Assembly: GCA_019358835.1 (NCBI GenBank)
Contig: JAHHIH010000011.1
Coordinates: 124,001-188,000 of the forward strand
Reading direction: 5' to 3'
DNA: 64,000 nt
DNA from: Tildeniella torsiva UHER 1998/13D
GTDB taxonomy: Bacteria > Cyanobacteriota > Cyanobacteriia > Phormidesmidales > Phormidesmidaceae
Positions 1 to 64,000 of the stretch are shown here, piece after piece (the stretch's first letter is position 1; each line of letters begins with the position of its first letter). Below the pieces are notes generated by a model, which did not search any database, was not told where the DNA came from, and saw only the letters and a program-made list of their open reading frames with translations. The translations under genes were made by a program, and so were the position numbers.

Positions 1-513
1 AACTTTTCTCAGGCGCAAATCGAAGAGGCGACGCAGTTTGGTCGCATCGACAGCCTCCAGCCGCCCTACTCACTCTTTTGGCGCGGGGTGGAGGCTGAGC
101 TGTTGCCCTACTGCATGGAGCATAACCTGACGATTCTCTCCTACTCATCCCTGGCCCAGGGCTTGCTGACAGGCAAGTTTGGCCCCGATCACCAGTTTCC
201 TAAAGAAGACATTCGCAGCAAAAACAAGCTGTTTCAGTCGCCCCTATATGAGAAGGCCCAGGCTGCCCTGGAGAAGCTGCGCCCGATCGCAGAACGCCAC
301 CACACCACCCTGGGTAACCTCGCCCTGGCCTGGCTAATTGCTCAGCCTCAGACCACGGCGATCGTCGGAGCCCGCAACACTGAACAGGCGATAGACAATG
401 CCAAGGCGGCGGCGGTCTCTCTATCGCCTGAGGATCTAGCCGAAATCGACGCCATCAGCCGCACCGTGACCTATCATTTGCCCACTGACCCGGTGATGTG
501 GAACTTCGGGTGA
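1..513 (+). CDS. aldo/keto reductase, C-terminal part (5' end outside window)
   Basis: The frame is open from base 1, so the gene starts upstream; about 170 residues are visible. They match the C-terminal half of an aldo/keto reductase TIM barrel. There is a strand reading SLQPPYSLFWR, then ILSYSSLAQGLLTGKF, and near the end the NADP(H)-binding stretch IVGARNTEQAIDNAKAA. The family reduces aldehydes or ketones with NADPH in the cytosol; the substrate cannot be told here. The GTG at 88 is an internal codon and not the start. Confidence 0.85.
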   Translation, partial: NFSQAQIEEATQFGRIDSLQPPYSLFWRGVEAELLPYCMEHNLTILSYSSLAQGLLTGKFGPDHQFPKEDIRSKNKLFQSPLYEKAQAALEKLRPIAERHHTTLGNLALAWLIAQPQTTAIVGARNTEQAIDNAKAAAVSLSPEDLAEIDAISRTVTYHLPTDPVMWNFG

Positions 514-593
514 TGCCTAAAACTTTTCCAACATCCTATGGTCTGATGACTTTCAGGTAATACCCTGGGGCAATCCTCTTTTTGAAGCCCCTG

Positions 594-1706
594 ATGAACC
601 CAAAGGCGTTGGTTTTTCCGCGCTGGCTGCGCAATTCGCTGCTGTTTCCGCTGTTTTTTCTCAACGGCTGGCTGTTTACGCTGCTGATCAACTTTTTGCA
701 GCCCCTGGTCACCATGGTGCTGATTGCCATTCTGCTGGCGCTGGTGCTCGACTACCCGGTGCAGTTTTTGCAGGGGCGGGGTCTGGCTCGCCCCGTGAGT
801 TTGACGCTGGTGGTGGTGGTGGCGATCGCCACTATTTTTATCGGCGGCTTTTTGGTGCTGCCGCTATTGGTCAGCCAAATTGGCACTTTTCTCAACCAGT
901 TGCCCCAGTGGGTGTCGTCGTCAGAGGGGCTATTTGGCTGGCTCGACCAGCTCCCCATTGCCGATACCCTGGATGTTAGCTTTAGGGATCTTCAGTCTCA
1001 GCTGATTCTCCAGATGACGGGGGTGATGCGTACCCTGGGCACGACGCTGCTGGGGCTGCTGGCGGGCGGCGTCAGCGGTGGCTTTAAGGTATTTTTTGTC
1101 ATGGTGCTGACGGTGTTTATGCTCACTAAGGGGGGCAAAGTCTGGGCGGGGATTATGAGCTGGCTGTCGCCCTGGTGGCGCGATCGCCTCGAAACCCGCG
1201 TGCCCTACAAGTTCAAGCGGTTTATCAGCGTGCAGGTGACGTTAGCTACCGGGTTTGGCCTGGTGCTGGCGGTAATTTTCACCCTTATTCGCGTGCCCCT
1301 GGCGCTGATGTTTGCCATGCTGATCGGCATGGGCAGCCTGTTTCCGTTTATGGGGGCCTTTGCTCAAACCAGCGTCAGCCTATTCGTCATGTTCCACGAC
1401 CTCGGCACCGGCATTCAGGTGTTTATTATTGCCCTGGTGCTGGGGCAAATTTTAGACGAAATCATTCTGCCCAAGGTGATGGGCGACCTGATTGGCGTCA
1501 ACCCCATCTGGCTGATTATTTCGGTGTTTATTGGGGCCAGGCTGGGGGGCGTAATGGGCATTTTAATCGCGGTGCCCATCGCCAGCGTGATCAAAGAACT
1601 TGTCATCGATATGGTTGCCGAGGCCCGAGGTGAAGCGACCTCTCCACCCGTGTTTCCACCACTGGCTGGCCCTACCACCGAAGGCCCCATTCCAGACAGT
1701 GCTTAG
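594..1706 (+). CDS. AI-2E family transporter (permease)
   Basis: A polytopic membrane protein of about 370 residues with roughly eight hydrophobic segments. It carries the conserved C-terminal AI-2E signature (GVNPIWLIISVFIGARLGG followed by MGILIAVPIASVIKE). The family (TqsA/YdiK/PerM-like) is described as exporters, with substrates known in only a few cases and including Na+/H+ exchange. I prefer the ATG at 594; an in-frame TTG at 582 would add four residues. The C-terminal tail is proline-rich and probably cytoplasmic. The gene stands alone between an aldo/keto reductase and a DUF1232 gene. Confidence 0.85.
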   Translation: MNPKALVFPRWLRNSLLFPLFFLNGWLFTLLINFLQPLVTMVLIAILLALVLDYPVQFLQGRGLARPVSLTLVVVVAIATIFIGGFLVLPLLVSQIGTFLNQLPQWVSSSEGLFGWLDQLPIADTLDVSFRDLQSQLILQMTGVMRTLGTTLLGLLAGGVSGGFKVFFVMVLTVFMLTKGGKVWAGIMSWLSPWWRDRLETRVPYKFKRFISVQVTLATGFGLVLAVIFTLIRVPLALMFAMLIGMGSLFPFMGAFAQTSVSLFVMFHDLGTGIQVFIIALVLGQILDEIILPKVMGDLIGVNPIWLIISVFIGARLGGVMGILIAVPIASVIKELVIDMVAEARGEATSPPVFPPLAGPTTEGPIPDSA

Positions 1707-1865
1707 GGCCAAGGCGGCTCTGCGTAAAGAACATGCCCGCTTGCAGGGGCGCACAGCCCGAGATCGCCAAAGAAAATTTATCCTCAGAAAGGCTTAGGAG
1801 ATCGCCCAAGGGAGTGTATTACATTAGTCGGTGATGAGTTCCGAACGTTCCCTCTCGGTTCACCC

Positions 1866-2147
1866 ATGAAAATTCCGTTCTTTAGTCGTCTCTACAACGG
1901 CCTGCTGAAGCACCCCCGCTACCGCTGGGTGGTGATGGGGGCCTCGCTCATTTACCTACTGAGCCCCATCGACATTTCCCCCGACTTTGTTCCTGTAGTG
2001 GGCTGGATTGATGATGGTGTAGTGGCTGCGCTGTTGGCCACCGGCATTACCCAGGTGCTGCTCGATCGCCGCCAGACCCTAAAAGACCAGAAAACTCTGG
2101 GCAAAAATCCCAACGCTGCCCTCCCTGCTGACTCTGAGAACGCTTGA
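1866..2147 (+). CDS. DUF1232 (YkvA-like) small membrane protein
   Basis: A 93-residue protein with the hallmark of DUF1232: a hydrophobic segment running into YLLSPIDISPDFVPVVGWIDD, then a second hydrophobic segment. The role is unknown; homologues are small inner-membrane proteins. Its TGA stop (2145-2147) shares one base with the ATG (2147) of the following metal-permease gene, so the two are probably translationally coupled. Confidence 0.85.
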   Translation: MKIPFFSRLYNGLLKHPRYRWVVMGASLIYLLSPIDISPDFVPVVGWIDDGVVAALLATGITQVLLDRRQTLKDQKTLGKNPNAALPADSENA

Positions 2148-2989
2148 TGGACTGGCTGCTCGACCCGCTGAACTACGACTTTATGCGTCAGGCTCTGCTG
2201 GCCAGCCTGCTGGTGGGCATCCTCTGCCCGGTCGTGGGCACCTACCTGATCGTGCAGCGCATGGCCATGCTGGGGGATGTGGTAGCCCATGGGGTGCTGC
2301 CGGGACTGGCGATCGCTAGCTTTTTCAACCTCCCTATTCTGCTGGGGGCCTTTACCATGGGCCTGTTCAGCACCGCCGTCATCGCCTGGATTCGCAGCCA
2401 GTCGCGCATCAAAGTCGATACGGCGATGGCCATTACCTTCTCCACCTTCTTTTCCCTGGGCATTACCCTGCTGACGGTGTTTCGCAGCCGCGTTTCCCTG
2501 GAACAGCTGTTGTTTGGCGACATCCTGAGCATTAGTGCAAGCGATGTCTGGCAAATTGCTGCGATCGCCGGACTGGTGCTGGTAGGCGTGGCCCTGTTTT
2601 ATAAAGAGCTGCTGTTCTTCACCTTCGACCCCCTAGGGGCCGAGGCCTTAGGTTTGCCCGTTAACAGCATCAACCTTGGCCTCATGGCAGGCATTACCCT
2701 AGCCATCATCGCGGGCATGAAAACCGTCGGCGTCATCCTCGTCGTGGCCCTCATGGTCGGCCCCGCCGCCACAGCCTACCTGCTGGTCAAAGAACTCCAC
2801 TGGATGATGATCTTAGGCGCAGCCCTAGGAGTACTCTTTGGTATTGTGGGCATGTACAGCAGCTACTACTTGGATATTCCGTCGGGGCCTGCGATCGGTC
2901 TAACGGTGTTTGCTGGGTTTTTGCTGGCGCTGCTGTTTAGCCCCCGCCAGGGAATCGTAGGGCGATGGGTTACGGCAATACCTAAATAG
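2147..2989 (+). CDS. zinc/manganese-type ABC transporter permease (ABC-3 family)
   Basis: 280 residues with eight or more hydrophobic segments. The N-terminal region contains the ABC-3 (ZnuB/MntB/SitC) signature: VGTYLIVQRMAMLGDVVAHG and then LPGLAI. Later comes LGLPVNSINLGLMAGITLA, the conserved cytoplasmic EAA-like loop. The family carries Zn2+ or Mn2+ across the inner membrane with an ATPase and a binding protein, neither of which is next to it. The start is the ATG at 2147, overlapping the upstream stop codon; the TTG at 2144 is less likely. Confidence 0.88.
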   Translation: MDWLLDPLNYDFMRQALLASLLVGILCPVVGTYLIVQRMAMLGDVVAHGVLPGLAIASFFNLPILLGAFTMGLFSTAVIAWIRSQSRIKVDTAMAITFSTFFSLGITLLTVFRSRVSLEQLLFGDILSISASDVWQIAAIAGLVLVGVALFYKELLFFTFDPLGAEALGLPVNSINLGLMAGITLAIIAGMKTVGVILVVALMVGPAATAYLLVKELHWMMILGAALGVLFGIVGMYSSYYLDIPSGPAIGLTVFAGFLLALLFSPRQGIVGRWVTAIPK

Positions 2990-3098
2990 TCATCGGATAC
3001 CTAAACCACCTCAATTGGTGTCCCTCTCTGCTAGCTGGGCAAGGGCCAGGTTGCGGTATGGTGTCTGTTGTTTAAGTCTTATCGTTAAGGTAGCTACG

Positions 3099-3968
3099 GT
3101 GGCGATTGTCCTGACCCCCCTGAAAGCCCTATGGCGCAAGAAAATCCTCATCAAGCGCTGGCTGCCGCTAGATGATGCCCAGTGGGGCAAGCTGAATCTA
3201 CTCAAAACCCTAGTTCAGCGAGACTTAGAGGCGCGCTATAAAGGTTCTATTTTAGGCAAGCTTTGGCCCCTGCTCAACCAGGTGTCTCAGCTGCTGATCT
3301 ATACCTACGTGTTTGGGGTCGTGCTCCAGCTCAGGCTCAGTATCGTTGGGCTACCCGAAGACAATTCCTTTGTCTTCGGGCTCTGGCTGTTTGCCGGTTT
3401 GCTCCCCTGGCTGGCCTTCAGCGGCGGACTATCCCAAGCGGCCACATCGGTAATTAGCCAATCCAATCTGGTCAAAAAGGTTGTCTTTCCTCTCGCCCTA
3501 CTCCCCTTAGTGCCCATTCTCTCTGCCTTTATTGAAAGCAGCTTTGGCCTCATGGCGCTGATTACCTTCGTCGTGCTAGCCACCCAAAAGCTGCACCCAA
3601 CCCTATTACTGTTGCCCCTGGTATGGTTACCCCAGCTTTGTTTGACAGCTGGCCTGGGGTTTTTAACCGCTGGGCTGTCGGTGTTTTTGCGCGATATTCC
3701 CCAAACCCTAGGGGTCGTTCTCAACCTATGGTTCTATGCCACACCGCTCATTTATCCAGCTAACATGATTCCTCAGCCGTTTCAGAGTTGGGTGTTTTGG
3801 CTCAACCCCATGGCAGCCATAGGCGAACTGTATCGCGATATGATCTTAACAGGAACCGTGACCCACTGGAACGAGTGGGCCGTGGCAACGATTGTATCCA
3901 TACTGATTCTGCTAGGGGGCTTCTGGTGCTATCGCAAACTACGCCCTGCCTTTGCTGATGTTCTGTAG
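3099..3968 (+). CDS. ABC-2 type polysaccharide export permease (Wzm-like)
   Basis: A permease with about six membrane segments. It contains the typical LLKTLVQRDLEARYKGSILG segment near its N-terminus and LNLWFYATPLIYPANMIP near the end, as in Wzm/TagG permeases that export O-antigen or capsule-like glycans. The likely start is GTG at 3099, preceded by AAGG at 3087-3090 with an eight-base spacer; an upstream TTG at 3015 is also in frame. The partner ATPase (Wzt-like) follows at 4154, so the two form the exporter of this glycan cluster. Confidence 0.88.
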   Translation: MAIVLTPLKALWRKKILIKRWLPLDDAQWGKLNLLKTLVQRDLEARYKGSILGKLWPLLNQVSQLLIYTYVFGVVLQLRLSIVGLPEDNSFVFGLWLFAGLLPWLAFSGGLSQAATSVISQSNLVKKVVFPLALLPLVPILSAFIESSFGLMALITFVVLATQKLHPTLLLLPLVWLPQLCLTAGLGFLTAGLSVFLRDIPQTLGVVLNLWFYATPLIYPANMIPQPFQSWVFWLNPMAAIGELYRDMILTGTVTHWNEWAVATIVSILILLGGFWCYRKLRPAFADVL

Positions 3969-4153
3969 CGCGATCGCGAAAAATCACAATGATTTAGGAG
4001 AATCAGCCATACTTTTGACGGGTATTACGGTCTACTAAAGAAAGAAAAAGTAAACCTAACTGAGTGAGGGACTATAGGTACCGCTGAATCTTCAAGAAAC
4101 TGATCAAGTAGCGTTAGCGATAACTGTCTAAACAGGAAGGATTTTAGGGAGCA

Positions 4154-6127
4154 ATGACTGAGGGACTTGCAATTTCGCTGCAGAATGTATCAAAGGTGTA
4201 TAAGCGATATCACCAACCTGTGGATCGTTTAAAAGAGATTTTGTTGCCCGGAAAACCCAGGGCAGAAGAATTCTGGGCACTGCAAGATATCAACTTAGAT
4301 ATTTTTCAAGGCGAATCTCTTGGCATCATTGGCCGCAATGGGTCAGGTAAGAGTACACTGCTGCAAATTATTGCCGGCACCCTCACCCCAACGACCGGCG
4401 AGGCGAAGGTCAAGGGTCGAATGTCAGCGCTATTGGAGTTGGGCAGCGGGTTTAACCCGGAGTTTACAGGGCGGCAAAACGTGTTTTTCAATGGCCGTCT
4501 TTTGGGATTGACCCAAGAAGAAATCGAGAACAAGTTTGATCAGATCGCGGCCTTTGCCGACATTGGCGATTTCCTTGATCAACCTGTCAAAACTTACTCT
4601 AGTGGTATGTTTGTCCGCCTGGCCTTTTCAGTGGCAGTCAACGTTGACCCCCAGATCCTCATTGTAGATGAAGCTCTAGCCGTGGGAGACATTTTTTTCC
4701 AGCAAAAGTGCTTTGGCAAAATGCGCCAGCTCAAGGAATCAGGTAGCAACTTGCTGTTTGTCTCCCATGAATCTTCGGCAGTCTATAAACTCTGCAGTCG
4801 GGCAATACTCTTAGAGAAGGGGCACTTGGTTTTAGATAGTCAGCCAAGGCAGGTGATCGATTTATACGAAGCCAAAATCCTGAAAGAAGCGGATCAAGAC
4901 TCTGACTCCCTAGACGTCAACGTTGTTTTTGAAACGAATCAACCAAAAGGCGGCAACCCTGACCTAGAGGATGTCATCGAGGGCATGCCAGAGAATGTAG
5001 AAGAGATACAACTCCACCGATCAGACGTTACTATCCGATCGGTTCAGCTTTTTAATACCAGTGGACAAACTATTCAAACCCCTGCCATTGACCAATCTGT
5101 AAGACTGGCGATAAATTTACAGTTTCACAAAGCCTTTGAAGATCCGCACGTTGGATTTAAGATTCGCGATCGCACAGGCATGGATTTATTCATGACTAAC
5201 AGCTACATCATGAATCAGCCTTTAGGAGCAGTCAAAGCTGAAGAAGCAGTGGAGATAAACTTTGATTTCTGCACGCACATAATTGAAGGAGATTACACAG
5301 TAACAATCGGTATAGCTGACGGTGGTCACAGCCATGGTATGTTTCGTACGACCCTTGCCTACGCCCACAATGCCCTATCGTTTAAAGTATTACGAGAGCC
5401 TGAAAAACCTCAGTGGTTTGGAATTGTAAGCCTAAATCCCGAGCTAACTGTAAAGCGAAGTCACTCAACAACGACTCAGCCACTTCACAATTCGCCTACA
5501 CCGCCCTCTGCTAAAGTTTATGTAGACGACCAGCTGTTCACCTTATTGCGCCCCTACACCTTGTGTAGTCAAGTTCGGCTTGAAAACCTAGCTAAACTTG
5601 CCGGCCAAGTAAATCAGCAGGCTATACCAGGAGACTTTGTTGAATGCGGCACGTATAAAGGCGGTTCTGCTGCGTTGCTTTCTAAATTTCTAAATTCAAA
5701 ACGTCATCTCTGGCTTTATGATAGCTTTCAAGGCATGCCATCCACCTCTACTAAAGACGGTGAGAGTGCTGCAGAATGGATTGGAAAATGTGCCGCAGAA
5801 GTATCTGATCTGAAAGAAGCTTTAGGCCATGTTTCAGCACCTTTGGAACAATGCCATATTAAACCAGGCTGGTTTAAAGAGACGTTTCAAGAAGAGTTGC
5901 CGGAGCAAGTAGCGCTACTCCATTGCGATGCTGATTGGTATGAGTCTGTTTCTCTCGTTCTAACCACATTTTACGATCGCATCCCCAAAGGTGGATGTAT
6001 TATCCTAGATGACTTTGGCTATTGGGAAGGGTGCCGCGAAGCATTTTATGACTTTTGCCGTCAACGGGATGAGAAGCCACTTTTAGAGCGCATTGGCTCG
6101 ACTCAAGCTTACTGGATTAAAGGTTAG
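4154..6127 (+). CDS. Wzt-like ABC ATPase fused to a TylF-type O-methyltransferase
   Basis: 657 residues in three parts. Residues 1-240 are an ABC ATPase with Walker A GRNGSGKST, the degenerate signature YSSGM typical of Wzt proteins, and Walker B ILIVDEALAVGD. Residues about 270-420 look like the Wzt C-terminal carbohydrate-binding beta domain. Residues about 455-657 match TylF/macrocin O-methyltransferases (VECGTYKGGSAALL, LYDSFQGMP, HCDADWYES, IILDDFGYW). Known Wzt proteins bind the glycan end group, and in O9a-type systems a separate enzyme caps the chain. Fusing a methyltransferase to the ATPase suggests terminal methylation coupled to export (inference). Confidence 0.85.
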   Translation: MTEGLAISLQNVSKVYKRYHQPVDRLKEILLPGKPRAEEFWALQDINLDIFQGESLGIIGRNGSGKSTLLQIIAGTLTPTTGEAKVKGRMSALLELGSGFNPEFTGRQNVFFNGRLLGLTQEEIENKFDQIAAFADIGDFLDQPVKTYSSGMFVRLAFSVAVNVDPQILIVDEALAVGDIFFQQKCFGKMRQLKESGSNLLFVSHESSAVYKLCSRAILLEKGHLVLDSQPRQVIDLYEAKILKEADQDSDSLDVNVVFETNQPKGGNPDLEDVIEGMPENVEEIQLHRSDVTIRSVQLFNTSGQTIQTPAIDQSVRLAINLQFHKAFEDPHVGFKIRDRTGMDLFMTNSYIMNQPLGAVKAEEAVEINFDFCTHIIEGDYTVTIGIADGGHSHGMFRTTLAYAHNALSFKVLREPEKPQWFGIVSLNPELTVKRSHSTTTQPLHNSPTPPSAKVYVDDQLFTLLRPYTLCSQVRLENLAKLAGQVNQQAIPGDFVECGTYKGGSAALLSKFLNSKRHLWLYDSFQGMPSTSTKDGESAAEWIGKCAAEVSDLKEALGHVSAPLEQCHIKPGWFKETFQEELPEQVALLHCDADWYESVSLVLTTFYDRIPKGGCIILDDFGYWEGCREAFYDFCRQRDEKPLLERIGSTQAYWIKG

Positions 6128-6242
6128 TTTCACCAACTAGTTATGTTATACCTCTAAAGTCAAAATAGAAAAATCATATTCTTTCAAATCATTTGCTCAG
6201 AATTACCTCTATAGTCGTGTCGTTGCCCTTAGGGTGTTGTCG

Positions 6243-7148
6243 ATGAAAGTTAAAAGTCCTCTCACCGGCCATGACAGCGTAACTCTCCTGCAAACCTTTT
6301 CAGCTCAAAAGATTATTAGTGACTGGCAAAAGCTTTTCGATATAGATATCAATGGAGAACTTAGCTCCTGCTCAGACTTCTACCTTTTTCAGTGCAATAT
6401 TACTGGCCTCCGTTTTTTTTATCCGTTAGACATTTTTGGCTCAGCTCAACTCTATGAGAAACTCATGAAATTTGAGTGGTATTATATGAGCGACAAATGG
6501 GAATATCAAATCGCCCTTCAAGATTTACAAGGCGATAGAATAGCCCTAGAAATTGGTTGCGGACATGGTCACTTCGTTGCCCAGGCCAGCCAAAAGGGAA
6601 TCCAAATTGAAGGTATTGATTCTAATGATAGGGCTGTGCTTGAAGCTCAGCAGAGCGGACTTAACGTTCACCGACGATCGATCGAAGATCTGTTAGCCCA
6701 AAAGAAGAACCAATACGATTATCTGTGTAGCTTTCAGGTACTAGAGCACCTACCCAATCCATTAGAGTTTCTAAAAAATTGTACAGACCTCTTAAAGCGA
6801 GATGGAAAATTATTATTGAGTGTACCCAATGCAAACAGTTTTTTGAAGTACCAATATAACCTGCTGGATATGCCTCCTCACCATATGACCCAGTGGTCTG
6901 TTCGATCTTTTCGTGCTTTAGAAGATTTTTTACCACTAAAACTTGAAAATTCCCTTTTTGAACCTTTAGCTGAATACCATATTTCCGGCTACTTACAAGC
7001 GAAGGAAAATCAATTCAAAGAGATAGCATCTCGACTGCCCGTACCCTTAGTTAAATCTGCAATAAACAAATATGAAAGTTTTTTGAGAAAAGGTCTAAAT
7101 AGATATACCAAAGGTCAAAGCCTTTACGTCAAATTTCGGAAGAAGTAA
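6243..7148 (+). CDS. SAM-dependent methyltransferase (class I)
   Basis: About 301 residues with a class I methyltransferase core. Motif I is ALEIGCGHGHFVAQA at roughly residues 97-111, followed by an acidic residue in EGIDSNDRA, the motif LCSFQVLEHLPNP, and LLLSVPNANS. This resembles glycan or quinone methyltransferases of the Methyltransf_23 type. The start is the ATG at 6243, with an in-frame GTG at 6234. Its TAA overlaps the ATG of the next gene by one base (TAATG), so they are co-translated. The gene begins the AT-rich middle of the glycan cluster. Confidence 0.82.
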   Translation: MKVKSPLTGHDSVTLLQTFSAQKIISDWQKLFDIDINGELSSCSDFYLFQCNITGLRFFYPLDIFGSAQLYEKLMKFEWYYMSDKWEYQIALQDLQGDRIALEIGCGHGHFVAQASQKGIQIEGIDSNDRAVLEAQQSGLNVHRRSIEDLLAQKKNQYDYLCSFQVLEHLPNPLEFLKNCTDLLKRDGKLLLSVPNANSFLKYQYNLLDMPPHHMTQWSVRSFRALEDFLPLKLENSLFEPLAEYHISGYLQAKENQFKEIASRLPVPLVKSAINKYESFLRKGLNRYTKGQSLYVKFRKK

Positions 7149-9616
7149 TGAGATATCTCAACTTAGGATGCGGTAACCATTTCCACCCAGACTGGGTGAA
7201 TGTTGATTCCCAGGCGGTACAAGCTAATATCATTGTCCACAACATACGCACAGCTTTACCTTTTCCCAGCGACGCATTTGATGCGGTTTATCATTCCCAT
7301 GTGCTGGAGCATCTCCCTCGGACTGAGGCCAAATTTTTTCTTCAAGAATGTTTAAGGGTTCTTCGGCCAGGGGGAGTTCTACGGGTTGTTGTGCCAGATT
7401 TAGAACAAATTGCTCGGGAATATCTACGAACATTGGAAGAAGCCAAAAATGGTTCTGAAAAGGCAGCACATAATTATGATTGGATTTTATTAGAAATGTA
7501 TGACCAGGCTGTACGCCACCATTCTGGGGGCGATATGGCAAAGTATTTAGCCGCCAATGATATTTCTAATGAAGACTATGTCATTAAGCGCTTTGGTTAT
7601 GAAGGTGAAACACTAATAAAAAGTTTAAAAGGCCTCCATTTAGATGACTTACAAGAAATCACAGATTCAAAGAATACAGATGAAATTGCATTAGCCATTG
7701 GCCGATTCCGGTTGAGTGGTGAAGTTCATCTTTGGATGTATGATCACTATTCGTTGAGAAGACTGCTAAAGACCTCCGGGTTTAAAGATATTCGCGTTTG
7801 CGGTGCAGCAGAATCACAAATTTTGAATTTTTCCGACTATCACTTAGATATCCTAGAAAACGGACAGGTTAGAAAGCCTGACTCTTTGTTTATGGAAGCC
7901 ACCAAGCCTAATAGTATTGTCGATGGCTGGGCTTTTGAGCAAGAAGAATCCCCAAACAAGTTAAAAATAGTACAAATTTCAACTAGCGACATACAGGGTG
8001 GTGCAGCACGAGCCGCTTATCGACTTCACCAGGGGCTACGTTTAGTCAATCAAGATTCCTTAGTATTAGCTAGAGATCGAAGTTCAGACGATCAGTTTGT
8101 ATGTTCAGTAGCGGACTTAAAGCACACAGAAATTCCTTCGGATGACGATAGCCTTTATTCAGAAATTCAGCCTAACTATATTAATAATAACCGCACTGAA
8201 TTATCAAATACCCTATTTTCTTATCCCTATCCAGCTATCGATTTAACAAAAATTGAGCAGATCAATCAGGCAGACATCATAAATTTGCATTGGATTGCCT
8301 GGTTTCAGTCGGCTGAAACCATAGCTTCTCTTCTAGCCTTAGGCAAGCCAGTTGTATGGACTCTACATGATATGGCTGCTTTTACAGGAGGTTGCCATTA
8401 CTCCTCTGGTTGTCAAAAATACCAAACTAACTGCAGCCAATGTCCCCAACTAAGAGATGATAGATATGATTTAGCAGCATCAATCTTGCAAGACAAGATT
8501 AGTAAGTTATCTAGTTTTTCAAATTTAACCATAGTAACGCCAAGTCAATGGCTAGCAAACTGTGCCCGTAGCAGTCAATTATTTAAAGATCGTCAAATTG
8601 AAGTTATTCCATATGGTATAAATATCAATGCATTTAGTCCTATTCCCAAAATAGTTGCCAAGAGTCACTTAGGTATACCTGAAAGCACACTTACATTGCT
8701 TTTTGGCGCTGATTACAGTGTAGAGAAGCGAAAAGGGGTAGATCTCTTGGTTCAAGCACTAATTAAATGCTTTCAAGACCCTTTAGCACAGGAGATACTC
8801 AAAGAAGGGAGGGTTAAGATTTTAAATTTTGGCCATGGCTGCTCTAGCCTAGATCGCTTAGAGAGTTTAGGTATTCCTATAGTTTCGCTTGGGTACGTTA
8901 CCTCAGATGAAGAGTTGAGCTATATTTACTCAGCAGCTAATATTGTAATCCTGCCCTCTCTAGAGGATAATTTTCCTAACCTTCTATTAGAGTCGATGAG
9001 TTGTGGAACTCCTGTAATTGCATTTTCAGTAGGCGGAATGGTAGACCTGATAGACAATGATAAAACAGGAAGGCTGGTAGCTCTAAACGATGTTGACGGT
9101 CTATCTAAAGCTATTTTAGATGCCCTGAAAAACCCCAATAGATATGAGGAAATGGGCTTGCAAGCCCGCTTGAAGATCGAGCAGGGCTATTCCTTATCAG
9201 AGCAAGCCAATCGGTATTTAAAGCTCTACAAAGAGTTAATAAATAGCCATCAATCACATAAAGAGCCTATTTTTATCAAAAAACCTGACTCACTTGAGCC
9301 GCCAAATTTACATGAAATTGCCATTGAAGCAGGACGCATTGCTTTATTGAATGAGCGGCAGTCCTCTCAAAACCTTGGCGAAAAAGTCGAGCAGATTCAG
9401 CTTGAACTTCAGCAAATGCAGGCCGAGTTCCAAAAATCTCAAGCTGAACTTCAAAAGACTCAAGCTGAACTTCAAAAGACTCAAGCTGAACTTCAAAGGA
9501 CTCAAGCTAAACTTCAAAGGACTCAATCTCAGATAATTGATATGGAGGCTACTAAATTTTGGAAGCTTCGAAAAATTTGGGTTCAGATGAAATTCTTATT
9601 GAGGTTAAAAAAATGA
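7148..9616 (+). CDS. methyltransferase-glycosyltransferase fusion with C-terminal coiled coil
   Basis: 822 residues in three parts. Residues 1-245 are a SAM methyltransferase (YLNLGCGNHFHPDWVNVD, SHVLEHLPR, LRPGGVLRVVVPD). Residues about 270-705 are a GT4-type glycosyltransferase (IQGGAARAAYRL, LHDMAAFTGGCHY, and the donor-site motif PSLEDNFPNLLLESMSCGTPV with its E-x7-E pair). Residues about 735-800 are heptad-like repeats of QAELQKT, encoded by 21-bp DNA repeats. The coiled coil probably mediates assembly or length control (inference). The product would add and methylate sugars of the exported glycan at the cytoplasmic face. Confidence 0.83.
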   Translation: MRYLNLGCGNHFHPDWVNVDSQAVQANIIVHNIRTALPFPSDAFDAVYHSHVLEHLPRTEAKFFLQECLRVLRPGGVLRVVVPDLEQIAREYLRTLEEAKNGSEKAAHNYDWILLEMYDQAVRHHSGGDMAKYLAANDISNEDYVIKRFGYEGETLIKSLKGLHLDDLQEITDSKNTDEIALAIGRFRLSGEVHLWMYDHYSLRRLLKTSGFKDIRVCGAAESQILNFSDYHLDILENGQVRKPDSLFMEATKPNSIVDGWAFEQEESPNKLKIVQISTSDIQGGAARAAYRLHQGLRLVNQDSLVLARDRSSDDQFVCSVADLKHTEIPSDDDSLYSEIQPNYINNNRTELSNTLFSYPYPAIDLTKIEQINQADIINLHWIAWFQSAETIASLLALGKPVVWTLHDMAAFTGGCHYSSGCQKYQTNCSQCPQLRDDRYDLAASILQDKISKLSSFSNLTIVTPSQWLANCARSSQLFKDRQIEVIPYGININAFSPIPKIVAKSHLGIPESTLTLLFGADYSVEKRKGVDLLVQALIKCFQDPLAQEILKEGRVKILNFGHGCSSLDRLESLGIPIVSLGYVTSDEELSYIYSAANIVILPSLEDNFPNLLLESMSCGTPVIAFSVGGMVDLIDNDKTGRLVALNDVDGLSKAILDALKNPNRYEEMGLQARLKIEQGYSLSEQANRYLKLYKELINSHQSHKEPIFIKKPDSLEPPNLHEIAIEAGRIALLNERQSSQNLGEKVEQIQLELQQMQAEFQKSQAELQKTQAELQKTQAELQRTQAKLQRTQSQIIDMEATKFWKLRKIWVQMKFLLRLKK
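9431..9530 (+). repeat. 21-bp tandem repeats within the coiled-coil coding region
   Basis: About four and a half near-identical 21-bp units of the type CAAAAGACTCAAGCTGAACTT follow each other in frame. Two units (9452-9472 and 9473-9493) are identical. They encode a seven-residue QKTQAEL repeat, so copy-number change would lengthen or shorten the coiled coil without a frameshift. Confidence 0.85.
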
Positions 9617-9731
9617 ACTTTGGTGAGGTTAAGAGACTCTCTGCTTGCTAACTACTGGGAACCTACGGCTTGGCTTCTACTTAATAAGATTTTAAATTTG
9701 GTCTTCGGAAAATTGTTCGGGAGAGTCGTTC

Positions 9732-10625
9732 ATGAGTCAGATGTTGTTGAACCCTAAGATCTCGGTAATTATTCCCTCTCTTAATCAAGGAGTCTATCTA
9801 AAGCAGTGTATCGAATCGATATTGGCTCAGCATTACTCTGAGCTAGAGTTAATCATTATTGACGGCAAATCAGTTGACAAATCTGTCGAAATAATAAGGA
9901 AATATGAAGCTCATATATCTTTTTGGGTAAGTGAGCATGATAATGGCCAAAGCGATGCTATTAATAAGGGCTTTAATCGAGCAACTGGTGATATTGTCGC
10001 ATGGCTGAACGCTGATGATTATTATCTTCCAAAAGCTTTTGATCAGGTGAAAGAGGCTTATCAAGCTAGACCGTCTGCTCCTTTCTATTTTGGAGATGGT
10101 CTGCGTGTAGATAGGGTTGGGAAGACTATTTCTAAATTTTTCCCTACAGATAGAATTATATTTAATCGACAAGCTCTAGTAATGGGCTTGAATTATATTC
10201 TTCAACCTGCAACCTTTATTAGTCGAGAAGCTCTTGAGAAAGTTGGCTATTTGGATACTGATCTTCACTATGGAATGGACTCAGATCTTTGGATGAGGTT
10301 ATCAGTCCTAGATATTCCAGAAGCTATACAAACGGCACTGGCCGCTAGTAGAGAATACGAGACAACTAAAACTGCTACAGGTTCTTTCGCTCGAGTGGAG
10401 GAGCTTCGCAAGATCTCTATGAATCATTCAGGCCTGCCAATAACTCCCGGTGTGGTCTGTTACTTCCTAGATACTCTTTATAGATTCGTTCTAGAAAATG
10501 AAGTCATATTCTCAAAGTCCTATTCTGAAGATCTCCTCGTGCTCTGGCAAAAAACATCTTCCTCATTTGATTTTTTTGGGGCTAGACCAGATGGATTCCC
10601 AAAGCAAACAGATTTGGATGAATAG
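9732..10625 (+). CDS. glycosyltransferase family 2
   Basis: 297 residues with a GT-A fold. The opening is ISVIIPSLNQGVYLKQCIESI, the acidic region is LIIIDGKSVDKSVEII, and the metal-binding DxD-type motif sits in AWLNADDYYLP. A conserved WVSEHDNGQSDAINKGF region links it to the two other GT2 modules in this cluster (10.7 kb and 13.2 kb genes). It probably transfers a nucleotide-activated sugar onto the growing glycan. The DNA is AT-rich compared with the cluster flanks. Confidence 0.87.
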   Translation: MSQMLLNPKISVIIPSLNQGVYLKQCIESILAQHYSELELIIIDGKSVDKSVEIIRKYEAHISFWVSEHDNGQSDAINKGFNRATGDIVAWLNADDYYLPKAFDQVKEAYQARPSAPFYFGDGLRVDRVGKTISKFFPTDRIIFNRQALVMGLNYILQPATFISREALEKVGYLDTDLHYGMDSDLWMRLSVLDIPEAIQTALAASREYETTKTATGSFARVEELRKISMNHSGLPITPGVVCYFLDTLYRFVLENEVIFSKSYSEDLLVLWQKTSSSFDFFGARPDGFPKQTDLDE

Positions 10626-10707
10626 ATTTTATGGGGCACCTCCTATGTTGAGCTCAACTCGACTATAGTTTTGATTGAATTTGAGGCAATATCTAAGAGA
10701 ATGTTGG

Positions 10708-13110
10708 ATGATTAAGATGAGAATAGGTATTGATATAAGGCCTTTGGTTCTCGGTGCATCGGGTGGAATATCGCAATTAGTCAAAGGAACCTTTGAGCAT
10801 TTATTTGCTCTCTATCCCGAACATTATTTTTTTGTGTTTTGTACACCTTTTAATAGAATGCTTATTGATTATGAAAATGAGCATGTGAACTATTTAAGCT
10901 TACCTATTTCAACATATTATTATCAGCTGGATAAAGCGACGATAGGAGAAGACTTAGATGTGTTGTTCCGGGCCTATCCAATGGAAGATACGCTCACTTT
11001 TCCTTTAAGCAAGCAAATTTATTTAATCCCAGATATTCAGCATGAAGAATTTCCTGGTTTTTTCTCTGAGGATGTTTTGCGTGCTCGCCGAGAATCCTTT
11101 TCTAAAGCTCTGCGTGAGGCTGGGGCTATAGGGACTATTTCTGAGTTTGCACGAAGTACTCTACTCAATTTTCCTGGTACCCGCTGTACCGATATTTTCT
11201 TGATGGAGCCTTCGCTTCAAGATTTGCATCAAGACTTGTGCGAAGTTGAGTTGACTGATTTAGAAACTCAATTAGTTCCTGATGGGGATTATTTTATCTT
11301 TCCTGCTAACCTATGGAAACATAAAAATCATCGCGCTCTCCTCCAGGCATTTTCTCTCTTTATCGAGAAAACTGGTCGAGACGTGAAATTAGTACTGACT
11401 GGCTATCAAGAAGGATGGGTTCAACTTTTTGAAGCTTTCCCGGAACTGCCTGTGGTTCATTTAGGATTTGTCAGGCCAGAGTTCCTAAGAATACTTTTAG
11501 GAAGGGCAAAAGCTTTAGTTTTTTTCTCACTCTACGAAGGGTTTGGAATGCCCTTACTAGAGGCATTTAACGCAGGTACCCCTGTTATTTGCAGCAACAC
11601 GACGAGCCTGCCGGAAGTTGGTAAAGATGCGGTTCTGACTTGTGATCCTACCGACATAAAAGCTATCGCTAATCTCATGGAGCAGATTCTGACAGATGGT
11701 CAATTGAGAGATATGCTCATTAAGAGGGGTAAAGATCGACTTAGTAAATATTCTTGGGACAAGGCAGCTCACAATTTAATTGCTGCCTGCGAAAGAGTTA
11801 GGACGCGAATAGATCAATCGTTGCAAGTGTCATCTTTTGGTGACCAAACACAGCAACCTCTGGTTTCTATCGTTACGCCTTCCTATAATCAAGGGCGGTT
11901 TTTACGAAAAACCATCGAGAGCGTAATTAGCCAGAATTATTCTAATCTTGAATATTTTATTTTTGATGGTGGGTCAACAGACGATTCGATCGACATCTTA
12001 AAATCCTATGGCGATCGGTTTTCTTGGATTTCTGCTCCAGATAAGGGCCAAACTGACGCGATCAACAAAGGGATGAGACTTGCAAATGGCGAAATACTAG
12101 CATATTTGAATTCTGATGATGTGCTGCTTCCGGGGACTATTGAGAAAGTTGTTCATTTTTTCAATCAAAATCCTGACTGTGATCTTGTCTACGGTAAGGC
12201 ATTTTATATTGATGAAAGTGATCAAATCATAGGCCACTACAAAACAGCAGATTACTCCTTAAACCGATTGGTTGAGGACTGTATGGTATGCCAGCCAGCT
12301 GCTTTTTGGCGCAGTCGTGTTAAAGACAAAATCGGACTATTTGATGAGGCTCTGAACTATGCAATGGACTATGACTATTGGCTCCGCATTGCTACACAAT
12401 GTGGCAATATCTGTTTCTTGCCTGATAGCTTAGCTTGTTCACGCTTATACCCCGAAACGAAGACATGCTCTGCTCGGGCACAGATCTATAGTGAAATATT
12501 TAATATTAGTCGTAAGCATGTTGGTTATGTGCATGAAAATTATTATCAGGGACTCTGGCATTACCTAATTTTTGAGAAGGACAATTCTATTGCGCGATTA
12601 TTGCGCCGTTATCCAAAGCTATATCGTAGTTTGTACAAGCTCCATTACAAGCTATCAAATTCCCGGCAAGAATCAATAGGTAAGACTTTTGTACATCTAT
12701 TGCTGAAAGCAAGGGGAAAGTTAAAGGGTTTGATTAAAAAGTATAGTTCTCGATTCATACCTCTTAAACTAAGGGCTACTTCATTTGATAATGTGAATGG
12801 TTTTTGGCAAGATAATTGGCTGTCACCCGAAGTGACAATTCCAATAAAAAAGTTGGAAACTTCTCAAGATCTATATATTGCTGGGATAGCTCCAATTGAT
12901 CTTGAAATGACTGTTTACGTTGGCAACCAGACTATCGATCGGGTCAAAGTTTTGGCTCATCAGTATAGGATGATAAAACTATCTGTCATATTTCTTGAGG
13001 ATTCTTTGCTTAAGATTAAATTCTCCAAATCTGTTAAGGATTCAGACAACAGAAGAATATCATTTTTGCTTCAAGCTACTAATCTTTTCTCGGAGAAAGA
13101 CATTGGCTGA
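10708..13110 (+). CDS. bifunctional glycosyltransferase (GT4 + GT2)
   Basis: About 800 residues holding two complete transferase modules. The first is GT4-like (GIDIRPLVLGASGGISQL near the start, and FFSLYEGFGMPLLEAFNAG with an E-x7-E pair at about residue 275). The second is GT2-like (VSIVTPSYNQGRFLRKTIES, FDGGSTDDS, and a DxD-type NSDD). About 170 residues after these are not recognised. I place the start at ATG 10708 (or 10717); the TTG at 10675 is in frame but unlikely. It probably adds two successive sugars of the repeat unit (inference). Confidence 0.85.
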   Translation: MIKMRIGIDIRPLVLGASGGISQLVKGTFEHLFALYPEHYFFVFCTPFNRMLIDYENEHVNYLSLPISTYYYQLDKATIGEDLDVLFRAYPMEDTLTFPLSKQIYLIPDIQHEEFPGFFSEDVLRARRESFSKALREAGAIGTISEFARSTLLNFPGTRCTDIFLMEPSLQDLHQDLCEVELTDLETQLVPDGDYFIFPANLWKHKNHRALLQAFSLFIEKTGRDVKLVLTGYQEGWVQLFEAFPELPVVHLGFVRPEFLRILLGRAKALVFFSLYEGFGMPLLEAFNAGTPVICSNTTSLPEVGKDAVLTCDPTDIKAIANLMEQILTDGQLRDMLIKRGKDRLSKYSWDKAAHNLIAACERVRTRIDQSLQVSSFGDQTQQPLVSIVTPSYNQGRFLRKTIESVISQNYSNLEYFIFDGGSTDDSIDILKSYGDRFSWISAPDKGQTDAINKGMRLANGEILAYLNSDDVLLPGTIEKVVHFFNQNPDCDLVYGKAFYIDESDQIIGHYKTADYSLNRLVEDCMVCQPAAFWRSRVKDKIGLFDEALNYAMDYDYWLRIATQCGNICFLPDSLACSRLYPETKTCSARAQIYSEIFNISRKHVGYVHENYYQGLWHYLIFEKDNSIARLLRRYPKLYRSLYKLHYKLSNSRQESIGKTFVHLLLKARGKLKGLIKKYSSRFIPLKLRATSFDNVNGFWQDNWLSPEVTIPIKKLETSQDLYIAGIAPIDLEMTVYVGNQTIDRVKVLAHQYRMIKLSVIFLEDSLLKIKFSKSVKDSDNRRISFLLQATNLFSEKDIG

Positions 13111-13194
13111 TGACAGCAGTTAGGTTAGCTCGGTTGGACTGCTTTTAAAGGGCAATCGAGCTTTGGATAGTTGAATCTGTCAGGCTTACTCGTC

Positions 13195-14106
13195 ATGAAT
13201 CTAACGTTTAGTGTTGTTACTCCTTCTTATCAACAAGGTTGTTTTATTGAACGTACGATCAAAAGTGTTCTGGCTCAAAATGTAGATTTTGAGTTTGTTG
13301 TTATGGATGGTGGTAGCAAAGATGAAACTCTTGATGTTTTAGATACCTACAGCGATCGGCTCATATGGGTATCAGAGGTTGATGCTGGACAGGCTGATGC
13401 TGTCAATAAGGGTATTGAAAAAGCTACAGGCGATATTATTGCGTGGATTAATTCTGATGATATTTACTATCCTGGAGCCTTAGAGAAAGTAAAAGATATT
13501 TTCTCCAGGTATTCGGAGGTTCAGGTTGTGTATGGGAAAGCTGACTGGATTGGAGAAAAAGATGAGGTTTTAAAGGCATTTCCAACGGAGCCTTGGAGTT
13601 ACAAGAGACTCAAGGAGTCTTGCTATCTCTGTCAGCCAGCTGTATTTTTCCGGCGTTCTCTGGTCGAAAAATACGGTAGCCTGAATAAATCGCTCCAGTA
13701 CTGCATGGATTATGAACTGTGGCTGAGATATGGTGAGCATACTGACTTTTATTTCTTGTCTGACAAGCTGGCAGGTTCTAGGATGTATGCTTCGAACAAA
13801 ACCATGGGTCAAACTTTAGTTGCCCATGCCGAGATCAATCGTATGTTGGAGAATAAGCTAGGGGTGATTCCTGCTAACTGGTTGCTGGGTTATGCGCTAG
13901 TTAAGGTAGAGAAAACCTACGGTATTAGCCGCTACGATCGCACCCAAACCCATCGCTTTGTGCGCCTATTAGTGCAGTTTTCATGCCGGGAGTTAATAGC
14001 TCACAACCCGCTGGCTTTCTTGAAAGTTGCTCCTAAGATGATGTTTTGGTTTTTGGTGCCTGACCGCGCCTGGTTTCGGCGTGAAGACATTTTGGCACTG
14101 GTTTAG
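13195..14106 (+). CDS. glycosyltransferase family 2
   Basis: 303 residues. The GT2 core shows FSVVTPSYQQGCFIERTIKS, FVVMDGGSKDETLDV and a DxD-type motif in AWINSDDIYYPG. It is closely similar in pattern to the GT2 half of the preceding gene (shared CQPAxFxR and AMDYDYW/CMDYELW positions), which suggests duplication within the cluster. The start is the ATG at 13195; a TTG at 13171 is in frame. The stop is two bases before the ATG of the next gene, so translation is likely coupled. Confidence 0.86.
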   Translation: MNLTFSVVTPSYQQGCFIERTIKSVLAQNVDFEFVVMDGGSKDETLDVLDTYSDRLIWVSEVDAGQADAVNKGIEKATGDIIAWINSDDIYYPGALEKVKDIFSRYSEVQVVYGKADWIGEKDEVLKAFPTEPWSYKRLKESCYLCQPAVFFRRSLVEKYGSLNKSLQYCMDYELWLRYGEHTDFYFLSDKLAGSRMYASNKTMGQTLVAHAEINRMLENKLGVIPANWLLGYALVKVEKTYGISRYDRTQTHRFVRLLVQFSCRELIAHNPLAFLKVAPKMMFWFLVPDRAWFRREDILALV

Positions 14107-14108
14107 GC

Positions 14109-15326
14109 ATGGTCAGGTTTGTTGTAGACGCTACTCCAGTTTTGCCAAAGCCCAGCGGGGTGGGGCTGTACGTACTGAATCTGCTGGGGGCGCTGCGATC
14201 GCTGCAAGTAGTTGAAAACTTTAGTCTCGGTGTCGCCTATCAACCCAGTTCTAAAAACTGGTTGCGAGGCAATTTAACGCTGCCTGAGGTGCTTGAAACC
14301 TATGACGACGTGGCCGTTTTACCCCTACCGGTACGCCTGCTCAATCTGCTGGCCCAAGTGCCCAGAAATCCGATTTTGGGGCAGTTAGAGCATCGATTTG
14401 GTCAGCCCGATATTTATCATGGCACCAACTATGCGGTCTATCCCTGTCGGCATAGCCTGCGGGTGATGACGATCTACGATCTGTCGTTTTTGCGGTACCC
14501 CGAGTACGTGACGGCGGTAGTGCGCACCTATGAACAGCGGGTGCGGCAGTGCCTGGGCTGGACCGATCTGGTAATCACTATTTCTGAAAGCTCTAAGCGC
14601 GATATTGTTGAACTGTTGGGGTTACCCCCCGAACGAGTGTGGGTGACGCCGTTAGCCAGCCGCTATGCAGCTGATACCGTGAGAGGGAGCTATGCCTTGG
14701 CGGCGGTTGATTTGGGCGACTCCGGCACAGATATTCGTTCCGAGTCAGTTCCCGTTTCTGGGATGCCGCAGGCTTTAGGTTTCGCGAATCGCCCCTACAT
14801 TCTCTTCGTCAGCACCCTAGAACCCAGAAAAAACGTGGTGCGTCTGATTCAGGCGTTTGACCAGCTCAAAACAAATCGCCAAATTGATCACCAACTGGTG
14901 CTGGTGGGTCAAAAAGGATGGCAGTTTGAGCCGATCTTTGAGGCGATCGCGGCCTCTCCCTGGCAGCATCACATTCGCCATCTCGACTACCTCTCCGATG
15001 CAGAGGTGGCCTACTGCTACCAAAATGCCGATGTGTTTGCCTATCCCTCGCTCTATGAAGGCTTTGGCCTGCCGGTGCTTGAGGCTATGACCCTGGGCTG
15101 CCCGGTGGTCACGGCCAATACCTCGTCTTTACCCGAGGTTGCTGGTAATGCCGCGCTGTTGGTAGACCCCACCAGCGTGGAAGACCTGGCGGAGGCACTG
15201 GGGCGGGTGATTGGCGATCGCTCCCTCCGCCGGGCCATGATTGCCAAGGGCTATCAGCAGGCAGCTCAGTTTTCCTGGACTCGCACGGCTAAATTGACGC
15301 TGGCGGCCTATCGTTCACTACTATAG
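14109..15326 (+). CDS. glycosyltransferase family 4
   Basis: 405 residues, GT-B fold of the GT4 family. The N-terminal domain has the glycine-rich PKPSGVGLYVLNLL. The C-terminal donor-binding domain has ILFVSTLEPRKNVVRLIQAF and then [20 protein letters not shown] with the catalytic E-x7-E pair. It is GC-rich like the cyanobacterial core, unlike the AT-rich genes before it. The mannosyltransferase-like sequence fits the GDP-mannose dehydratase encoded next. Confidence 0.88.
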   Translation: MVRFVVDATPVLPKPSGVGLYVLNLLGALRSLQVVENFSLGVAYQPSSKNWLRGNLTLPEVLETYDDVAVLPLPVRLLNLLAQVPRNPILGQLEHRFGQPDIYHGTNYAVYPCRHSLRVMTIYDLSFLRYPEYVTAVVRTYEQRVRQCLGWTDLVITISESSKRDIVELLGLPPERVWVTPLASRYAADTVRGSYALAAVDLGDSGTDIRSESVPVSGMPQALGFANRPYILFVSTLEPRKNVVRLIQAFDQLKTNRQIDHQLVLVGQKGWQFEPIFEAIAASPWQHHIRHLDYLSDAEVAYCYQNADVFAYPSLYEGFGLPVLEAMTLGCPVVTANTSSLPEVAGNAALLVDPTSVEDLAEALGRVIGDRSLRRAMIAKGYQQAAQFSWTRTAKLTLAAYRSLL

Positions 15327-15363
15327 ATAAGCTCAGCCCTAGGGATCTTAGCGAGTAGTTTCA

Positions 15364-16326
15364 ATGGCAAAGAAAGCGTTGATTACGGGCCTGACTGGCC
15401 AAGACGGATCTTACCTAGCTGAGCTTTTACTGTCGCAGGGGTATCAGGTCTGCGGCATGGTCAGGCGCTCTAGTTCCAGCAGTTTTGAGCGCATCAGCCA
15501 TTTTTCGAATCAAATTGAAGTCATATCTGGCGATCTGCTAGACCAGTTCTCGCTGATTGACGCCATCGATCAGACGCAGCCCGATGAGATCTATAACTTG
15601 GCCTCCCAAAGCTACGTGCCCCTGTCTTGGACTCAGCCCGCCTTAACCGCTGAGTACACAGCCCTGGGAGTGTCTCGACTGCTGGAGGCGATTCGGCGCT
15701 GCAAGCCCAGCACCCGCTTTTACCAAGCCTCAAGCAGTGAGGTGTTTGGCCAGCCCGATGAGTCTCCTCAAACTGAGCGCACCGCCTTTAGGCCCCGCAA
15801 CCCCTACGGCGTAGCCAAAGCCTATGCTCACTGGATGACGGTCAACTATCGGCAAAAGTATGATCTGTACGCCTGCTGCGGCATTACCTACACTCACGAG
15901 TCACCGCGACGGGGGGCTGAGTTTGTGTTTCGCAAAATTACCCGGGGAGCGGTGCAGATTAAACTCGGCCTGGTTAAGGAACTGCGGCTGGGAAATCTGG
16001 ATGCCCGGCGAGACTGGTGCCATGCCCAGGATGTGGTGACGGCGATGTGGCTAATGCTGCAGCAGGAGAGCCCCGAGGACTACATCATCGCCAGCGGCAA
16101 GACCCATTCGGTGCGTGAACTGGTCGATTGTGCGTTTAGCTATTTGGGTTTGGACTACCAGCAGTATGTCAGCGTCGATCCGGCGTTTTATCGCCCCGAT
16201 GAGGATGTGCAACTGGTGGGGTCAATTGACAAGATTAAAACCGAGCTAAATTGGCAGCCCCAATATTCGTTTCAGCGCTTAATTGAATCGATGGTTGATC
16301 ACGATCTGAAAACGCTGAATGGGTAG
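15364..16326 (+). CDS. gmd: GDP-mannose 4,6-dehydratase
   Basis: 320 residues of the extended short-chain dehydrogenase fold. It shows the nucleotide-binding GLTGQDGSYLAELLL, the active-site region YQASSSEVFG, and the Y-x3-K pair in NPYGVAKAYAHW. The family marker SPRRGAEFVFRKIT and the motif DARRDWCHAQDVV follow. It converts GDP-D-mannose to GDP-4-keto-6-deoxymannose, the precursor of fucose, rhamnose or perosamine. It is somewhat shorter than the usual 340-370 residues but has all visible key residues. It sits between two GT4 genes. Confidence 0.93.
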   Translation: MAKKALITGLTGQDGSYLAELLLSQGYQVCGMVRRSSSSSFERISHFSNQIEVISGDLLDQFSLIDAIDQTQPDEIYNLASQSYVPLSWTQPALTAEYTALGVSRLLEAIRRCKPSTRFYQASSSEVFGQPDESPQTERTAFRPRNPYGVAKAYAHWMTVNYRQKYDLYACCGITYTHESPRRGAEFVFRKITRGAVQIKLGLVKELRLGNLDARRDWCHAQDVVTAMWLMLQQESPEDYIIASGKTHSVRELVDCAFSYLGLDYQQYVSVDPAFYRPDEDVQLVGSIDKIKTELNWQPQYSFQRLIESMVDHDLKTLNG

Positions 16327-16377
16327 GCACCAGCTAGGCGATCGCAGGCATAGAACACATCCTAAAACGACTCTTGC

Positions 16378-17451
16378 ATGACCGAGGCTTCGCTGCTGAT
16401 TAACCTGGCGTTTGTTCCCACTAAGCCAACGGGGCTAGGGGTCTATGCGCTCAATCTGGTGCAGCATCTTTCTGTGGAAGACAGCTGCATGCTCAGCGAT
16501 CGCGCGATCGCCGGCCATCGCCACCGGCCCTCACCCCAGGGCGCTACCACGGAGGCAGGCAAGCAGGGTCATGCCCGGCGGCTGTGGTGGACTCAGTTTC
16601 AGGTGCCGAGGCTGTATCGACAGCTTGGGGCAAAACTGCTGTTTTCGCCTATCCCCGAAGCCCCGCTCTGGTCATCATGCCGAACGGTGGTGACGGTGCA
16701 TGACTTGATTCCCCTCCACTTTCCCCAGGCAGGGTCGCCGCTGACGCTGTACTTTCGCCACTATCTGCCCCAGGTGATTCGCCAGGCTGAGCACATTATT
16801 TGCGATTCAGAGTCAACCCTGCGGGACATTTATCACTTTTTTGGTAAACCATCGGGGAAAACAACGGTGATTCCGTTGGCCTACGATAATAGCCATTATC
16901 ACTGGCTAGATCTGCCGCGCCAGCCCTACTTCCTCTACGTAGGCAGCCACTACACTTACAAGAACTTAGGTCGTTTGATTGAGGCCTTTGCTCAGACCTC
17001 GCTGCCCGACGTTAAGCTGCTGATTGCTGGAGTGCCCGACCCCCGCTATACGCCAGCCCTGCAAGCCCAGGTGGAGGCGATGGGCCTGGGCGATCGCGTT
17101 CAGTTTTTGGCCTACGTGCCCTACGACGAGCTGCCGCGGCTGATCAACCAGGCGATCGCCCTGGTATTTCCTAGCCTGTGGGAAGGGTTTGGCCTGCCTG
17201 TGCTAGAAGCAATGGCCTGTGGCACGCCGGTAATTACATCCAACGTGTCCTCGTTGCCCGAGGTGGCTGGGGAGGCAGCGCTGTCCATTGACCCCTACAA
17301 CGTCGGTGCGCTGGCCGAGGCGATGACCGCCGTGGCCAGCGACCATACTCTTTGGCGGACGCTCCACCAAGCTGGGCTAGCGCGGGTGAAGGCCTTTAGC
17401 TGGGAGCAGACTGGACGACAGACTAGCGAAATCCTTCAGCGCTATTTGTGA
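16378..17451 (+). CDS. glycosyltransferase family 4
   Basis: 357 residues, GT4 type. It has [34 protein letters not shown] and [20 protein letters not shown] with the E-x7-E pair. A basic, low-complexity insertion around residues 40-60 contains a HIP1 site in the DNA. This is the last gene of the glycan cluster and ends 23 bases before a strong inverted repeat that probably terminates transcription. Confidence 0.88.
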
Positions 17452-17474
17452 GGAAGTTCCTAGTGTTGAGTGTT

Positions 17475-17523
17475 GAGTTTTAAGTGTTGAGTTCAGTCAT
17501 TCAACACTCAACATTTAGAACTC
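17475..17523. terminator. inverted repeat between convergent genes, probable bidirectional terminator
   Basis: Arms at 17475-17492 (GAGTTTTAAGTGTTGAGT) and 17506-17523 pair with two mismatches out of 18 around a 13-base loop. The element lies between the GT4 gene ending at 17451 and the convergent gene whose stop is at 17525. It is made of GTTGAGT units, a type of interspersed repeat common in cyanobacteria. There is no long T run, so termination is inferred from position and structure. Confidence 0.55.
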
Positions 17524-17524
17524 A

Positions 17525-17974
17525 TCAACGGTGGCTGACCCGCACGATCCAGTAGCTGATAGCCAGGGCAAAGACGGCGATCGCCAGCCCAATTAGCGTC
17601 GTCCCCGACACATCCTCCAAGTCAAGAATAATGAACTTCCGGCCCACCGCCGTTAGGGCCGTGGCGATCACTAGCTCGACCTGCACCACGTGTTTTCGGA
17701 TGTAGGCGGTGATATTTTCTAAAATCTCCAGGGCGATCAGCACGGTTAAAAAGAGGCCAAAAATATCGATTACGGTCTGGTCTAAAAACTCGCCGGGGGC
17801 AGTGGTAAAAATAGACCGCACCAGCACCCAGGCCAGATCAAACACGATCGCCAAAATAACAATCACCATACCCAGGGAGAGCGCCTTTGAGACACTGCCT
17901 TCAAACTGGTGCAGGCGACTCAAAAAGGTGTCATTTTCGAGTTGCTTAATCAACCGTCTGGCCCAGTTTGCCAT
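17525..17974 (-). CDS. PsiE-like membrane protein
   Basis: 149 residues with four hydrophobic segments, about residues 35-55, 70-88, 96-112 and 125-143. The pattern between segments (LEILENITAYIRKHVVQVELVIATALTAVGRK) is typical of the phosphate-starvation-inducible PsiE family. The function is not known. It starts 13 bases after the narB stop on the same strand and is probably co-transcribed with it, although no link to nitrate use is established. Confidence 0.8.
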   Translation of the reverse strand: MANWARRLIKQLENDTFLSRLHQFEGSVSKALSLGMVIVILAIVFDLAWVLVRSIFTTAPGEFLDQTVIDIFGLFLTVLIALEILENITAYIRKHVVQVELVIATALTAVGRKFIILDLEDVSGTTLIGLAIAVFALAISYWIVRVSHR

Positions 17975-17987
17975 CGCTGCTAACTGC

Positions 17988-20222
17988 TTAAGAGGTGGGT
18001 GCTGCTGAGAGAATAGACGATTCTGTAGCCTCGGGTAAAGTTTCTGCGGCGACAGTTGTCGCCTCGGGACGCTTCAGCGGCACGACATGCACGGCGCAGG
18101 CCTTGAGCTCGGGCTGGCCTGAGATTGGGCAGGCGACCGGGTGGGTGAGGGCGTTGCACTCGGCATTCTCGGCCCACAGGCTGCCCCAGTGCATGGGCAC
18201 AAACAGGGTGCCCCGGCGAATGTTTTGGGTGACCAGCAGCGGCAGTCGGACGGTGCCTCGGGGCGATCGCACCTCCACCCATTCGCCCCCCTGCACCTGA
18301 AGCTGCTGGGCATCGCGGGGGTTGATCTCTAGGAACGGGGCCGGGTGCATTTTCTGAATTTTTTCGATGCGCCCGGTGCGGGTTTGGGTGTGCCAGTGGC
18401 CGTAGAGCCGCCCAGTGGTCAGCACAAAGGGGTACTGGTCGTCGGGGGGTTCCGCTAACCCGTTAGAGTGCAGGGCGGCAAAGCGCGCCCGGCGATCGGC
18501 GGTGTTGAAAATGCCTCGGGTGTAGAGACGCTTGTCGTGGCGGGTGGCGGCGGTGGCGGTGGTTTCGGGGTCAGGGCAGGGCCACTGAATCGGGCCGAGG
18601 CTGGCCAGGCGATCGTGGCTAATGCCGGTGATATCGCAGGGCTGCCCCTGGGTGCTTTGGGCAAACTCGCGGTAGACCTCGGCGCTGGTGGCGAAGTCAA
18701 ACTGGTGGGCAAAGCCCAGGCGGCGACCCACCTCGGCAAAAATTTCCCAGTCGGGGCGGGCCTCGCCGGGGGGTGGGCGAAAGGCGGCACAGAGGGTAAT
18801 CACCCGCTCGGAGTTGGTCATGGTGCCTGTTTTTTCGCCCCACTGGGCGGCGGGCAGCAGCAGGTGGGCAAACTCGGCGGTTTCAGTAGGGTAGTAAGCG
18901 TCTTGGTAGACGGTAAAGGGCGACTGGCGCAGCGCCGCCTTGGTACGGTTGAGGTCGGGCAGGCTGACCGCTGGATTGGTGGCGGCGATCCACAGTAGGC
19001 CCACCCGCTGGTGCTCTAGGGCCAGCATCATTTCGCCCACCGAGAGGCCAGGTGTCGGGGAAATCTGCTCGGCGGGCAATCCCCAGAACTCTTCCACCTG
19101 GCGGCGGTGGTCGGGGTTTTTCACCAGACGGTAGCCCGGCAAAATGTGGGACAGCCCCCCGGCCTCGCGCCCGCCCATGGCGTTGGGCTGCCCGGTGAGG
19201 GAAAACGGCCCGGCCCCCGGTCGGCCAATGTTGCCGGTCATCAAGTGCAGGTTGATCAGCGACCTGACCTTGGCCGTCCCCTCAGACGACTGGTTGAGCC
19301 CCATCGACCACATCGATAGCACGGCCTTGGCTTCGGCCCAGGCGCGGGCGGCAGTTTCTAAATCGGCGAGGGTAATGCCGCAGCGCTCGGCCACAATGGT
19401 TGGCTCGTAGTGGCGCAGTACCTCAGTGTAGGCGGCAAAACCCTGGGTGCAGCCGTCGATGAATTCGGGGTCGAGGCTGCCCCAGCGCAGCAGCAGGTGG
19501 CCAATGCCGTTGAGCAGGGTGATGTCGCTGCCGGGGCGAATCGCCAAGTGCAGATCGGCGGCCTTGGCCGTGTCGGTGCGGCGGGGGTCAACCACGATCA
19601 GCTTGACGTGGCCGTGGCGCTTGTGGTGCTTGCGCAGGCGGTTAAAGACGATGGGGTGGCACTCGGCGGCGTTGGTGCCGATCAAAAAGGCGCAGTCGGT
19701 GGCCTCCAGATCGGCGTAGCAGCAGGGCGGGCCGTCGCTGCCAAAGCTCTGGATATAGCCCGCCACGGCCGATGACATGCACAGCCGCGAGTTGGCGTCG
19801 AAGTTGTTGGTGCCCAGGCAGCCCTTCACCAGTTTTTGGGCCACGTAGTAGTCTTCGGTTTGAAACTGGCCCGAGCCATAGACGCAGATGCCGTCTGGCC
19901 CCATTTCCTGGCGCACGGTTTGAATGCGGCTGACGATCGCATCCAAGGCCACCTCCCACGACACCCGCCGGAAGGGGTCATCGAGGGAGGCCCGCATCAT
20001 CGGGTATTTGAGCCGATCGCGATCGAGGGATTCGGCTACGGTGGCCCCCTTGACGCACACCATGCCCTGGCTAGAGGGGTGGGCGCGATCGCCCCTGGTC
20101 TGCCACAGCGGGTTGCCTGCGGCGTCGCGGTTGGTGGGCTTGTTGGGCTGGGCCGGAGGCAAGACTTCCAGGCCGCAACCCACGCCGCAGTAAGGACACA
20201 AGGTTTTAGCCGGATCGGTCAT
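17988..20222 (-). CDS. narB: assimilatory nitrate reductase (molybdopterin, ferredoxin-type)
   Basis: 744 residues of the bis-MGD molybdoenzyme family. The N-terminal [12 protein letters not shown] plus GMVCVKG supply the four cysteines of a [4Fe-4S] cluster. Then come the molybdopterin-binding domains ([26 protein letters not shown]) and the C-terminal molydopterin dinucleotide-binding domain with [19 protein letters not shown]. It reduces nitrate to nitrite in the cytoplasm. Length and cysteines fit cyanobacterial NarB. It lies 333 bp downstream of nirA on the same strand, without the transporter genes that often separate them. Confidence 0.95.
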
Positions 20223-20555
20223 AGGGGGTGGGGGGTGGAGGGGTAGGGGCAGACCTGGGTGTCTGCCCTAATTTTGGATTGGCGATTTTGGATTTGGAGC
20301 CGTCGTAACTGGAGACCTAAGGAGAAAAAAGAGTTGCATTCCCCCCTTTCTAAGGAGGGCTACCGAGGGCATCTCCTACAGCAAATACCTGGGGGGATCG
20401 GTTCGGATCTCAAGCACACCTCACTCCAAGAACGTTCAAAACCACAAGGTTGTGAAAACCTAATATTTGCTCTCGCCACTGCGCTGTGGACTGTGCTACG
20501 TTTGCCTCAAATGCAAACTGTGTGTCCTGGGGCCGTTGGCCCGCAGGACATTTTT
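20223..20555. other. nirA-narB intergenic region (333 bp)
   Basis: No protein gene is supported here. It contains a REP-like palindrome (20247-20268), a CCCCCCTTTCTAAGGAGG-type repeat near 20340 common in cyanobacteria, and a strong hairpin followed by seven Ts reading on the plus strand (20523-20557). This is where nitrate transporter genes (nrtABCD or nrtP) are often found in cyanobacteria; none is present. Confidence 0.6.
20247..20268. repeat. REP-like palindrome
   Basis: GGGCAGAC (20247-20254), a six-base loop CTGGGT, then GTCTGCCC (20261-20268): a perfect 8-bp stem. It lies 25 bases upstream of the narB start codon on the other strand, so it could affect the narB leader. On the plus strand it is followed by TAATTTT. 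Confidence 0.6.
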
Positions 20556-20557
20556 TT
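20523..20557 (+). terminator. intrinsic terminator on the plus strand, facing the nirA 3' end
   Basis: The left arm TGTCCTGGGGCC (20523-20534), loop GTT and right arm at 20538-20550 form a 12-bp stem with one bulged C, directly followed by TTTTTTT (20551-20557). As written it terminates plus-strand transcription, yet no plus-strand gene precedes it. On the minus strand the hairpin follows the nirA stop but lacks a T run after it. Confidence 0.65.
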
Positions 20558-22148
20558 AGTCCGCCGTCACCATCACGCCATTGTGGGATTCGGCACCACT
20601 CCTGGGCTGGGCACCGAAGTTGTCGATCAGCAGCGATCGCAGCACCCCGTGCAGCTCATCGCAGGGAATGCCCTGCTGTACCTTTTCGCCCAGGTGAGCC
20701 TCTTTACCTACCTTGCCGCCCATAAAGATATCGACCCCTTCCACGGTTTTGCCGTCCTTGCGCACCTTGGTGCCCATCAGGCCAATGTCGGCCACCTGGG
20801 GCTGGCCACAGGAGTTGGGGCAGCCCGTCCAGTGAATCCGCACCGGCTGGGTTAGGGTGAGTTCCCCGTCGAGCGCCTCGGCTAGGGCCAGGGCGCGCTG
20901 CTTGGTTTCTACCAGGGCAAAGTTGCAGAACTGCGCCCCGGTACAGGAGACCAGCGATCGCGTTAGGGCCGAGGGGGCGATCGAGAATTTTTCCAGCAGC
21001 GGCTCTTGCAGCAGCACCGCCAGCCGCGAGTCGGGCACGTTGGGCAGAATCACATTTTGCTCGACCGTCAGGCGCAGTTCGCCACTGCCGTAGACCTCCG
21101 CCAGCCGGGCCAGGTCAAACAGATCGCTGGCCTGTAGCCGACCCACTGGAATGTGTAGGCCTACGTAGTTGAGCCCCACCTGCTTTTGGGCATGCACGCC
21201 AATGTGGTCGCGCTTGTCCCAGTCCATTTCGTCGGTGGGGGCGGCAGACAGCAGCGGCTGTCCGTAGGCGGCTTCCACAGCGGCGCGAAACTGATCCATG
21301 CCCCACTCGTCGATCAGCCACATCAGCCGGGCTTTCTGCCGATTCACTCGAGGGCCGTGGTCGCGGTACACCTCCAGAATGGCGCGGCACAGCTCGACTA
21401 CGCTGTCGTCGGGCGGCACCCAGGCGTTGAGCGGAATGGCGGCCTCACAGCGGCGGGCCGAGAAAAAGCCCCCCACCACGACGTTAAAGCCCAGCACCTC
21501 CTCCCGGTAGGCAGGCACAAAGGCAATGTCGTTGATCTCGGCATGGATGGAGTTGTCGCGCCCGCCCTCAATGGCAATATTGAACTTGCGGGGCAGGTTG
21601 CTAAAGGCCGGATTGCCCTCGCCGTTGGCGGTGATCATGTCTTGAACCTTCATCACCAGGCCCTGGGTGTCGATTAGCTCGTTGGCATCGAGCCCGGCGA
21701 CCGGTGACCCGGTGATGTTGCGCACGTTATCCATCCCCGACTGAATGGAGGTCAGGCCCGCCGCCTGCATGCGCCGAAAAATATCGGGAATATCTTCGAG
21801 CAGAATGCCCCGCAGCTGGAGGTTTTGCCGAGTGGTGATGTCGGCGCTGCCATCTTCGCCGTAGCGCTGGATAACCTCCGCCAGGGTGCGGGCTTTGTAG
21901 CCGCTGAGCAACCCGTTGGGCAGCCGCAGCCGCAGCATGAATTTGCCCGGTGTTACGGGGCGAAAGAAGATGCCCAGCCATTTGAGCCGATGGGTGAGGT
22001 CGGTGTCGTCTACGGCTTCCCACCCCAGTTGGGCAAACTGCTCTAGCTCGTGCTTGACCAGCAGCCCGTCTTTGTCGGCCTTGAACTGTTCAAACTTGTT
22101 GAGTTTGGCGGTGGCCGCTGTGCTGGCCGTATTTATAGAAGTGGTCAC
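20556..22148 (-). CDS. nirA: ferredoxin-nitrite reductase
   Basis: 530 residues with the duplicated sulfite/nitrite reductase architecture. The siroheme/[4Fe-4S] cysteines appear in SCTGAQFCNFA and TGCPNSCGQPQ. The enzyme reduces nitrite to ammonium with six electrons from ferredoxin. The start is GTG at 22148-22146. The upstream region contains a perfect NtcA site and a matching -10 box on this strand. The divergent HEAT and LysR genes reproduce the nirB-ntcB arrangement known from Synechococcus elongatus. Confidence 0.95.
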   Translation of the reverse strand: MTTSINTASTAATAKLNKFEQFKADKDGLLVKHELEQFAQLGWEAVDDTDLTHRLKWLGIFFRPVTPGKFMLRLRLPNGLLSGYKARTLAEVIQRYGEDGSADITTRQNLQLRGILLEDIPDIFRRMQAAGLTSIQSGMDNVRNITGSPVAGLDANELIDTQGLVMKVQDMITANGEGNPAFSNLPRKFNIAIEGGRDNSIHAEINDIAFVPAYREEVLGFNVVVGGFFSARRCEAAIPLNAWVPPDDSVVELCRAILEVYRDHGPRVNRQKARLMWLIDEWGMDQFRAAVEAAYGQPLLSAAPTDEMDWDKRDHIGVHAQKQVGLNYVGLHIPVGRLQASDLFDLARLAEVYGSGELRLTVEQNVILPNVPDSRLAVLLQEPLLEKFSIAPSALTRSLVSCTGAQFCNFALVETKQRALALAEALDGELTLTQPVRIHWTGCPNSCGQPQVADIGLMGTKVRKDGKTVEGVDIFMGGKVGKEAHLGEKVQQGIPCDELHGVLRSLLIDNFGAQPRSGAESHNGVMVTAD

Positions 22149-22489
22149 TGGTACACCGTTGTAGCAAGACGTTTACCGACGTATTCCCTACCTGAGGCCC
22201 TAGCTGGGGCAAGTTTCCCAGGCTCCCCCAGATGGCTACTGCCTCAATCGCTACAGAACGACTTAGCCAGCCTAGGGTTAGGTGTGGCTAGCCTAGAACC
22301 GCTCTAGGCTGGCTTTTGTATAGACTCATACGTTTTTCCTAGCACCATGCAGCCTCCGCAAGAGGCGGCTGCGCGAACTGCATAGTCAACGCTTGGGAAA
22401 CTCAGGTTCAGGCCCTATGGTGTAGAGGGTCAGGGCCAAAGCCGATTTCTGAGCCCTTGCCAGATCCCAGAGCCAATCAGGAGCGTTCT
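22149..22489. other. divergent nirA / HEAT-gene promoter region
   Basis: 341 bp without a supported gene. It holds the NtcA site at 22318-22331 and nested inverted repeats in the nirA leader. AGCCAGCCTAG at 22264-22274 pairs with CTAGGCTGGCT at 22304-22314, and AGCCTAGA at 22290-22297 pairs with TCTAGGCT at 22303-22310. These could be binding sites for a second regulator such as NtcB. Confidence 0.6.
22318..22331 (-). promoter_or_regulatory. NtcA binding site of nirA
   Basis: GTATAGACTCATAC is a perfect match to the NtcA consensus GTA-N8-TAC. Reading toward nirA on the minus strand, 22 bases separate it from TAGGCT at 22295-22290, which fits the cyanobacterial -10 box TA-N3-T. This is the spacing of NtcA-activated class II promoters, with the site near -41.5. 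The site is symmetric, so it may also serve the divergent HEAT gene. NtcA activates nitrogen-assimilation genes when 2-oxoglutarate is high. Confidence 0.85.
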
Positions 22490-23593
22490 GTGTCCCCTTT
22501 TGATGAATTTGCAGTTTCATCCCGTCCGGCGGTGGCCGGGGCCACAGTGGCACAGCTCTGCGCCGGAGACTTTCACGATCGCTGGGAGCAGTCGCGCCAG
22601 GTCAGTGATCTGGGGGAGGCGGCGCTGCCAGACCTACTGGCCATGCTGCAAGATGACGCCTGCGATTGGGAAGCCCGCTGGTTTGCGGCCCGCGCCCTGG
22701 GAGAGTTTGATCGCCCCGAGGTGATTGCCGCCCTGGTCAACACCTTTGCCACCACGACCGATGAAGACCTGCGCCAGGCGGTGGCAGCGGCCCTGACCCA
22801 AATAGGCCCCTCGGCGATCGCCGCCCTCGGCGAGCAGCTCGCTCACCCACCTCTGCGACCCGCCGCAGTGCAGGCGCTGGCCCGCATTCACCACCCCACC
22901 ACCATTCCCCTGCTGAAGCTGGCGATGGAAGATGCCCGATCGCCCGTGCGAGCCACCGCCCTCGATGCTCTCAGCGCCTTTGCCGATCCCACGCTGTTGC
23001 CGATAGTGCAGTGGAGTCTGGGCGATCCGGCGGCGGCGGTGCGGGCGGCAGCCATTCGCGGTCTGCTAGGGATGCGATCGCGTCTGCCAATTCAACAGCT
23101 GATCGACGCTCTCTCCCCGCTGCTAAGCGACGAGCATGAGCGGGTTGCCCAACAGGCCGCCTACGCCCTGGGGCGACTGTCGAATGGGGCGGCGGCAGCG
23201 CCGCTGCTGCAACTGTTGCAAGCCCCCGACACCGCTGAAGCGCTGCGAATTTTTGCCGTGCAGGCCCTGACTTGGCAGAACACCGCCACGGCCCTAGCGG
23301 GCCTAATTCAGGCCTGGGATCGGTTGGAGCATCCCGCCCGGCTGGCCCTGGTGCAGGGCATGGCCGCAGTGACCCCCGAGCATCGTCCCCTAGCGACCTC
23401 ATCTTTGGCGAACTGGCTGCGATCGCTGCCCCCCACAGTTGATAACAGCGCTCTGCGCCGCCACCTGGTATTGTCTCTAGGGCAGATGGGTGAGCCTGCT
23501 CTGGAGCCTGAGCTGCGATCGCTGCTGCACGATCCCGACCCCGGCGTACAGCTTCACGCCGAAGCGGCTCTGCGCCAGCTGCAATCCCAATAG
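22490..23593 (+). CDS. HEAT-repeat (PBS lyase-like) protein divergent from nirA
   Basis: About 367 residues made of HEAT repeats from residue 50 to the end (for example ARWFAARALGEFDRPEVIAAL, VRAAAIRGLLGM, VAQQAAYALGRLSNGAAAAPL). Such proteins are binding scaffolds; some act as phycobilin lyases. The start is GTG 22490, preceded by AGGAG with a six-base spacer; TTG 22457 is an alternative. By position (divergent from nirA, before an NtcB-like gene) it corresponds to nirB of other cyanobacteria, a gene needed for full nitrite reductase activity. Homology to nirB itself is not proven here. Confidence 0.8.
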   Translation: MSPFDEFAVSSRPAVAGATVAQLCAGDFHDRWEQSRQVSDLGEAALPDLLAMLQDDACDWEARWFAARALGEFDRPEVIAALVNTFATTTDEDLRQAVAAALTQIGPSAIAALGEQLAHPPLRPAAVQALARIHHPTTIPLLKLAMEDARSPVRATALDALSAFADPTLLPIVQWSLGDPAAAVRAAAIRGLLGMRSRLPIQQLIDALSPLLSDEHERVAQQAAYALGRLSNGAAAAPLLQLLQAPDTAEALRIFAVQALTWQNTATALAGLIQAWDRLEHPARLALVQGMAAVTPEHRPLATSSLANWLRSLPPTVDNSALRRHLVLSLGQMGEPALEPELRSLLHDPDPGVQLHAEAALRQLQSQ

Positions 23594-23849
23594 AGCCGAT
23601 TCACCTGCTGGGTTCTAGCACGTTAAAGGTGTAGAGAATTTTAGAGTAAATGTCTGCTGCGTCAGCCTCGGGGCGGTCTATCCAGCTCCGCAGCCCAGGG
23701 TTTTGCGGTTAGAATCCCTATCCTCCGAGCCGGGAACGCAACTTTTGATACCAAGTGCGGGGATGCGATCTGCTAATCAAGACAAGGGCAACCTAACAGA
23801 ACCTCATTGGGTCGTTTAGGCCCAGTCGTGGCGTGGATACCTGTCAAGA

Positions 23850-24776
23850 ATGCGCATAGAGCAGCTCCAGGCATTTTTATCGGTGGCTGAAACCGGCAGC
23901 TTTCAGGCGGCAGCGCAGCAGTGCGCGGTAACGCAATCCACCGTCAGTCGCCAGGTGCAGGCCCTAGAGGCCGAGCTGGATGCGCCCCTCTTTCATCGCG
24001 GCGCCCAGGCCAAACTGACGGTGGCGGGCGAGCGGCTGCTGCCCAAGGCCCGGCGCATTGCCCAAGACTGGATGCAGGTGTCTAAAGATATTGCCGACCT
24101 AATGGCCGGTAAGCAGCCCGAGCTGTGCGTGGCGGCAATTCAGTCGGTATGTGCCACGGTGCTGCCGCCCGTGCTCCAGCAGTTTTGCTCAGAGTATCCC
24201 CAGGTGCAGCTGCGGGTGACGGCCCTGGGCAGCGATCGCTCCCTCAAGGTGCTGCGCGACGGCCTGGTCGATCTGGCCATTGTGATGGATAACCCGCGCC
24301 TCACCACCCAGCCCGAAATGATTGTGACGCCCCTGTTTGAGGAGCCCATTGAGGTGCTGATGGCGGGCAACCACGACCTGGCCAGTCAGCCTGCGATCTC
24401 CTGGGAGATGCTGGCCCGGTTTCCGCAGATTATTTTTAAAGACGGCTACGGCATGGCGCGGCTGGTGCAGCAGCAGTTTCAAGACCGGGGCGAGGTGTTT
24501 AACCCGGCGATGGAGCTGAATACCCTCGATGCCTTTCGCGGCGTCATTCGCCAGGGCAACTTTGTCGCCCTGCTGCCCCGATCGGCCCTGGCCGACTGCT
24601 ATGACGACCCCACCCTGGCGGTGCGCCCCACCGAAGCCCCAGTGCTGACCCGCTCGGTGGTGCTGGTGACCACCCGCGATCGCCTGGTAATTCCCCCCAT
24701 TCAGCGGTTTCACGATCTGGTGCAGAGCCTGGCTACCCCCATTCGCCCTAGACCCGCAGCGGTGTCTTACAGTTAG
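23850..24776 (+). CDS. ntcB: LysR-family transcription activator, NtcB-like
   Basis: 308 residues. The N-terminal winged helix-turn-helix is MRIEQLQAFLSVAETGSFQAA, then QSTVSRQVQALEAELDAPLF; the rest is the LysR effector domain. NtcB activates the nirA operon in response to nitrite in cyanobacteria and is about 310 residues long. The identification rests on size, family and location beside nirA. The 256 bp upstream carry no gene and no perfect NtcA site. Another LysR regulator (CmpR/NdhR type) is unlikely because of the context. Confidence 0.85.
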   Translation: MRIEQLQAFLSVAETGSFQAAAQQCAVTQSTVSRQVQALEAELDAPLFHRGAQAKLTVAGERLLPKARRIAQDWMQVSKDIADLMAGKQPELCVAAIQSVCATVLPPVLQQFCSEYPQVQLRVTALGSDRSLKVLRDGLVDLAIVMDNPRLTTQPEMIVTPLFEEPIEVLMAGNHDLASQPAISWEMLARFPQIIFKDGYGMARLVQQQFQDRGEVFNPAMELNTLDAFRGVIRQGNFVALLPRSALADCYDDPTLAVRPTEAPVLTRSVVLVTTRDRLVIPPIQRFHDLVQSLATPIRPRPAAVSYS

Positions 24777-24822
24777 GTAATCATCCTTTACGAACCCCTT
24801 TTCCCCAGGGTCAGCAGTCTCT

Positions 24823-25905
24823 ATGAGCCATGAGTTTCGGGATTTGCTCAAGCAGGTCGGCAGCGGCAGCCACACCTCCAGGGCGCTGACCCGGGCTGAG
24901 GCCGAAGCCGCCACCCGCATGATGCTGACCCAAACGGCTACCCCGGCCCAGATTGGCGCGTTTATGATTGCCCACCGCATCAAGCGCCCCACTGTCGATG
25001 AGCTGGCGGGTGTCCTGGATGCCTACGCAGCGCTGGGGCCGACTATGCCCGCGATCGCTCCTGACAGCGCCTACAGCCGCCCTACCCTGGTGCTAAGCTG
25101 CCCCTACGACGGGCGATCGCGCACTGCCCCGGTCACCCCCATCACCGCCCTAGTGCTGGCGGCGGCGGGGGTGCCGGTGGTGATGCACGGGGGCGATCGC
25201 ATGCCCACTAAAGAAGGGATTCCACTGATTGAACTGTGGCAACAGTTGGGCGTTGATCTGCGCCCCCACAGTCTAGAGCAAGCCCACACCCTGCTCAACC
25301 GCACTGGCCTCGGCTTTGTCTACCTGCCCCAGCACTTTCCACTGGCCCACGGGCTGGTGCCCTACCGCGAGCAAATTGGCAAACGCCCCCCCTTTGCCAC
25401 GGTAGAGCTACTGTGGTCGCCCTATGCTGGCCCCCACACCCTGGCGATGGGCTTCGTGCACCCGCCCACCGAGGAGTTTGCTAAGGGCACCTTTGCCCTG
25501 CGGGGCCAAACCGACTGGATTACGGTTAAGGGGCTAGAGGGCAGCTGCGATCTGGCGCGGGGAAGAACGGCGATCGTGGGGGTCAACCATCCGGGGCAGA
25601 CCGATCGCCTGCTACTGCACCCCCGCGACTACGGGTTTGAGGGCGACGATGTGGATCTGGGGGATGAGGAGACGCTGGGCGATCGCCTGCTCGATATCCT
25701 CTCCGGCAACCCCTCAGAGCTAGCTAAAACCGCCCTGTGGAATGCCGGGTTTTATCTGTGGCAGGGGGGAGCAGCGGAATCGTTAGAGGCGGGGCTAGCC
25801 CAAGCTCAGGACATCATTACCACAGGCGGCGCAATGGCTAAGCTAAATGAGTTGCGGCTCCAAGCCACCAGCTTAAATCAACCGCTGGCCTACAGCCGCA
25901 GCTAG
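24823..25905 (+). CDS. anthranilate phosphoribosyltransferase-like protein (TrpD2/YbiB type)
   Basis: 360 residues with the fold of glycosyltransferase family 3. The N-terminal helical domain is RALTRAEAEAATRMMLTQTA, then AQIGAFMIAHRIKRPTVDEL. The phosphoribosyl-binding domain has VVMHGGDRM in place of the usual loop. The glycine-rich GTGGD loop of true TrpD is replaced by SCPYDGRSRTAP, so tryptophan synthesis is unlikely. YbiB/TrpD2 proteins are reported to bind nucleic acid. It follows ntcB by 46 bases on the same strand. A decayed second copy of its 3' end lies at 28301-28375. Confidence 0.8.
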   Translation: MSHEFRDLLKQVGSGSHTSRALTRAEAEAATRMMLTQTATPAQIGAFMIAHRIKRPTVDELAGVLDAYAALGPTMPAIAPDSAYSRPTLVLSCPYDGRSRTAPVTPITALVLAAAGVPVVMHGGDRMPTKEGIPLIELWQQLGVDLRPHSLEQAHTLLNRTGLGFVYLPQHFPLAHGLVPYREQIGKRPPFATVELLWSPYAGPHTLAMGFVHPPTEEFAKGTFALRGQTDWITVKGLEGSCDLARGRTAIVGVNHPGQTDRLLLHPRDYGFEGDDVDLGDEETLGDRLLDILSGNPSELAKTALWNAGFYLWQGGAAESLEAGLAQAQDIITTGGAMAKLNELRLQATSLNQPLAYSRS

Positions 25906-25953
25906 TTAATGAGCATTGCCCTTTACCGGAGAGAATGTTTCTTGAACATGACC

Positions 25954-26634
25954 TCAAGCGGCGGCTAATAACTCGACTAAATCAGCTTTTTTGAGCTTAG
26001 AAAGGCCCTTAACATCGCGCTTTTTGGCCATGTCTTTGAGCTGCTGAGTAGTCAGAGTCTCCAGAATCTTTCGGTCTGTAATCACCTCTGGCATTGGCTC
26101 AGGCGTTAGATAAAACACCTCCTCCAGAGCCTTGAGCTTTTTGCCGCCTGTGATTCGACAACCCAGCTTTGTAATCGGCTGCAAGTTTTTCCAGTATTGC
26201 CGAGGTGCTTCATCGAGACGAGCGACTAGAGAAGCATGGCTGACCCCTTTCAGGGGCGTGGCAGGCTGGTGCAGCACATAGTCTACTGCCGCAGAAATCT
26301 CTTCACGGCTAGCGATAGAAAGATTTGTTTTAGGCAGAACCTCTTGCGCCAGCGATCGAGAAATTGCCACAGTTTCTGGCAAATCATCGGCAATGATGCA
26401 CCAAACTTCAGCCAGCCCAGCTTCAGCCGCCACAGCATAGACAAAGCTATTGCCAATCACCTGATATTGATCGGGGGCAGTTTCTTTAACAATGACAGGA
26501 ATCCAGTTTCGCCCATCTGGCCCTAGCTGGTTAGCTGCCGCTTGAATCAGGTATTCATGGACATCGGTGGGCTCACCCGACTCAATTTCATCAAAGGGCA
26601 GGCACATCAGGTTGCCAACATCTGAAAAGCTCAT
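25954..26634 (-). CDS. ParB-like protein with C-terminal Rho_N/SAP-like domain
   Basis: 226 residues. The N-terminal 100 resemble a ParB/Srx domain (MCLPFDEI; then NWIPVIVKE, YQVIGNSFVYAVAAEAGL, VWCIIADD). The C-terminal 45 (LKDMAKKRDVKGLSKLKKADLVELL) are a Rho-N/SAP-like helix-extension-helix nucleic-acid-binding motif. A clear ParB helix-turn-helix is not evident in the middle, though VDYVLHQPATPLKGVSHASL might be a remnant. It starts within the TAA stop of the upstream ParA gene (TAATG), so the two form one operon. A function cannot be given; a partner for the nuclease-ParA is likely. Confidence 0.72.
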   Translation of the reverse strand: MSFSDVGNLMCLPFDEIESGEPTDVHEYLIQAAANQLGPDGRNWIPVIVKETAPDQYQVIGNSFVYAVAAEAGLAEVWCIIADDLPETVAISRSLAQEVLPKTNLSIASREEISAAVDYVLHQPATPLKGVSHASLVARLDEAPRQYWKNLQPITKLGCRITGGKKLKALEEVFYLTPEPMPEVITDRKILETLTTQQLKDMAKKRDVKGLSKLKKADLVELLAAA

Positions 26635-27974
26635 TAGAGAAAATACTCCTTTACAAGGTTTTGGTATTGCTCACGGGCAGGCTTGAACGCAAAAGCAGCG
26701 GGCATATGCATGAAATCTGCCCTGGGGATATAAGCCATATAAGGAACGCTAACCATATCCAAGTTCTTCTGACCCTTACAGTATTTTGGATAGAAGTAGT
26801 GAGTTAGGTCAAAACCCGTTTCGCTTTTAGATTTGACAATTATTTTCTTAATAGCATTATGCATCAAGGCGACCTGAAAAGGTGCGGATCTTGTGGGTGT
26901 GTTGTTCATAAAAATAGGCAGCACAATAGGGCCAGACTCTTGTACTGCTCGTCGCTTCTCTCGCATTGCTGGAATGAATTGAGTAATTGCTGTGCTGGCA
27001 TTCTGGAGAGAGTGGAGATTGTCATGGCGAGCCGGAATCAGCACCACATCAGCAGCATAGATTGCCTTTTGGGCAAAAAGACGCCAGTTTGGTGGAGAGT
27101 CAATCAAAATGTAGTCGTAATCGTTTTTGAGAGATTCTAGCGCCTTGTGTAAGTCGTGTAGCTTTACAATTTGCCTCAGCTTAGCCTCGTCTAACTCTCC
27201 AGAAAATGCATCATCAGCTGTAATAACATCAAACCCTAAAGGCTCCTTCAAAGAAGGATGTTCTAACTTATAGGGAGTAATAATATCTCTAATGTTTGCA
27301 CTCTTTCCTTTCAAAACGCCTAAGACTTTATTCTTGAGTGGCGATAGATTAAGGGCATCGCCAAGATCGCTTTGGTTGTGATCAAAATCAATTACCAAAA
27401 CCTTCTTTTTATACAGCGTTAAGGTTGCAGCAAGGTTGATAGTTGTAGTGGTTTTGCCTACGCCGCCCTTGTTGTTATATAGCGCAATAGTTAGCGCTTT
27501 GGGCGGACTTCCTATGTGTTGCCTAAGGAGTTTGACAACCTGCTTCAGGTTTCCTTCAAGGGATAGACAAGAGGTGACTGGGTGAACAATTTTTCCATGT
27601 TTCCGAAAAAGTTGAACGTGAAGGGAGTTCATGATCAACCCCCACTTCACTGATTTGGAAGACGGAGCAAGCAAATATCTTTTTAACTGAAGAACAGTAT
27701 CACGATGGTCAGGATACATCTCGCCTGAAAGATTTGCAGGTCTACCTTTAACCTCCATGTAAAGGTAGGGATCGTTCTGGGTGTGGAGAAAAATATCATC
27801 TCCGGTATTCTTGCGCGCTGCTTGGTCAACAGCCCATTTTCCAATCCCAAACTTAGGTACGATTTCCTCGTCACTAAAGCCCAACGCATTGAGGAAAGGT
27901 TTAGAGAAAATAGACTCGACAACAGCCTCTGCTGCATCTGGAGGCAGCGATTGAAATGCTTGTTCTAGGCTCAT
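26634..27974 (-). CDS. ParA ATPase with N-terminal HsdR_N-type nuclease-like domain
   Basis: 446 residues in two parts. Residues about 15-150 match the HsdR_N (type I restriction R-subunit N-terminal) PD-(D/E)xK pattern: E20, D60 in GDDIF, E74-V-K76 in MEVKGR, and Q96 in LQLKRYLL. The downstream strand VKWGLIMNSLHVQLFRKHG is typical of the family. Residues about 160-446 are a ParA/MinD ATPase with NNKGGVGKTTTTINLA (Walker A, lysines K169 and K174), VIDFDHNQSDL (A') and YILIDSPPNW (Walker B). All key residues of both domains are present. Ordinary ParA proteins have a DNA-binding domain or nothing at this end. Confidence 0.8.
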   Translation of the reverse strand: MSLEQAFQSLPPDAAEAVVESIFSKPFLNALGFSDEEIVPKFGIGKWAVDQAARKNTGDDIFLHTQNDPYLYMEVKGRPANLSGEMYPDHRDTVLQLKRYLLAPSSKSVKWGLIMNSLHVQLFRKHGKIVHPVTSCLSLEGNLKQVVKLLRQHIGSPPKALTIALYNNKGGVGKTTTTINLAATLTLYKKKVLVIDFDHNQSDLGDALNLSPLKNKVLGVLKGKSANIRDIITPYKLEHPSLKEPLGFDVITADDAFSGELDEAKLRQIVKLHDLHKALESLKNDYDYILIDSPPNWRLFAQKAIYAADVVLIPARHDNLHSLQNASTAITQFIPAMREKRRAVQESGPIVLPIFMNNTPTRSAPFQVALMHNAIKKIIVKSKSETGFDLTHYFYPKYCKGQKNLDMVSVPYMAYIPRADFMHMPAAFAFKPAREQYQNLVKEYFL

Positions 27975-28744
27975 GGTTATTTTAGGGGCTTTACTCTAGT
28001 CGTACCGAATGCAACTGAAGGTATCCGTAAATTTTCTGTTGATTTCACTAAAGCTTTATTCAATGCAGCAGGCAAAGTGGCTGTTCATTATCTTTTAGCC
28101 CTGCTAGATCCGCACATTCAACATACCCAACTGACCACGATCGCCATCAGCTACTCTTGCCAATCATTTTTGTGTCGAAAATAGTTCTTGTTAGGAGACC
28201 CGTTGTAGAGCCTGCACTTCCAAACTTCAACCACAACAGAGCCCTAAGTCTCCATATATAAAAAGGGATCTTTTGTACAAAGCGGGGTGATAAGGCGGTT
28301 CTGGGCGATCGCCCGCTCGGCGTCCCAGTTGGCGATGCTTCTGAACTCGCCAAAACTGCCCTATGGGAATGCCGAATCTTCCCGCCGCCGGTTCCCTCGT
28401 CTGGGGCAACTCTGCTCAACCCGGCGATCGCCACTATAAATCAAGAGAAAACTCAGTTGACAGAAGCATTCTCGATCAAGTAACGGAAAAATCTCTGATA
28501 AAGGCAAAAATCCGCTGTTTATCAAAGAATTGTAAAGGTTGCATAGGAATTCTATAAAGTGCCTCTGGCCCTGCAACATCAGGGTTTTGGGCGCGTCATG
28601 GAAGCTCAGCAATGAGGAGCATTGCGATTTCGATTGATGAGACGGGCAGACTGCGGAAGTCGCCTAGTTTAGGCGGCACTGCGGGAGTGTCTATCTACCT
28701 CATCACCATTACACTCCAAACGACTCTACGGGGAATGAACGAGA
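27975..28744. other. 770-bp region upstream of the ParA cassette, with a gene relic
   Basis: No intact gene is supported. The left half (27975-28290) is the probable promoter region of the ParA operon and contains AT-rich tracts (TATATAAAAA near 28255-28265). The middle (28301-28375) is a relic of the TrpD2-like gene. The right part leads to the SLH-protein gene. I see no clear iterated parS-like sites. Confidence 0.6.
28301..28375 (+). pseudogene. relic of the 3' region of the TrpD2-like gene
   Basis: Translated from 28301 this reads LGDRPLGVPVGDASELAKTALW. The intact gene at 25675 reads LGDRLLDILSGNPSELAKTALW, giving 15 of 22 identities, including nine in a row (SELAKTALW). Differences within those nine codons are in third positions. 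After TGG an extra G breaks the frame, though GAATGCCG still matches. It has the same orientation as the intact gene, 2.6 kb away, on the far side of the ParA-ParB cassette. Confidence 0.75.
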
Positions 28745-29878
<1,134 letters not shown>

Positions 29879-29907
29879 TCTGCGTTACCTGTCCTGATGA
29901 GTGTTAC

Positions 29908-29934
29908 AAGACGCCCTGCGGGGCGTCTTTTTTT
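29908..29934 (+). terminator. intrinsic terminator after the SLH gene
   Basis: AAGACGCCC, loop TGCG, GGGCGTCTT, then a run of Ts (29928-29934). This is a textbook GC-rich stem with a T tract, 30 bases after the SLH stop codon. On the opposite strand it also lies just after the MarC gene, with an A tract in place of Ts. Confidence 0.9.
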
Positions 29935-29937
29935 CGC

Positions 29938-30609
29938 TTAAGAATCAGGGGTAGGGGTGTCGAGGCCAAAGGCCTGAGCGGGGGGCAACTGAAGCAGGCT
30001 GAGCAAGCCATCCAGCATGTACTGCACGGCTAGGGCCGCCAGCAGCACCCCCAACACTCGGGTGACAACGTTGATACCAATTTGGCCCAGCACCTTAGCC
30101 AGAGGCCGCGACAGCAGCAAAAACAGGTAGCACAGCAGCAACACCACCGCCGCCGCCGCCAGCACCACGCTCAGCCCCAGGTAATAGTTGGTCGATTCCC
30201 GCGATAGCACCAAAATACTGGCTAAGCTCCCCGGCCCGGCAATCAGCGGAATCGCTAGGGGGAACACGCTGACGTCTTGCTTGGTGCCCGCTTCCTGCAC
30301 CTCAGCCTCGGTCTCGCGCTCCTGATGCACAAAGATCATGTCGAGGGCGATCTTAAACAGCAAGAACCCTGCCGCAATTTGAAAGGCTTGTAGGCTAATG
30401 CCCAGGTTGTGCAGCACGTAAGCCCCAGTGAGCCCAAAGGCGAGAAGAATACCGGCAGACACCGCCACCGCTCGCGTGGCGATCTGGGTTTGCTCGGTCT
30501 CGGTGCGATCGCTCACCAGCGCCAGGTACAAAGGCGCTAGCCCCACCGGGTCAATCACCACAAACAGGGTCAAAAAGGCTTTGGCAAACAGCGGCAGAAC
30601 AATGGGCAT
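29938..30609 (-). CDS. MarC family (UPF0056) membrane protein
   Basis: 223 residues with six hydrophobic segments. The family signature is visible: FVVIDPVGLAPLYLALVSDRT at the start, FRIA-like QIAAGFLLFKIALDMI in the middle, and FPLAIPLIAGPGSLASILVL in the second half. MarC proteins are inner-membrane proteins of uncertain transport function; an earlier link to multiple antibiotic resistance was not upheld. It is divergent from the TraX-like gene and convergent with the SLH gene. Confidence 0.88.
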   Translation of the reverse strand: MPIVLPLFAKAFLTLFVVIDPVGLAPLYLALVSDRTETEQTQIATRAVAVSAGILLAFGLTGAYVLHNLGISLQAFQIAAGFLLFKIALDMIFVHQERETEAEVQEAGTKQDVSVFPLAIPLIAGPGSLASILVLSRESTNYYLGLSVVLAAAAVVLLLCYLFLLLSRPLAKVLGQIGINVVTRVLGVLLAALAVQYMLDGLLSLLQLPPAQAFGLDTPTPDS

Positions 30610-30717
30610 AGGGTCGATTGAGAGACTGCCTCAAATCTACCGCTGTTCTGAACAAACAGTTGCGTCCCCCCGTGTTAGATCAGAGATACAGATTACCAAC
30701 CGGCAGGATTTCCACTA

Positions 30718-31371
30718 TTGCAGTCACGACGCAGCGCTCTCCCTAGGGGATTGACCAGCTACCAGATCAAGGTCTTAGCGGCGGTGACCATGCTGGTGGA
30801 TCACGTCGGGGCCGTGTTTTTCCCCGATGCGATCGCATTTCGCATCATTGGACGCCTCAGCTTTCCACTGTTTGTCTGGCTGCTGGTGCAGGGCGAAGCC
30901 CACACCCGAGACGCCGGGCGCTACGGCCTCAGGCTGGCGGTGTTGGGCGTGGTGACCCAGCCCATCTACCAGGCAACGTTTAGCACGACTGAGCTAAACA
31001 TCCTATTTCAGCTGCTGGTGGGCTTGGCTTGCCTGCGGTTTGCCCGCCGGTTTCCCCGGCTTCAGCTCCCGGTGTGGCTGGCGGCGGCTGTTTTAACGGA
31101 GCTAGGCAGTGTGGGCTACGGCGGCTACGGCATCGGTCTGATCGTGCTTACCCGCTACTTTCGTCCCAATCTGCTGTGGGCGTTAGCCTGGGTTGGGCTG
31201 CACCTGGTTGATGCCTGGAGGTATGGGGGGCCGTTTCAGCTGCCTGCGCTGGTAGTCCCGCTCCTATTCTTTCTGGCCAATGGGGAGAGAGGGCCAAAGG
31301 CGCGGTGGTTCTATGCTTTTTACCCAGGCCATCTGGCCCTGCTGTGGCTCATCTGGCAGGGTTTGAATTGA
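30718..31371 (+). CDS. TraX family membrane protein
   Basis: 217 residues with several hydrophobic segments. It begins TSYQIKVLAAVTMLVDHVGAVFFP, which is the TraX signature (K-x-A-x6-DH-x-G), followed by FRIIGRLSFPLFVWLLVQG. TraX of the F plasmid acetylates pilin; chromosomal homologues are numerous and their role is unknown. The TTG at 30718 has AGGA upstream and is chosen. A second TTG at 30751 would begin just before the conserved motif. Confidence 0.82.
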   Translation: MQSRRSALPRGLTSYQIKVLAAVTMLVDHVGAVFFPDAIAFRIIGRLSFPLFVWLLVQGEAHTRDAGRYGLRLAVLGVVTQPIYQATFSTTELNILFQLLVGLACLRFARRFPRLQLPVWLAAAVLTELGSVGYGGYGIGLIVLTRYFRPNLLWALAWVGLHLVDAWRYGGPFQLPALVVPLLFFLANGERGPKARWFYAFYPGHLALLWLIWQGLN

Positions 31372-31379
31372 CGGAATGG

Positions 31380-31530
31380 AGCACAAACACATTCCCCTAG
31401 TACGCTGCAGCAGAAATGACTCTGCTGTTCAGAATGCTTGAAATACCCTTACCTCAGGATTTTTCCATTTTGAACTTTGCATTTTGAACTCCGCGTAGCG
31501 GTACTAGGCTGAGGGGAATGTGTTTGTGCT
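31380..31530. repeat. 151-bp element with near-perfect terminal inverted repeats
   Basis: AGCACAAACACATTCCCC (31380-31397) is exactly complementary to the end at 31513-31530. Both ends continue into TAGTAC / GTACTA (31398-31403 and 31501-31506), with six extra bases in the right arm. Inside are a small hairpin (CAGCAGA 31408-31414 / TCTGCTG 31421-31427) and a direct repeat TTTTGAACT. It encodes nothing and lies just after the TraX stop. A MITE or a long-hairpin terminator are both possible. Confidence 0.65.
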
Positions 31531-31628
31531 TCACCGCCTCACCAACCAATACCCCCCACGATCAGCCGGTGTGCTGCCAATCATGGGGGGTATGGAGTTC
31601 GAAACAGAGGTGTGCTTGAGGGCAGGCT

Positions 31629-31793
31629 CTACAGAAAGTGGTCGATCGCCACCGCCGACACGGCGGCAAACGCAGTAATGGCCAGGCCCACTAGCGGATT
31701 TTGCCCCTGGGCAACCGCAAAGGTCGTAATCACGCCAGCCCCTAGAGCCGCGATCGCAATGGAGCCAATCCAGTCTTTTTGTAGGTTATGCAT
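31629..31793 (-). CDS. 54-residue conserved-looking membrane protein
   Basis: On the minus strand an ATG (31793-31791) opens a 55-codon frame ending in TAG. It encodes MHNLQKDWIGSIAIAALGAG and then a continuous hydrophobic stretch with ITTFAVAQGQNPL, VGLAITAFAAV and a C-terminal IDHFL. Two membrane segments separated by a short polar loop are likely. The GC-rich codon use is typical of the genome, and the opposite-strand frame is a shadow of it. I do not recognise a function. Confidence 0.6.
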   Translation of the reverse strand: MHNLQKDWIGSIAIAALGAGVITTFAVAQGQNPLVGLAITAFAAVSAVAIDHFL

Positions 31794-32027
31794 GGGTTCT
31801 TAAACGTGGGGTATGACGCAGGAGAAGGCCGTTGCAGTTCCAGGTAGAAACTATATACCTAGCTCTAGTGCTGCTTTTCAGACCTCACGCTATCACCCTG
31901 CCTGGGGCCAAATGAGACCGCACCGGGGAACTGATACCAAGCTTAAGGCTTGGTTAGATTAGTTAACATTTTCCCAAGGGAAGGTAACGACTCTAGGGCA
32001 AAAACAGCTCTGGCTGAGGGATTGAAG

Positions 32028-32498
32028 CTATTCGGCGCGACGGGTGTTGCCCGCTTTGACCCAGCCTTCCTGGCCGTTAGACACCACGCGCACCTTCACC
32101 CAAGACTGGTCGGCGGGTTCTTCGAGCACCACCACCGCTTCGTTCACATCCACACCTCCCACCTGGGGAAACTCTACACCGGGGCCTTCGCGCATCACTA
32201 GGCCAATGGGCTGCACTACGGTGGCGTTGTAGGCACCGGGTTCCAGGGCGGGTTCGGGGGGCGGTTCTACCGCTGGGGTGGGCTCAGGGGGCGGCTCGAC
32301 GGCGGGTTCCGCCGCCGCTTCAGAGTTCGCTTCAGGCGCGGGGACGGGCATTTCATCGCCGTAGAGCGGTTTGGGCGGCAACACCGACAGGCGACCCATG
32401 AAGTAGCGCGCGGTGGCCACCCCCGCCATCGATAGGAGGATGAGGGCGATCGCAACCCCCAAAATCAACTTTGACAGGCCAATGAAAAATCCTTTCAT
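32028..32498 (-). CDS. membrane-anchored SH3-domain protein
   Basis: 156 residues. An N-terminal membrane segment (about residues 7-28) is followed by a Pro/Glu/Ala-rich linker with repeats of the PPPEP type (residues about 50-88). The C-terminal 65 residues form a bacterial SH3 domain (LVMREGPGVEFPQVGGV; SWVKVRVVSNGQEGWVKAG). This layout suits a protein spanning to the periplasm and binding peptidoglycan or another wall component. The gene ends 73 bases downstream of the ycf46 stop on the same strand. Confidence 0.78.
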   Translation of the reverse strand: MKGFFIGLSKLILGVAIALILLSMAGVATARYFMGRLSVLPPKPLYGDEMPVPAPEANSEAAAEPAVEPPPEPTPAVEPPPEPALEPGAYNATVVQPIGLVMREGPGVEFPQVGGVDVNEAVVVLEEPADQSWVKVRVVSNGQEGWVKAGNTRRAE

Positions 32499-32571
32499 GG
32501 ACGGTAGCGGGCCGATGTAGGTCTACAGTTTGCCAATGGTACAGCACCTCTCGCCAATCGGCATCGGGGAG

Positions 32572-34092
32572 CTAATCGGCATCGGGCAAGGCCGGGCGAA
32601 ACCGCGAGTCGAGGCCACTGCGGGAGGCCATGCGGGCTTTACCCGCCGCCGCCCAGGCTTGCAGCGCTTCAATTTGCTCCTGGGCGGTGCGGGCCAGGGG
32701 CACCATTTCGCTGGCGGCGGTGAGAATGTCGTCGGTGGTGAAGTCGCGGTTTTGGCTAAAGCCCAGGTGCATGGCCTCGACGATCGCCTGCTCGATCTCA
32801 GCTCCCGAGAAGTCAGGGGTTTCGTAGGCCAGTCGGGCGGTGTCGAAGGTCTTGAGGGTTTGGGGCCGCAGCCGCGAGAGGTGCACTTCAAAAATGGCCT
32901 GGCGATCGCCCTGGCCGGGCAACCCCACAAAGAAAATTTCGTCAAAGCGACCCCGGCGCAGCATCTCTGGCGGCAGGGCCTGAATGTTGTTGGCGGTAGC
33001 TACCACAAACACCGGGGAGGTTTTCTCCGCCATCCAGGTGATGAAGGTGCCGAAGACCCGACTGGCGGTGCCCGAGTCGCCCCGGCCATCCATGCCCGCA
33101 AAGGCTTTGTCGATTTCGTCAATCCACAGCACGCAGGGAGAAATCGCCTCCGCTAGCTGGATCATCTGGCGGGTGCGGGCCTCTGACTCGCCCACCAGAC
33201 CGCCAAACAAGCGGCCCACATCCAGCCGCAGCAGGGGCAGGTGCCAGTGGTGGGCGATCGCCTTGGCGGTCAGCGACTTGCCCGTACCCTGAATGCCCAG
33301 CAGCAGCAGCCCGCGCGGATGGGGCAGGCCGTACTGACGAGCCTTTTCAGAAAAGGCGGTACCCCGCTTGAGCAGCCAGTCTTTGAGGTTGTCGAGCCCG
33401 CCGATGTCAGAGATCTGCTCCTTGGCGGGGTAGTAATCCAAAATTTGGGTCTGGCGAATGCTCTGGCGCTTTTCGTCGAGAATCAGGTCAAGGTCGTTGG
33501 GGTCAAAGGCTCCGTGGGCGGCGATCGCCCGCGCCAGCACCCGCCTAATCCGCTCCAGCGACAGCCCCTGACAGGTGCGCACCACTTCCTCCAGCATGGG
33601 CGTCGGCAGATCGGTGCCGGTCGAGCCCAAGAGCTGCCGCACCTCATGCCGAATGGCGGCGGCATCGGGTAGGGTAAACTCCAGCACGGTCACGGTCTCG
33701 CTCAGCTCATCGGGGATGGTGAGCTGAGCCGAGAGAATGACCAGCGTCTTGGGCTGGGCCTTGAGGCGGCGGGCCAGGTTGCGCAGCTTGCGGGAAATGG
33801 CAACGTCATCCAAGAACCGGTGGAAGTCGCGCAGCACAAAGATGGCTGGAGCCGTGGCGGGCAGCTTCTCCACCAGTTCTAGCGCTTGCAGCGGGTTGCG
33901 CTTGCCAAACCCGGCGTCGTTGAGGTTGCCCTGGTAGCCATCGACAAAATCCCAGGTGTAGAGGGCGCGGTTGCCCTGGGCGGCGGCGCAAGCGGCAATG
34001 TCGGCCTCGGCCCGCTCTTCCTCGGCGGTGGCAATGTAAATAATCGGGTAGCGGGCACGAATTAGCAGGCCCAGTTCGTCGGTAAAACCCAT
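32572..34092 (-). CDS. ycf46: Ycf46-type AAA ATPase
   Basis: 506 residues. The N-terminal 240 resemble the Ycf46-specific region (LLIRARYPIIYIATAEEERAE; WDFVDGY). The AAA module has Walker A LLLGIQGTGKSLTAKAIA, Walker B CVLWIDEIDKAF, and the second region of homology with LRRGRFDEIFFVGLP. Ycf46 is conserved in cyanobacteria and algal plastids; work in cyanobacteria links it to regulation of photosynthesis and CO2 uptake, not fully defined. It is preceded by a small coiled-coil membrane gene 11 bases upstream. Confidence 0.9.
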   Translation of the reverse strand: MGFTDELGLLIRARYPIIYIATAEEERAEADIAACAAAQGNRALYTWDFVDGYQGNLNDAGFGKRNPLQALELVEKLPATAPAIFVLRDFHRFLDDVAISRKLRNLARRLKAQPKTLVILSAQLTIPDELSETVTVLEFTLPDAAAIRHEVRQLLGSTGTDLPTPMLEEVVRTCQGLSLERIRRVLARAIAAHGAFDPNDLDLILDEKRQSIRQTQILDYYPAKEQISDIGGLDNLKDWLLKRGTAFSEKARQYGLPHPRGLLLLGIQGTGKSLTAKAIAHHWHLPLLRLDVGRLFGGLVGESEARTRQMIQLAEAISPCVLWIDEIDKAFAGMDGRGDSGTASRVFGTFITWMAEKTSPVFVVATANNIQALPPEMLRRGRFDEIFFVGLPGQGDRQAIFEVHLSRLRPQTLKTFDTARLAYETPDFSGAEIEQAIVEAMHLGFSQNRDFTTDDILTAASEMVPLARTAQEQIEALQAWAAAGKARMASRSGLDSRFRPALPDAD

Positions 34093-34102
34093 GTCAAAAC
34101 GC

Positions 34103-34354
34103 CTAAGACGGCAATAGCAACTTCACCAAAAATGCCGCTGCATTGATAATTAGGGCCACCGTTGCCGAAATTAGCAGGGCAAAGGCCAATTGCACCACCC
34201 AGCGCATACCCTGCTCGTAGGTGTCTAACCGCTCGTTAAAACGCCCAATGTCGTCCGTCAGCTTGTCGATCGCCTCGGCGTTTTGTTGCACTGTTTGGGT
34301 AGTTTTATCGACTAGCGCCTCAATGCGGTCTAGTCGGTCATTGCTGGTGGTCAT
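34103..34354 (-). CDS. small coiled-coil protein with C-terminal membrane anchor
   Basis: 83 residues. Residues 1-48 are a predicted coiled coil with heptad-like spacing (RLDRIEALVDKTTQTVQQNA, then IDKLTDDIGRFNERLD). Residues 52-80 are a long hydrophobic segment. Such tail-anchored coiled-coil proteins are common in cyanobacteria and have no assigned role. It is 11 bases upstream of ycf46 and probably in its transcript. Confidence 0.75.
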   Translation of the reverse strand: MTTSNDRLDRIEALVDKTTQTVQQNAEAIDKLTDDIGRFNERLDTYEQGMRWVVQLAFALLISATVALIINAAAFLVKLLLPS

Positions 34355-34407
34355 AGGGGTGACAGCTCTAGAGATCTATCATGGCCGATAACGCCAAGGC
34401 CACAGGG

Positions 34408-34923
34408 CTAAGCATCCGGTGGTTGCAACTGCTGTTGCAGCTGGGTCAGAGCTGCCCAGCGGTGATCTGTGGGTTGAGCGGCGATCGCCCCCTGTCCTCG
34501 CAGCTCAATGCCGGGGCAGTCTTCGTCGCAGATTTGGGGCATGGGCAGCGCCAGACATATCTGCTCGTAGATCCAAGTTTCGGGGTAAAAGTAGCCGTTG
34601 GGGGGCAGGGTCTCGAACAGATCCTCCACCGCCACCTCCCGTTCGAGCGGTAGGGTGGCGGGGTCGGGGTCAGGTTCCAGCCAAATCAGCTCTTGGGCCG
34701 ACAGCGATACGCGGTGATTGTAGGCTTGCAGGCAGCGATCGCAGGTCAGCGTCACAATCGTGTCGGCCCTGGCCTTCACCTCTAAATAGGTGCCCTGGTG
34801 GGTGACGGTCAGCTCGCCCCGCACCGGAGTCAGAGTTTCTAGATCGGCCAGGTGAGCGTCTAGGTCAACGGTGAGCAGCTGCTCGGGCCGCTGCAGCAGG
34901 TGGGGTATATACACTTTCTCCAT
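34408..34923 (-). CDS. YceD/DUF177 family protein
   Basis: 171 residues. The DUF177 signature is present: VTLTCDRCLQAYNHRVSLSA in the first half and an acidic ICDEDCPGIE-like cysteine motif (QICDEDCPGIELRG) near the end. The four cysteines may bind metal. In bacteria the gene usually lies beside rpmF and the protein is linked to 23S rRNA maturation or accumulation. Here it follows the KH/R3H and yidC genes, as in other cyanobacteria. Confidence 0.85.
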   Translation of the reverse strand: MEKVYIPHLLQRPEQLLTVDLDAHLADLETLTPVRGELTVTHQGTYLEVKARADTIVTLTCDRCLQAYNHRVSLSAQELIWLEPDPDPATLPLEREVAVEDLFETLPPNGYFYPETWIYEQICLALPMPQICDEDCPGIELRGQGAIAAQPTDHRWAALTQLQQQLQPPDA

Positions 34924-34977
34924 TGGTCATACCTCCCACGGCTTGCTTTGTCCTACATACTGTGGCGCTAGCTTAGC

Positions 34978-35487
34978 CTAACCCTCGGTCTCGGGGGCTT
35001 GGCCTGCTAGACAGACCACCAGGCGGCGATCGGGCTCGCGCCCTCGGCTAAAGGTGGCTAGCCCCTCATGGGCCGACATAAAGTGGTGCATTTGCCGCCG
35101 CTCGGCAGACGACAGCCCCTGCATCTCAAACTCTTCGCCGCTGGCTAGCACCCGCTCAGCGGCATCCGCCGCCATAGACTTAAGTTCTTCCAGACGCTTA
35201 GCCCGGTAGCCCGCTAGCTCAATGGTAAAGGCCTGCTGCTCCTCCTGGCTTTTGCCCAAATTCAGGGTGGTATTGGCCAGGTATTGAATCGAGTCAAGTA
35301 CTGCGCCGCCGTCGCCGATTAGCGCCTGCACCTGCTCGGGCGATAGGGGCGCTTCGGCAATGGTGAGCCAGCAGCTCTCTCCCGACTCGTCTTCGACCGG
35401 GTGAGCGGTGACGGTGCTGGTCAATCCCTGCATGGTGAGCAGGGTAGTTAACCAGTTGACGCCAGCGGTGGCAGCATCGGTGGCCAT
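34978..35487 (-). CDS. Jag/KhpB-like RNA-binding protein (KH + R3H)
   Basis: 169 residues. The KH-like domain includes ALIGDGGAVLDSIQYLANTT at about residues 80-100. The R3H domain follows, with AERRQMHHFMSAHEGLATFS and REPDRRLVV. This pairing next to yidC is the Jag (SpoIIIJ-associated) arrangement. The N-terminal Jag domain of Firmicutes is not present; a divergent 75-residue region takes its place. Its ATG lies three bases after the yidC stop, so coupling is likely. Confidence 0.87.
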   Translation of the reverse strand: MATDAATAGVNWLTTLLTMQGLTSTVTAHPVEDESGESCWLTIAEAPLSPEQVQALIGDGGAVLDSIQYLANTTLNLGKSQEEQQAFTIELAGYRAKRLEELKSMAADAAERVLASGEEFEMQGLSSAERRQMHHFMSAHEGLATFSRGREPDRRLVVCLAGQAPETEG

Positions 35488-35490
35488 GGG

Positions 35491-36642
35491 CTACGCCTTT
35501 TTCTTCTTACTACGTCCGGGTTCAAAGGGCAGGGTCTGCCGATCTTCCTCAACCTTAGTTTCAGCATCGACAATTTTTTGCAGATTCTCGGGCAGGGGCT
35601 CCCGCGAGAGAATAAACGTTTGCAGAGTCTGGAAAATGTTGGCAATCAGCATGTACATCAGCACCCCGGCGGGCAGGGGAAAGAACAGGAACATGCCAGA
35701 GAAGATGATCGGCGTGAACTTGTTAACGGCGGCCTGCTGGGAGTTTTCGGTGCTGGTGGAGCCCTGGCCGGAGAGCACCTGGTTAAGGTACAGGCTGGCC
35801 CCAAAGCCCAGAATCATGATCAAAATATCCCAGTGGATGGCACCGTCTTCACCGGTCACACCGATGCGGCCCAGGGCTTTAATGAACAAAAACCCTTTGT
35901 TGGCGGCTAGACCGGGAGCCTGCACCCGTACCGTAGCTTCACCGGGGGTGAGGGCGGTGAGATGACCCGCATCATCAACCGACACAACATTCTCGCCTTT
36001 AACGATTTCCCACTTGGGTTGGTAGCTGGCTACGTCTTCGTTGGATTCGGCCACTAGAGACTCAATGCTTTGGCCATCGGCGGTTTGTAGACGCACGTCG
36101 GTCTTTTCGCCGACAACCAGCTTATTGCCACCGGGCACCACCGCCGAAATGGGGAAGTGAGACCCGTCAGAAATGTAGATGGCCTTGGGGGGGGTGCTAA
36201 AAATTTGGGGCTGAATCTGCTCGATCTGCTCCTGGGGAAAGACCTGAACGTTGACGTCGTAGTTGATGTCAGAGAACGGCGACCCCCGCAGAGTGGCGAA
36301 TAGGGCAAAGAGAATGGGCATTTGCAGCAGCACCGGAAAGCAGCCCGCTAGAGGGTTGCCAAACTCTTTGTAGACCCCGCTCATCTCCTCTTGAAGTTTG
36401 GTGGGGTTGTCTTTGTAGCGCTCTTGGATCTCTTTGACGCGCTTTTGCATGAGGGGCTGGGCCACCTTCATACGCCGCATGTTGCGAATGGAGCCCGCGT
36501 TGAGGGGGTAGAGGGCAAAGCGAATTACCAGGGTGAGGGCCACAATAGCTAACCCGTAGCTGGGCACGATTCCGTAGAAAAAATCTAGGATCGGCAACAT
36601 GATGTTGTTGGTCAGAAATCCAATTCCAAAATCCATGGGCAC
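35491..36642 (-). CDS. yidC: membrane protein insertase YidC (Oxa1 family)
   Basis: 383 residues. Five or so membrane segments carry the Oxa1/YidC motifs ([57 protein letters not shown]; and the last pair near [13 protein letters not shown]). Between segments a periplasmic insertion (about residues 155-265) includes a Big/Ig-like sheet ending [14 protein letters not shown]. YidC inserts and folds membrane proteins, including thylakoid proteins in cyanobacteria. The order rpmH-rnpA-PH-yidC-jag-DUF177 is conserved in the phylum. Confidence 0.94.
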
Positions 36643-36742
36643 CTGAACCCTGCTACAGGGGATACGACGTTAACTGCTCAGTTACCTAATCTACCCCATC
36701 GTTGGGGAGGCAAGCCGCCCCAACGGGTTGGGATTGCCGTAG

Positions 36743-37138
36743 TTAGCTCTTGGCGGTGGTGCCGCTGACGGTTTGGGCCGCCGGGGAGATGCGCTCATTG
36801 ATATAGTCGTAGGCCTCCCGAAATCGCGGCATGGAGCGCAATTCTAGGCGGCTGCCGTCTTTGAGGGTGACGACCATATCGCCCCAGAGGCCGAGCCCGC
36901 GAGGCACTGTGACAACTTTACTGATTTCGTTGTAAATCAGGTCGGTGCGATCGCGCCCCATCCAGCCGCCGGTCACCGAAATGCGCCGACTAGTGATGCG
37001 GTAGCGCAGCCACAGGGCACGGGTAATGGCTCCAACCGTGAGGGGAAGGCAGATAACGGTGAAGCCCAGCAAAATATTGAGGATTAAATCGCCAATGTGG
37101 GGGCCGCCCTCATAAAACACATCCTCACGAATGCCCAT
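36743..37138 (-). CDS. PH-domain membrane protein
   Basis: 131 residues. It has one or two membrane segments around residues 17-45 and then a bacterial PH (bPH2) domain: YRITSRRISVTGGWMGRDRT and GLWGDMVVTLKDGSRLELRS. The role is unknown. The gene overlaps the 3' end of rnpA by 14 bases in another frame, and this rnpA-PH-yidC order recurs in cyanobacteria. Confidence 0.82.
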   Translation of the reverse strand: MGIREDVFYEGGPHIGDLILNILLGFTVICLPLTVGAITRALWLRYRITSRRISVTGGWMGRDRTDLIYNEISKVVTVPRGLGLWGDMVVTLKDGSRLELRSMPRFREAYDYINERISPAAQTVSGTTAKS

Positions 37139-37508
37139 GGAGTACCTCTAGCTTGGTGAACAACTGCTCTAATTCTCGCAAAAATTCGCCATATTCGCAC
37201 TCAGCTGCCTCAGGCTTTAGGCTAATGACGATCCACTGCGAAGAATGCAGGCGGGGCAGTAAGGTACGGAGGGCGGCGCGCACTCGCCGCTTGAGGCGGT
37301 TGCGCACTACCGCCCGCTTGTGCACCTTGAGGCTCACCACAATGCCAATGCGCGAGCTATGGGCGCTGTCGGCCACGGGTTTGGCGCTGGTCACCGGGGT
37401 TAGCGACCACGCCCGCACCAACAGGTGGGCAGAAACCGCTTTTCTGCCCTGCCGATAGACCTGGGAAAACTCCCGCGATCGCCGCAGCCGATGGTGTTTG
37501 GGTAGCAC
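37125..37508 (-). CDS. rnpA: ribonuclease P protein component
   Basis: 127 residues. It starts with KHHRLRRSREFSQVYRQGRK and contains the RNR signature RNRLKRRVRAALR, the RNA-binding core. It assists RNase P RNA in maturing tRNA 5' ends. The start is GTG at 37508. An insertion around residues 35-52 (TPVTSAKPVADSAHSSR) is longer than in most homologues. It lies 110 bp downstream of rpmH. Confidence 0.92.
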   Translation of the reverse strand: MLPKHHRLRRSREFSQVYRQGRKAVSAHLLVRAWSLTPVTSAKPVADSAHSSRIGIVVSLKVHKRAVVRNRLKRRVRAALRTLLPRLHSSQWIVISLKPEAAECEYGEFLRELEQLFTKLEVLHGHS

Positions 37509-37618
37509 GCCCCGATCCTCAACACACAGCAGTAGCCCTGGAGCTTAAGGTAGCCCCAGGGCCATGCAATGATCCATTGGACAGTGGTCAACAGTGAATG
37601 GGTTAACCCCAGCCAGCC

Positions 37619-37756
37619 CTAGACTGCGAGCTTAGCCCGGCCCTTGCGGCGGCGAGCTTTAATCACCTCCTGGCCGGTGTGGGAGCGCATACGAGCGCGA
37701 AACCCGGAGGTTCGCTTCTGCTTTCGGTTGGTGCCCTCTAGGGTGCGCTTGCTCAT
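37619..37756 (-). CDS. rpmH: 50S ribosomal protein L34
   Basis: A 45-residue basic protein. The minus-strand ATG at 37756-37754 opens [15 protein letters not shown], then [15 protein letters not shown] and [11 protein letters not shown], which is unmistakably L34. It is followed by rnpA as in nearly all bacteria. A -10-like TATAAT sits on the minus strand just upstream (complement of ATTATA near 37800-37806), so this may be the promoter of the whole cluster. Confidence 0.95.
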
Positions 37757-37821
37757 GGCTTAGCCTCTTTGCCTGTTTCTGCTAAAAATTCACGGTCTCA
37801 TATAATAGCATCTGCTGGCCC

Positions 37822-38397
37822 CTAGCGGCCTTGGTTGCTGTCAGAGGCAACTTCTAAGGGCCAGGTGCCAGCGTACTGGTTGACCACGTCGCCTTGGTAC
37901 ATCATTCTCAGATTGAAGTAGTGGTAGCCGTAACGGCGGGGGTTGCGCACGTCGGAGAGCACCACCACCAGGTCGGTATTGGCCTCAATCGGCTGCTCGG
38001 GGATAATCTCAATGCGGTTTTCGTCCTGAATCCAGTCGATGGCTTTGACCGGAATCACTTCGCCTCCGCGCCAGTCACCCTTGCGTAACTCAATGGCATC
38101 GGGGTTAAAGCGGCCGCCCACCTCGGTAAAGGTGTCGGGGTAGTCAATTTCTAGGGAAATGACATCGCGCGGCAGCTTGGTGCGCATGATGTTGAGGTAA
38201 TAGCGGGAGTTGGTGCTGAAGGGGTAGTTGAAGTCGATCATGTATCTGAGGCGATACTCAGCCTCGACGCCGCCAAAGATGGTTAACCCGGTCTGCGCCT
38301 GGGTCGGCTGGGGCAGTGCGGTGCTGAGACCTACTGCTGTGGCCACGGCAGCTAGCCCCAGGGCGGCCAGCTTCAGAAATTGCTTAAGGGATGTCAT
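37822..38397 (-). CDS. secreted DUF2808 protein
   Basis: 191 residues. The N-terminal signal peptide (AALGLAAVATAVGLSTALP, then TQAQ) is followed by the DUF2808 core: PRDVISLEIDYPDTF, RFNPDAIELR and NPRRYGYHYFNLRMMY. The family is found almost only in cyanobacteria and has no defined role. The start at ATG 38397 is supported by GGAGG seven bases upstream; the longer open frame to 38625 is not needed. Confidence 0.82.
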   Translation of the reverse strand: MTSLKQFLKLAALGLAAVATAVGLSTALPQPTQAQTGLTIFGGVEAEYRLRYMIDFNYPFSTNSRYYLNIMRTKLPRDVISLEIDYPDTFTEVGGRFNPDAIELRKGDWRGGEVIPVKAIDWIQDENRIEIIPEQPIEANTDLVVVLSDVRNPRRYGYHYFNLRMMYQGDVVNQYAGTWPLEVASDSNQGR

Positions 38398-38605
38398 GGT
38401 GTACCTCCAATGAAAACTGTCTGGCCGGGTAGCTTGGGGCAACCAATCTGGGCCATCCATCACAATAACCCCAGCGACCTCAATCTGCACTCCGATCTGT
38501 GCCAGTGGTGTAACCGGGCTGCCGGAGGCTGGGCGCTCCCCGCTGAACCAGCGCTTCAGCCCAATCCTACCACTTAGCCTTTGCCCCGTGGAATGGCCGT
38601 TGCAG

Positions 38606-41600
38606 CTACTCGCCGTCGTCGTCAATGATGGCGTTGCGATCGAGCAGCAGCAGGTTGCGCAGCTGGTCGGTGTCGAACTCGGTGAGCCAGCCTTCGCCTG
38701 CGCTGACTACCTGCTCGGAGAGGGCTTTTTTGCTCTCGATCATCTCGTGGATGCGCTCTTCGAGGGTGCCGGTGGTGACAAATTTGTGCACCTGCACGTT
38801 GCGGGTCTGGCCAATGCGAAAGGCGCGGTCGGTGGCCTGGTTCTCGATCGCCGGGTTCCACCAGCGATCGTAGTGGAAGACATGATTGGCGCGGGTGAGG
38901 TTGAGGCCGACGCCCCCGGCTTTGAGGGAGAGAATGAACAGGCGCGGGGCCGCCGGGTCATTTTGAAACCGCTCGACCATGGCCTCCCGCTGATTTTTAG
39001 TGGTGCTGCCGTAGAGAAACAGCGCTTCCTGGCCCAGATAGGATTGCAAGTGCCGCTGGAGCAGCTTGCCCCACTCGGCAAACTGGGTGAAGATCAGGGC
39101 GCGATCGCCCTCGGCAATCACCTCCTCCAGCATTTCATCCAGCCGCTGGAGTTTGCCCGATCGCCCCTTTAGCCCCAGGCTCGGCTCCTGCAAAAACTGG
39201 GCCGGGTGGTTGCAAATTTGCTTTAGCCGGGTCAGCAGAGCGAGAATCTGCCCCTTGCGCTGCACCCCGGTGGCGTCGTCCAGGGTTTCGAGCGCCGCAT
39301 CGACAGTCTGCTGGTAGAGGTTGGCCTGCTCGGCTGAGAGACCGCAGTACACGCTCATCTCCTGCTTTTCAGGCAGGTCTTGAATAATGCTGCGATCGGT
39401 CTTGAGGCGGCGCAGAATAAACGGCTGCACCAGCCCCTTCAGCGCCCGCAGAGAGGCTGTGTCGCCGTAGCGCTCAATCGGGGTAGCGAAGCGGCGCTGA
39501 AAGAAATTCTTTGGCCCTAGGTAGCCCGGATTGAGAAAGTCCATAATCGACCACAGCTCACCCAGGCGGTTTTCCACCGGGGTGCCGGTGAGGGCAATGC
39601 GAAACTGGGCCTCAATCTGACGGGCTGCTTTAGACTGCTTGGCGTCGGAGTTTTTGATGTTCTGCGCTTCGTCGAGCACTAGGCAGGGCCAGCTCACCGA
39701 CTGAAGGGGTTTGAGATCGCGGTAGATCAGCGCGTAGCTGGTGATTACCAGGTGCTTCCCCTGCACGGCTTTGGCAAAGCTGGCCCCCTTGGGGCGGCGA
39801 TCGCCGTGGTGCACCAGGGTTTTGAGCTTGGGGGCAAACCGCTTCACCTCTTTCTCCCAGTTGCCCAGCACCGAGGTGGGGCACACCAAGAGAACCGGGG
39901 TCTCTAGCCAGCCGTTGTCTTGCAAGTAGAGCAAAAAAGCAATTAGCTGAATAGTTTTGCCCAGACCCATGTCGTCGGCTAGACAGGCCCCTAGCCCCCA
40001 CTGTTCCAGAAAGGCTAACCACGACACTCCTCGCGCCTGGTACGGCCGCAGTGTGCCTTTAAAGCCGCTGGGGGCCTCCATTTCTTCCAGGGTTTGGTTG
40101 CCGGTGGTGAGGGTTTCTATCAGGGTTTGCAGCGCCCCGGTGGCCTCAAAGCTGACTACCGGCAGCCGGTCGATCAGCTGGGTGTCGCCCGTGCTAATCC
40201 GCAGGGCGTCTTCCACCGAGAGGGGTGTGGCGGTCTTTTGCCCCGCCAAGAACTGCCGCGCTGCCTTCACATCCTGGGGCTTGAGCTCCACCCAGCGCCC
40301 GTTGATTTCGACCAGCGGTGAGCCCTGGTTGATCAGCTGCTCGAACTCGGCGGCAGAGAGGGTTTCCCCTGCGATCGACAGCTCCCAGCGAAAGTTGAGC
40401 AGGCTCTTGAGCCCGAGCCGCTGCCGCTGGTTTTGGGGCGGCACTTCCGCCTGCACCTTGAGACCCAGCCGCCCGGCTCCGTCTTCGGCCGTTTGGGCTA
40501 AACCAGGGGGAAGTTGTACCTCGACGCCGTTGTCTTGCAGCTGCCAGGCCGAGGCCTTGATGAATTGGTAGGCCTGAATCGGATCGAGATCGCAGTGGGC
40601 CGGATGCTGCTGACGCAGACTCTCACGGATTGGCTCGTATAGCCGAGCGGCGCGTCCCAAAGCTCCCAGCAGAGTCTCTTGGGGTGACTTAAGGGTCGCC
40701 CCCTGGTGGTGCAGCTCGTCTACGGGATGCTGCCAGATCAGATTGGCCCCCAGTTGCCACTCGGGGTTGGCGGCTGACTGAAGCTGATATAGAAGCTGCC
40801 AGGGCTGCTCGAGCTGGGGGGGTGGCTGTAGCACCAGCCGCAGGCGAAACTGGGTGGCGGGGTCTTCCGCCAGGGTCTGTAGGGGTGTAGTCCAGGTGGT
40901 GAGGGCCTCTTGCAGGCGTGCAGCGGCGGCAGCGCTGGCTTCCAGGGTTCCCCCAGGCTGGCTCAGTGCCTGAAGCCAGGGCTGAAGCGGTAGCTCTTTG
41001 CCAAGATTGGCCAGAGCATTGGAAGGCTGTACCTGGGCGACCTGTCGCACCTGGTGATCGACTAGGGTGGCCAAAAAGGTGAGCAGCTGAGGCTGGGGAT
41101 CGAGTAGGGGAACCCCGCAGCCCAGCGGGAATTCGCCCTTTGCAATCGTTGGCAGATGGGTGCGACAGATCAGGGGCATAGCCCGCGAAAAATTGCGCAG
41201 GCGCTCTTGGTCGGGGGCACTGTCGAGCAGGGGGTGCCAACCCGCTGCGAGGGTTTGGCTGGTGAGCTCTAGGCCCGGCAAAAACTTGCCCCGAGCCAGC
41301 AGGTTGAGCCCCCAGCGAGCGATGTGGCCCCAGTAGCGCAAATCGGCCCCTATCTCACCGGGGCCAGAGAGGGTGTGTTGCCCCAAGGGCAACGCCAGCA
41401 GCATTGGCAAAAAGTCAGCTATGCCCAGGTACCACCCCTGCACACGCCAGGGATGGAGCACCGCATTGGCCTGGGTGAAGTCATAGGACGGGGCATCGAT
41501 GCGGGCGGAATGAATGGGTACGAGGGCCGAGGGCATAATCTGTGCGGGCAAGGGTAGGGCCAACTCTCCCCAGATTGGGCCAACAGGATGCGCCGCTGCT

Positions 41601-41902
41601 TTGGTACCGCGTGAGGTTCCTCGTCTACCTCTGCTCTCCAGGTTTTTTTTGGTTCCTTTGCCAGATCCCGCCGCCTCGGTCAACGCTGCCGGAAATAGCT
41701 CCCCACCTGTGGCAGCACGGCCAACCAGCTGCTTTTGCATCGCGGTGAGCACCTGGGCTAAATCAGTTTGGCCCAGGGCGTAGGGGTGGGGGTGTAGACC
41801 ATCCCACGGGGCTAACCCCTCCGGCGGCAAGGGCTGCCAGGCTTCGGCCCAGAGAAAGAACTGCTGTGCCTGGGGAACCCAACTGACGTGTAGTATTGCC
41901 AT
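38606..41902 (-). CDS. SNF2-family DEAD/DEAH helicase (HepA-like)
   Basis: 1098 residues. The C-terminal half is a Swi2/Snf2 ATPase: ADDMGLGKTIQLIAF (motif I), PCLVLDEAQNIKN (motif II, DEAQ), ALTGTPVENRLGELW (motif III), and the helicase C domain ending in QATDRAFRIGQTRNVQVHKF. The N-terminal 500 residues are the SNF2-associated bacterial domain. It probably remodels protein-DNA complexes in repair or transcription. In Anabaena a homologue named HepA affects heterocyst polysaccharide; that role cannot be assumed here. Confidence 0.9.
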   Translation of the reverse strand: MAILHVSWVPQAQQFFLWAEAWQPLPPEGLAPWDGLHPHPYALGQTDLAQVLTAMQKQLVGRAATGGELFPAALTEAAGSGKGTKKNLESRGRRGTSRGTKAAAHPVGPIWGELALPLPAQIMPSALVPIHSARIDAPSYDFTQANAVLHPWRVQGWYLGIADFLPMLLALPLGQHTLSGPGEIGADLRYWGHIARWGLNLLARGKFLPGLELTSQTLAAGWHPLLDSAPDQERLRNFSRAMPLICRTHLPTIAKGEFPLGCGVPLLDPQPQLLTFLATLVDHQVRQVAQVQPSNALANLGKELPLQPWLQALSQPGGTLEASAAAAARLQEALTTWTTPLQTLAEDPATQFRLRLVLQPPPQLEQPWQLLYQLQSAANPEWQLGANLIWQHPVDELHHQGATLKSPQETLLGALGRAARLYEPIRESLRQQHPAHCDLDPIQAYQFIKASAWQLQDNGVEVQLPPGLAQTAEDGAGRLGLKVQAEVPPQNQRQRLGLKSLLNFRWELSIAGETLSAAEFEQLINQGSPLVEINGRWVELKPQDVKAARQFLAGQKTATPLSVEDALRISTGDTQLIDRLPVVSFEATGALQTLIETLTTGNQTLEEMEAPSGFKGTLRPYQARGVSWLAFLEQWGLGACLADDMGLGKTIQLIAFLLYLQDNGWLETPVLLVCPTSVLGNWEKEVKRFAPKLKTLVHHGDRRPKGASFAKAVQGKHLVITSYALIYRDLKPLQSVSWPCLVLDEAQNIKNSDAKQSKAARQIEAQFRIALTGTPVENRLGELWSIMDFLNPGYLGPKNFFQRRFATPIERYGDTASLRALKGLVQPFILRRLKTDRSIIQDLPEKQEMSVYCGLSAEQANLYQQTVDAALETLDDATGVQRKGQILALLTRLKQICNHPAQFLQEPSLGLKGRSGKLQRLDEMLEEVIAEGDRALIFTQFAEWGKLLQRHLQSYLGQEALFLYGSTTKNQREAMVERFQNDPAAPRLFILSLKAGGVGLNLTRANHVFHYDRWWNPAIENQATDRAFRIGQTRNVQVHKFVTTGTLEERIHEMIESKKALSEQVVSAGEGWLTEFDTDQLRNLLLLDRNAIIDDDGE

Positions 41903-42122
41903 TAGCCCTGTATCTACGACTCGCTCAAAAGATTGGAATGGGTTGGGAGCAGGTAGATAGAGCCCGATCGCCCTCGGGTTGCGGGTAAAACGCCAGCGAG
42001 TGCCCGGCGGGTGAGCCTATCCCGAAGCCCCATTTTCGGCTACTCCTGGTGTGCAGAAAACCTGCTGAATGTGCCTATCTTACCCCCTTGGGCTGGCGCT
42101 AACCGGGCAGCCTCTGGAACCT

Positions 42123-42911
42123 TTAGGCATATTCCATAATGACCGGGGTGTGGTCGCTGGGTTTTTCCCAGCGGCGGGGTTCGATGTCGATGGTGCAGCT
42201 GAGGGCGCGATCGCCCAGCCCCGGCGACAGATAGTGATGGTCGATGCGCCAGCCCATGTTGCGCTGAAAGGCGGCGGTGCGGTAGTCCCACCAGCTGAAG
42301 TGCCCGCCTTCGTCGTTGAACAGCCGAAAGCCATCCTTTAACCCTACGGATAGCACTATGCGCAGAGCCTCCCGTTCCACGGGCGAAGACATGATGTGTT
42401 TCTCTTTACCCTCGGCGTTGTAGATATCTTTGTCTTCCAACGCAATATTAAAGTCGCCGCAGACGTTGAGGTTGGGATATTCCATCAGCAAGGCAGCGAG
42501 ATACTCTTGCAGACAGGCTAACCAGCGCAGCTTGTACTCATACTTCTCGCTGCCGATAGAACTACCGTTGGGCACGTAGAGATTCACAATATAAATGTCG
42601 CCCCACAGCCCGGCGATCACCCGCTTTTGGTCATCCAGATCGCCCACCCGGTCTGCTCCTAGCACCGGAGCAAAGCCGTACTGCACGTTCTCTAGCGGCT
42701 GCTTGCTCAGCAACGCCACACCGTTGTAGGACTTTTGCCCGTAGATGTAGGCGGTGTAGCCCAGCTCTGAAAAGGCCGCAGTCGGGAACGTCTCGTTGAC
42801 CACCTTGGTCTCTTGCAGGCACAGCACATCCACTGGGTTGGTTTGTAACCACTGGGTCGCATGGTCGAGGCGCGATCGCACGGAGTTAACGTTCCAGGTG
42901 GCAACTTTCAT
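42123..42911 (-). CDS. xth: exodeoxyribonuclease III
   Basis: 262 residues of the exonuclease/endonuclease/phosphatase fold. Visible motifs are ATWNVNSVRSRL at the start, LCLQETKV with the catalytic Glu, YVPNGS, GDFNIAL, and the C-terminal PSDHTPVI with the catalytic Asp-His. It is the AP-endonuclease of base-excision repair. It begins 75 bases from the divergent small gene at 42987. Confidence 0.93.
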   Translation of the reverse strand: MKVATWNVNSVRSRLDHATQWLQTNPVDVLCLQETKVVNETFPTAAFSELGYTAYIYGQKSYNGVALLSKQPLENVQYGFAPVLGADRVGDLDDQKRVIAGLWGDIYIVNLYVPNGSSIGSEKYEYKLRWLACLQEYLAALLMEYPNLNVCGDFNIALEDKDIYNAEGKEKHIMSSPVEREALRIVLSVGLKDGFRLFNDEGGHFSWWDYRTAAFQRNMGWRIDHHYLSPGLGDRALSCTIDIEPRRWEKPSDHTPVIMEYA

Positions 42912-42986
42912 AGAGGGCGGTAAGGTGAAAAGGGATAGTTACAGTGTTCTAGCTTAAGGGCTTGACCGCCCAAAAGGATCGCGCCC

Positions 42987-43268
42987 GTGCCGCCAGAATC
43001 GCCCCTTGAGGGAAAAGCTTTAGTTAAGGAAGTCTGCCGCCGCATTCGCCTGGCCCGCAGCTATTGGGATGCCCACAACAATGCTGCCTGCCGGGGCGAG
43101 CGAGAAAAGGCGCTAGCGCTTTACAACACTCTCACTAAGGAACAAAAAGAACAGATTCCTCAAACTCTGCGGGTGTGGCTGCGCTACCGCAGCGAGAAGT
43201 ATTTTGGCGCGCATCAGACGCAGCCGGGGAATAAGGGGCGATCGGCCAAGGGACGGGGTAAGAAGTAG
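42987..43268 (+). CDS. small basic protein of unknown function
   Basis: 93 residues from a GTG start. It is predicted helical in the middle (LVKEVCRRIRLARSYWDAHN; EREKALALYNTLTKEQKEQI) and ends in a very basic tail (KGRSAKGRGKK), so nucleic-acid binding is possible. I do not recognise a family. Codon use matches the surrounding core genes. It is the last chromosomal gene before the tRNA-Ala integration site. Confidence 0.65.
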   Translation: MPPESPLEGKALVKEVCRRIRLARSYWDAHNNAACRGEREKALALYNTLTKEQKEQIPQTLRVWLRYRSEKYFGAHQTQPGNKGRSAKGRGKK

Positions 43269-43300
43269 ACAGGTGGTTTGGTAGAATACTGACAAGTTCA

Positions 43301-43331
43301 GGGGAATTAGCTCAGTTGGTAGAGCGCTGCG
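43301..43331 (+). repeat. duplicated 5' half of tRNA-Ala
   Basis: 31 bases beginning GGGGAATTAGCTCAGTTGG are identical to the first 31 bases of the intact tRNA at 43378. The copy stops in the anticodon stem. The 46 bases between the copies include, at 43361-43373, ACCTCTGCGGTGC. This is the exact reverse complement of tRNA positions 43412-43424 (3' side of the anticodon arm). Confidence 0.85.
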
Positions 43332-43377
43332 TGGGCGGAGCCTGGCCTTTAGCCATTCGCACCTCTGCGGTGCACAA

Positions 43378-43450
43378 GGGGAATTAGCTCAGTTGGTAGA
43401 GCGCTGCGATCGCACCGCAGAGGTCAGGAGTTCGAATCTCCTATTCTCCA
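43378..43450 (+). tRNA. tRNA-Ala (anticodon CGC)
   Basis: A 73-base cloverleaf: acceptor GGGGAAT/ATTCTCC, D arm GCTC-AGTTGGTA-GAGC, anticodon stem CTGCG/CGCAG with loop ATCGCAC, variable AGGTC, and T arm AGGAG-TTCGAAT-CTCCT, then A73. The acceptor holds the G3-U70 pair that defines alanine tRNAs, and the anticodon CGC reads GCG. CCA is not encoded. The integrase gene lies just downstream, so this tRNA is the probable attachment site of the island. Confidence 0.95.
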
Positions 43451-43625
43451 TTCTCTCAAACCCATATAGGTCAAGGGCTGTACCGCCCATCAAAAAAGTG
43501 ATTCAGAGCCCTGCTGAGTTCCTGCGGCTAGACGCTGTTATGCCACTTTTAGCCATTTTGGTTAGAATTTGGATCGAAATTGGATCGAAAGATTCCCTCG
43601 ATCCATTCTCTGTAGGGCTTTCACC

Positions 43626-44741
43626 ATGGCTAATACTGCTAGAGCTAAGAAGGGCACCGTCTCTGTGACTAGCGACCGAGATCGGTTGCGTCTGGGCTGG
43701 CGTTACAAAGGGGAACGCTATTTTCTGTTTATCGGGCTCCCTGACACCGTCACGAATCGGAGAGTAGCCGAGGCTAAGGCATCTCAAATCGAGCTCGACA
43801 TAATGTCAGGGCATTTCGATCCAACGCTTCGAGCCTATAAATTGCAGCTTCCCAACCGCAGCCAGCTGACTGTCACCGGCCTATTCAACAAATTCATCCA
43901 GCACAAATCGAAGACAGTCGTTTCGGCCACTCTGGATAAATATCATGGACTGCTGAACTATTTGGAGGAATTCTTTAAGACTCGTTCGGTTGCTGAAGTC
44001 AGCGTAGCCGAGGCCGAAAAATTCACCAGCTGGTATGACTCTCAAGATTTATCTAAGGTCGTCATTCGAGAGCGCCTTGGCCTTTTGAAGGCTTGCTGGG
44101 AGTGGGGGATCGAGCAGGCTTTAGTTGAGTCTAATCCTTGGATAGATATGCCTTTAAGAATTAAGGTTCCGCCAAAACAAATGCCTAAGCCTTTCACCGA
44201 GGCAGAAATCAAATCAATCGTTGAGGCGTTTAAAGCTAACCGTTATTATCGCCACTACGTCAATTTTGTGGAGTTTCGCTTTGGCAGTGGTTGCCGTACT
44301 GGAGAGATCGTGGGCCTACGCTGGAAACATATCTCTGAGGATTGCTCAACCATTTGGATTGGTGAGGCTTTAGTCAAAGGCAAGCAGAAAGCCACAAAAA
44401 CGAATCGGTCTCGGTATATCACCCTGACATCTAAATTGCAGACAATGCTTCAGGGATTGAGGCAAGCGGATAGCAATCCCAATGATTTGGTTTTTAAGGG
44501 GCCAAAAGGAGCTCCTATCGATGCAAAAAACTTTGCCCAACGAGGCTGGCAGAAAATTTTAACTAAGTTAGGTATTGATTACCAAAGACCTTACAATACC
44601 CGACATGCCTTGATTTCTCATGCCCTGGATAAGGGTATGAATCCGGTGGAAGTAGCTCAGTTAACAGGACACGATGTGCAAACGCTTTACCGAAATTATG
44701 CAGGTAACGTCAACAGCCGCCCTCGCTTACCAGAAATATAA
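43626..44741 (+). CDS. tyrosine-type site-specific integrase
   Basis: About 371 residues. The N-terminal arm-binding domain (VSVTSDRDRLRLGWRYKGE, resembling DUF3596/AP2-like) is followed by a SAM-like core-binding domain. The catalytic domain shows RFGSGCRTGEIVGLRW (first Arg), YNTRHALISHAL (second box, with Tyr in place of the first His) and LTGHDVQTLYRNYAG (His and nucleophile Tyr). I place the start at ATG 43626; the TTG at 43569 is in frame. It probably integrates the island into the adjacent tRNA-Ala. Confidence 0.9.
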   Translation: MANTARAKKGTVSVTSDRDRLRLGWRYKGERYFLFIGLPDTVTNRRVAEAKASQIELDIMSGHFDPTLRAYKLQLPNRSQLTVTGLFNKFIQHKSKTVVSATLDKYHGLLNYLEEFFKTRSVAEVSVAEAEKFTSWYDSQDLSKVVIRERLGLLKACWEWGIEQALVESNPWIDMPLRIKVPPKQMPKPFTEAEIKSIVEAFKANRYYRHYVNFVEFRFGSGCRTGEIVGLRWKHISEDCSTIWIGEALVKGKQKATKTNRSRYITLTSKLQTMLQGLRQADSNPNDLVFKGPKGAPIDAKNFAQRGWQKILTKLGIDYQRPYNTRHALISHALDKGMNPVEVAQLTGHDVQTLYRNYAGNVNSRPRLPEI

Positions 44742-44757
44742 GCACCAAGCGTAGGTC

Positions 44758-45402
44758 TTAGGATAGGTTGCGCCCGAACCAGACCACTTTCCCCATGAGG
44801 CTGAGGCCGCTGGATGTCTCAGATGACTGAATTGAGAAGGCTTCATAGGCAGGGTGATCACTGATCACCCTGAGCGTGTCATCGGCTATATACTGCAAGC
44901 GCTTGATGAGCAGCCGATTATCGAGTTTGAGCAGGTAGATACCGTGACTCACGGTTTCTAAGTCACGATCATTGGTGTCCACCAGTGCTAAATCCCCCTG
45001 CTGAAGGGTCGGTTCCATGCTTTCATCGACCACTTGGGTGAGCAGCAAATTTTCAAAGGCGTTGGGGAACTCTGCTCGGAGCCAGCCCGTCTCAAAGGCC
45101 AGCGGATCCTTATAAACGTAATCTTCGGCTGACGCTTTGGATGAGTCTTTGGCCCCCGCAATAAGTTGACCGGTTGCCAGCCACTCAACGCTGACCTTGG
45201 CTGTGCGGGCTATAGCGAGCAGTGCCGGTCTTGTGGGTTCGCTTTGGCCATTGAGATATTGGCGGAGCACGGTGTCAGAAAAGCCGCAATCTCTGGCAAA
45301 GCCCCGAATGCTCTTGTCTCCAACCGCCTGTTTTAGGCGGACTGGAAACTGATCAACTTCCGTGGCATCCGCCTGCGTCTCGTCAGGTAAGGGATTAGTC
45401 AT
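44758..45402 (-). CDS. CI/LexA-like repressor with S24 peptidase domain
   Basis: 214 residues. The N-terminal XRE-type helix-turn-helix (RGFARDCGFSDTVLRQYLNG) is joined to an S24 self-cleavage domain. The nucleophile Ser lies in DESMEPTLQQGDLALVD and the Lys in YLLKLDNRLLIKRLQ. This is the layout of phage CI and LexA-type repressors that autocleave when RecA is activated, so the island may be SOS-inducible. It is divergent from a Cro/Ner-like gene with operator-like palindromes between. Confidence 0.9.
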   Translation of the reverse strand: MTNPLPDETQADATEVDQFPVRLKQAVGDKSIRGFARDCGFSDTVLRQYLNGQSEPTRPALLAIARTAKVSVEWLATGQLIAGAKDSSKASAEDYVYKDPLAFETGWLRAEFPNAFENLLLTQVVDESMEPTLQQGDLALVDTNDRDLETVSHGIYLLKLDNRLLIKRLQYIADDTLRVISDHPAYEAFSIQSSETSSGLSLMGKVVWFGRNLS

Positions 45403-45416
45403 AAGGGTTACATTAA

Positions 45417-45449
45417 TTGCAGATGCAAATCATAACACTTGACATGCAA
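45417..45449. promoter_or_regulatory. operator/promoter between the repressor and Cro-like genes
   Basis: TTGCAGATGCAA (45417-45428) is a perfect palindrome around GA. A related half site, TTGACATGCAA, sits at 45439-45449. The same bases give a good -35 box for the rightward promoter, TTGACA at 45439-45444, with TAACTT 17 bases on. This fits a repressor-controlled divergent switch. Confidence 0.6.
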
Positions 45450-45499
45450 TTTATTTATTGCTAACTTCATCGATATATTGATGGAGCTAAGACAATTCT

Positions 45500-45694
45500 A
45501 TGCATGTAGAAGACATTAAAGCAGCTCTACGCAAGCAGGGCTGGACTTTAACCAGCATCGCAAAAGAACTGAATATTGGCACCTCGGCAGTCTCTCATGC
45601 CTTGACTCGACAGCGATCGCGCCGCATCGAGCAGATCGTGGCGGGCAAACTTGGCCTGCCTCCCCATGAGATTTGGCCTCAACGGTATAAATGA
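45500..45694 (+). CDS. Ner/Nlp-like helix-turn-helix protein (Cro-like)
   Basis: 64 residues. The sequence MHVEDIKAALRKQGWTLTSI, then AKELNIGTSAVSHALTR and GLPPHEIWPQRY, matches the Ner/SfsB-type winged helix family found in phage Mu-like elements. Its position, divergent from the S24 repressor, suggests a Cro-like antagonist of the repressor. The next gene starts 13 bases later. Confidence 0.83.
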   Translation: MHVEDIKAALRKQGWTLTSIAKELNIGTSAVSHALTRQRSRRIEQIVAGKLGLPPHEIWPQRYK

Positions 45695-45707
45695 GGAAGG
45701 ATGACCC

Positions 45708-45977
45708 ATGGTTCAATTTGTCAGCAAGCAGGAAGCTACCCAGTCGCTGAAGCTCAGCGGTACAACCTTGAGGCGCTATCGAGTGCAGGGGCTGTTGATC
45801 GAGGGCGTTCACTGGGTTCGAGTGAATAGCCGCTGCATTCGCTACAACCTGGAACTAATCAAGGACTGGCTCCACAACCGCCATGACCCGGCGGCTCACC
45901 AACGGGCCATTGAGATCTACCAGGCCAGTTTGTTGAGCAACCAGCGCAAGATTCCTAAACGATCTGGACATCGATAA
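45708..45977 (+). CDS. excisionase-like helix-turn-helix protein
   Basis: 89 residues. The N-terminal half has a MerR/Xis-like winged helix pattern: VSKQEATQSLKLSGTTLRRY, then GLLIEGVHWVRVNSRCIRYN. The C-terminal 40 residues are helical and basic. Such proteins act as recombination directionality factors or phage regulators. The identification is by pattern and by the neighbouring integrase and repressor. Confidence 0.65.
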   Translation: MVQFVSKQEATQSLKLSGTTLRRYRVQGLLIEGVHWVRVNSRCIRYNLELIKDWLHNRHDPAAHQRAIEIYQASLLSNQRKIPKRSGHR

Positions 45978-46304
45978 AAAGATCGTTCAATCAACTATAA
46001 GGCTTCAAGGCTTAATCAAGTCTGTGATTAAGAATCTGGCTTGAAATCTCAGCCTCAAAACCTATGAAAAAACACCCTAACCATTGACTGGCGAGGGTGC
46101 TGAATCTTTTCGTTTGTTTTCTAAGCCAGGCCAATCAACATCCTGATGTGGTTTTCGCCGAACCAGCCAGGGCATTAATCTGCTGCTAGAAGTAGTGTCT
46201 TTAACTATAGCAAAGACATTGGAAATGTCCAGCCTCGGCACAGCTAACGGTTAACAACAGCTGGTTGATTGTGGTGGCCTGGCTCCTAAACTTAGGAGCT
46301 AACC
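45978..46304. other. 327-bp leader region of the DUF3987 gene
   Basis: No gene is supported. It has a weak hairpin CACCCT...AGGGTG near 46073-46099, with A and T runs on its sides, and a hairpin that covers the ribosome binding site of the next gene (46282-46299). The first part is AT-rich with repeated AAGGCTT-like words. Confidence 0.5.
46282..46299 (+). promoter_or_regulatory. hairpin masking the Shine-Dalgarno of the DUF3987 gene
   Basis: GCTCCTAA (46282-46289) and TTAGGAGC (46292-46299) are perfectly complementary, and the AGGAG is the ribosome binding site for ATG 46305 (six-base spacer). Folding of the mRNA would hide it. Whether this controls translation is inference; the complementarity is seen directly. 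Confidence 0.5.
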
Positions 46305-48710
46305 ATGGCACAGTACATTTATTCAGGGCGATCGCGCCCCTGTCCAATCTGTAGACGGATTAAAGACCAAGACTGCCGCTGGAATGAGGAGGTGGTGTTC
46401 TGCCACACCCATGTAGACCAGGATGGGGCGGTAGACGGCTACGTTTACCGGGGCGCGACAGCCGATGGCATGTGGGGGCAATACTTTGCAGCCACCGCCT
46501 CACCCGAGAAGCCGGTTCGCCCCCAGCAGCGGCAGGATTACTTTTACCCCAGTCGAACCGGGCAGCCCCTGGTGAAGGTGACTCGGGTGGATCGGGGCAA
46601 CGGTGCGAAGTTTTTTGTGCAGTACCGCTGGAACGGGCAGCAGTGGGTCAAAGGATTGACCCCTGAGATTAGAGCCCAGGTGCCGATCTACCGCTACCGC
46701 GATGTCCAGAATGCGATCGCCATCGGTCAACCCATCTGGATGGTGGAGGGGGAAGGCTGCGCGGATGCTCTGTGGGCAATCGGCATTCCCGCGACCACTA
46801 CCCTGGGGGGCTCGAAGAAGTACCGCAGCTATGGCGATTACCGTCAGGATTTGCAAGCGGCTCAGCTGGTGCTGTGCCCGGATCGCGATCAGGTCGGTAT
46901 GGCACATATGGAGGAAGTCGCCCAGGACTTTCCCTCGGCCCAGTGGTGTTACCCCTACCCTGACAGCCTGCGCTGGCAGAACCTGCCGAAGCATGGCGGG
47001 CTGGATGTGGCGGATTGGGTTCACGATGGGGCCACAGCGGAGCAGATTCGAGCGGCGGTGCAAGACCGGCGGCAGTTGGAGGTCAGCGCTACCCAAGACC
47101 ATAAGCGGCTGTCGGTGCAGGCTTTACAAGACCAGATTCGCACCTACTTGGCCACAAGCCCTACCGAACTGGCTTTGGCGGCGCAGGTGGTTCAGTGGCA
47201 TCAGGAGACGGGGCTATCGGCCAGGGATATCGGTAACCTGGTTACCCTGGTGCAGGCGGAGCTGGAGCAAATTGAAGAGCGGGACGATCGCCGAGCTGAA
47301 ATTCACCAGCTGCTGAAGATTGGCGACTACCAGCTGCGCCTGGGGGAGTATCTTCATGCCGACCTGGCGGAACCCTTGGAGCAAATTGCGGACTGGATTG
47401 GGGCCACCCCAGCGGCGATGCTGGTGACGCTGCTGCCGGTGGCGGCGTCTCTGCTGCGGGTGGGCACAGAGCTAGAGATTGATTCCGGGATGGGGTTCTC
47501 GGTGCCGCCGATTGTGTTCACGGGATTGGTGGCCCCCTCGGGCAGCAAGAAGAGCCCGATTCAGCGGCAGATTTTAGGGCCGCTCTCGCTGCTTCAGGCG
47601 GAGGCGGATCAGGAGTATGAGTATGCGGCTTCGGAATATGAGGTTGACCTGCGGGATTGGGAGCAGACCAGGGCGGAGGATAGAGGCATTCGCCCGAGGA
47701 AGCCGATGCCACGGGAGTATCACACCTCGGATGCGACGCGGGAGGCGATCGCCCGCATTCAGTCCCAACAGCCAGAGCGGGGCATTTTGGTGACGCCGGA
47801 TGAGTTGGCGGGCCTCTTCAAGGGACAGAACCAGTACCGCAATGGCCGGGGTAACGATAAGGAGTCGCTGCTGACGGCCTTTGATGGCTCGGGGTTGAAG
47901 GTGGATCGGGCTAGTGGCCTGCGCATTAGCCTGCCGCGCACCAGCCTGAGCCTGACGGGGACGATTCAGCCCGATATTCTGCGAGAGATGATGGGGGATT
48001 GCTCGGATGCCAGTGGCCAATGGGCCAGGTTTTTGTGGTGTCTGCTGCCGCTGAAGCCTGCGCCGTTTCCTCGGCGGACGGTGCGCTATGACGTGTCGGA
48101 GCGACTCTATGGCCTCTACCAGCAATTGGAGGGATTGGCGGCCCAGTACTACCGGCTCAGCCCTGAGGCCAAGGCATTGTTTGCGGATTGGTATGACCAG
48201 TTGGATCAGCTGCGGGTGACGGAGACCCACCCAGGCTTGCAGGCGGTGTACTCCAAGATGCAGGGCTACACGGGGCGGCTGGCGCTGATTCTTCACTGTC
48301 TGAATGCGGCAGTGGAGGGGCGTTTGCCGACCCATGCGGTGGAGGCGAGCCAGATGCAGGCGGCGATTAAGCTGGGGCGTTGGTTCATTGGCCAGGTGAA
48401 GCTGCTCTATGCGGATGGCAATACGGTAGATGGGGCGCTGGAGCCGGTCTATACAAAGCTGATACAGCTATCGCGGGTGCGGGGGTGGCTGCGGGCGAAG
48501 GATGTGCGCAACTATGAGCGCAGTTTACGGAAGGTGGGGGTGGAGGTGATTCGTGCTCATTTTTTAGAGCTGGAGGCGATGGGGTATGGGGAAACCCAGG
48601 GAATGGGGAATCGGCTGCGGTGGCGGGCAACGGTAGACGCGGTAGACAGATTTGAGGAAACGGTAGACGGGGTGTCTACCGCTGAAAGTGTTGATGGGCA
48701 AGGGCTCTAG
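46305..48710 (+). CDS. replication protein: zinc-finger/Toprim primase with DUF3987 helicase domain
   Basis: 801 residues. The N-terminus has a zinc-finger-like CPICRRIKDQDC with later Cys-His. A Toprim-like region follows (WMVEGEGCADALWAIGI; LVLCPDRDQVG), then a DUF3987 ATPase with a Walker A-like GLVAPSGSKKSPIQRQIL. Such proteins are found in plasmids, phages and integrative elements as primase-helicases. The 3' end of the gene itself carries iterated GGTAGAC words, and 25 bases of its end plus downstream DNA are part of a 270-bp block repeated at 50237. The C-terminal residues encoded by the iterons (VDAVDRFEETVDGVSTAE) are probably not structural. Confidence 0.82.
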   Translation: MAQYIYSGRSRPCPICRRIKDQDCRWNEEVVFCHTHVDQDGAVDGYVYRGATADGMWGQYFAATASPEKPVRPQQRQDYFYPSRTGQPLVKVTRVDRGNGAKFFVQYRWNGQQWVKGLTPEIRAQVPIYRYRDVQNAIAIGQPIWMVEGEGCADALWAIGIPATTTLGGSKKYRSYGDYRQDLQAAQLVLCPDRDQVGMAHMEEVAQDFPSAQWCYPYPDSLRWQNLPKHGGLDVADWVHDGATAEQIRAAVQDRRQLEVSATQDHKRLSVQALQDQIRTYLATSPTELALAAQVVQWHQETGLSARDIGNLVTLVQAELEQIEERDDRRAEIHQLLKIGDYQLRLGEYLHADLAEPLEQIADWIGATPAAMLVTLLPVAASLLRVGTELEIDSGMGFSVPPIVFTGLVAPSGSKKSPIQRQILGPLSLLQAEADQEYEYAASEYEVDLRDWEQTRAEDRGIRPRKPMPREYHTSDATREAIARIQSQQPERGILVTPDELAGLFKGQNQYRNGRGNDKESLLTAFDGSGLKVDRASGLRISLPRTSLSLTGTIQPDILREMMGDCSDASGQWARFLWCLLPLKPAPFPRRTVRYDVSERLYGLYQQLEGLAAQYYRLSPEAKALFADWYDQLDQLRVTETHPGLQAVYSKMQGYTGRLALILHCLNAAVEGRLPTHAVEASQMQAAIKLGRWFIGQVKLLYADGNTVDGALEPVYTKLIQLSRVRGWLRAKDVRNYERSLRKVGVEVIRAHFLELEAMGYGETQGMGNRLRWRATVDAVDRFEETVDGVSTAESVDGQGL

Positions 48711-48847
48711 CGAAACGGTAGACAAGTAGACAAGGTTTACCAAGGGGGAATTGCCAGGAAAGTGTCTACCGTCTACCGAAATGGCTGAAGAGATTGTGGA
48801 TAAAGGCTTTTGCCCGGTAGACAGGGTGTCTACCGGGCGTCTACCGT
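48578..48847. repeat. 270-bp iteron block, copy 1 (possible replication origin)
   Basis: About twelve copies of GTAGAC, counting both strands (mostly GGTAGAC / GTCTACC), lie between 48630 and 48858 with irregular spacing. They include a perfect 12-bp hairpin, GCCCGGTAGACA / TGTCTACCGGGC at 48812-48838. The block overlaps the 3' end of the DUF3987 gene and is repeated at 50237-50506 with no length difference and roughly 17 mismatches by eye. Confidence 0.85.
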
Positions 48848-48863
48848 GTCTACCGAAAGTCGA

Positions 48864-48964
48864 TTACTCCTCGTCGTTGTCTGTGAACAAACTCGTTAGG
48901 TCGCGGTAGCCACTGACGACTCGCAAGATGTCTACTCTAGATTCGGTTGCGGTATAGAGAATGA
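48864..48964 (-). pseudogene. 3' fragment of parE (separated by an insertion)
   Basis: On the minus strand this encodes the toxin C-terminus: LILYTATESRVDILRVVSGY, RDLTSLFTDNDEE and then TAA. It joins exactly in frame to the 5' part at 49648-49858 when the 675-bp insertion and one 8-bp duplicate are removed, restoring ENYLILYTATES. The fragment has no start codon of its own. Confidence 0.88.
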
Positions 48965-49114
48965 GGCGTTGCTGATTCAGGGTATGAAGCGACGGCTCAA
49001 ATCTTTGAAAACTCCTTCCGGATTTCGCAAATTCATACTGCCATTCAGCAACGCCGCCTAAGCTACGAGCACGTAGGCCAACACGGCGCGTGCAGCCTTA
49101 AAGCAATCTTCTTG

Positions 49115-49264
49115 ATGACCACCGAGTGCACAGAGCCTGAGTTCACTAATCTCAAAGAAGAATTAGAAGAGTTAGGTTATAGGCTGAACGTAGTAGACGG
49201 CTGCACAAAAGAGCATCAGGATGCGAGACAACGCGCTCTCAATGATGCAATGACCACTGCTTAA
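49115..49264 (+). CDS. small protein, passenger of the composite insertion
   Basis: 49 codons from ATG 49115: MTTECTEPEFTNLKEELEEL and so on to TAA. The frame stays open upstream to the MITE without another start except TTG 49112, so the gene may be 5'-truncated by the insertion boundary. The sequence is acidic and helical, with a CTKEHQDARQRAL segment. I do not recognise it. The next small gene follows 14 bases later with a good ribosome binding site. Confidence 0.45.
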   Translation: MTTECTEPEFTNLKEELEELGYRLNVVDGCTKEHQDARQRALNDAMTTA

Positions 49265-49278
49265 GTAGGAGAGATCAC

Positions 49279-49437
49279 ATGCAGATCGAATTTCCCGACC
49301 ATTTAGTGCCCACCGTAGATAAGTCAGTGAAGGCTTTGAGTGACCAAGCCTTTTTATCAAGTGAGGACCGAACAGTACTTGTCCTACTTCGAGAACTGCA
49401 GCAAGCCATTAGTGTTAGCAAGAGCAAAGAGGAGTAA
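49279..49437 (+). CDS. small protein, passenger of the composite insertion
   Basis: 52 codons: MQIEFPDHLVPTVDKSVKAL, then DQAFLSSEDRTVLVLLRELQ. GTAGGAGAG lies eight bases upstream. Its TAA overlaps the ATG of the following frame (TAATG), indicating an operon of small genes. No family is recognised. Confidence 0.5.
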   Translation: MQIEFPDHLVPTVDKSVKALSDQAFLSSEDRTVLVLLRELQQAISVSKSKEE

Positions 49438-49631
49438 TGGCTAAAATTATGACCCGCTGGGAGACTTTCTCACACGATGTCTTGGGCAACAAGCACGATG
49501 GGTACGAGGTCAACAACACCTACAGAGGTGAAGAAGTTGACCTAGCCCTTGAGTTAAAAGGCTACAACCAGGGCACCCCGAATGGCCCCCTAAATCCCCC
49601 AATTCTGGGGGGCAAATCATACTTGCGTTAA
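49437..49631 (+). CDS. small protein with 3' end altered by repeat DNA
   Basis: 64 codons beginning MAKIMTRWETFSHDVLGNKH and reading DGYEVNNTYRGEEVDLALEL. From about codon 48 the frame runs into a CCCCCTAAATCCCCC / GGGGG repeat common in cyanobacteria, giving a PNGPLNPPILGGKS tail. It ends inside the right terminal repeat of the insertion. The natural C-terminus is therefore probably lost. The function is unknown. Confidence 0.45.
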   Translation: MAKIMTRWETFSHDVLGNKHDGYEVNNTYRGEEVDLALELKGYNQGTPNGPLNPPILGGKSYLR

Positions 49632-49858
49632 GCAACGCCGAGAATGAGGTAGTTCTCCATTGAGAGGCTGCGTAGCTCTGGGAGGATTTTGTCGCGTGGC
49701 CGCCCTAGATTAGGGAATTGGGTAATTCTGGCGAATTTGGCATCGAGCTTTGAGAGGAAGCGCTCGGCCTGCTGGAGCCCAGTCTGACCGGCAATGTAGT
49801 CTGCAATGGCCTCGATGTCTTGAATGGCAGGCTGAGTAAGGTAAAACTGAGCAGGCAT
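49628..49858 (-). pseudogene. ParE/RelE-type toxin, 5' part (interrupted)
   Basis: As it stands this encodes 76 residues: MPAQFYLTQPAIQDIEAIAD, then YIAGQTGLQQAERFLSKLD and GRPRDKILPELRSLSMENYL, which is the ParE toxin pattern. It then ends in ILGVA from inserted DNA. The usual length is about 95-100 residues, with the missing RVVSGYRDL end found at 48864-48964. The toxin (gyrase-poisoning ParE or ribosome-dependent RelE type) is probably inactive. It shares one base with the parD stop (TAATG). Confidence 0.85.
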
Positions 49859-50124
49859 TATTCGGCAGAGGCGTGGCGAGACCGCAGGTTTTCTCGAATT
49901 TGGGCCATGGCAGTGGGGCCTTCGACCAGGTCGCCTCGCTGGGCTGCTTCCCAGCCGATTTGGGCATCTTGCTGGAGTTCGGGGAGTCGCCCTTGATAGA
50001 TGTCGTCTTTCTGGTCGGGCAGGTGGATGCCCGCTGTGATGACCTCTAGGGCAGATTGGTATTTGCCAGCGGCGAGCTGGCGTTGGATGAGTTGTTCTAG
50101 TTCAGGGGGAAGGGCAATTTGCAT
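49858..50124 (-). CDS. ParD-type antitoxin
   Basis: 88 residues. The N-terminal ribbon-helix-helix (MQIALPPELEQLIQRQLAAG, then KYQSALEVITAGI) is followed by an acidic flexible C-terminus that would bind the toxin (RGDLVEGPTAMAQIRENLRS). It is upstream of parE in one operon. With parE disrupted, it is an orphan or decaying antitoxin and may still repress its own promoter. Confidence 0.85.
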   Translation of the reverse strand: MQIALPPELEQLIQRQLAAGKYQSALEVITAGIHLPDQKDDIYQGRLPELQQDAQIGWEAAQRGDLVEGPTAMAQIRENLRSRHASAE

Positions 50125-50767
50125 TAATAGAGTGGTTGTCTTTGTCTTTTGATTGTAGTCCTTGTCGATATTTGCCCGGTGGCGGTCCTGGATACTGAAT
50201 AGAAAGGTTGACTATAAAACCCTCTATTTAAGCCTTGATGGGGTACGGGGAAACCCATGGGATGGGGAATCGGTTGCGGTGGCAGACAACGGTAGACACG
50301 GTAGACAGATTTGAGGAAACGGTAGACGGGGTGTCTACCGCTGAAAGCGTTGATGGGCAAGGGCTCTAGCGAAACGGTAGACAAGTAGACAGGGTTTGCC
50401 AATGGGGAATTGCTAGGAAAGTGTCTACCGTCTACCGAAATGGCTGAAGGGCTTATAGATAAAGGCTTTTGCCCGGTAGACAGAGTGTCTACCGGGCGTC
50501 TACCGTTTTTGAGGTAGCTACTGGATGCTTTGCTAGGTAAATAATGGTTGGCAGGCAGAGATCGGTGAGCCAATGGCTGCCCTAAAAGATGATGAAACTC
50601 TCGTGGGTGATGTTCTGCTTTCTGCCAAAAGCGTTGTAATAAGGATGAGGGGTACCCTCATAGCACCCTGAGTATGCACTTTGATTATGTTGTGAGCCAG
50701 GGCATTCTGAGGATGAGGTTTAGATTGTATCTCCTGTACCCTTTGCTCTAGCGTCAGTTACTTCCCC
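50125..50767. other. 643-bp region between parD and the DUF499 gene
   Basis: It holds the second iteron block (50237-50506). The block includes a relic of the DUF3987 3' end whose frame ends at TAG 50367-50369, at the same relative place as the real stop. After the block the sequence to 50767 is the probable promoter region of the DUF499 gene; no further gene is supported. Confidence 0.65.
50237..50506. repeat. 270-bp iteron block, copy 2
   Basis: It is collinear with 48578-48847 without insertions or deletions and has about eleven GTAGAC/GTCTAC words. The 12-bp hairpin arms GCCCGGTAGACA / TGTCTACCGGGC recur at 50471-50497. Together the two copies are direct repeats framing the parDE module. 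Confidence 0.85.
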
Positions 50768-53700
50768 ATGCTGCAATCCGTCTTTGATACCTGCGTCCCT
50801 AGGGATGAGATTCGCTCTGGTGACCTCTCTCTCGATTTGTTCGCAGCCAAGCTTCGGCCTGTGGTGGAGGGCAAAGCTCCCCAAATCTACCAGCAGCCTG
50901 CGGTTTTTCTGGCCAACACCTTTCCGACCGATGGCCTGAAAACCCTAATTACCGAGGTCTTTGGACGGCTGACTGGACGGTTAATTGGTTCCCCAGTCAT
51001 TCGTCTAGAGACTAGCTTTGGGGGCGGCAAAACCCACGACGAGATTGCCCTGTGGCACATGGCCAAGCAGGGGCGACAGATCGATGGGCTCAACCGCTTT
51101 GTGGACGATATTTCGCTAATTCCAGATCGTCCCATTCAGGTGGCGGCGGTGGATGGACGGGATTTAGACCCAGAGGCGGGAGTATATCATCCCGAAACGG
51201 GCATTACCACCTATACCCTGTGGGGCGAAATTGCCTACCAAATTGGTGGCATAGACGGATACCAACTGTTGCGGGGGGCAGACGAAAACCGCATTAGCCC
51301 CGGCACCTCGGTGATCGATCGCCTGATTGGCTCAGAACCGACGCTGATTATTCTCGATGAGATTGCTCGCCACCTGCGGGCGGCCAAGGCCAAAACGGTG
51401 GGACAGAGCACCCTGGCCGAGCAGGTGGTGGCCTTTTTGTTCTCGCTGATGGATCAGGCGGCTTCCTGCAAAAATTTAGTGTTTGTCTACTCCCTGGCCT
51501 CAGAATCCGACACCTTTGCTAAGGAAACAGCGGAGATTCAGCAGGAGCTGATTCGGGCCTCGGCCCGGCAGGAGCGGGTGCTGAGCCCCAGTACTGATAT
51601 CGAGGTTTACAACATTGTGCGGCAGCGGCTGTTTGCCAGCATTAGTGCCGAGGCGGCGGAGAAAGCAGCGGAGGAATACCTCCAGGCCTTTCGGTCGAGC
51701 CGGGTAAACCTGCCTGACGGTTGTAAAGACGCCACTTACGCTAGGGCGATCGCCAACAGCTACCCCTTCCACCCCGAGCTGTTCAACCTGCTGACCAAAA
51801 AGATTGCCTCTATCCCTGAGTTTCAGCGCACGCGGGGAGCCCTGCGCCTGTTTGCCCGGCTGGTGCGCTATCTGTGGCAGCACCAGGATGCTCGTATGCC
51901 GATGATTCATCCTCACCACCTACCAGTGGGGCTAGAAGATGAGATTACCAATGATCTGACCTCACGGCTCCAGCGGCCTCTGATGCGTCTGCCGATCGGG
52001 GCCGACATCTACAACCCCAATGGTCGCGAAGCCCACGCCCAACTGCAAGACCAGGAATGGATTAGCGCCGGTAAGCCGCCGTTTTCCACTTGGGTAGGCC
52101 GCACAATTTTTTTGCACTCTCTCACCCAGGGCATCTCGTCGGGCATTCGCCGCACCGAGCTGAATCTGTCGCTGCTGACCCCAGGGGTAGACATTAGCTT
52201 TGTCGATCGCGCTCTGGAGCGGCTGAGCGGGGTGGCCTGGTACCTTGATGTAGACCCGATAACCTCTGTAGCTCGGTTCAAAGAAGAACCCTCGATTAAC
52301 AAGATCATTGCTGAGGAGAAAGAGCAGGTCGGTATCACCGAGGCTAAAGAAGAACTCCGCACCCGGCGCGATACCATCTTTGCCACCAAGTTCTTTCAAC
52401 TGGTAACTGGCCCTGAGGGTGCCCACGATGTGGACGATGACCCCAACACCATTGCCCTGTGCATCATCGACTTTAACGAGGCGAAGATCGGCAGCTCCAC
52501 TGACGGCCCGCCAGCGCTGATTGAGCAGATCTTTAACAACACGGGTGAGTCGGGCAAGTTTCGCGTCTTTCGCAATCGGCTGCTGTTTTTGCTGGCTAAC
52601 GAGCAGGAGCTAGACCGGGCAATCGACATTACCCGCGAGTTTAAGGCGGTGCGGGCTATCCTGCGCAGCCCAAACCGCATGGATGACCTCTCCCAGAGCC
52701 AGCAGGATCAGATCAAACAAAAGGAAGGGGAGTTAGATTTGGCGGTGCGGGTGGCCTTGACCAACGCCTACCGCCACCTGTTCTACCCGGCTAATGACCC
52801 GGTGAAAGCCGCCAAGGGGTTGATGCATTACCCTTTGCCCGCTCAGGATGCCAGCACTGTGAAGGGCAACCGCAACCAGCAAGATGTGGTGCTGAAGGCG
52901 CTGAAGGACTGCGGCAAGGTGCGTGGCGAAGACGCCGCCCCTTACGCTCCCGCCTACTTGCTGCAAAAGGTGTGGCCTACGGGGCTCGACCACTGGACGA
53001 CCCGCCAACTGCGGGAGCAGTTTGCTAAGGATTTGGCGTTGAACATGCTGTTAGATGCGGAGGTGTCCAAGCTGCGGGATACGATCCGCAAGGGGCTGAG
53101 CGAAGGCCAGTGGGATCTCAAGGTGGGAGAGCAGCTCTACATCAAAACCGATGGAGCGGTGGTGGGTGTCCCCACCACGATCGAGTTTTCTGACCGGGCG
53201 GAGCTTTACCGGCGGGGGCTATTGAAGCCCCCTGAGCCGAAGGTAGTGGAGCTGAGTGCCCAGCTGTTGGCCGGAGGTGGTGACGAGCGAACGGTGCAGG
53301 TGCGCTGGCGAGCCAAGGAGGCGTTGAAGGTCAGCCTGTACCAGGATGGCAGCCTTATCGGCGATCAGTTTTTGCCCTCAGATGAGTACCAGGGGCAGAT
53401 TGCCAAGACAACCCAGTTTAGGGTGATGGCGGACTACGGCACAGGGGAAATGGGCGAGGCGGTGCAGACAGTGGTGCTGTACCCAGCGGGGGGCACCAAG
53501 TCAACTAATGGCGGCGAAGGGGGTGGGGGGTATGAAACCCTTTCTTTGTTGAATAAGCCGACTGAAAAGGACTTTGAGGGTAGCCCTACCAAGGTCTTCA
53601 ACGACCTGGCAGATTGGCTGAGGGACTATCAGCCCCAGGCGATCGCAGCCCTAGACTTCTCGGTGAGCGACGTGACGGACTACCGCAAGATGGGCACGAC

Positions 53701-53995
53701 CCTACCCTTGCTAGCTCGCTACCCGGTTGAAATTCAGCAGTTTGTGACGGTGCAAACGGGGCAGCAGTTTGTACGGCTAGAGTACCAGGGGGATGTGCGC
53801 GGGTTCCAAAGCTTCTTTAGCACGCTGAATGGCATGCTGAACTTGCCGGAGACCCAGGCTAGCCTGACGCTTACTGTGAGTCTCAAACTAGATGCCCCTA
53901 TGGCCTCAGAGGGGTCGGAAATCCAGGGACTTAAGCAGGCGCTGACCCGGAACCCCGTCGATAGGATGAATCTGAGAGTCAGAGTAGAATACTAG
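50768..53995 (+). CDS. DUF499 family ATPase (defence-island associated)
   Basis: 1075 residues. The P-loop is RLETSFGGGKTH at about residue 82 and Walker B is LIILDEIARHL at about residue 192. DUF499 markers such as FANTFPTDGL-like FLANTFPTDGLKTL precede the P-loop. The C-terminal third is predicted beta-rich. DUF499 ATPases recur in prokaryotic defence islands together with DUF1156 methyltransferases, as here, and are regarded as parts of an anti-phage system whose mechanism is not settled. The gene is GC-rich, like the core genome. Confidence 0.85.
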   Translation: MLQSVFDTCVPRDEIRSGDLSLDLFAAKLRPVVEGKAPQIYQQPAVFLANTFPTDGLKTLITEVFGRLTGRLIGSPVIRLETSFGGGKTHDEIALWHMAKQGRQIDGLNRFVDDISLIPDRPIQVAAVDGRDLDPEAGVYHPETGITTYTLWGEIAYQIGGIDGYQLLRGADENRISPGTSVIDRLIGSEPTLIILDEIARHLRAAKAKTVGQSTLAEQVVAFLFSLMDQAASCKNLVFVYSLASESDTFAKETAEIQQELIRASARQERVLSPSTDIEVYNIVRQRLFASISAEAAEKAAEEYLQAFRSSRVNLPDGCKDATYARAIANSYPFHPELFNLLTKKIASIPEFQRTRGALRLFARLVRYLWQHQDARMPMIHPHHLPVGLEDEITNDLTSRLQRPLMRLPIGADIYNPNGREAHAQLQDQEWISAGKPPFSTWVGRTIFLHSLTQGISSGIRRTELNLSLLTPGVDISFVDRALERLSGVAWYLDVDPITSVARFKEEPSINKIIAEEKEQVGITEAKEELRTRRDTIFATKFFQLVTGPEGAHDVDDDPNTIALCIIDFNEAKIGSSTDGPPALIEQIFNNTGESGKFRVFRNRLLFLLANEQELDRAIDITREFKAVRAILRSPNRMDDLSQSQQDQIKQKEGELDLAVRVALTNAYRHLFYPANDPVKAAKGLMHYPLPAQDASTVKGNRNQQDVVLKALKDCGKVRGEDAAPYAPAYLLQKVWPTGLDHWTTRQLREQFAKDLALNMLLDAEVSKLRDTIRKGLSEGQWDLKVGEQLYIKTDGAVVGVPTTIEFSDRAELYRRGLLKPPEPKVVELSAQLLAGGGDERTVQVRWRAKEALKVSLYQDGSLIGDQFLPSDEYQGQIAKTTQFRVMADYGTGEMGEAVQTVVLYPAGGTKSTNGGEGGGGYETLSLLNKPTEKDFEGSPTKVFNDLADWLRDYQPQAIAALDFSVSDVTDYRKMGTTLPLLARYPVEIQQFVTVQTGQQFVRLEYQGDVRGFQSFFSTLNGMLNLPETQASLTLTVSLKLDAPMASEGSEIQGLKQALTRNPVDRMNLRVRVEY

Positions 53996-54035
53996 ACTTG
54001 ACGTCTTCTTCGCTGTTTGTAGGGTTCACGACACC

Positions 54036-54464
54036 ATGCAAGATTTCCAGCTTCGCGTTGTACCCCTAAACAACAATGACTTTGCCTTGGAGCTGTACCA
54101 GTGCGCCTACAAAAAGGCAGGGGAAAAGAAGCGCCCGGCGGCTAAGCGGGTGGGACGGCTAAAGGGCAAGCCGCTGGTGCAGGCCCGGCAGGCGATTTAC
54201 CAGGCGTTGAAAGCGAACAACTATGACCCCAAGACGCTGGGCTATAAGCGGCAGGCTCCCTATGTACTGAGTGAGGCATCGGGGGTGAATTTGGCGCTGC
54301 TGTTTCAGGCGTTGCAACCGTTGTCTAAGCCGGAGCGGATTGCCAACGTGACGGAGGGTATTGCGGCCATGAGTAATGAGGAGGCCCACTACTGGTTTGG
54401 CAAGGTGAGTAATGGCAAGAAGCGCCCAGCCCTAAAGGCCATGCGGGTCTTATTAGGAGATTAG
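54036..54464 (+). CDS. small protein downstream of DUF499, unknown function
   Basis: 142 residues. It is basic in the first half (CAYKKAGEKKRPAAKRVGRL), then LSEASGVNLALLFQALQPLS, and EEAHYWFGKVSNGKKRPALK before a conserved-looking ALKAMRVLLGD end. I do not recognise a named family with confidence. Being 41 bases after the DUF499 stop in the same composition, it is probably part of the same defence operon. Confidence 0.65.
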   Translation: MQDFQLRVVPLNNNDFALELYQCAYKKAGEKKRPAAKRVGRLKGKPLVQARQAIYQALKANNYDPKTLGYKRQAPYVLSEASGVNLALLFQALQPLSKPERIANVTEGIAAMSNEEAHYWFGKVSNGKKRPALKAMRVLLGD

Positions 54465-54467
54465 GCA

Positions 54468-54806
54468 TTGAAGCTACCCTACGGAGATGCCGCCAATCGG
54501 GATCAGATAGTGGAGAAGCTGGAGACCTACGCCTTGGACTTCAATCACTCCAGCGGGAAACACAAGGCCAGATTGTTTCGGTCAAAATTAGGAATTACCC
54601 TAGACAATAAGGCCCTACTGGTTGAAGCGCTCATTGTGGCAGCGGCGGCAGAACCCGCGTTGCTCACGACCGCTGACCTATATGGGGAACGCTACGTGAT
54701 TGATTTCTCGATGACGACAGCGGTTGGAACCTCTATAGTGCGGAGTGCTTGGATTATTCAACCCGATAAAGCTTATCCGCGACTGACCGGCGTTTATCCG
54801 ATTTAA
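54468..54806 (+). CDS. DUF6883-like protein, possible toxin of a two-gene module
   Basis: 112 residues from TTG 54468, three bases after the preceding stop. The pattern KLETYALDFNHSSGKHKARL, then FRSKLGI and a C-terminal YVIDFSMTTAVGTSIVRSAW, fits DUF6883, a small family often paired with DUF4926. That pairing, followed here at 54820, suggests a toxin-antitoxin-like module (inference). The family call is by memory of the pattern and should be treated as tentative. Confidence 0.65.
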   Translation: MKLPYGDAANRDQIVEKLETYALDFNHSSGKHKARLFRSKLGITLDNKALLVEALIVAAAAEPALLTTADLYGERYVIDFSMTTAVGTSIVRSAWIIQPDKAYPRLTGVYPI

Positions 54807-54819
54807 GCGAGGAGACATT

Positions 54820-55071
54820 ATGAAGCCCATCCATCTCCACGATATGGTCGCCCTGATGGAAGATATTCCTGCTCAGCGCTTTCCTTTTGGGGGGCAAATC
54901 CTACTGCGGCGAGGGCAAGTTGGCACGGTAGTTGAAGAGTTAGGCGATGGAGAAGCTTTTGAAATTGAATTTTCTCGTTCGGATGGTCAAGCCTATGCCA
55001 TGTTAGCTATTAGAACGGAGCAACTATTGCCGCTGTATTACGAGCCTGTGGAGCTAGCAGCAGCCAGCTAA
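54820..55071 (+). CDS. DUF4926 protein, possible antitoxin partner
   Basis: 83 residues. The core LHDMVALMEDIPAQ followed by LRRGQVGTVVEELGDGEAFE and IEFSRSDGQAYAML matches DUF4926, a small beta-barrel-like family. It begins 13 bases after the DUF6883-like gene, with GGAG before its ATG. The pair lies between the DUF499 operon and the Argonaute operon. Confidence 0.75.
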   Translation: MKPIHLHDMVALMEDIPAQRFPFGGQILLRRGQVGTVVEELGDGEAFEIEFSRSDGQAYAMLAIRTEQLLPLYYEPVELAAAS

Positions 55072-55104
55072 TTGTGATGTTACTTGGCAAAGGTAGCTTC
55101 AGTT

Positions 55105-55488
55105 ATGAAACTTTCTGATCTCGGTGCCGATTCTCTAGCCGCAATAAATTCTGTTCGGTGGGATCGCATTATTGAGAAGCATGAGGGGCCGGAGAACTGG
55201 GCTTCTGTGCTGGAGTGGTATGACCCAGAATTTATGATGATTGAGGGGCGGGCGGTTTTACTGCCTGTTGAGCGATCGCACCACGACAACATCACAATTC
55301 TGCGCACCATCTGGAGTGCGGATGGCAACTCCCTCACCCTATTTTTGAAAGACACTACCTACGGCGACGACTGGTTTATGAGTGGGTATATGGCCGTGTG
55401 CGATCGTGTAATAGGGAAAAACTTTTACTTGGCAACGGTTTATCATGAGTGGTTCATTATTGCTCCTTCTTCTGTCTTAGAGTCATAG
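55105..55488 (+). CDS. hypothetical protein
   Basis: 127 residues from ATG 55105; a TTG at 55084 would add seven. It contains FMMIEGRAVLLPVERSHHDN, TIWSADGNSLTLFLKDTTYG, then DDWFMSGYMAVCDRVIGKNF. It looks like a folded small beta-rich protein and may be an immunity or antitoxin-like partner. I recognise no family. The 180 bp after it, before the Argonaute operon, have no gene. Confidence 0.6.
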   Translation: MKLSDLGADSLAAINSVRWDRIIEKHEGPENWASVLEWYDPEFMMIEGRAVLLPVERSHHDNITILRTIWSADGNSLTLFLKDTTYGDDWFMSGYMAVCDRVIGKNFYLATVYHEWFIIAPSSVLES

Positions 55489-55700
55489 TTGTTTCAAGGC
55501 ATAAATTTTTAAGCAAGAAGAACTACACACCTGAGCTGAAAGACAGAAATTTGGCTGTCTTCAACTCCACTTGCATAAGCTGTCTTGCAATATTTCTTTA
55601 CAAAACCATGAAACCTTAACAGCGATTGCGAGTCGTAATCTAGACTGTTAGCTATGATTCAGTATGTTTGTACCGATGCAGCCGCTTTCAATATCGTTCC

Positions 55701-57077
55701 GTGCCGAAGAAGATTAGCGAATCAGCCATTATTGGTCAGCGAGGTATCCACATTATTGGAGAGATCTGCGCATCAATGGGCTTTCTTTTTTACCCTACTG
55801 GCGGAGTGGAGGCAGGCATTGATGGCCATATTGAAATACGTGATCATGCAACTGGGGAAGCTACTAATCTAAGTATCCAGCTTCAAAGCAAGGCAACTCA
55901 GAGAGAGAAGCTAACGGCTGAGACTGAGGAAAGCTTTGAGTGGCCCTGTGATCAGCGGGATATAACTTACTGGCTGCAAGGAAACGCACCCGTAATTTTA
56001 GTTGTTGTCAGAGTTCTACTTAGGGAGGCTTTTTGGGTCTCCATAAAGGATTACTTTAGAGATCCTAAAATTCGTCAACGAGGGAAAGTTCTATTTGATA
56101 AGAAAAAGAATAGATTTGATCGTTTTTCAAGAGATGCATTAATTAACCTAGCCATTCCTAAAGACTCAGGTCTTTATTTAGCCCCAGCACCAAAGCAAGA
56201 GAAAGTTTTCTCAAATTTACTAATAGTTTCTCATCTTCCAGAGCAGATTTATTTTGGAAAATCCAAATACGGTGACCTTGGGCTTATTTATAGAAAATTA
56301 GATAGGCCAAATAATAAGGCACCGAGTGAGTGGAAATTGAAGGGGGACTCTCTGATCAGTTTTCACGATTTATCTCAAAAACGTTGGAATAACGTTTGTT
56401 CCCCTAGCACTGTTAAGTTTCAACCAGTTGCATCATGGGCTAACTCAGAAGATCCAGAGACCAAAAAAGACTTTGTTTGGCTATTAAATAGAGCGTTGAG
56501 AGAAAAGACAAAGAAGGATCTGAAGTTCTCTAAATCTAAGAATTGCCTATATTTCGGTTCGACTCCTGATTTGTCCAATCGAAAGTTGGCGTATAAAAGC
56601 GTTGTCAAAAATACGAGCCGAGATGTTTTCAAAGGCCACTTCAATAAAACCACAGGTGAATTGAAGTACTACAAGCATTTTGCTTTTCGAGGATACTTTA
56701 AGCGGTTTGGAGAGTCATGGTATCTGGAGATAACTCCTACTTACTATTTCACATGTAATGGTTATCAGCGGAGCAGATTTTTTGATGAAAATCTAATGAG
56801 CATCAAAAGGAGAGAGTATCAATCTTCTGTTTTTGGTCAGGTATTTATGTGGGCTGATTACCTACAAGAAGATTCGCAAATGAACATTCTTGAACCTGCC
56901 TATCCATTTTTGAAGTTTGGAGGGCTCGAAACATTTGAAATTCATCATGGCATAAATGATGATGCGTGGACAAGTAACGAAGAAGATAAGGAATTTCGAG
57001 AAATGGGCTTTCCTCTGCTAGATGAAGGTCTTATCGTTGATGAGTTACCCCTTTTTAATTGGAATGATGGAAATTGA
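55701..57077 (+). CDS. DREN-APAZ effector of a short Argonaute system (DUF4365 nuclease + APAZ)
   Basis: About 458 residues. The N-terminal 150 are a DUF4365 PD-(D/E)xK-type nuclease (DREN). GVEAGIDGHIEI supplies the acidic residue D41, and LQSKA supplies Q62-x-K64. ESFEWPCDQRDITYWLQGNA and PVILVVVRV follow as in the family. The remaining 300 residues are taken as the APAZ domain, which replaces the N/PAZ half missing from short Argonautes; this part is inferred from context and length. In SPARDA systems this protein forms a heterodimer with pAgo and degrades DNA and RNA when a target is recognised. The start is GTG 55701; TTG 55668 is also in frame. Confidence 0.82.
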   Translation: MPKKISESAIIGQRGIHIIGEICASMGFLFYPTGGVEAGIDGHIEIRDHATGEATNLSIQLQSKATQREKLTAETEESFEWPCDQRDITYWLQGNAPVILVVVRVLLREAFWVSIKDYFRDPKIRQRGKVLFDKKKNRFDRFSRDALINLAIPKDSGLYLAPAPKQEKVFSNLLIVSHLPEQIYFGKSKYGDLGLIYRKLDRPNNKAPSEWKLKGDSLISFHDLSQKRWNNVCSPSTVKFQPVASWANSEDPETKKDFVWLLNRALREKTKKDLKFSKSKNCLYFGSTPDLSNRKLAYKSVVKNTSRDVFKGHFNKTTGELKYYKHFAFRGYFKRFGESWYLEITPTYYFTCNGYQRSRFFDENLMSIKRREYQSSVFGQVFMWADYLQEDSQMNILEPAYPFLKFGGLETFEIHHGINDDAWTSNEEDKEFREMGFPLLDEGLIVDELPLFNWNDGN

Positions 57078-58518
57078 CTTACTGCTTGAGCCAGAGTTGG
57101 AATTTTTTGGCGGCGGGAGACACGTTGACATTCGAACTGGGTTGAGATGGAACAAGCCATTTGATTTTGGCTCTGCGACTGCACCCAAGAACATTAAATT
57201 AGCAATCATAGGAACTACTCGAAGTGTTGAAGGTGTCAGCCTTTGGCTAGAGCGTTGCCGGTTAGGGATTGCGGCTAAAGCTAGCAATCAATATAACTTA
57301 TTCCCAGATTTTCCTGGCTTTGATCAGGAGGAATCTCTGCCTAGTTTTTGGGTTACGGACTCTTCGCTCCAGCGTATAATTTCCCAAAACGATATAGATG
57401 AAATTGGTAAAGAGCTTGATCTAAATACGCGAATTGTCAGAGCAGTCGATTTATTCTTTGCGGAATTGCAATATCTTGCACAGAAAAGTGCGCCTGGAAT
57501 TGTGATTTGTGCCATACCTGAATGCCTCCTGTCGCTACTTGAAATTACCGATGAGGAAGAGAGAAACTTAGCAGAAGCTGAATCTTCTGAAGAAGAGTCA
57601 AAGTTTGATTTTCGCGATCTTTTGAAGGCGAAAGCAATGCAGGCAAGACAACCAACTCAACTCATTCTACCTGATACATATGGAGCTAAAAAAAACCAGC
57701 AGAAAGCAGGAAAAGGAAAAGATAAAGAGCAAATTCAGGATGAGGCTACGAGAGCGTGGAATTTCTACACGGCACTATATTACAAATCTATCGGCACACC
57801 TTGGCGACTAGTGCGCAATTCTCATGACTTGACTACATGCTACATGGGAATTGGCTTTTACAAAAGCTTAGGTAAATCCAATTTGCATACTAGCGCTGTA
57901 CAAATTTTTAATGAGCGGGGTGATGGCTATATCCTTAAGGGAGGAACCGCAAAACTTACAAAGAATGATAAAAGGCCTTATCTGGAAGAAGACGATGCTT
58001 TTAGGCTAATTAATAATTCGTTAACAGCGTATTCAAGTGAGCACAAAACTTTGCCTGCTCGTATTGTCATTCATAAGACGTCTAAATTTGTTCCTGAAGA
58101 ATTAAGCGGATTCAAGGCGGCAATTAGGCAGCATAACATAAGCACATCAGATCTTCTAAGCCTAAATAGATCTTACACGCGATTATTCCGTTATGGTAAA
58201 TATCCACCCTTGAGAGGAACGTTTCTTAGTTTAGACGAAAAAAACCATATCTTATATACTCGTGGCAGTGTTGATTTTTTCTCAACCTATCCAGGTATCT
58301 ACCCTCCGAGAACCTTGCAACTTTATTGTGAATCTACGGAGCAAACCCCACGTTTTTTGGCTAATGAAATATTGGCTCTCACTAAAATGAATTGGAATAA
58401 TACTCAGTTTGATCGATTTGATCCTATTACTGTCAGGGCTGCAAGGCGGGTAGGAGACATACTGAAGTATCTTGGAGACAATGATCACTATGAGGCCTAT
58501 TATCGGTACTATATGTAA
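57064..58518 (+). CDS. short prokaryotic Argonaute (MID-PIWI)
   Basis: About 484 residues, the size of short pAgos, with no N or PAZ domain. The start MMEIDLLLEPELEFFGGGRH, then VDIRTGL, is typical. The PIWI half shows ARIVIHKTSKFVPEELSGF, RGTFLSL, LYTRGSVDFFSTYPG and near the end LALTKMNWNNTQFD, then PITVRAARRVGDILKYL. Short pAgos have lost the catalytic DEDx tetrad and use guide RNA to sense target DNA. The ATG 57064 overlaps the DREN-APAZ gene by 14 bases, so the two are co-translated; ATGs at 57022, 57040 and 57067 are alternatives. A Lys/Glu-rich insertion (residues about 165-225) is notable. Confidence 0.85.
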   Translation: MMEIDLLLEPELEFFGGGRHVDIRTGLRWNKPFDFGSATAPKNIKLAIIGTTRSVEGVSLWLERCRLGIAAKASNQYNLFPDFPGFDQEESLPSFWVTDSSLQRIISQNDIDEIGKELDLNTRIVRAVDLFFAELQYLAQKSAPGIVICAIPECLLSLLEITDEEERNLAEAESSEEESKFDFRDLLKAKAMQARQPTQLILPDTYGAKKNQQKAGKGKDKEQIQDEATRAWNFYTALYYKSIGTPWRLVRNSHDLTTCYMGIGFYKSLGKSNLHTSAVQIFNERGDGYILKGGTAKLTKNDKRPYLEEDDAFRLINNSLTAYSSEHKTLPARIVIHKTSKFVPEELSGFKAAIRQHNISTSDLLSLNRSYTRLFRYGKYPPLRGTFLSLDEKNHILYTRGSVDFFSTYPGIYPPRTLQLYCESTEQTPRFLANEILALTKMNWNNTQFDRFDPITVRAARRVGDILKYLGDNDHYEAYYRYYM

Positions 58519-58562
58519 CTCTTCAGGGAATTCTAATAAGCAAAATTAGCATTAAGGTTCCT

Positions 58563-61388
58563 ATGATAAGCACCCCTCAGAAGCGCCCCTCCGTCTTTAT
58601 CGAGAAGATTTTTCCGGTGACGCTGCTGAACAGGCAGGTGTATTACGAGCATGGGGGTAACCCGTTTAAGGGGCTGCATCGGTGGTACTCGCGGAAGCCG
58701 CTGTCGTTTAGTCGGGCGAGTGTGTTGGGCTCGCTGTTGCCGGATTCGGTGACGATGGAGGAGTTTGAGTATCTGCTGGGGCTAAACCGGCGGGTGGATG
58801 GGCACTCGGACAGCACGACAAAGCTGTATAAGACGCCGCCGAGCCCGGAGCGGATTAAGCAGGTGCATGACCTGTGTGAGCAGACCTGGGGCACGCGCAC
58901 GCCGACGGTGCTGGATGCGTTTGCGGGGGGTGGCAGCATTCCGTTTGAGGCGGTGCGGTATGGGCTGAATGTGCTGGCTAGCGACCTGAACCCGGTGGCG
59001 GTGGTGACGATGAAGGCGGCGATGGAGTACCCGCTAAAGTTTGGGCCAGATTTGCAGCATGAGATTGATAAGTGGGTGAAGTGGGTTGGCGATGAGGCAG
59101 AAAAGCGGCTAGCGGAGTTTTTTCCGTCGCAGGAGGGGGAGACGGTTCAGAATTATTTGTGGGCGCATACGGTGGTGTGCCCGAGTTGTGAGTCGGTGGT
59201 GCCGTTGAGCCCAAATTGGTGGTTGTATAAGCGACCAGAAAAGCAAAATTTGCACAAATGGTGTGCGGTGAAGCCGATTCCAAATCTGGCCGAAAAGCGG
59301 GTGGATTTCGAGTTGGTGAAGGGGCGAAAGGGAAAGGGAACGACGATTCAGACGTCTGAAGGAGATTTTGATCCAAGCACCCTCAACACAGTAAGCAGGG
59401 GAATTGGGAAATGTTTGTGTTGTGGAAACGTCATTGAAGATGATGAAGTAGTTTCGCAAGGAGGAAAACAAGGGCTAGGACATCAACTATATGCGGTAGC
59501 CTTTCGGAGAGGTGAAAACAGTCTTGAATTTAAGCTTCCTACCCAATCAGATCATAAAGCTATTTCAAAAGTTAAAGAATACATAAAATCAAACCTGGAT
59601 AGATGGCAGGCATCGAGTTTCATTCCTGACATTCAAGTTCCTTATGGTCATCTTTCGGCAGAGAGAAGTTCAATGATTCAGAAGGGACTTGATCGATGGG
59701 ATAAGCTTTTTAACTCCAGGCAACTCTTGACATTAGTAACCTATGTAGAGATTTTGAATGATGGCAAAGAAAAATTAAGTCTTTCTCATGAGCCTTATGA
59801 AGCAGAAGCTATAGCTACCTATCTAGCTCTTGTTCTAGATAGATGTGCAGATATGAACTGTAGGTTGTCTGGATGGGATCCGACCCGATCAGGCAGCAAA
59901 AGAGCTTCTGCTCAGCATTCACTAAACTTGATGTGGAACTACCCTGAATTAGCTGGTAACGGAGAACTTTGGAAATGGTGTGCAAGCGCGTTCATTTCTG
60001 ACTATAAAACTCTCGCTTCTTACTTTGGTCAATGTATAAGAAATTCTACAATATTTGAGAATACACAAAATGAAATCAAGTCTGTTCAAATAGACTTGGC
60101 TTCAGCAGACTCCCTTAGTCATATTGATGATAGCTCAATAGATATCATCATCACGGATCCTCCTTATTACGCAACTATTCAATATTCGGAACTGGCTGAT
60201 TTTTTTTACGTTTGGCAAAAACGAGTTCTAGGCGACATCTTCCCCGAACTTTACCTCTCCGAGCTCACCGACAAAGACCGTGAAGCCGTCGCCAACCCCT
60301 CCCGCTTCCGCAACATGGGCGAGTCAGCCGAAGAACTGGCCAACCGCGACTACGAAGCCAAAATGGCCCTCGCCTTTGCCGAATACTTCCGCGTCCTCCG
60401 CGACGACGGCGTCATGACCGTCCAGTTCAACCACAAAGACTCCGGTGCCTGGGACGTACTCGCCAAATCCCTCATTGATGCAGGCTTTGAAATCACCGCC
60501 AGTTGGGCCGTCAGCACCGAGAACCCGCAAAACCTGCATCAGGCCCAGAAAAACTCCGTCTCCAGCACCGTGCTCCTCGTCTGCCGCAAGCGCGACCCCA
60601 ACGCCGGTTCCGCCTGGTGGGATGACCTGCGCCCCGAACTCGCTAACCTGGTCGAGCAACGCGCCCCCGAATTTGAAGCCAACGACATCGGCGGCATCGA
60701 CCTCTACCTCAGCGCCTTTGGCCCCGCCCTCAACGTCTTTAGCCGCGCCTGGCCCGTGCTCGACAGCTCCGGCGTCGAAATGCGGCCCGAAGTCGCCTTT
60801 GGGGAAGCTCGTAAGGCGATCGCCAACTACCGCTTCCGCAAACTGCTCGAAGCCGACACCGCCGGGTTCGACCCCCTCACCCAGTGGTACATCCTCGCCT
60901 GGGATGCCTTCCGCGCCCGCGAGTTCCCCTTCGATGAAGCGCGGCAGCTCGCCCTCGCCGTGGGCGGCTTCAACGTCCGAGACTTAGACAAAACCCACAA
61001 ACTGCTCGACTCCGCCAGCGGCACCTGCAAACTGCTCACCCCCCAGCAGCGCCTCAAAAAACGCGCCTTCTCCACTAACCCCGACGAATTTACCGCTGCC
61101 GCTCTAGTCGATGGCCTCCACGCCATCATCGCCCTCTACCTCGAAGAACAAAGCATCGACCCCGTCCGCCGCTTCCTCAAAACCACCGGTCTGCTCAGCA
61201 ACGACCTCTTCATGCGCGCCTGGGAAGTCGCCCTCAAGGCGATCCCCCACATCGGCGACGAACGCAAGCGCATGGTGGAAGAAAAAGCCCTAGCCGACCT
61301 GTGGCTGGCAATGGACGAGATTCAGGCTAAGGTGCTCTACACACAGCCAGAGCTACCGTTAGAAGAAGGCCAGATGGGTTTGTTCTAA
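58563..61388 (+). CDS. DUF1156-containing DNA methyltransferase (adenine-specific type), mosaic gene
   Basis: 941 residues. The N-terminus (FIEKIFPVTLLNRQVYYEHG, then LHRWYSRKPLSFSRA) is DUF1156. The SAM-binding motif is VLDAFAGGGSIPFEAVRYG near residue 120, a Cys-rich zinc-ribbon region lies around residues 200-320, and the catalytic motif ITDPPYYATIQYSEL is near residue 530. It probably methylates adenine or cytosine (N4) to mark self DNA for the DUF499-linked defence system. The DNA has three distinct styles: G-rich to about 59330, AT-rich to about 60230, then C-rich with C-ending codons. Confidence 0.85.
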   Translation: MISTPQKRPSVFIEKIFPVTLLNRQVYYEHGGNPFKGLHRWYSRKPLSFSRASVLGSLLPDSVTMEEFEYLLGLNRRVDGHSDSTTKLYKTPPSPERIKQVHDLCEQTWGTRTPTVLDAFAGGGSIPFEAVRYGLNVLASDLNPVAVVTMKAAMEYPLKFGPDLQHEIDKWVKWVGDEAEKRLAEFFPSQEGETVQNYLWAHTVVCPSCESVVPLSPNWWLYKRPEKQNLHKWCAVKPIPNLAEKRVDFELVKGRKGKGTTIQTSEGDFDPSTLNTVSRGIGKCLCCGNVIEDDEVVSQGGKQGLGHQLYAVAFRRGENSLEFKLPTQSDHKAISKVKEYIKSNLDRWQASSFIPDIQVPYGHLSAERSSMIQKGLDRWDKLFNSRQLLTLVTYVEILNDGKEKLSLSHEPYEAEAIATYLALVLDRCADMNCRLSGWDPTRSGSKRASAQHSLNLMWNYPELAGNGELWKWCASAFISDYKTLASYFGQCIRNSTIFENTQNEIKSVQIDLASADSLSHIDDSSIDIIITDPPYYATIQYSELADFFYVWQKRVLGDIFPELYLSELTDKDREAVANPSRFRNMGESAEELANRDYEAKMALAFAEYFRVLRDDGVMTVQFNHKDSGAWDVLAKSLIDAGFEITASWAVSTENPQNLHQAQKNSVSSTVLLVCRKRDPNAGSAWWDDLRPELANLVEQRAPEFEANDIGGIDLYLSAFGPALNVFSRAWPVLDSSGVEMRPEVAFGEARKAIANYRFRKLLEADTAGFDPLTQWYILAWDAFRAREFPFDEARQLALAVGGFNVRDLDKTHKLLDSASGTCKLLTPQQRLKKRAFSTNPDEFTAAALVDGLHAIIALYLEEQSIDPVRRFLKTTGLLSNDLFMRAWEVALKAIPHIGDERKRMVEEKALADLWLAMDEIQAKVLYTQPELPLEEGQMGLF

Positions 61389-61720
61389 ATTAGAGCAGCC
61401 CAAGCCTCTCGCAGTTCCAGAAGCGTGCTTGCCGCCCCCCCAAGAAGCCTCCAGGCTCCTGCATAGGACAATTATTTACATTTCTTAATGAATTTTGATT
61501 GCCTTCTGGCTTGGTTCCCCTTGAGGGGGAAACGCTACCTATAGCGTTTAGATTATCTCTATACCCCTTGATGCAGATGGCTGTGGTAGAAGGAAACAGG
61601 CCCAAATTATGAGCCGCTTAAGAAGGATACTTAAGTGTGTTCCCAAAAAGGGAGCAATGCATTAGATTCTATTTAGAGAACAATGTGTTATCAAGGGAGG
61701 GATAAGCCAATGAAGACCGT
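61389..61720. other. 332-bp intergenic region
   Basis: No gene of size is supported. A hairpin TTCCCC (61515-61520) / GGGGAA (61526-61531) may end transcription from the methyltransferase gene. Near the end, GGGAGG (about 61695-61700) precedes an ATG at 61710 that opens a 12-codon frame overlapping the HigB start, a possible leader peptide. Confidence 0.5.
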
Positions 61721-62038
61721 ATGCGTGTCATCGCCCGGAAAACTCTAACTCAATTTTGGGCCAGTAGCCCCAAGTACGCTGACGCCCTCGCTCCTCTTGA
61801 AGCCTGGTACCACGAGGTCAAGCGAGCTGACTGGTCTCATCCAGCAGATATTAAAGAGCAGTATCGCAGTGCCAGCATTTTGAAGTCTGGGCGAGTAGTT
61901 TTTAACATTGCAGGCAATAAATATAGATTGGTCGTTCAAATCAATTTCCCAAGGCAGATTGTCTATATCTGTTTTGTGGGCACGCACAAACAATACGATC
62001 AGATTGACGTTGAAACAATATGGCTCAATCCACCATAA
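61721..62038 (+). CDS. HigB-type mRNA interferase toxin
   Basis: 105 residues. The pattern MRVIARKTLTQFWASSPKYA, then LEAWYHEVKRADWSHPADIK, FNIAGNKYRLVVQINFPRQI and VYICFVGTHKQYDQID, matches the HigB2/RelE-fold toxin family. HigB cleaves mRNA on the ribosome. It ends inside the start of the antitoxin gene (19-base overlap), as is typical for higBA, where the toxin gene comes first. Confidence 0.9.
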   Translation: MRVIARKTLTQFWASSPKYADALAPLEAWYHEVKRADWSHPADIKEQYRSASILKSGRVVFNIAGNKYRLVVQINFPRQIVYICFVGTHKQYDQIDVETIWLNPP

Positions 62039-63231
62039 AACCTATTAAAACTGAGGCAGACTACGAGGCGGCACTAGAGCGTATTAGCACCCTTATGGAT
62101 GTTGCCCCAAATACTCCTGAGGCCGACGAGCTAGATGTGTTGGCTACTCTGGTAGAGGTATACGAAGATCAACACTACCCTATCAACTTTCCAGATCCAC
62201 TCTCAGCTATTACATTTCGGATGGAGCAGTCTGGCCTAACTCAGCGAGACTTGGTTCCCTATTTGGGCAGTCGTTCCAAGGTTTCTGAGGTGCTAGCTGG
62301 AAAACGCTCTCTGACCCTCAGCATGATTCGCGCTCTCCATAGCCATTTGGGGATTCCAGCTGAGGTGCTTTTGCAAGAGCCGAGTGCTACCCTTCCAGAA
62401 ACCCCTGAGGATATTGATTGGTCTCAGTATCCAGTGAAAGAAATGGCCAAGAAAGGGTGGATTGAGCAGGGAGCAGATATCGTTGACCATGCCGAAGAAA
62501 TTATCCGAGACCTAATTGAACGGGCGGGCGGATACGATACGGCTTTCAAAATGTTTTGCCGGAAAAATGATAGTGCTCGTCAAAATGCCAAAATGGATCC
62601 CTATGCTTTACAGGCTTGGGGATTGCAGGTATTAGCGATCGCCAATCAAACGCCATTACCAGCAAAATATGAGCCTGGCAGTATCACGGATGAGTTTATT
62701 CAAGAAATGGTTCGGCTCAGTTGGGCAGAGTCAGGGCCACGCTTAGCCAAAGAATATTTAGCCAATCATGGTATTTATCTAGTCTATCTACCCCACCTAC
62801 AACGCACCCATCTGGATGGAGCAGCGTTAAGGCTACCTGATGGTACACCCGTCATTGGTTTAACCCTTCGCTATGATCGCCTCGATAACTTTTGGTTCTC
62901 TCTCTGCCACGAGCTAGCTCACCAGCAGTTACATTTGGAGGGAAATAATACAGATTATGCATTTTTTGATGATCTGAGTGTTGACCCCATTGAGGAAGAC
63001 CAGAAAGAGAGAGACGCTGATGAAAAAGCGAAAAATGTACTAATTTCTCCAGAAATCTGGCAGCATGCTCGCTTATTGGATCGACCTTCTTCATCTGCTG
63101 TTGTTGCCCTAGCTCAGCAGTTACGAATCAATCCCGCGATTATTGCTGGTCGAATTCGTAAGGAAACTGGCAACTACCGCATTTTGACTCACTATGTGGG
63201 GAATAACCAGGTGAGAGTTTGCTTTGAGTAG
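62020..63231 (+). CDS. HigA-type antitoxin fused to an ImmA/IrrE-like metalloprotease
   Basis: 403 residues, against about 90-140 for a normal HigA. Residues 1-125 are HigA-like, with a helix-turn-helix (GLTQRDLVPYLGSRSKVSEV, then LAGKRSLTLSMIRALHSHLG). Residues about 190-395 resemble ImmA/IrrE peptidases, with the zinc-binding FSLCHELAHQQLHLEG (HExxH) near residue 295 and a downstream acidic stretch (DEKAKNVLI). The fusion suggests an antitoxin that carries a protease module, perhaps to trigger its own or another protein's removal under stress (inference). Confidence 0.85.
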   Translation: MAQSTIKPIKTEADYEAALERISTLMDVAPNTPEADELDVLATLVEVYEDQHYPINFPDPLSAITFRMEQSGLTQRDLVPYLGSRSKVSEVLAGKRSLTLSMIRALHSHLGIPAEVLLQEPSATLPETPEDIDWSQYPVKEMAKKGWIEQGADIVDHAEEIIRDLIERAGGYDTAFKMFCRKNDSARQNAKMDPYALQAWGLQVLAIANQTPLPAKYEPGSITDEFIQEMVRLSWAESGPRLAKEYLANHGIYLVYLPHLQRTHLDGAALRLPDGTPVIGLTLRYDRLDNFWFSLCHELAHQQLHLEGNNTDYAFFDDLSVDPIEEDQKERDADEKAKNVLISPEIWQHARLLDRPSSSAVVALAQQLRINPAIIAGRIRKETGNYRILTHYVGNNQVRVCFE

Positions 63232-63279
63232 TCCAAATAGGATCGCTGTAGAGGCTTCTCACAGAACGGAAAACCTATT

Positions 63280-63984
63280 ATGAATCGAGAAAGGCTTGAG
63301 ATTCTCAAAGAGCTATCAGATCTGTTAGAAAAAGGCAGGATAACGAAAGACGAATATGAAGTTGAGAAAAAGAACCTATTACGACCAACTGGATGGGGAT
63401 GGGACTTCATCCAAAGACTAAGTTTTGGATGCAGAGCTATCTCACCTCAGATTGTAATACTAGTTTTAGTCCTACTATTTTATAATCCTGTCAAACGCCT
63501 TATAAATAATGCTAATGAGGTTGGATTTGGTGACGTTTTTGCGGTCAAGGTCGAACAAGCATTAAGGATTGGTAACCCAGATTTAGCTAAAAAAGTTAGC
63601 AGTCTTTCTAGAGAAGAGTTGTTTACACTTCTCAACTCCGGAGCAGGTTCATATGGATTGTCATACAGAGATGAGGCGAAGCGAGAAATTTCTTTAGTTG
63701 GCCGATTTGATTATTATGTAACTCTCCAAAAGAAAGGTTTAGTTGATTCCGATGAAGATTTAGCAGAAATTGATGCACTGCTCAAGTCTAATAAGGCTGT
63801 TCGAGAAGAAACTATATACGATTCAACCCTAGGCTCTTATCGACAAAAATATTACTCTTTGGATCTCTTTTCTGAAGAAGAATTAATCCGAATAGAGGCA
63901 CTGTCAGCCAGTCTCTCTGAAAGTGGCAGGCTGGTTTACTCATTGGTGGTTGATGTAGCTAGTGACGAGATTACGAAGCTCTAA
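63280..63984 (+). CDS. membrane protein with SHOCT-like N-terminus, unknown function
   Basis: 234 residues. Residues 3-32 (LEILKELSDLLEKGRITKDE, then YEVEKKNLL) are SHOCT-like, a short oligomerisation motif usually at C-termini. A membrane segment follows at about residues 51-69 (IVILVLVLLFYNPVKRL), then a soluble 165-residue domain with acidic helices. The gene ends 16 bases before the window end. It may be another cargo gene of the island; no function can be given. Confidence 0.7.
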   Translation: MNRERLEILKELSDLLEKGRITKDEYEVEKKNLLRPTGWGWDFIQRLSFGCRAISPQIVILVLVLLFYNPVKRLINNANEVGFGDVFAVKVEQALRIGNPDLAKKVSSLSREELFTLLNSGAGSYGLSYRDEAKREISLVGRFDYYVTLQKKGLVDSDEDLAEIDALLKSNKAVREETIYDSTLGSYRQKYYSLDLFSEEELIRIEALSASLSESGRLVYSLVVDVASDEITKL

Positions 63985-64000
63985 TAAAAGCCGCTGTGCT

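What the first reader, a model, noticed from the sequence alone, without database searches (positions are those of the whole stretch)
25954..27974. Nuclease-ParA fusion paired with a ParB/Rho_N protein: a two-gene system of unknown function
Seen: one ORF joins an HsdR_N-like nuclease domain with all expected residues (E20, D60, E74-x-K76, Q96) to a complete ParA ATPase. Its stop overlaps the start of a ParB-like protein ending in a nucleic-acid-binding Rho_N/SAP motif. There is no replication gene nearby, so ordinary plasmid partition is unlikely. Inference: it may recognise and cut foreign or unpartitioned DNA, with ParA ATP hydrolysis controlling the nuclease, or it may be a selfish partition cassette.
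Basis: partly seen in the sequence, partly recalled or inferred. Interest (0 to 1): 0.8.

Follow-up and report, generated by a model that had tools for sequence, protein, structure and literature searches.

The report
Nuclease-ParA and ParB-like gene pair
Many cyanobacteria carry an unstudied pair of genes in which a likely DNA-cutting enzyme is fused to the motor that normally moves DNA to daughter cells, together with a DNA-clinging partner; its conservation suggests a working DNA-cutting machine, perhaps one that excludes rival DNA.

Summary
The pair is real and belongs to a large cyanobacterial family for which I found no description. Gene A (26634-27974, -) joins an HsdR_N-type PD-(D/E)XK nuclease domain to a Soj-like ParA ATPase; gene B (25954-26634, -) joins a ParB fold, a helical module and Rho_N. 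In 102 full-length homologues E16, E74, Q96 and the ParA lysines are invariant, D50 is kept in 100, K76 in 101. The 80 loci listed from a GTDB-wide scan are all cyanobacterial; B lies beside A in 75 of 81 loci. Replication, relaxase or ParM genes were found near it in 2 of 110 loci, on plasmids with other partition genes. In the window's genus 17 of 26 species carry it, none with two intact copies, at four or more positions, and one syntenic copy looks allelically replaced. No defence island was shown. Remote relatives occur on plasmids, once as the only annotated ParA-type gene. Best reading: a ParAB-derived, ATP-controlled endonuclease acting on competing or foreign DNA (0.4); function is inferred, untested.

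The parts
26634..27974 (-). Gene A: HsdR_N-type nuclease fused to ParA ATPase, 446 aa
   Evidence: ORF; Pfam AAA_31; AlphaFold2 pLDDT 92.6; 37 of 386 phylum genomes hold a homologue at E<=2e-70 (counted by hand)
27570..27974 (-). PD-(D/E)XK nuclease domain, residues 1-135 (E16, D50, E74-x-K76, Q96)
   Evidence: fold order; residue survey; profile link to HSDR_N_2
26637..27503 (-). ParA/Soj ATPase domain, residues 158-446 (KGGVGKT at 169-175, D292)
25954..26634 (-). Gene B: ParB-fold protein with helical module and Rho_N, 226 aa
   Evidence: ORF; pLDDT 93.4; beside A in 75 of 81 loci
26338..26634 (-). ParB-CTPase fold, residues 1-99, without the GxxR phosphate motif (GNSFVYA instead)
   Evidence: Z 12.4 to 7bnr; N62 in 108 of 109 B proteins, Arg at no position 59-66
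26095..26334 (-). Helical module, residues 101-180, HhH/SAM-like by weak evidence; 12 of 109 homologues end in such a module instead of Rho_N, in part of them as a second copy
   Evidence: Z 6.0 to XcpX 5vtm; HHH_3 hits in sister families below cut-off; alignment, tails
25957..26079 (-). Rho_N / SAP-like domain, residues 186-226
   Evidence: Pfam 27.7 vs 24.9 bits; Z 6.6, rmsd 1.0 over 41 residues to Rho 2a8v
28284..28374 (+). Decayed second copy of the 3' end of the neighbouring Glycos_transf_3 gene (24823-25905), on the far side of the pair: scar of the insertion
   Evidence: 71% over 90 bases; alignment with empty sites

Best explanation
A two-gene, ParAB-derived, ATP-controlled endonuclease that probably excludes competing or foreign DNA. 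Shown by sequence or model: A has a nuclease domain with a conserved catalytic site joined to a canonical deviant-Walker ParA; B has a ParB fold without the canonical NTP motif plus two likely nucleic-acid-binding modules; the two genes are an operon. Inferred: ATP lets A form the ParA sandwich dimer on DNA, which brings two nuclease domains together; B, spread on or bound to DNA, contacts A through its conserved N-terminal VGNLM motif and triggers ATP turnover, so B decides where or when A cuts. Inferred from genomics: the target is DNA that competes with the resident replicon (plasmid, phage or a rival copy of the locus), because the pair is patchy, mobile, carried by chromosomes, plasmids and a phage-like contig, and not tied to replication.
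For: Active-site conservation in 102 homologues, the five nuclease residues kept also in six loci where no B was found. Predicted nuclease fold. Two Nostoc plasmids carry the pair beside ParM and other ParA-type systems. A 58-kb IMG/VR contig with terminase, Ant, Erf and repressor matches carries it. In the genus 17 of 26 genomes have it, none with two intact copies, at four or more positions. Composition alien to the flanks (GC 43-50% vs mostly 57-66%). At the shared site, window vs L089, the pair is near synonymous saturation (pS 0.79 and 0.69) while 16 flanking genes show 0.23-0.54. Precedent: GiPD474, a prophage-encoded ParA/MinD-like ATPase, gives broad phage resistance (PMC12724215, title and passages read).
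Against: No defence island around it, Uma2-type neighbours apart. Same neighbours in all 7 sampled genomes of genus g31 (Microcystis), as a housekeeping gene might have; one of those copies (L020/L052) has an internal stop. One homologue (L047) lost D50 and K76 and one (L150) D50 yet keep the operon. Against L085, at the same site, the pair's pS (B 0.33, A 0.46) is in or just above the flanks' range (0.24-0.43), so replacement is seen in one of two comparisons; low GC3 could also inflate pS. No recognition or modification component is evident. No activity has been measured.
Confidence: 0.4

Rival explanations
1. A partition or stability system whose nuclease acts on its own replicon, for example resolving multimers or removing unsegregated copies; chromosomal copies are integrated remnants put to a similar use.
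For: ParA and ParB folds in one operon; a related fusion is the only annotated ParA-type gene on the 12.6-kb CyRepA1 plasmid ABRG53g and relatives lie on plasmids pPg_01, pLBA and Nostoc unnamed10.
Against: Replicon genes near the pair in 2 of 110 loci of this subfamily; those plasmids carry other partition systems; no HTH reader was recognised in B and no shared site upstream was found.
Confidence: 0.25
2. A chromosomal maintenance factor of polyploid cyanobacteria: B binds single strands, junctions or transcripts through HhH and Rho_N, and A cuts aberrant DNA in an ATP-dependent way.
For: Ordinary chromosomal genes as neighbours where maps were read; presence in all 7 sampled genomes of genus g31; only cyanobacteria among the 80 listed loci.
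Against: Patchy: 37 of 386 genomes and 17 of 26 in one genus; moves and is replaced; also on plasmids and a phage-like contig.
Confidence: 0.2
3. An ordinary ParA-type positioning or segregation pair in which the nuclease domain only binds DNA.
For: Dead-site homologue L047 keeps the operon; nuclease folds can be co-opted as binding domains (recalled).
Against: Catalytic residues retained in 100-102 of 102 homologues are hard to explain without catalysis.
Confidence: 0.1

Closest known systems
ParABS chromosome/plasmid partition (Soj/ParA, Spo0J/ParB)
   Same: ParA ATPase fold and motifs, ParB N-terminal fold, A-B operon order
   Different: Nuclease domain fused to ParA; B lacks GxxR, no HTH recognised, ends in helical module and Rho_N; little replicon linkage
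Type I restriction HsdR subunit (HSDR_N nuclease domain)
   Same: Nuclease motif E..D..ExK..Q and fold order; sister families match HSDR_N_2
   Different: No helicase/translocase part found; ParA ATPase in its place; the partner gene is B, not HsdM or HsdS
GiPD474, prophage ParA-like phage-resistance protein (PMC12724215, passages read)
   Same: AAA_31/ParA-type ATPase linked to mobile DNA
   Different: Single gene in Enterobacteriaceae; no nuclease domain reported in the passages read
ParB-CTPase fold fusion proteins surveyed in PMC12704722 (outline, sections 5 and 7 and passages read)
   Same: ParB fold joined to new domains, often on mobile DNA
   Different: The word Rho does not occur in its main text; section 7 names ParB-DUF3850 as the only fusion consistently encoded beside parA; HhH was not searched for
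PADLOC candidate PDC-M28B
   Same: Weak match around the Walker A region (E 1.4e-7, residues 158-199)
   Different: Match does not extend into the nuclease domain; what PDC-M28B does is not known to me, and a paper search gave nothing on it

Membership tests
ParA/MinD ATPase | Deviant Walker A with signature lysine (KGGVGKT) and Walker B Asp | tested here: met
   K169, K174, D292 in 102 of 102
ParA/MinD ATPase | ParA fold | tested here: met
   Z 28.6 to 6iub, rmsd 2.9 over 254
PD-(D/E)XK / HsdR_N nuclease domain | Catalytic D and E-x-K, with the Q of the QxxxY motif (motif name recalled) | tested here: met
   D50 100, E74 102, K76 101, Q96 102 of 102; Y100 89 of 102
PD-(D/E)XK / HsdR_N nuclease domain | Characteristic fold | tested here: inconclusive
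   Element order fits in a high-confidence model, but the rows shown by the fold searches are ParA-type matches and the domain could not be searched alone
PD-(D/E)XK / HsdR_N nuclease domain | Match to Pfam HSDR_N or HSDR_N_2 | tested here: inconclusive
   This protein: none at E<=1; sisters L353 36.8 and L348 25.8 bits vs cut-off 25; hhalign link to L353's family prob 97.1
Type I restriction system (HsdR subunit) | Helicase/translocase motor after the nuclease | tested here: not met
   Pfam finds a ParA-type ATPase there and no helicase
ParABS partition system | ParB NTP-binding GxxR motif | tested here: not met
   Position 62 is Asn in 108 of 109 B proteins and no Arg stands at 59-66
ParABS partition system | HTH domain reading parS | tested here: inconclusive
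   No Pfam HTH; fold match to ParB covers 8-99 only
ParABS partition system | parS-like sites by the operon | tested here: inconclusive
   In 97 upstream regions only GCGATCGC-type words and ATAAAGCTT stand above shuffles
ParABS partition system | Stabilises its replicon | not testable with these tools
   needs a plasmid-loss assay
Rho_N domain family | Pfam cut-off and fold | tested here: met
   27.7 vs 24.9 bits; Z 6.6 to 2a8v
Known anti-phage system (PADLOC) | Full-length model match | tested here: not met
   Only the Walker A region of A matches; B has none
Known anti-phage system (PADLOC) | Defence-island neighbourhood | tested here: inconclusive
   58 vs 42 PADLOC models among 120 neighbours and 120 controls, only 25 of each shown and the number of proteins hit not returned; Uma2 6 of 120 vs none found

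The most novel reading that the evidence does not exclude
A modification-free DNA-exclusion system in which a ParA ATPase surfs DNA and gates a type-I-like nuclease, while a ParB-derived, NTP-motif-less adaptor marks self or target; each genome keeps a single allele, and incoming alleles displace resident ones, as a selfish or immune locus would.
Probability: 0.3. Interest if true: 0.85.

Novelty: new variant of a known kind. Interest (0 to 1): 0.62.

Why it matters
If the nuclease is active, this would be a ParA-type DNA-positioning ATPase fused to a nuclease, spread through cyanobacteria in several divergent subfamilies (six by my grouping). It would link partition machinery to DNA cutting and could contribute to barriers against plasmids or transformation in cyanobacteria. 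The invariant residues give direct point-mutant tests (E74, K76, K174).

Tried and rejected
Ordinary plasmid partition for this subfamily: set behind the main reading because the PriCT-type replication protein, MOBP relaxase and ParM occur near the pair only in L036 and L037 of 110 loci. Eight query proteins from Nostoc, Pseudanabaena and Leptolyngbya plasmids were used, so other replicon types could be missed. The 110 loci are 4.9-33 kb long (99 of them 10 kb or more) and some are one place fetched twice (99 distinct upstream ends). The plParA query hit 118 sequences because it matches A itself and is not counted; plParB hit L036 only; integrase queries hit L036, L037, L059, L105, L112 and L116.

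Defence-island membership: not shown. The largest neighbour class was Uma2/PDC-S03, 6 of 120; it is not among the 25 of 42 families shown for the control, and blastp with three Uma2 neighbours found 4 in the neighbour set and none in the control. The 120 neighbours come from 263 candidates of 45 loci: 148 drawn at random, then trimmed by hand to fit the residue limit.

Accelerated protein evolution of A: replaced by allelic replacement as the likelier cause, since synonymous sites also diverge; low GC3 is a caveat, and the L085 comparison does not show it. Within B the pS is uneven (0.12 to 0.51 vs L085; 0.40 to 0.83 vs L089), which suggests mosaic recombination.

Transposon-like ends: 121 loci were compared for repeats flanking the pair; 10 loci (8 distinct places, L089, L280 and L290 being one) had direct and 3 inverted matches, against 4 of 242 swapped controls. 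Inspection of L070, L104 and L040 showed no duplicated gene ends; only the window's lineage shows the gene-3'-end scar. No target duplication or inverted ends were seen at a second location.

A common upstream operator: none found phylum-wide.

Structure of the nuclease domain against PDB: fold searches were filled by ParA; sequence-profile searches of PDB gave nothing convincing.

ParA-domain tree (FastTree, 268 columns): subfamilies I, IV, V and VI lie together apart from the other ParAs; II and III did not resolve with them, so one or several fusion events remain open. Rows lost because the script's Walker pattern missed them: both Pseudanabaena family V proteins and both Nostoc plasmid ParAs; no ParA ORF was picked up from L004 and L006.

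Literature: the titles and abstract starts listed by searches show no paper on this fusion; lists were cut at 20, and the library lacks most subscription papers and bioRxiv.

Full report
What is there. The window is G000:C41:124001-188000 of a cyanobacterial genome. On the minus strand, gene A (26634-27974, 446 aa) and gene B (25954-26634, 226 aa) share one base, TAATG, with an AAGGAG in front. GC is 43% and 50% for the two genes; the genes on either side run from 53% to 66%, most at 57% or more.

Gene A. Pfam sees only ParA-type ATPase matches (best AAA_31, 2.4e-31). AlphaFold2 on an alignment of 24 sequences gave pLDDT 92.6 and pTM 0.92; residues 158-446 match Soj/ParA (Z 28.6, rmsd 2.9, 254 aligned), and residues 1-135 show helix 16-30, strands 38-44, 47-53, 71-75, helix 88-101, strands 111-115 and 119-126, the order of PD-(D/E)XK nucleases (recalled), with D50, E74-x-K76 and Q96 at the expected places. 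In 102 distinct full-length homologues: E16 102, D50 100, E74 102, K76 101, Q96 102, Y100 89, K169 102, K174 102, D292 102. L047 has lost both D50 and K76, and L150 has lost D50. Six loci without a detectable B (L042, L069, L072, L073, L074, L162) keep all five nuclease residues, though Y100 is Leu in three.

Why HsdR_N. This protein has no HSDR_N match. Searching outwards I found other cyanobacterial ParA proteins with a nuclease-like N-terminus followed by a ParB-like gene: II (for example L346, L348), III (L349, L353), IV (L352, L077), V (L038, L039, L357, L358) and VI (L075, L076) (the numbering is mine, and for L346 no ParB-like gene was recognised in the stretch read). L353 matches HSDR_N_2 at 36.8 bits and L348 at 25.8 (cut-off 25); their partners match ParB_N above cut-off and HHH_3 weakly. 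Profile comparison links the N-terminus of family I with III (prob 97.1, E 5e-11) and II (96.8). A profile of family II's N-terminus finds 58 of 373 genomes at E<=1e-12; 46 are strong (E<=2e-50), the other 12 lie between 1e-21 and 1e-13.

Gene B. The model (pLDDT 93.4) has a ParB fold at 8-99 (Z 12.4 to M. xanthus ParB), a helical module at 101-180 with only a weak match (Z 6.0 to XcpX) and Rho_N at 186-226 (Z 6.6, rmsd 1.0). The ParB phosphate motif GxxR is replaced: N62 in 108 of 109, no Arg at 59-66. Of 109 B proteins 96 end in a Rho_N-like tail (94 by pattern, L091 and L300 by eye), 12 end in the helical module and L065 in neither. Near-invariant G7 and L9 in VGNLM recall the N-terminal ParA-contact motif of ParB; that is inference.

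Distribution. In 386 cyanobacterial genomes 37 have a match at E<=2e-70 (my count); the tally of 369 at E<=1e-3 is mostly other ParAs, and partial or remoter matches exist in G078, G145, G133, G310 and G165. The genome-contig scan found 122 relatives of the N-terminus; the 80 listed are all cyanobacteria by title, the other 42 were not shown. Of 81 loci (80 plus one viral contig), 75 have B within two ORFs of A; of the rest, L107, L117 and L132 end at the contig edge, L123 runs out after 663 bases, L162 has none and L136 has no full A. In the first set of 45 loci, 38 have B. Phage records: none covers 80% of A. Plasmid records: 5 do, two of them family I.

Context. In all 7 sampled genomes of genus g31 the gene is present with the same two upstream neighbours (clusters 4 and 5); three of these loci show the atp operon in the stretch read (L050, L052, L054), and loci of two other genera are also next to atp (L045, L057, L047). 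Replicon genes were found near the pair in 2 of 110 loci. Nostoc sp. UHCC 0870 plasmid unnamed4 carries the pair plus ParM and two ParAB operons; unnamed9 carries ParM and a ParA-type gene. Family V members sit on Pseudanabaena plasmid ABRG53g (12.6 kb, CyRepA1, only annotated ParA-type gene), P. galeata pPg_01, Nostoc unnamed10 beside a ParAB operon and L. boryana pLBA, which also has a terminase. The IMG/VR contig of L165 has a terminase match (phrog_2, 3.5e-28), an Erf-like protein, Ant-like protein and repressors and no DnaB match.

Movement. In the window's genus 17 of 26 genomes hold A (E<=1e-60); 16 give one match and G419 two fragments of one broken gene. Positions: beside the gene L090:8120-9487 in G393, G394, G396, G397, G403 (a truncated copy), G407 and G418; between the Glycos_transf_3 and SLH genes in G000, G395, G405 and G398; beside a sulfatase-like gene in G392 and G402; elsewhere in G401, whose first site is empty. 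G400's copy is 25 kb from its Glycos_transf_3 gene and far from the other two markers, a likely fifth place; G387 and G419 were not placed. G393, G396, G403 and G397 lack the pair at the window's site though they carry it at the first; G405 and G401 lack it at the first site though they carry it elsewhere, and G389, without the gene, is also empty there. At the window's site the native 3' end of the Glycos_transf_3 gene survives as a decayed copy beyond the pair, while the 3' end now joined to the gene differs from that of the empty sites: the insertion came in with a donor's gene end, probably by homologous recombination (inference). Between window and L089 the 16 flanking genes have pS 0.23-0.54, the pair 0.79 (A) and 0.69 (B): different alleles at one place. 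Between window and L085 the five flanking genes have 0.24-0.43, B 0.33 and A 0.46: no clear replacement.

Mechanism. Shown: domains, residues, operon, changes of place. Inferred: ATP-dependent ParA dimerisation pairs two nuclease domains; B senses or marks DNA and stimulates turnover; the target is competing DNA. Partition remains a live rival (0.25), because remote relatives look like plasmid partition genes. The lack of a defence neighbourhood and the constant locus in Microcystis are the chief facts against exclusion.

Novelty. No NCBIfam family among the 25 shown of 31, and no PADLOC family, covers the whole protein, and the lists given by the paper searches show no description of the fusion. 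A ParA-like anti-phage protein is known, GiPD474 (PMC12724215, passages read). PMC12704722 (outline, sections 5 and 7, passages) surveys ParB-fold fusions; what I read of it does not mention this one. DefensePredictor (PMC13092281) has no ParA or ParB in its main text (term search). I file the pair as a new variant of the ParAB kind, not as a member of ParABS, because the ParB motif test failed.

Noticed in passing
window 43378-63231: tRNA-Ala followed by a tyrosine integrase with an Arm-binding domain, an S24-type repressor, DUF3987, DUF499, DUF4365 and DUF1156/methylase proteins: probably an integrated element, separate from the pair. DUF499 ATPases belong to the BREX-related 'Type-1 BR' systems of PMC12839542 (passage seen).
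   Followed up: partly
L345-L354; families II and III: A chromosomal HsdR_N-ParA plus ParB_N/HhH operon in other cyanobacteria (58 of 373 genomes by an N-terminal profile), for which I saw no description either.
   Followed up: partly
L357 (Pseudanabaena plasmid ABRG53g) 10781-12166 and L358 6564-7949: Family V ParA has KGGVSKT, a serine in place of the glycine of Walker A (L038 and L039 have alanine), with the nuclease motif kept.
   Followed up: no
L047, 9337-10716: A homologue that lost both D50 and K76 while keeping ParA and B: a natural dead-nuclease variant.
   Followed up: no
window 28745-29878: SLH-domain protein with acidic Asp runs encoded by a GAC/GAT tandem repeat.
   Followed up: no
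window 6234-14106: Block of about 40% GC with glycosyltransferase-like genes between regions of about 55% GC; perhaps a transferred polysaccharide cluster (gene kinds from reading the sequences).
   Followed up: no
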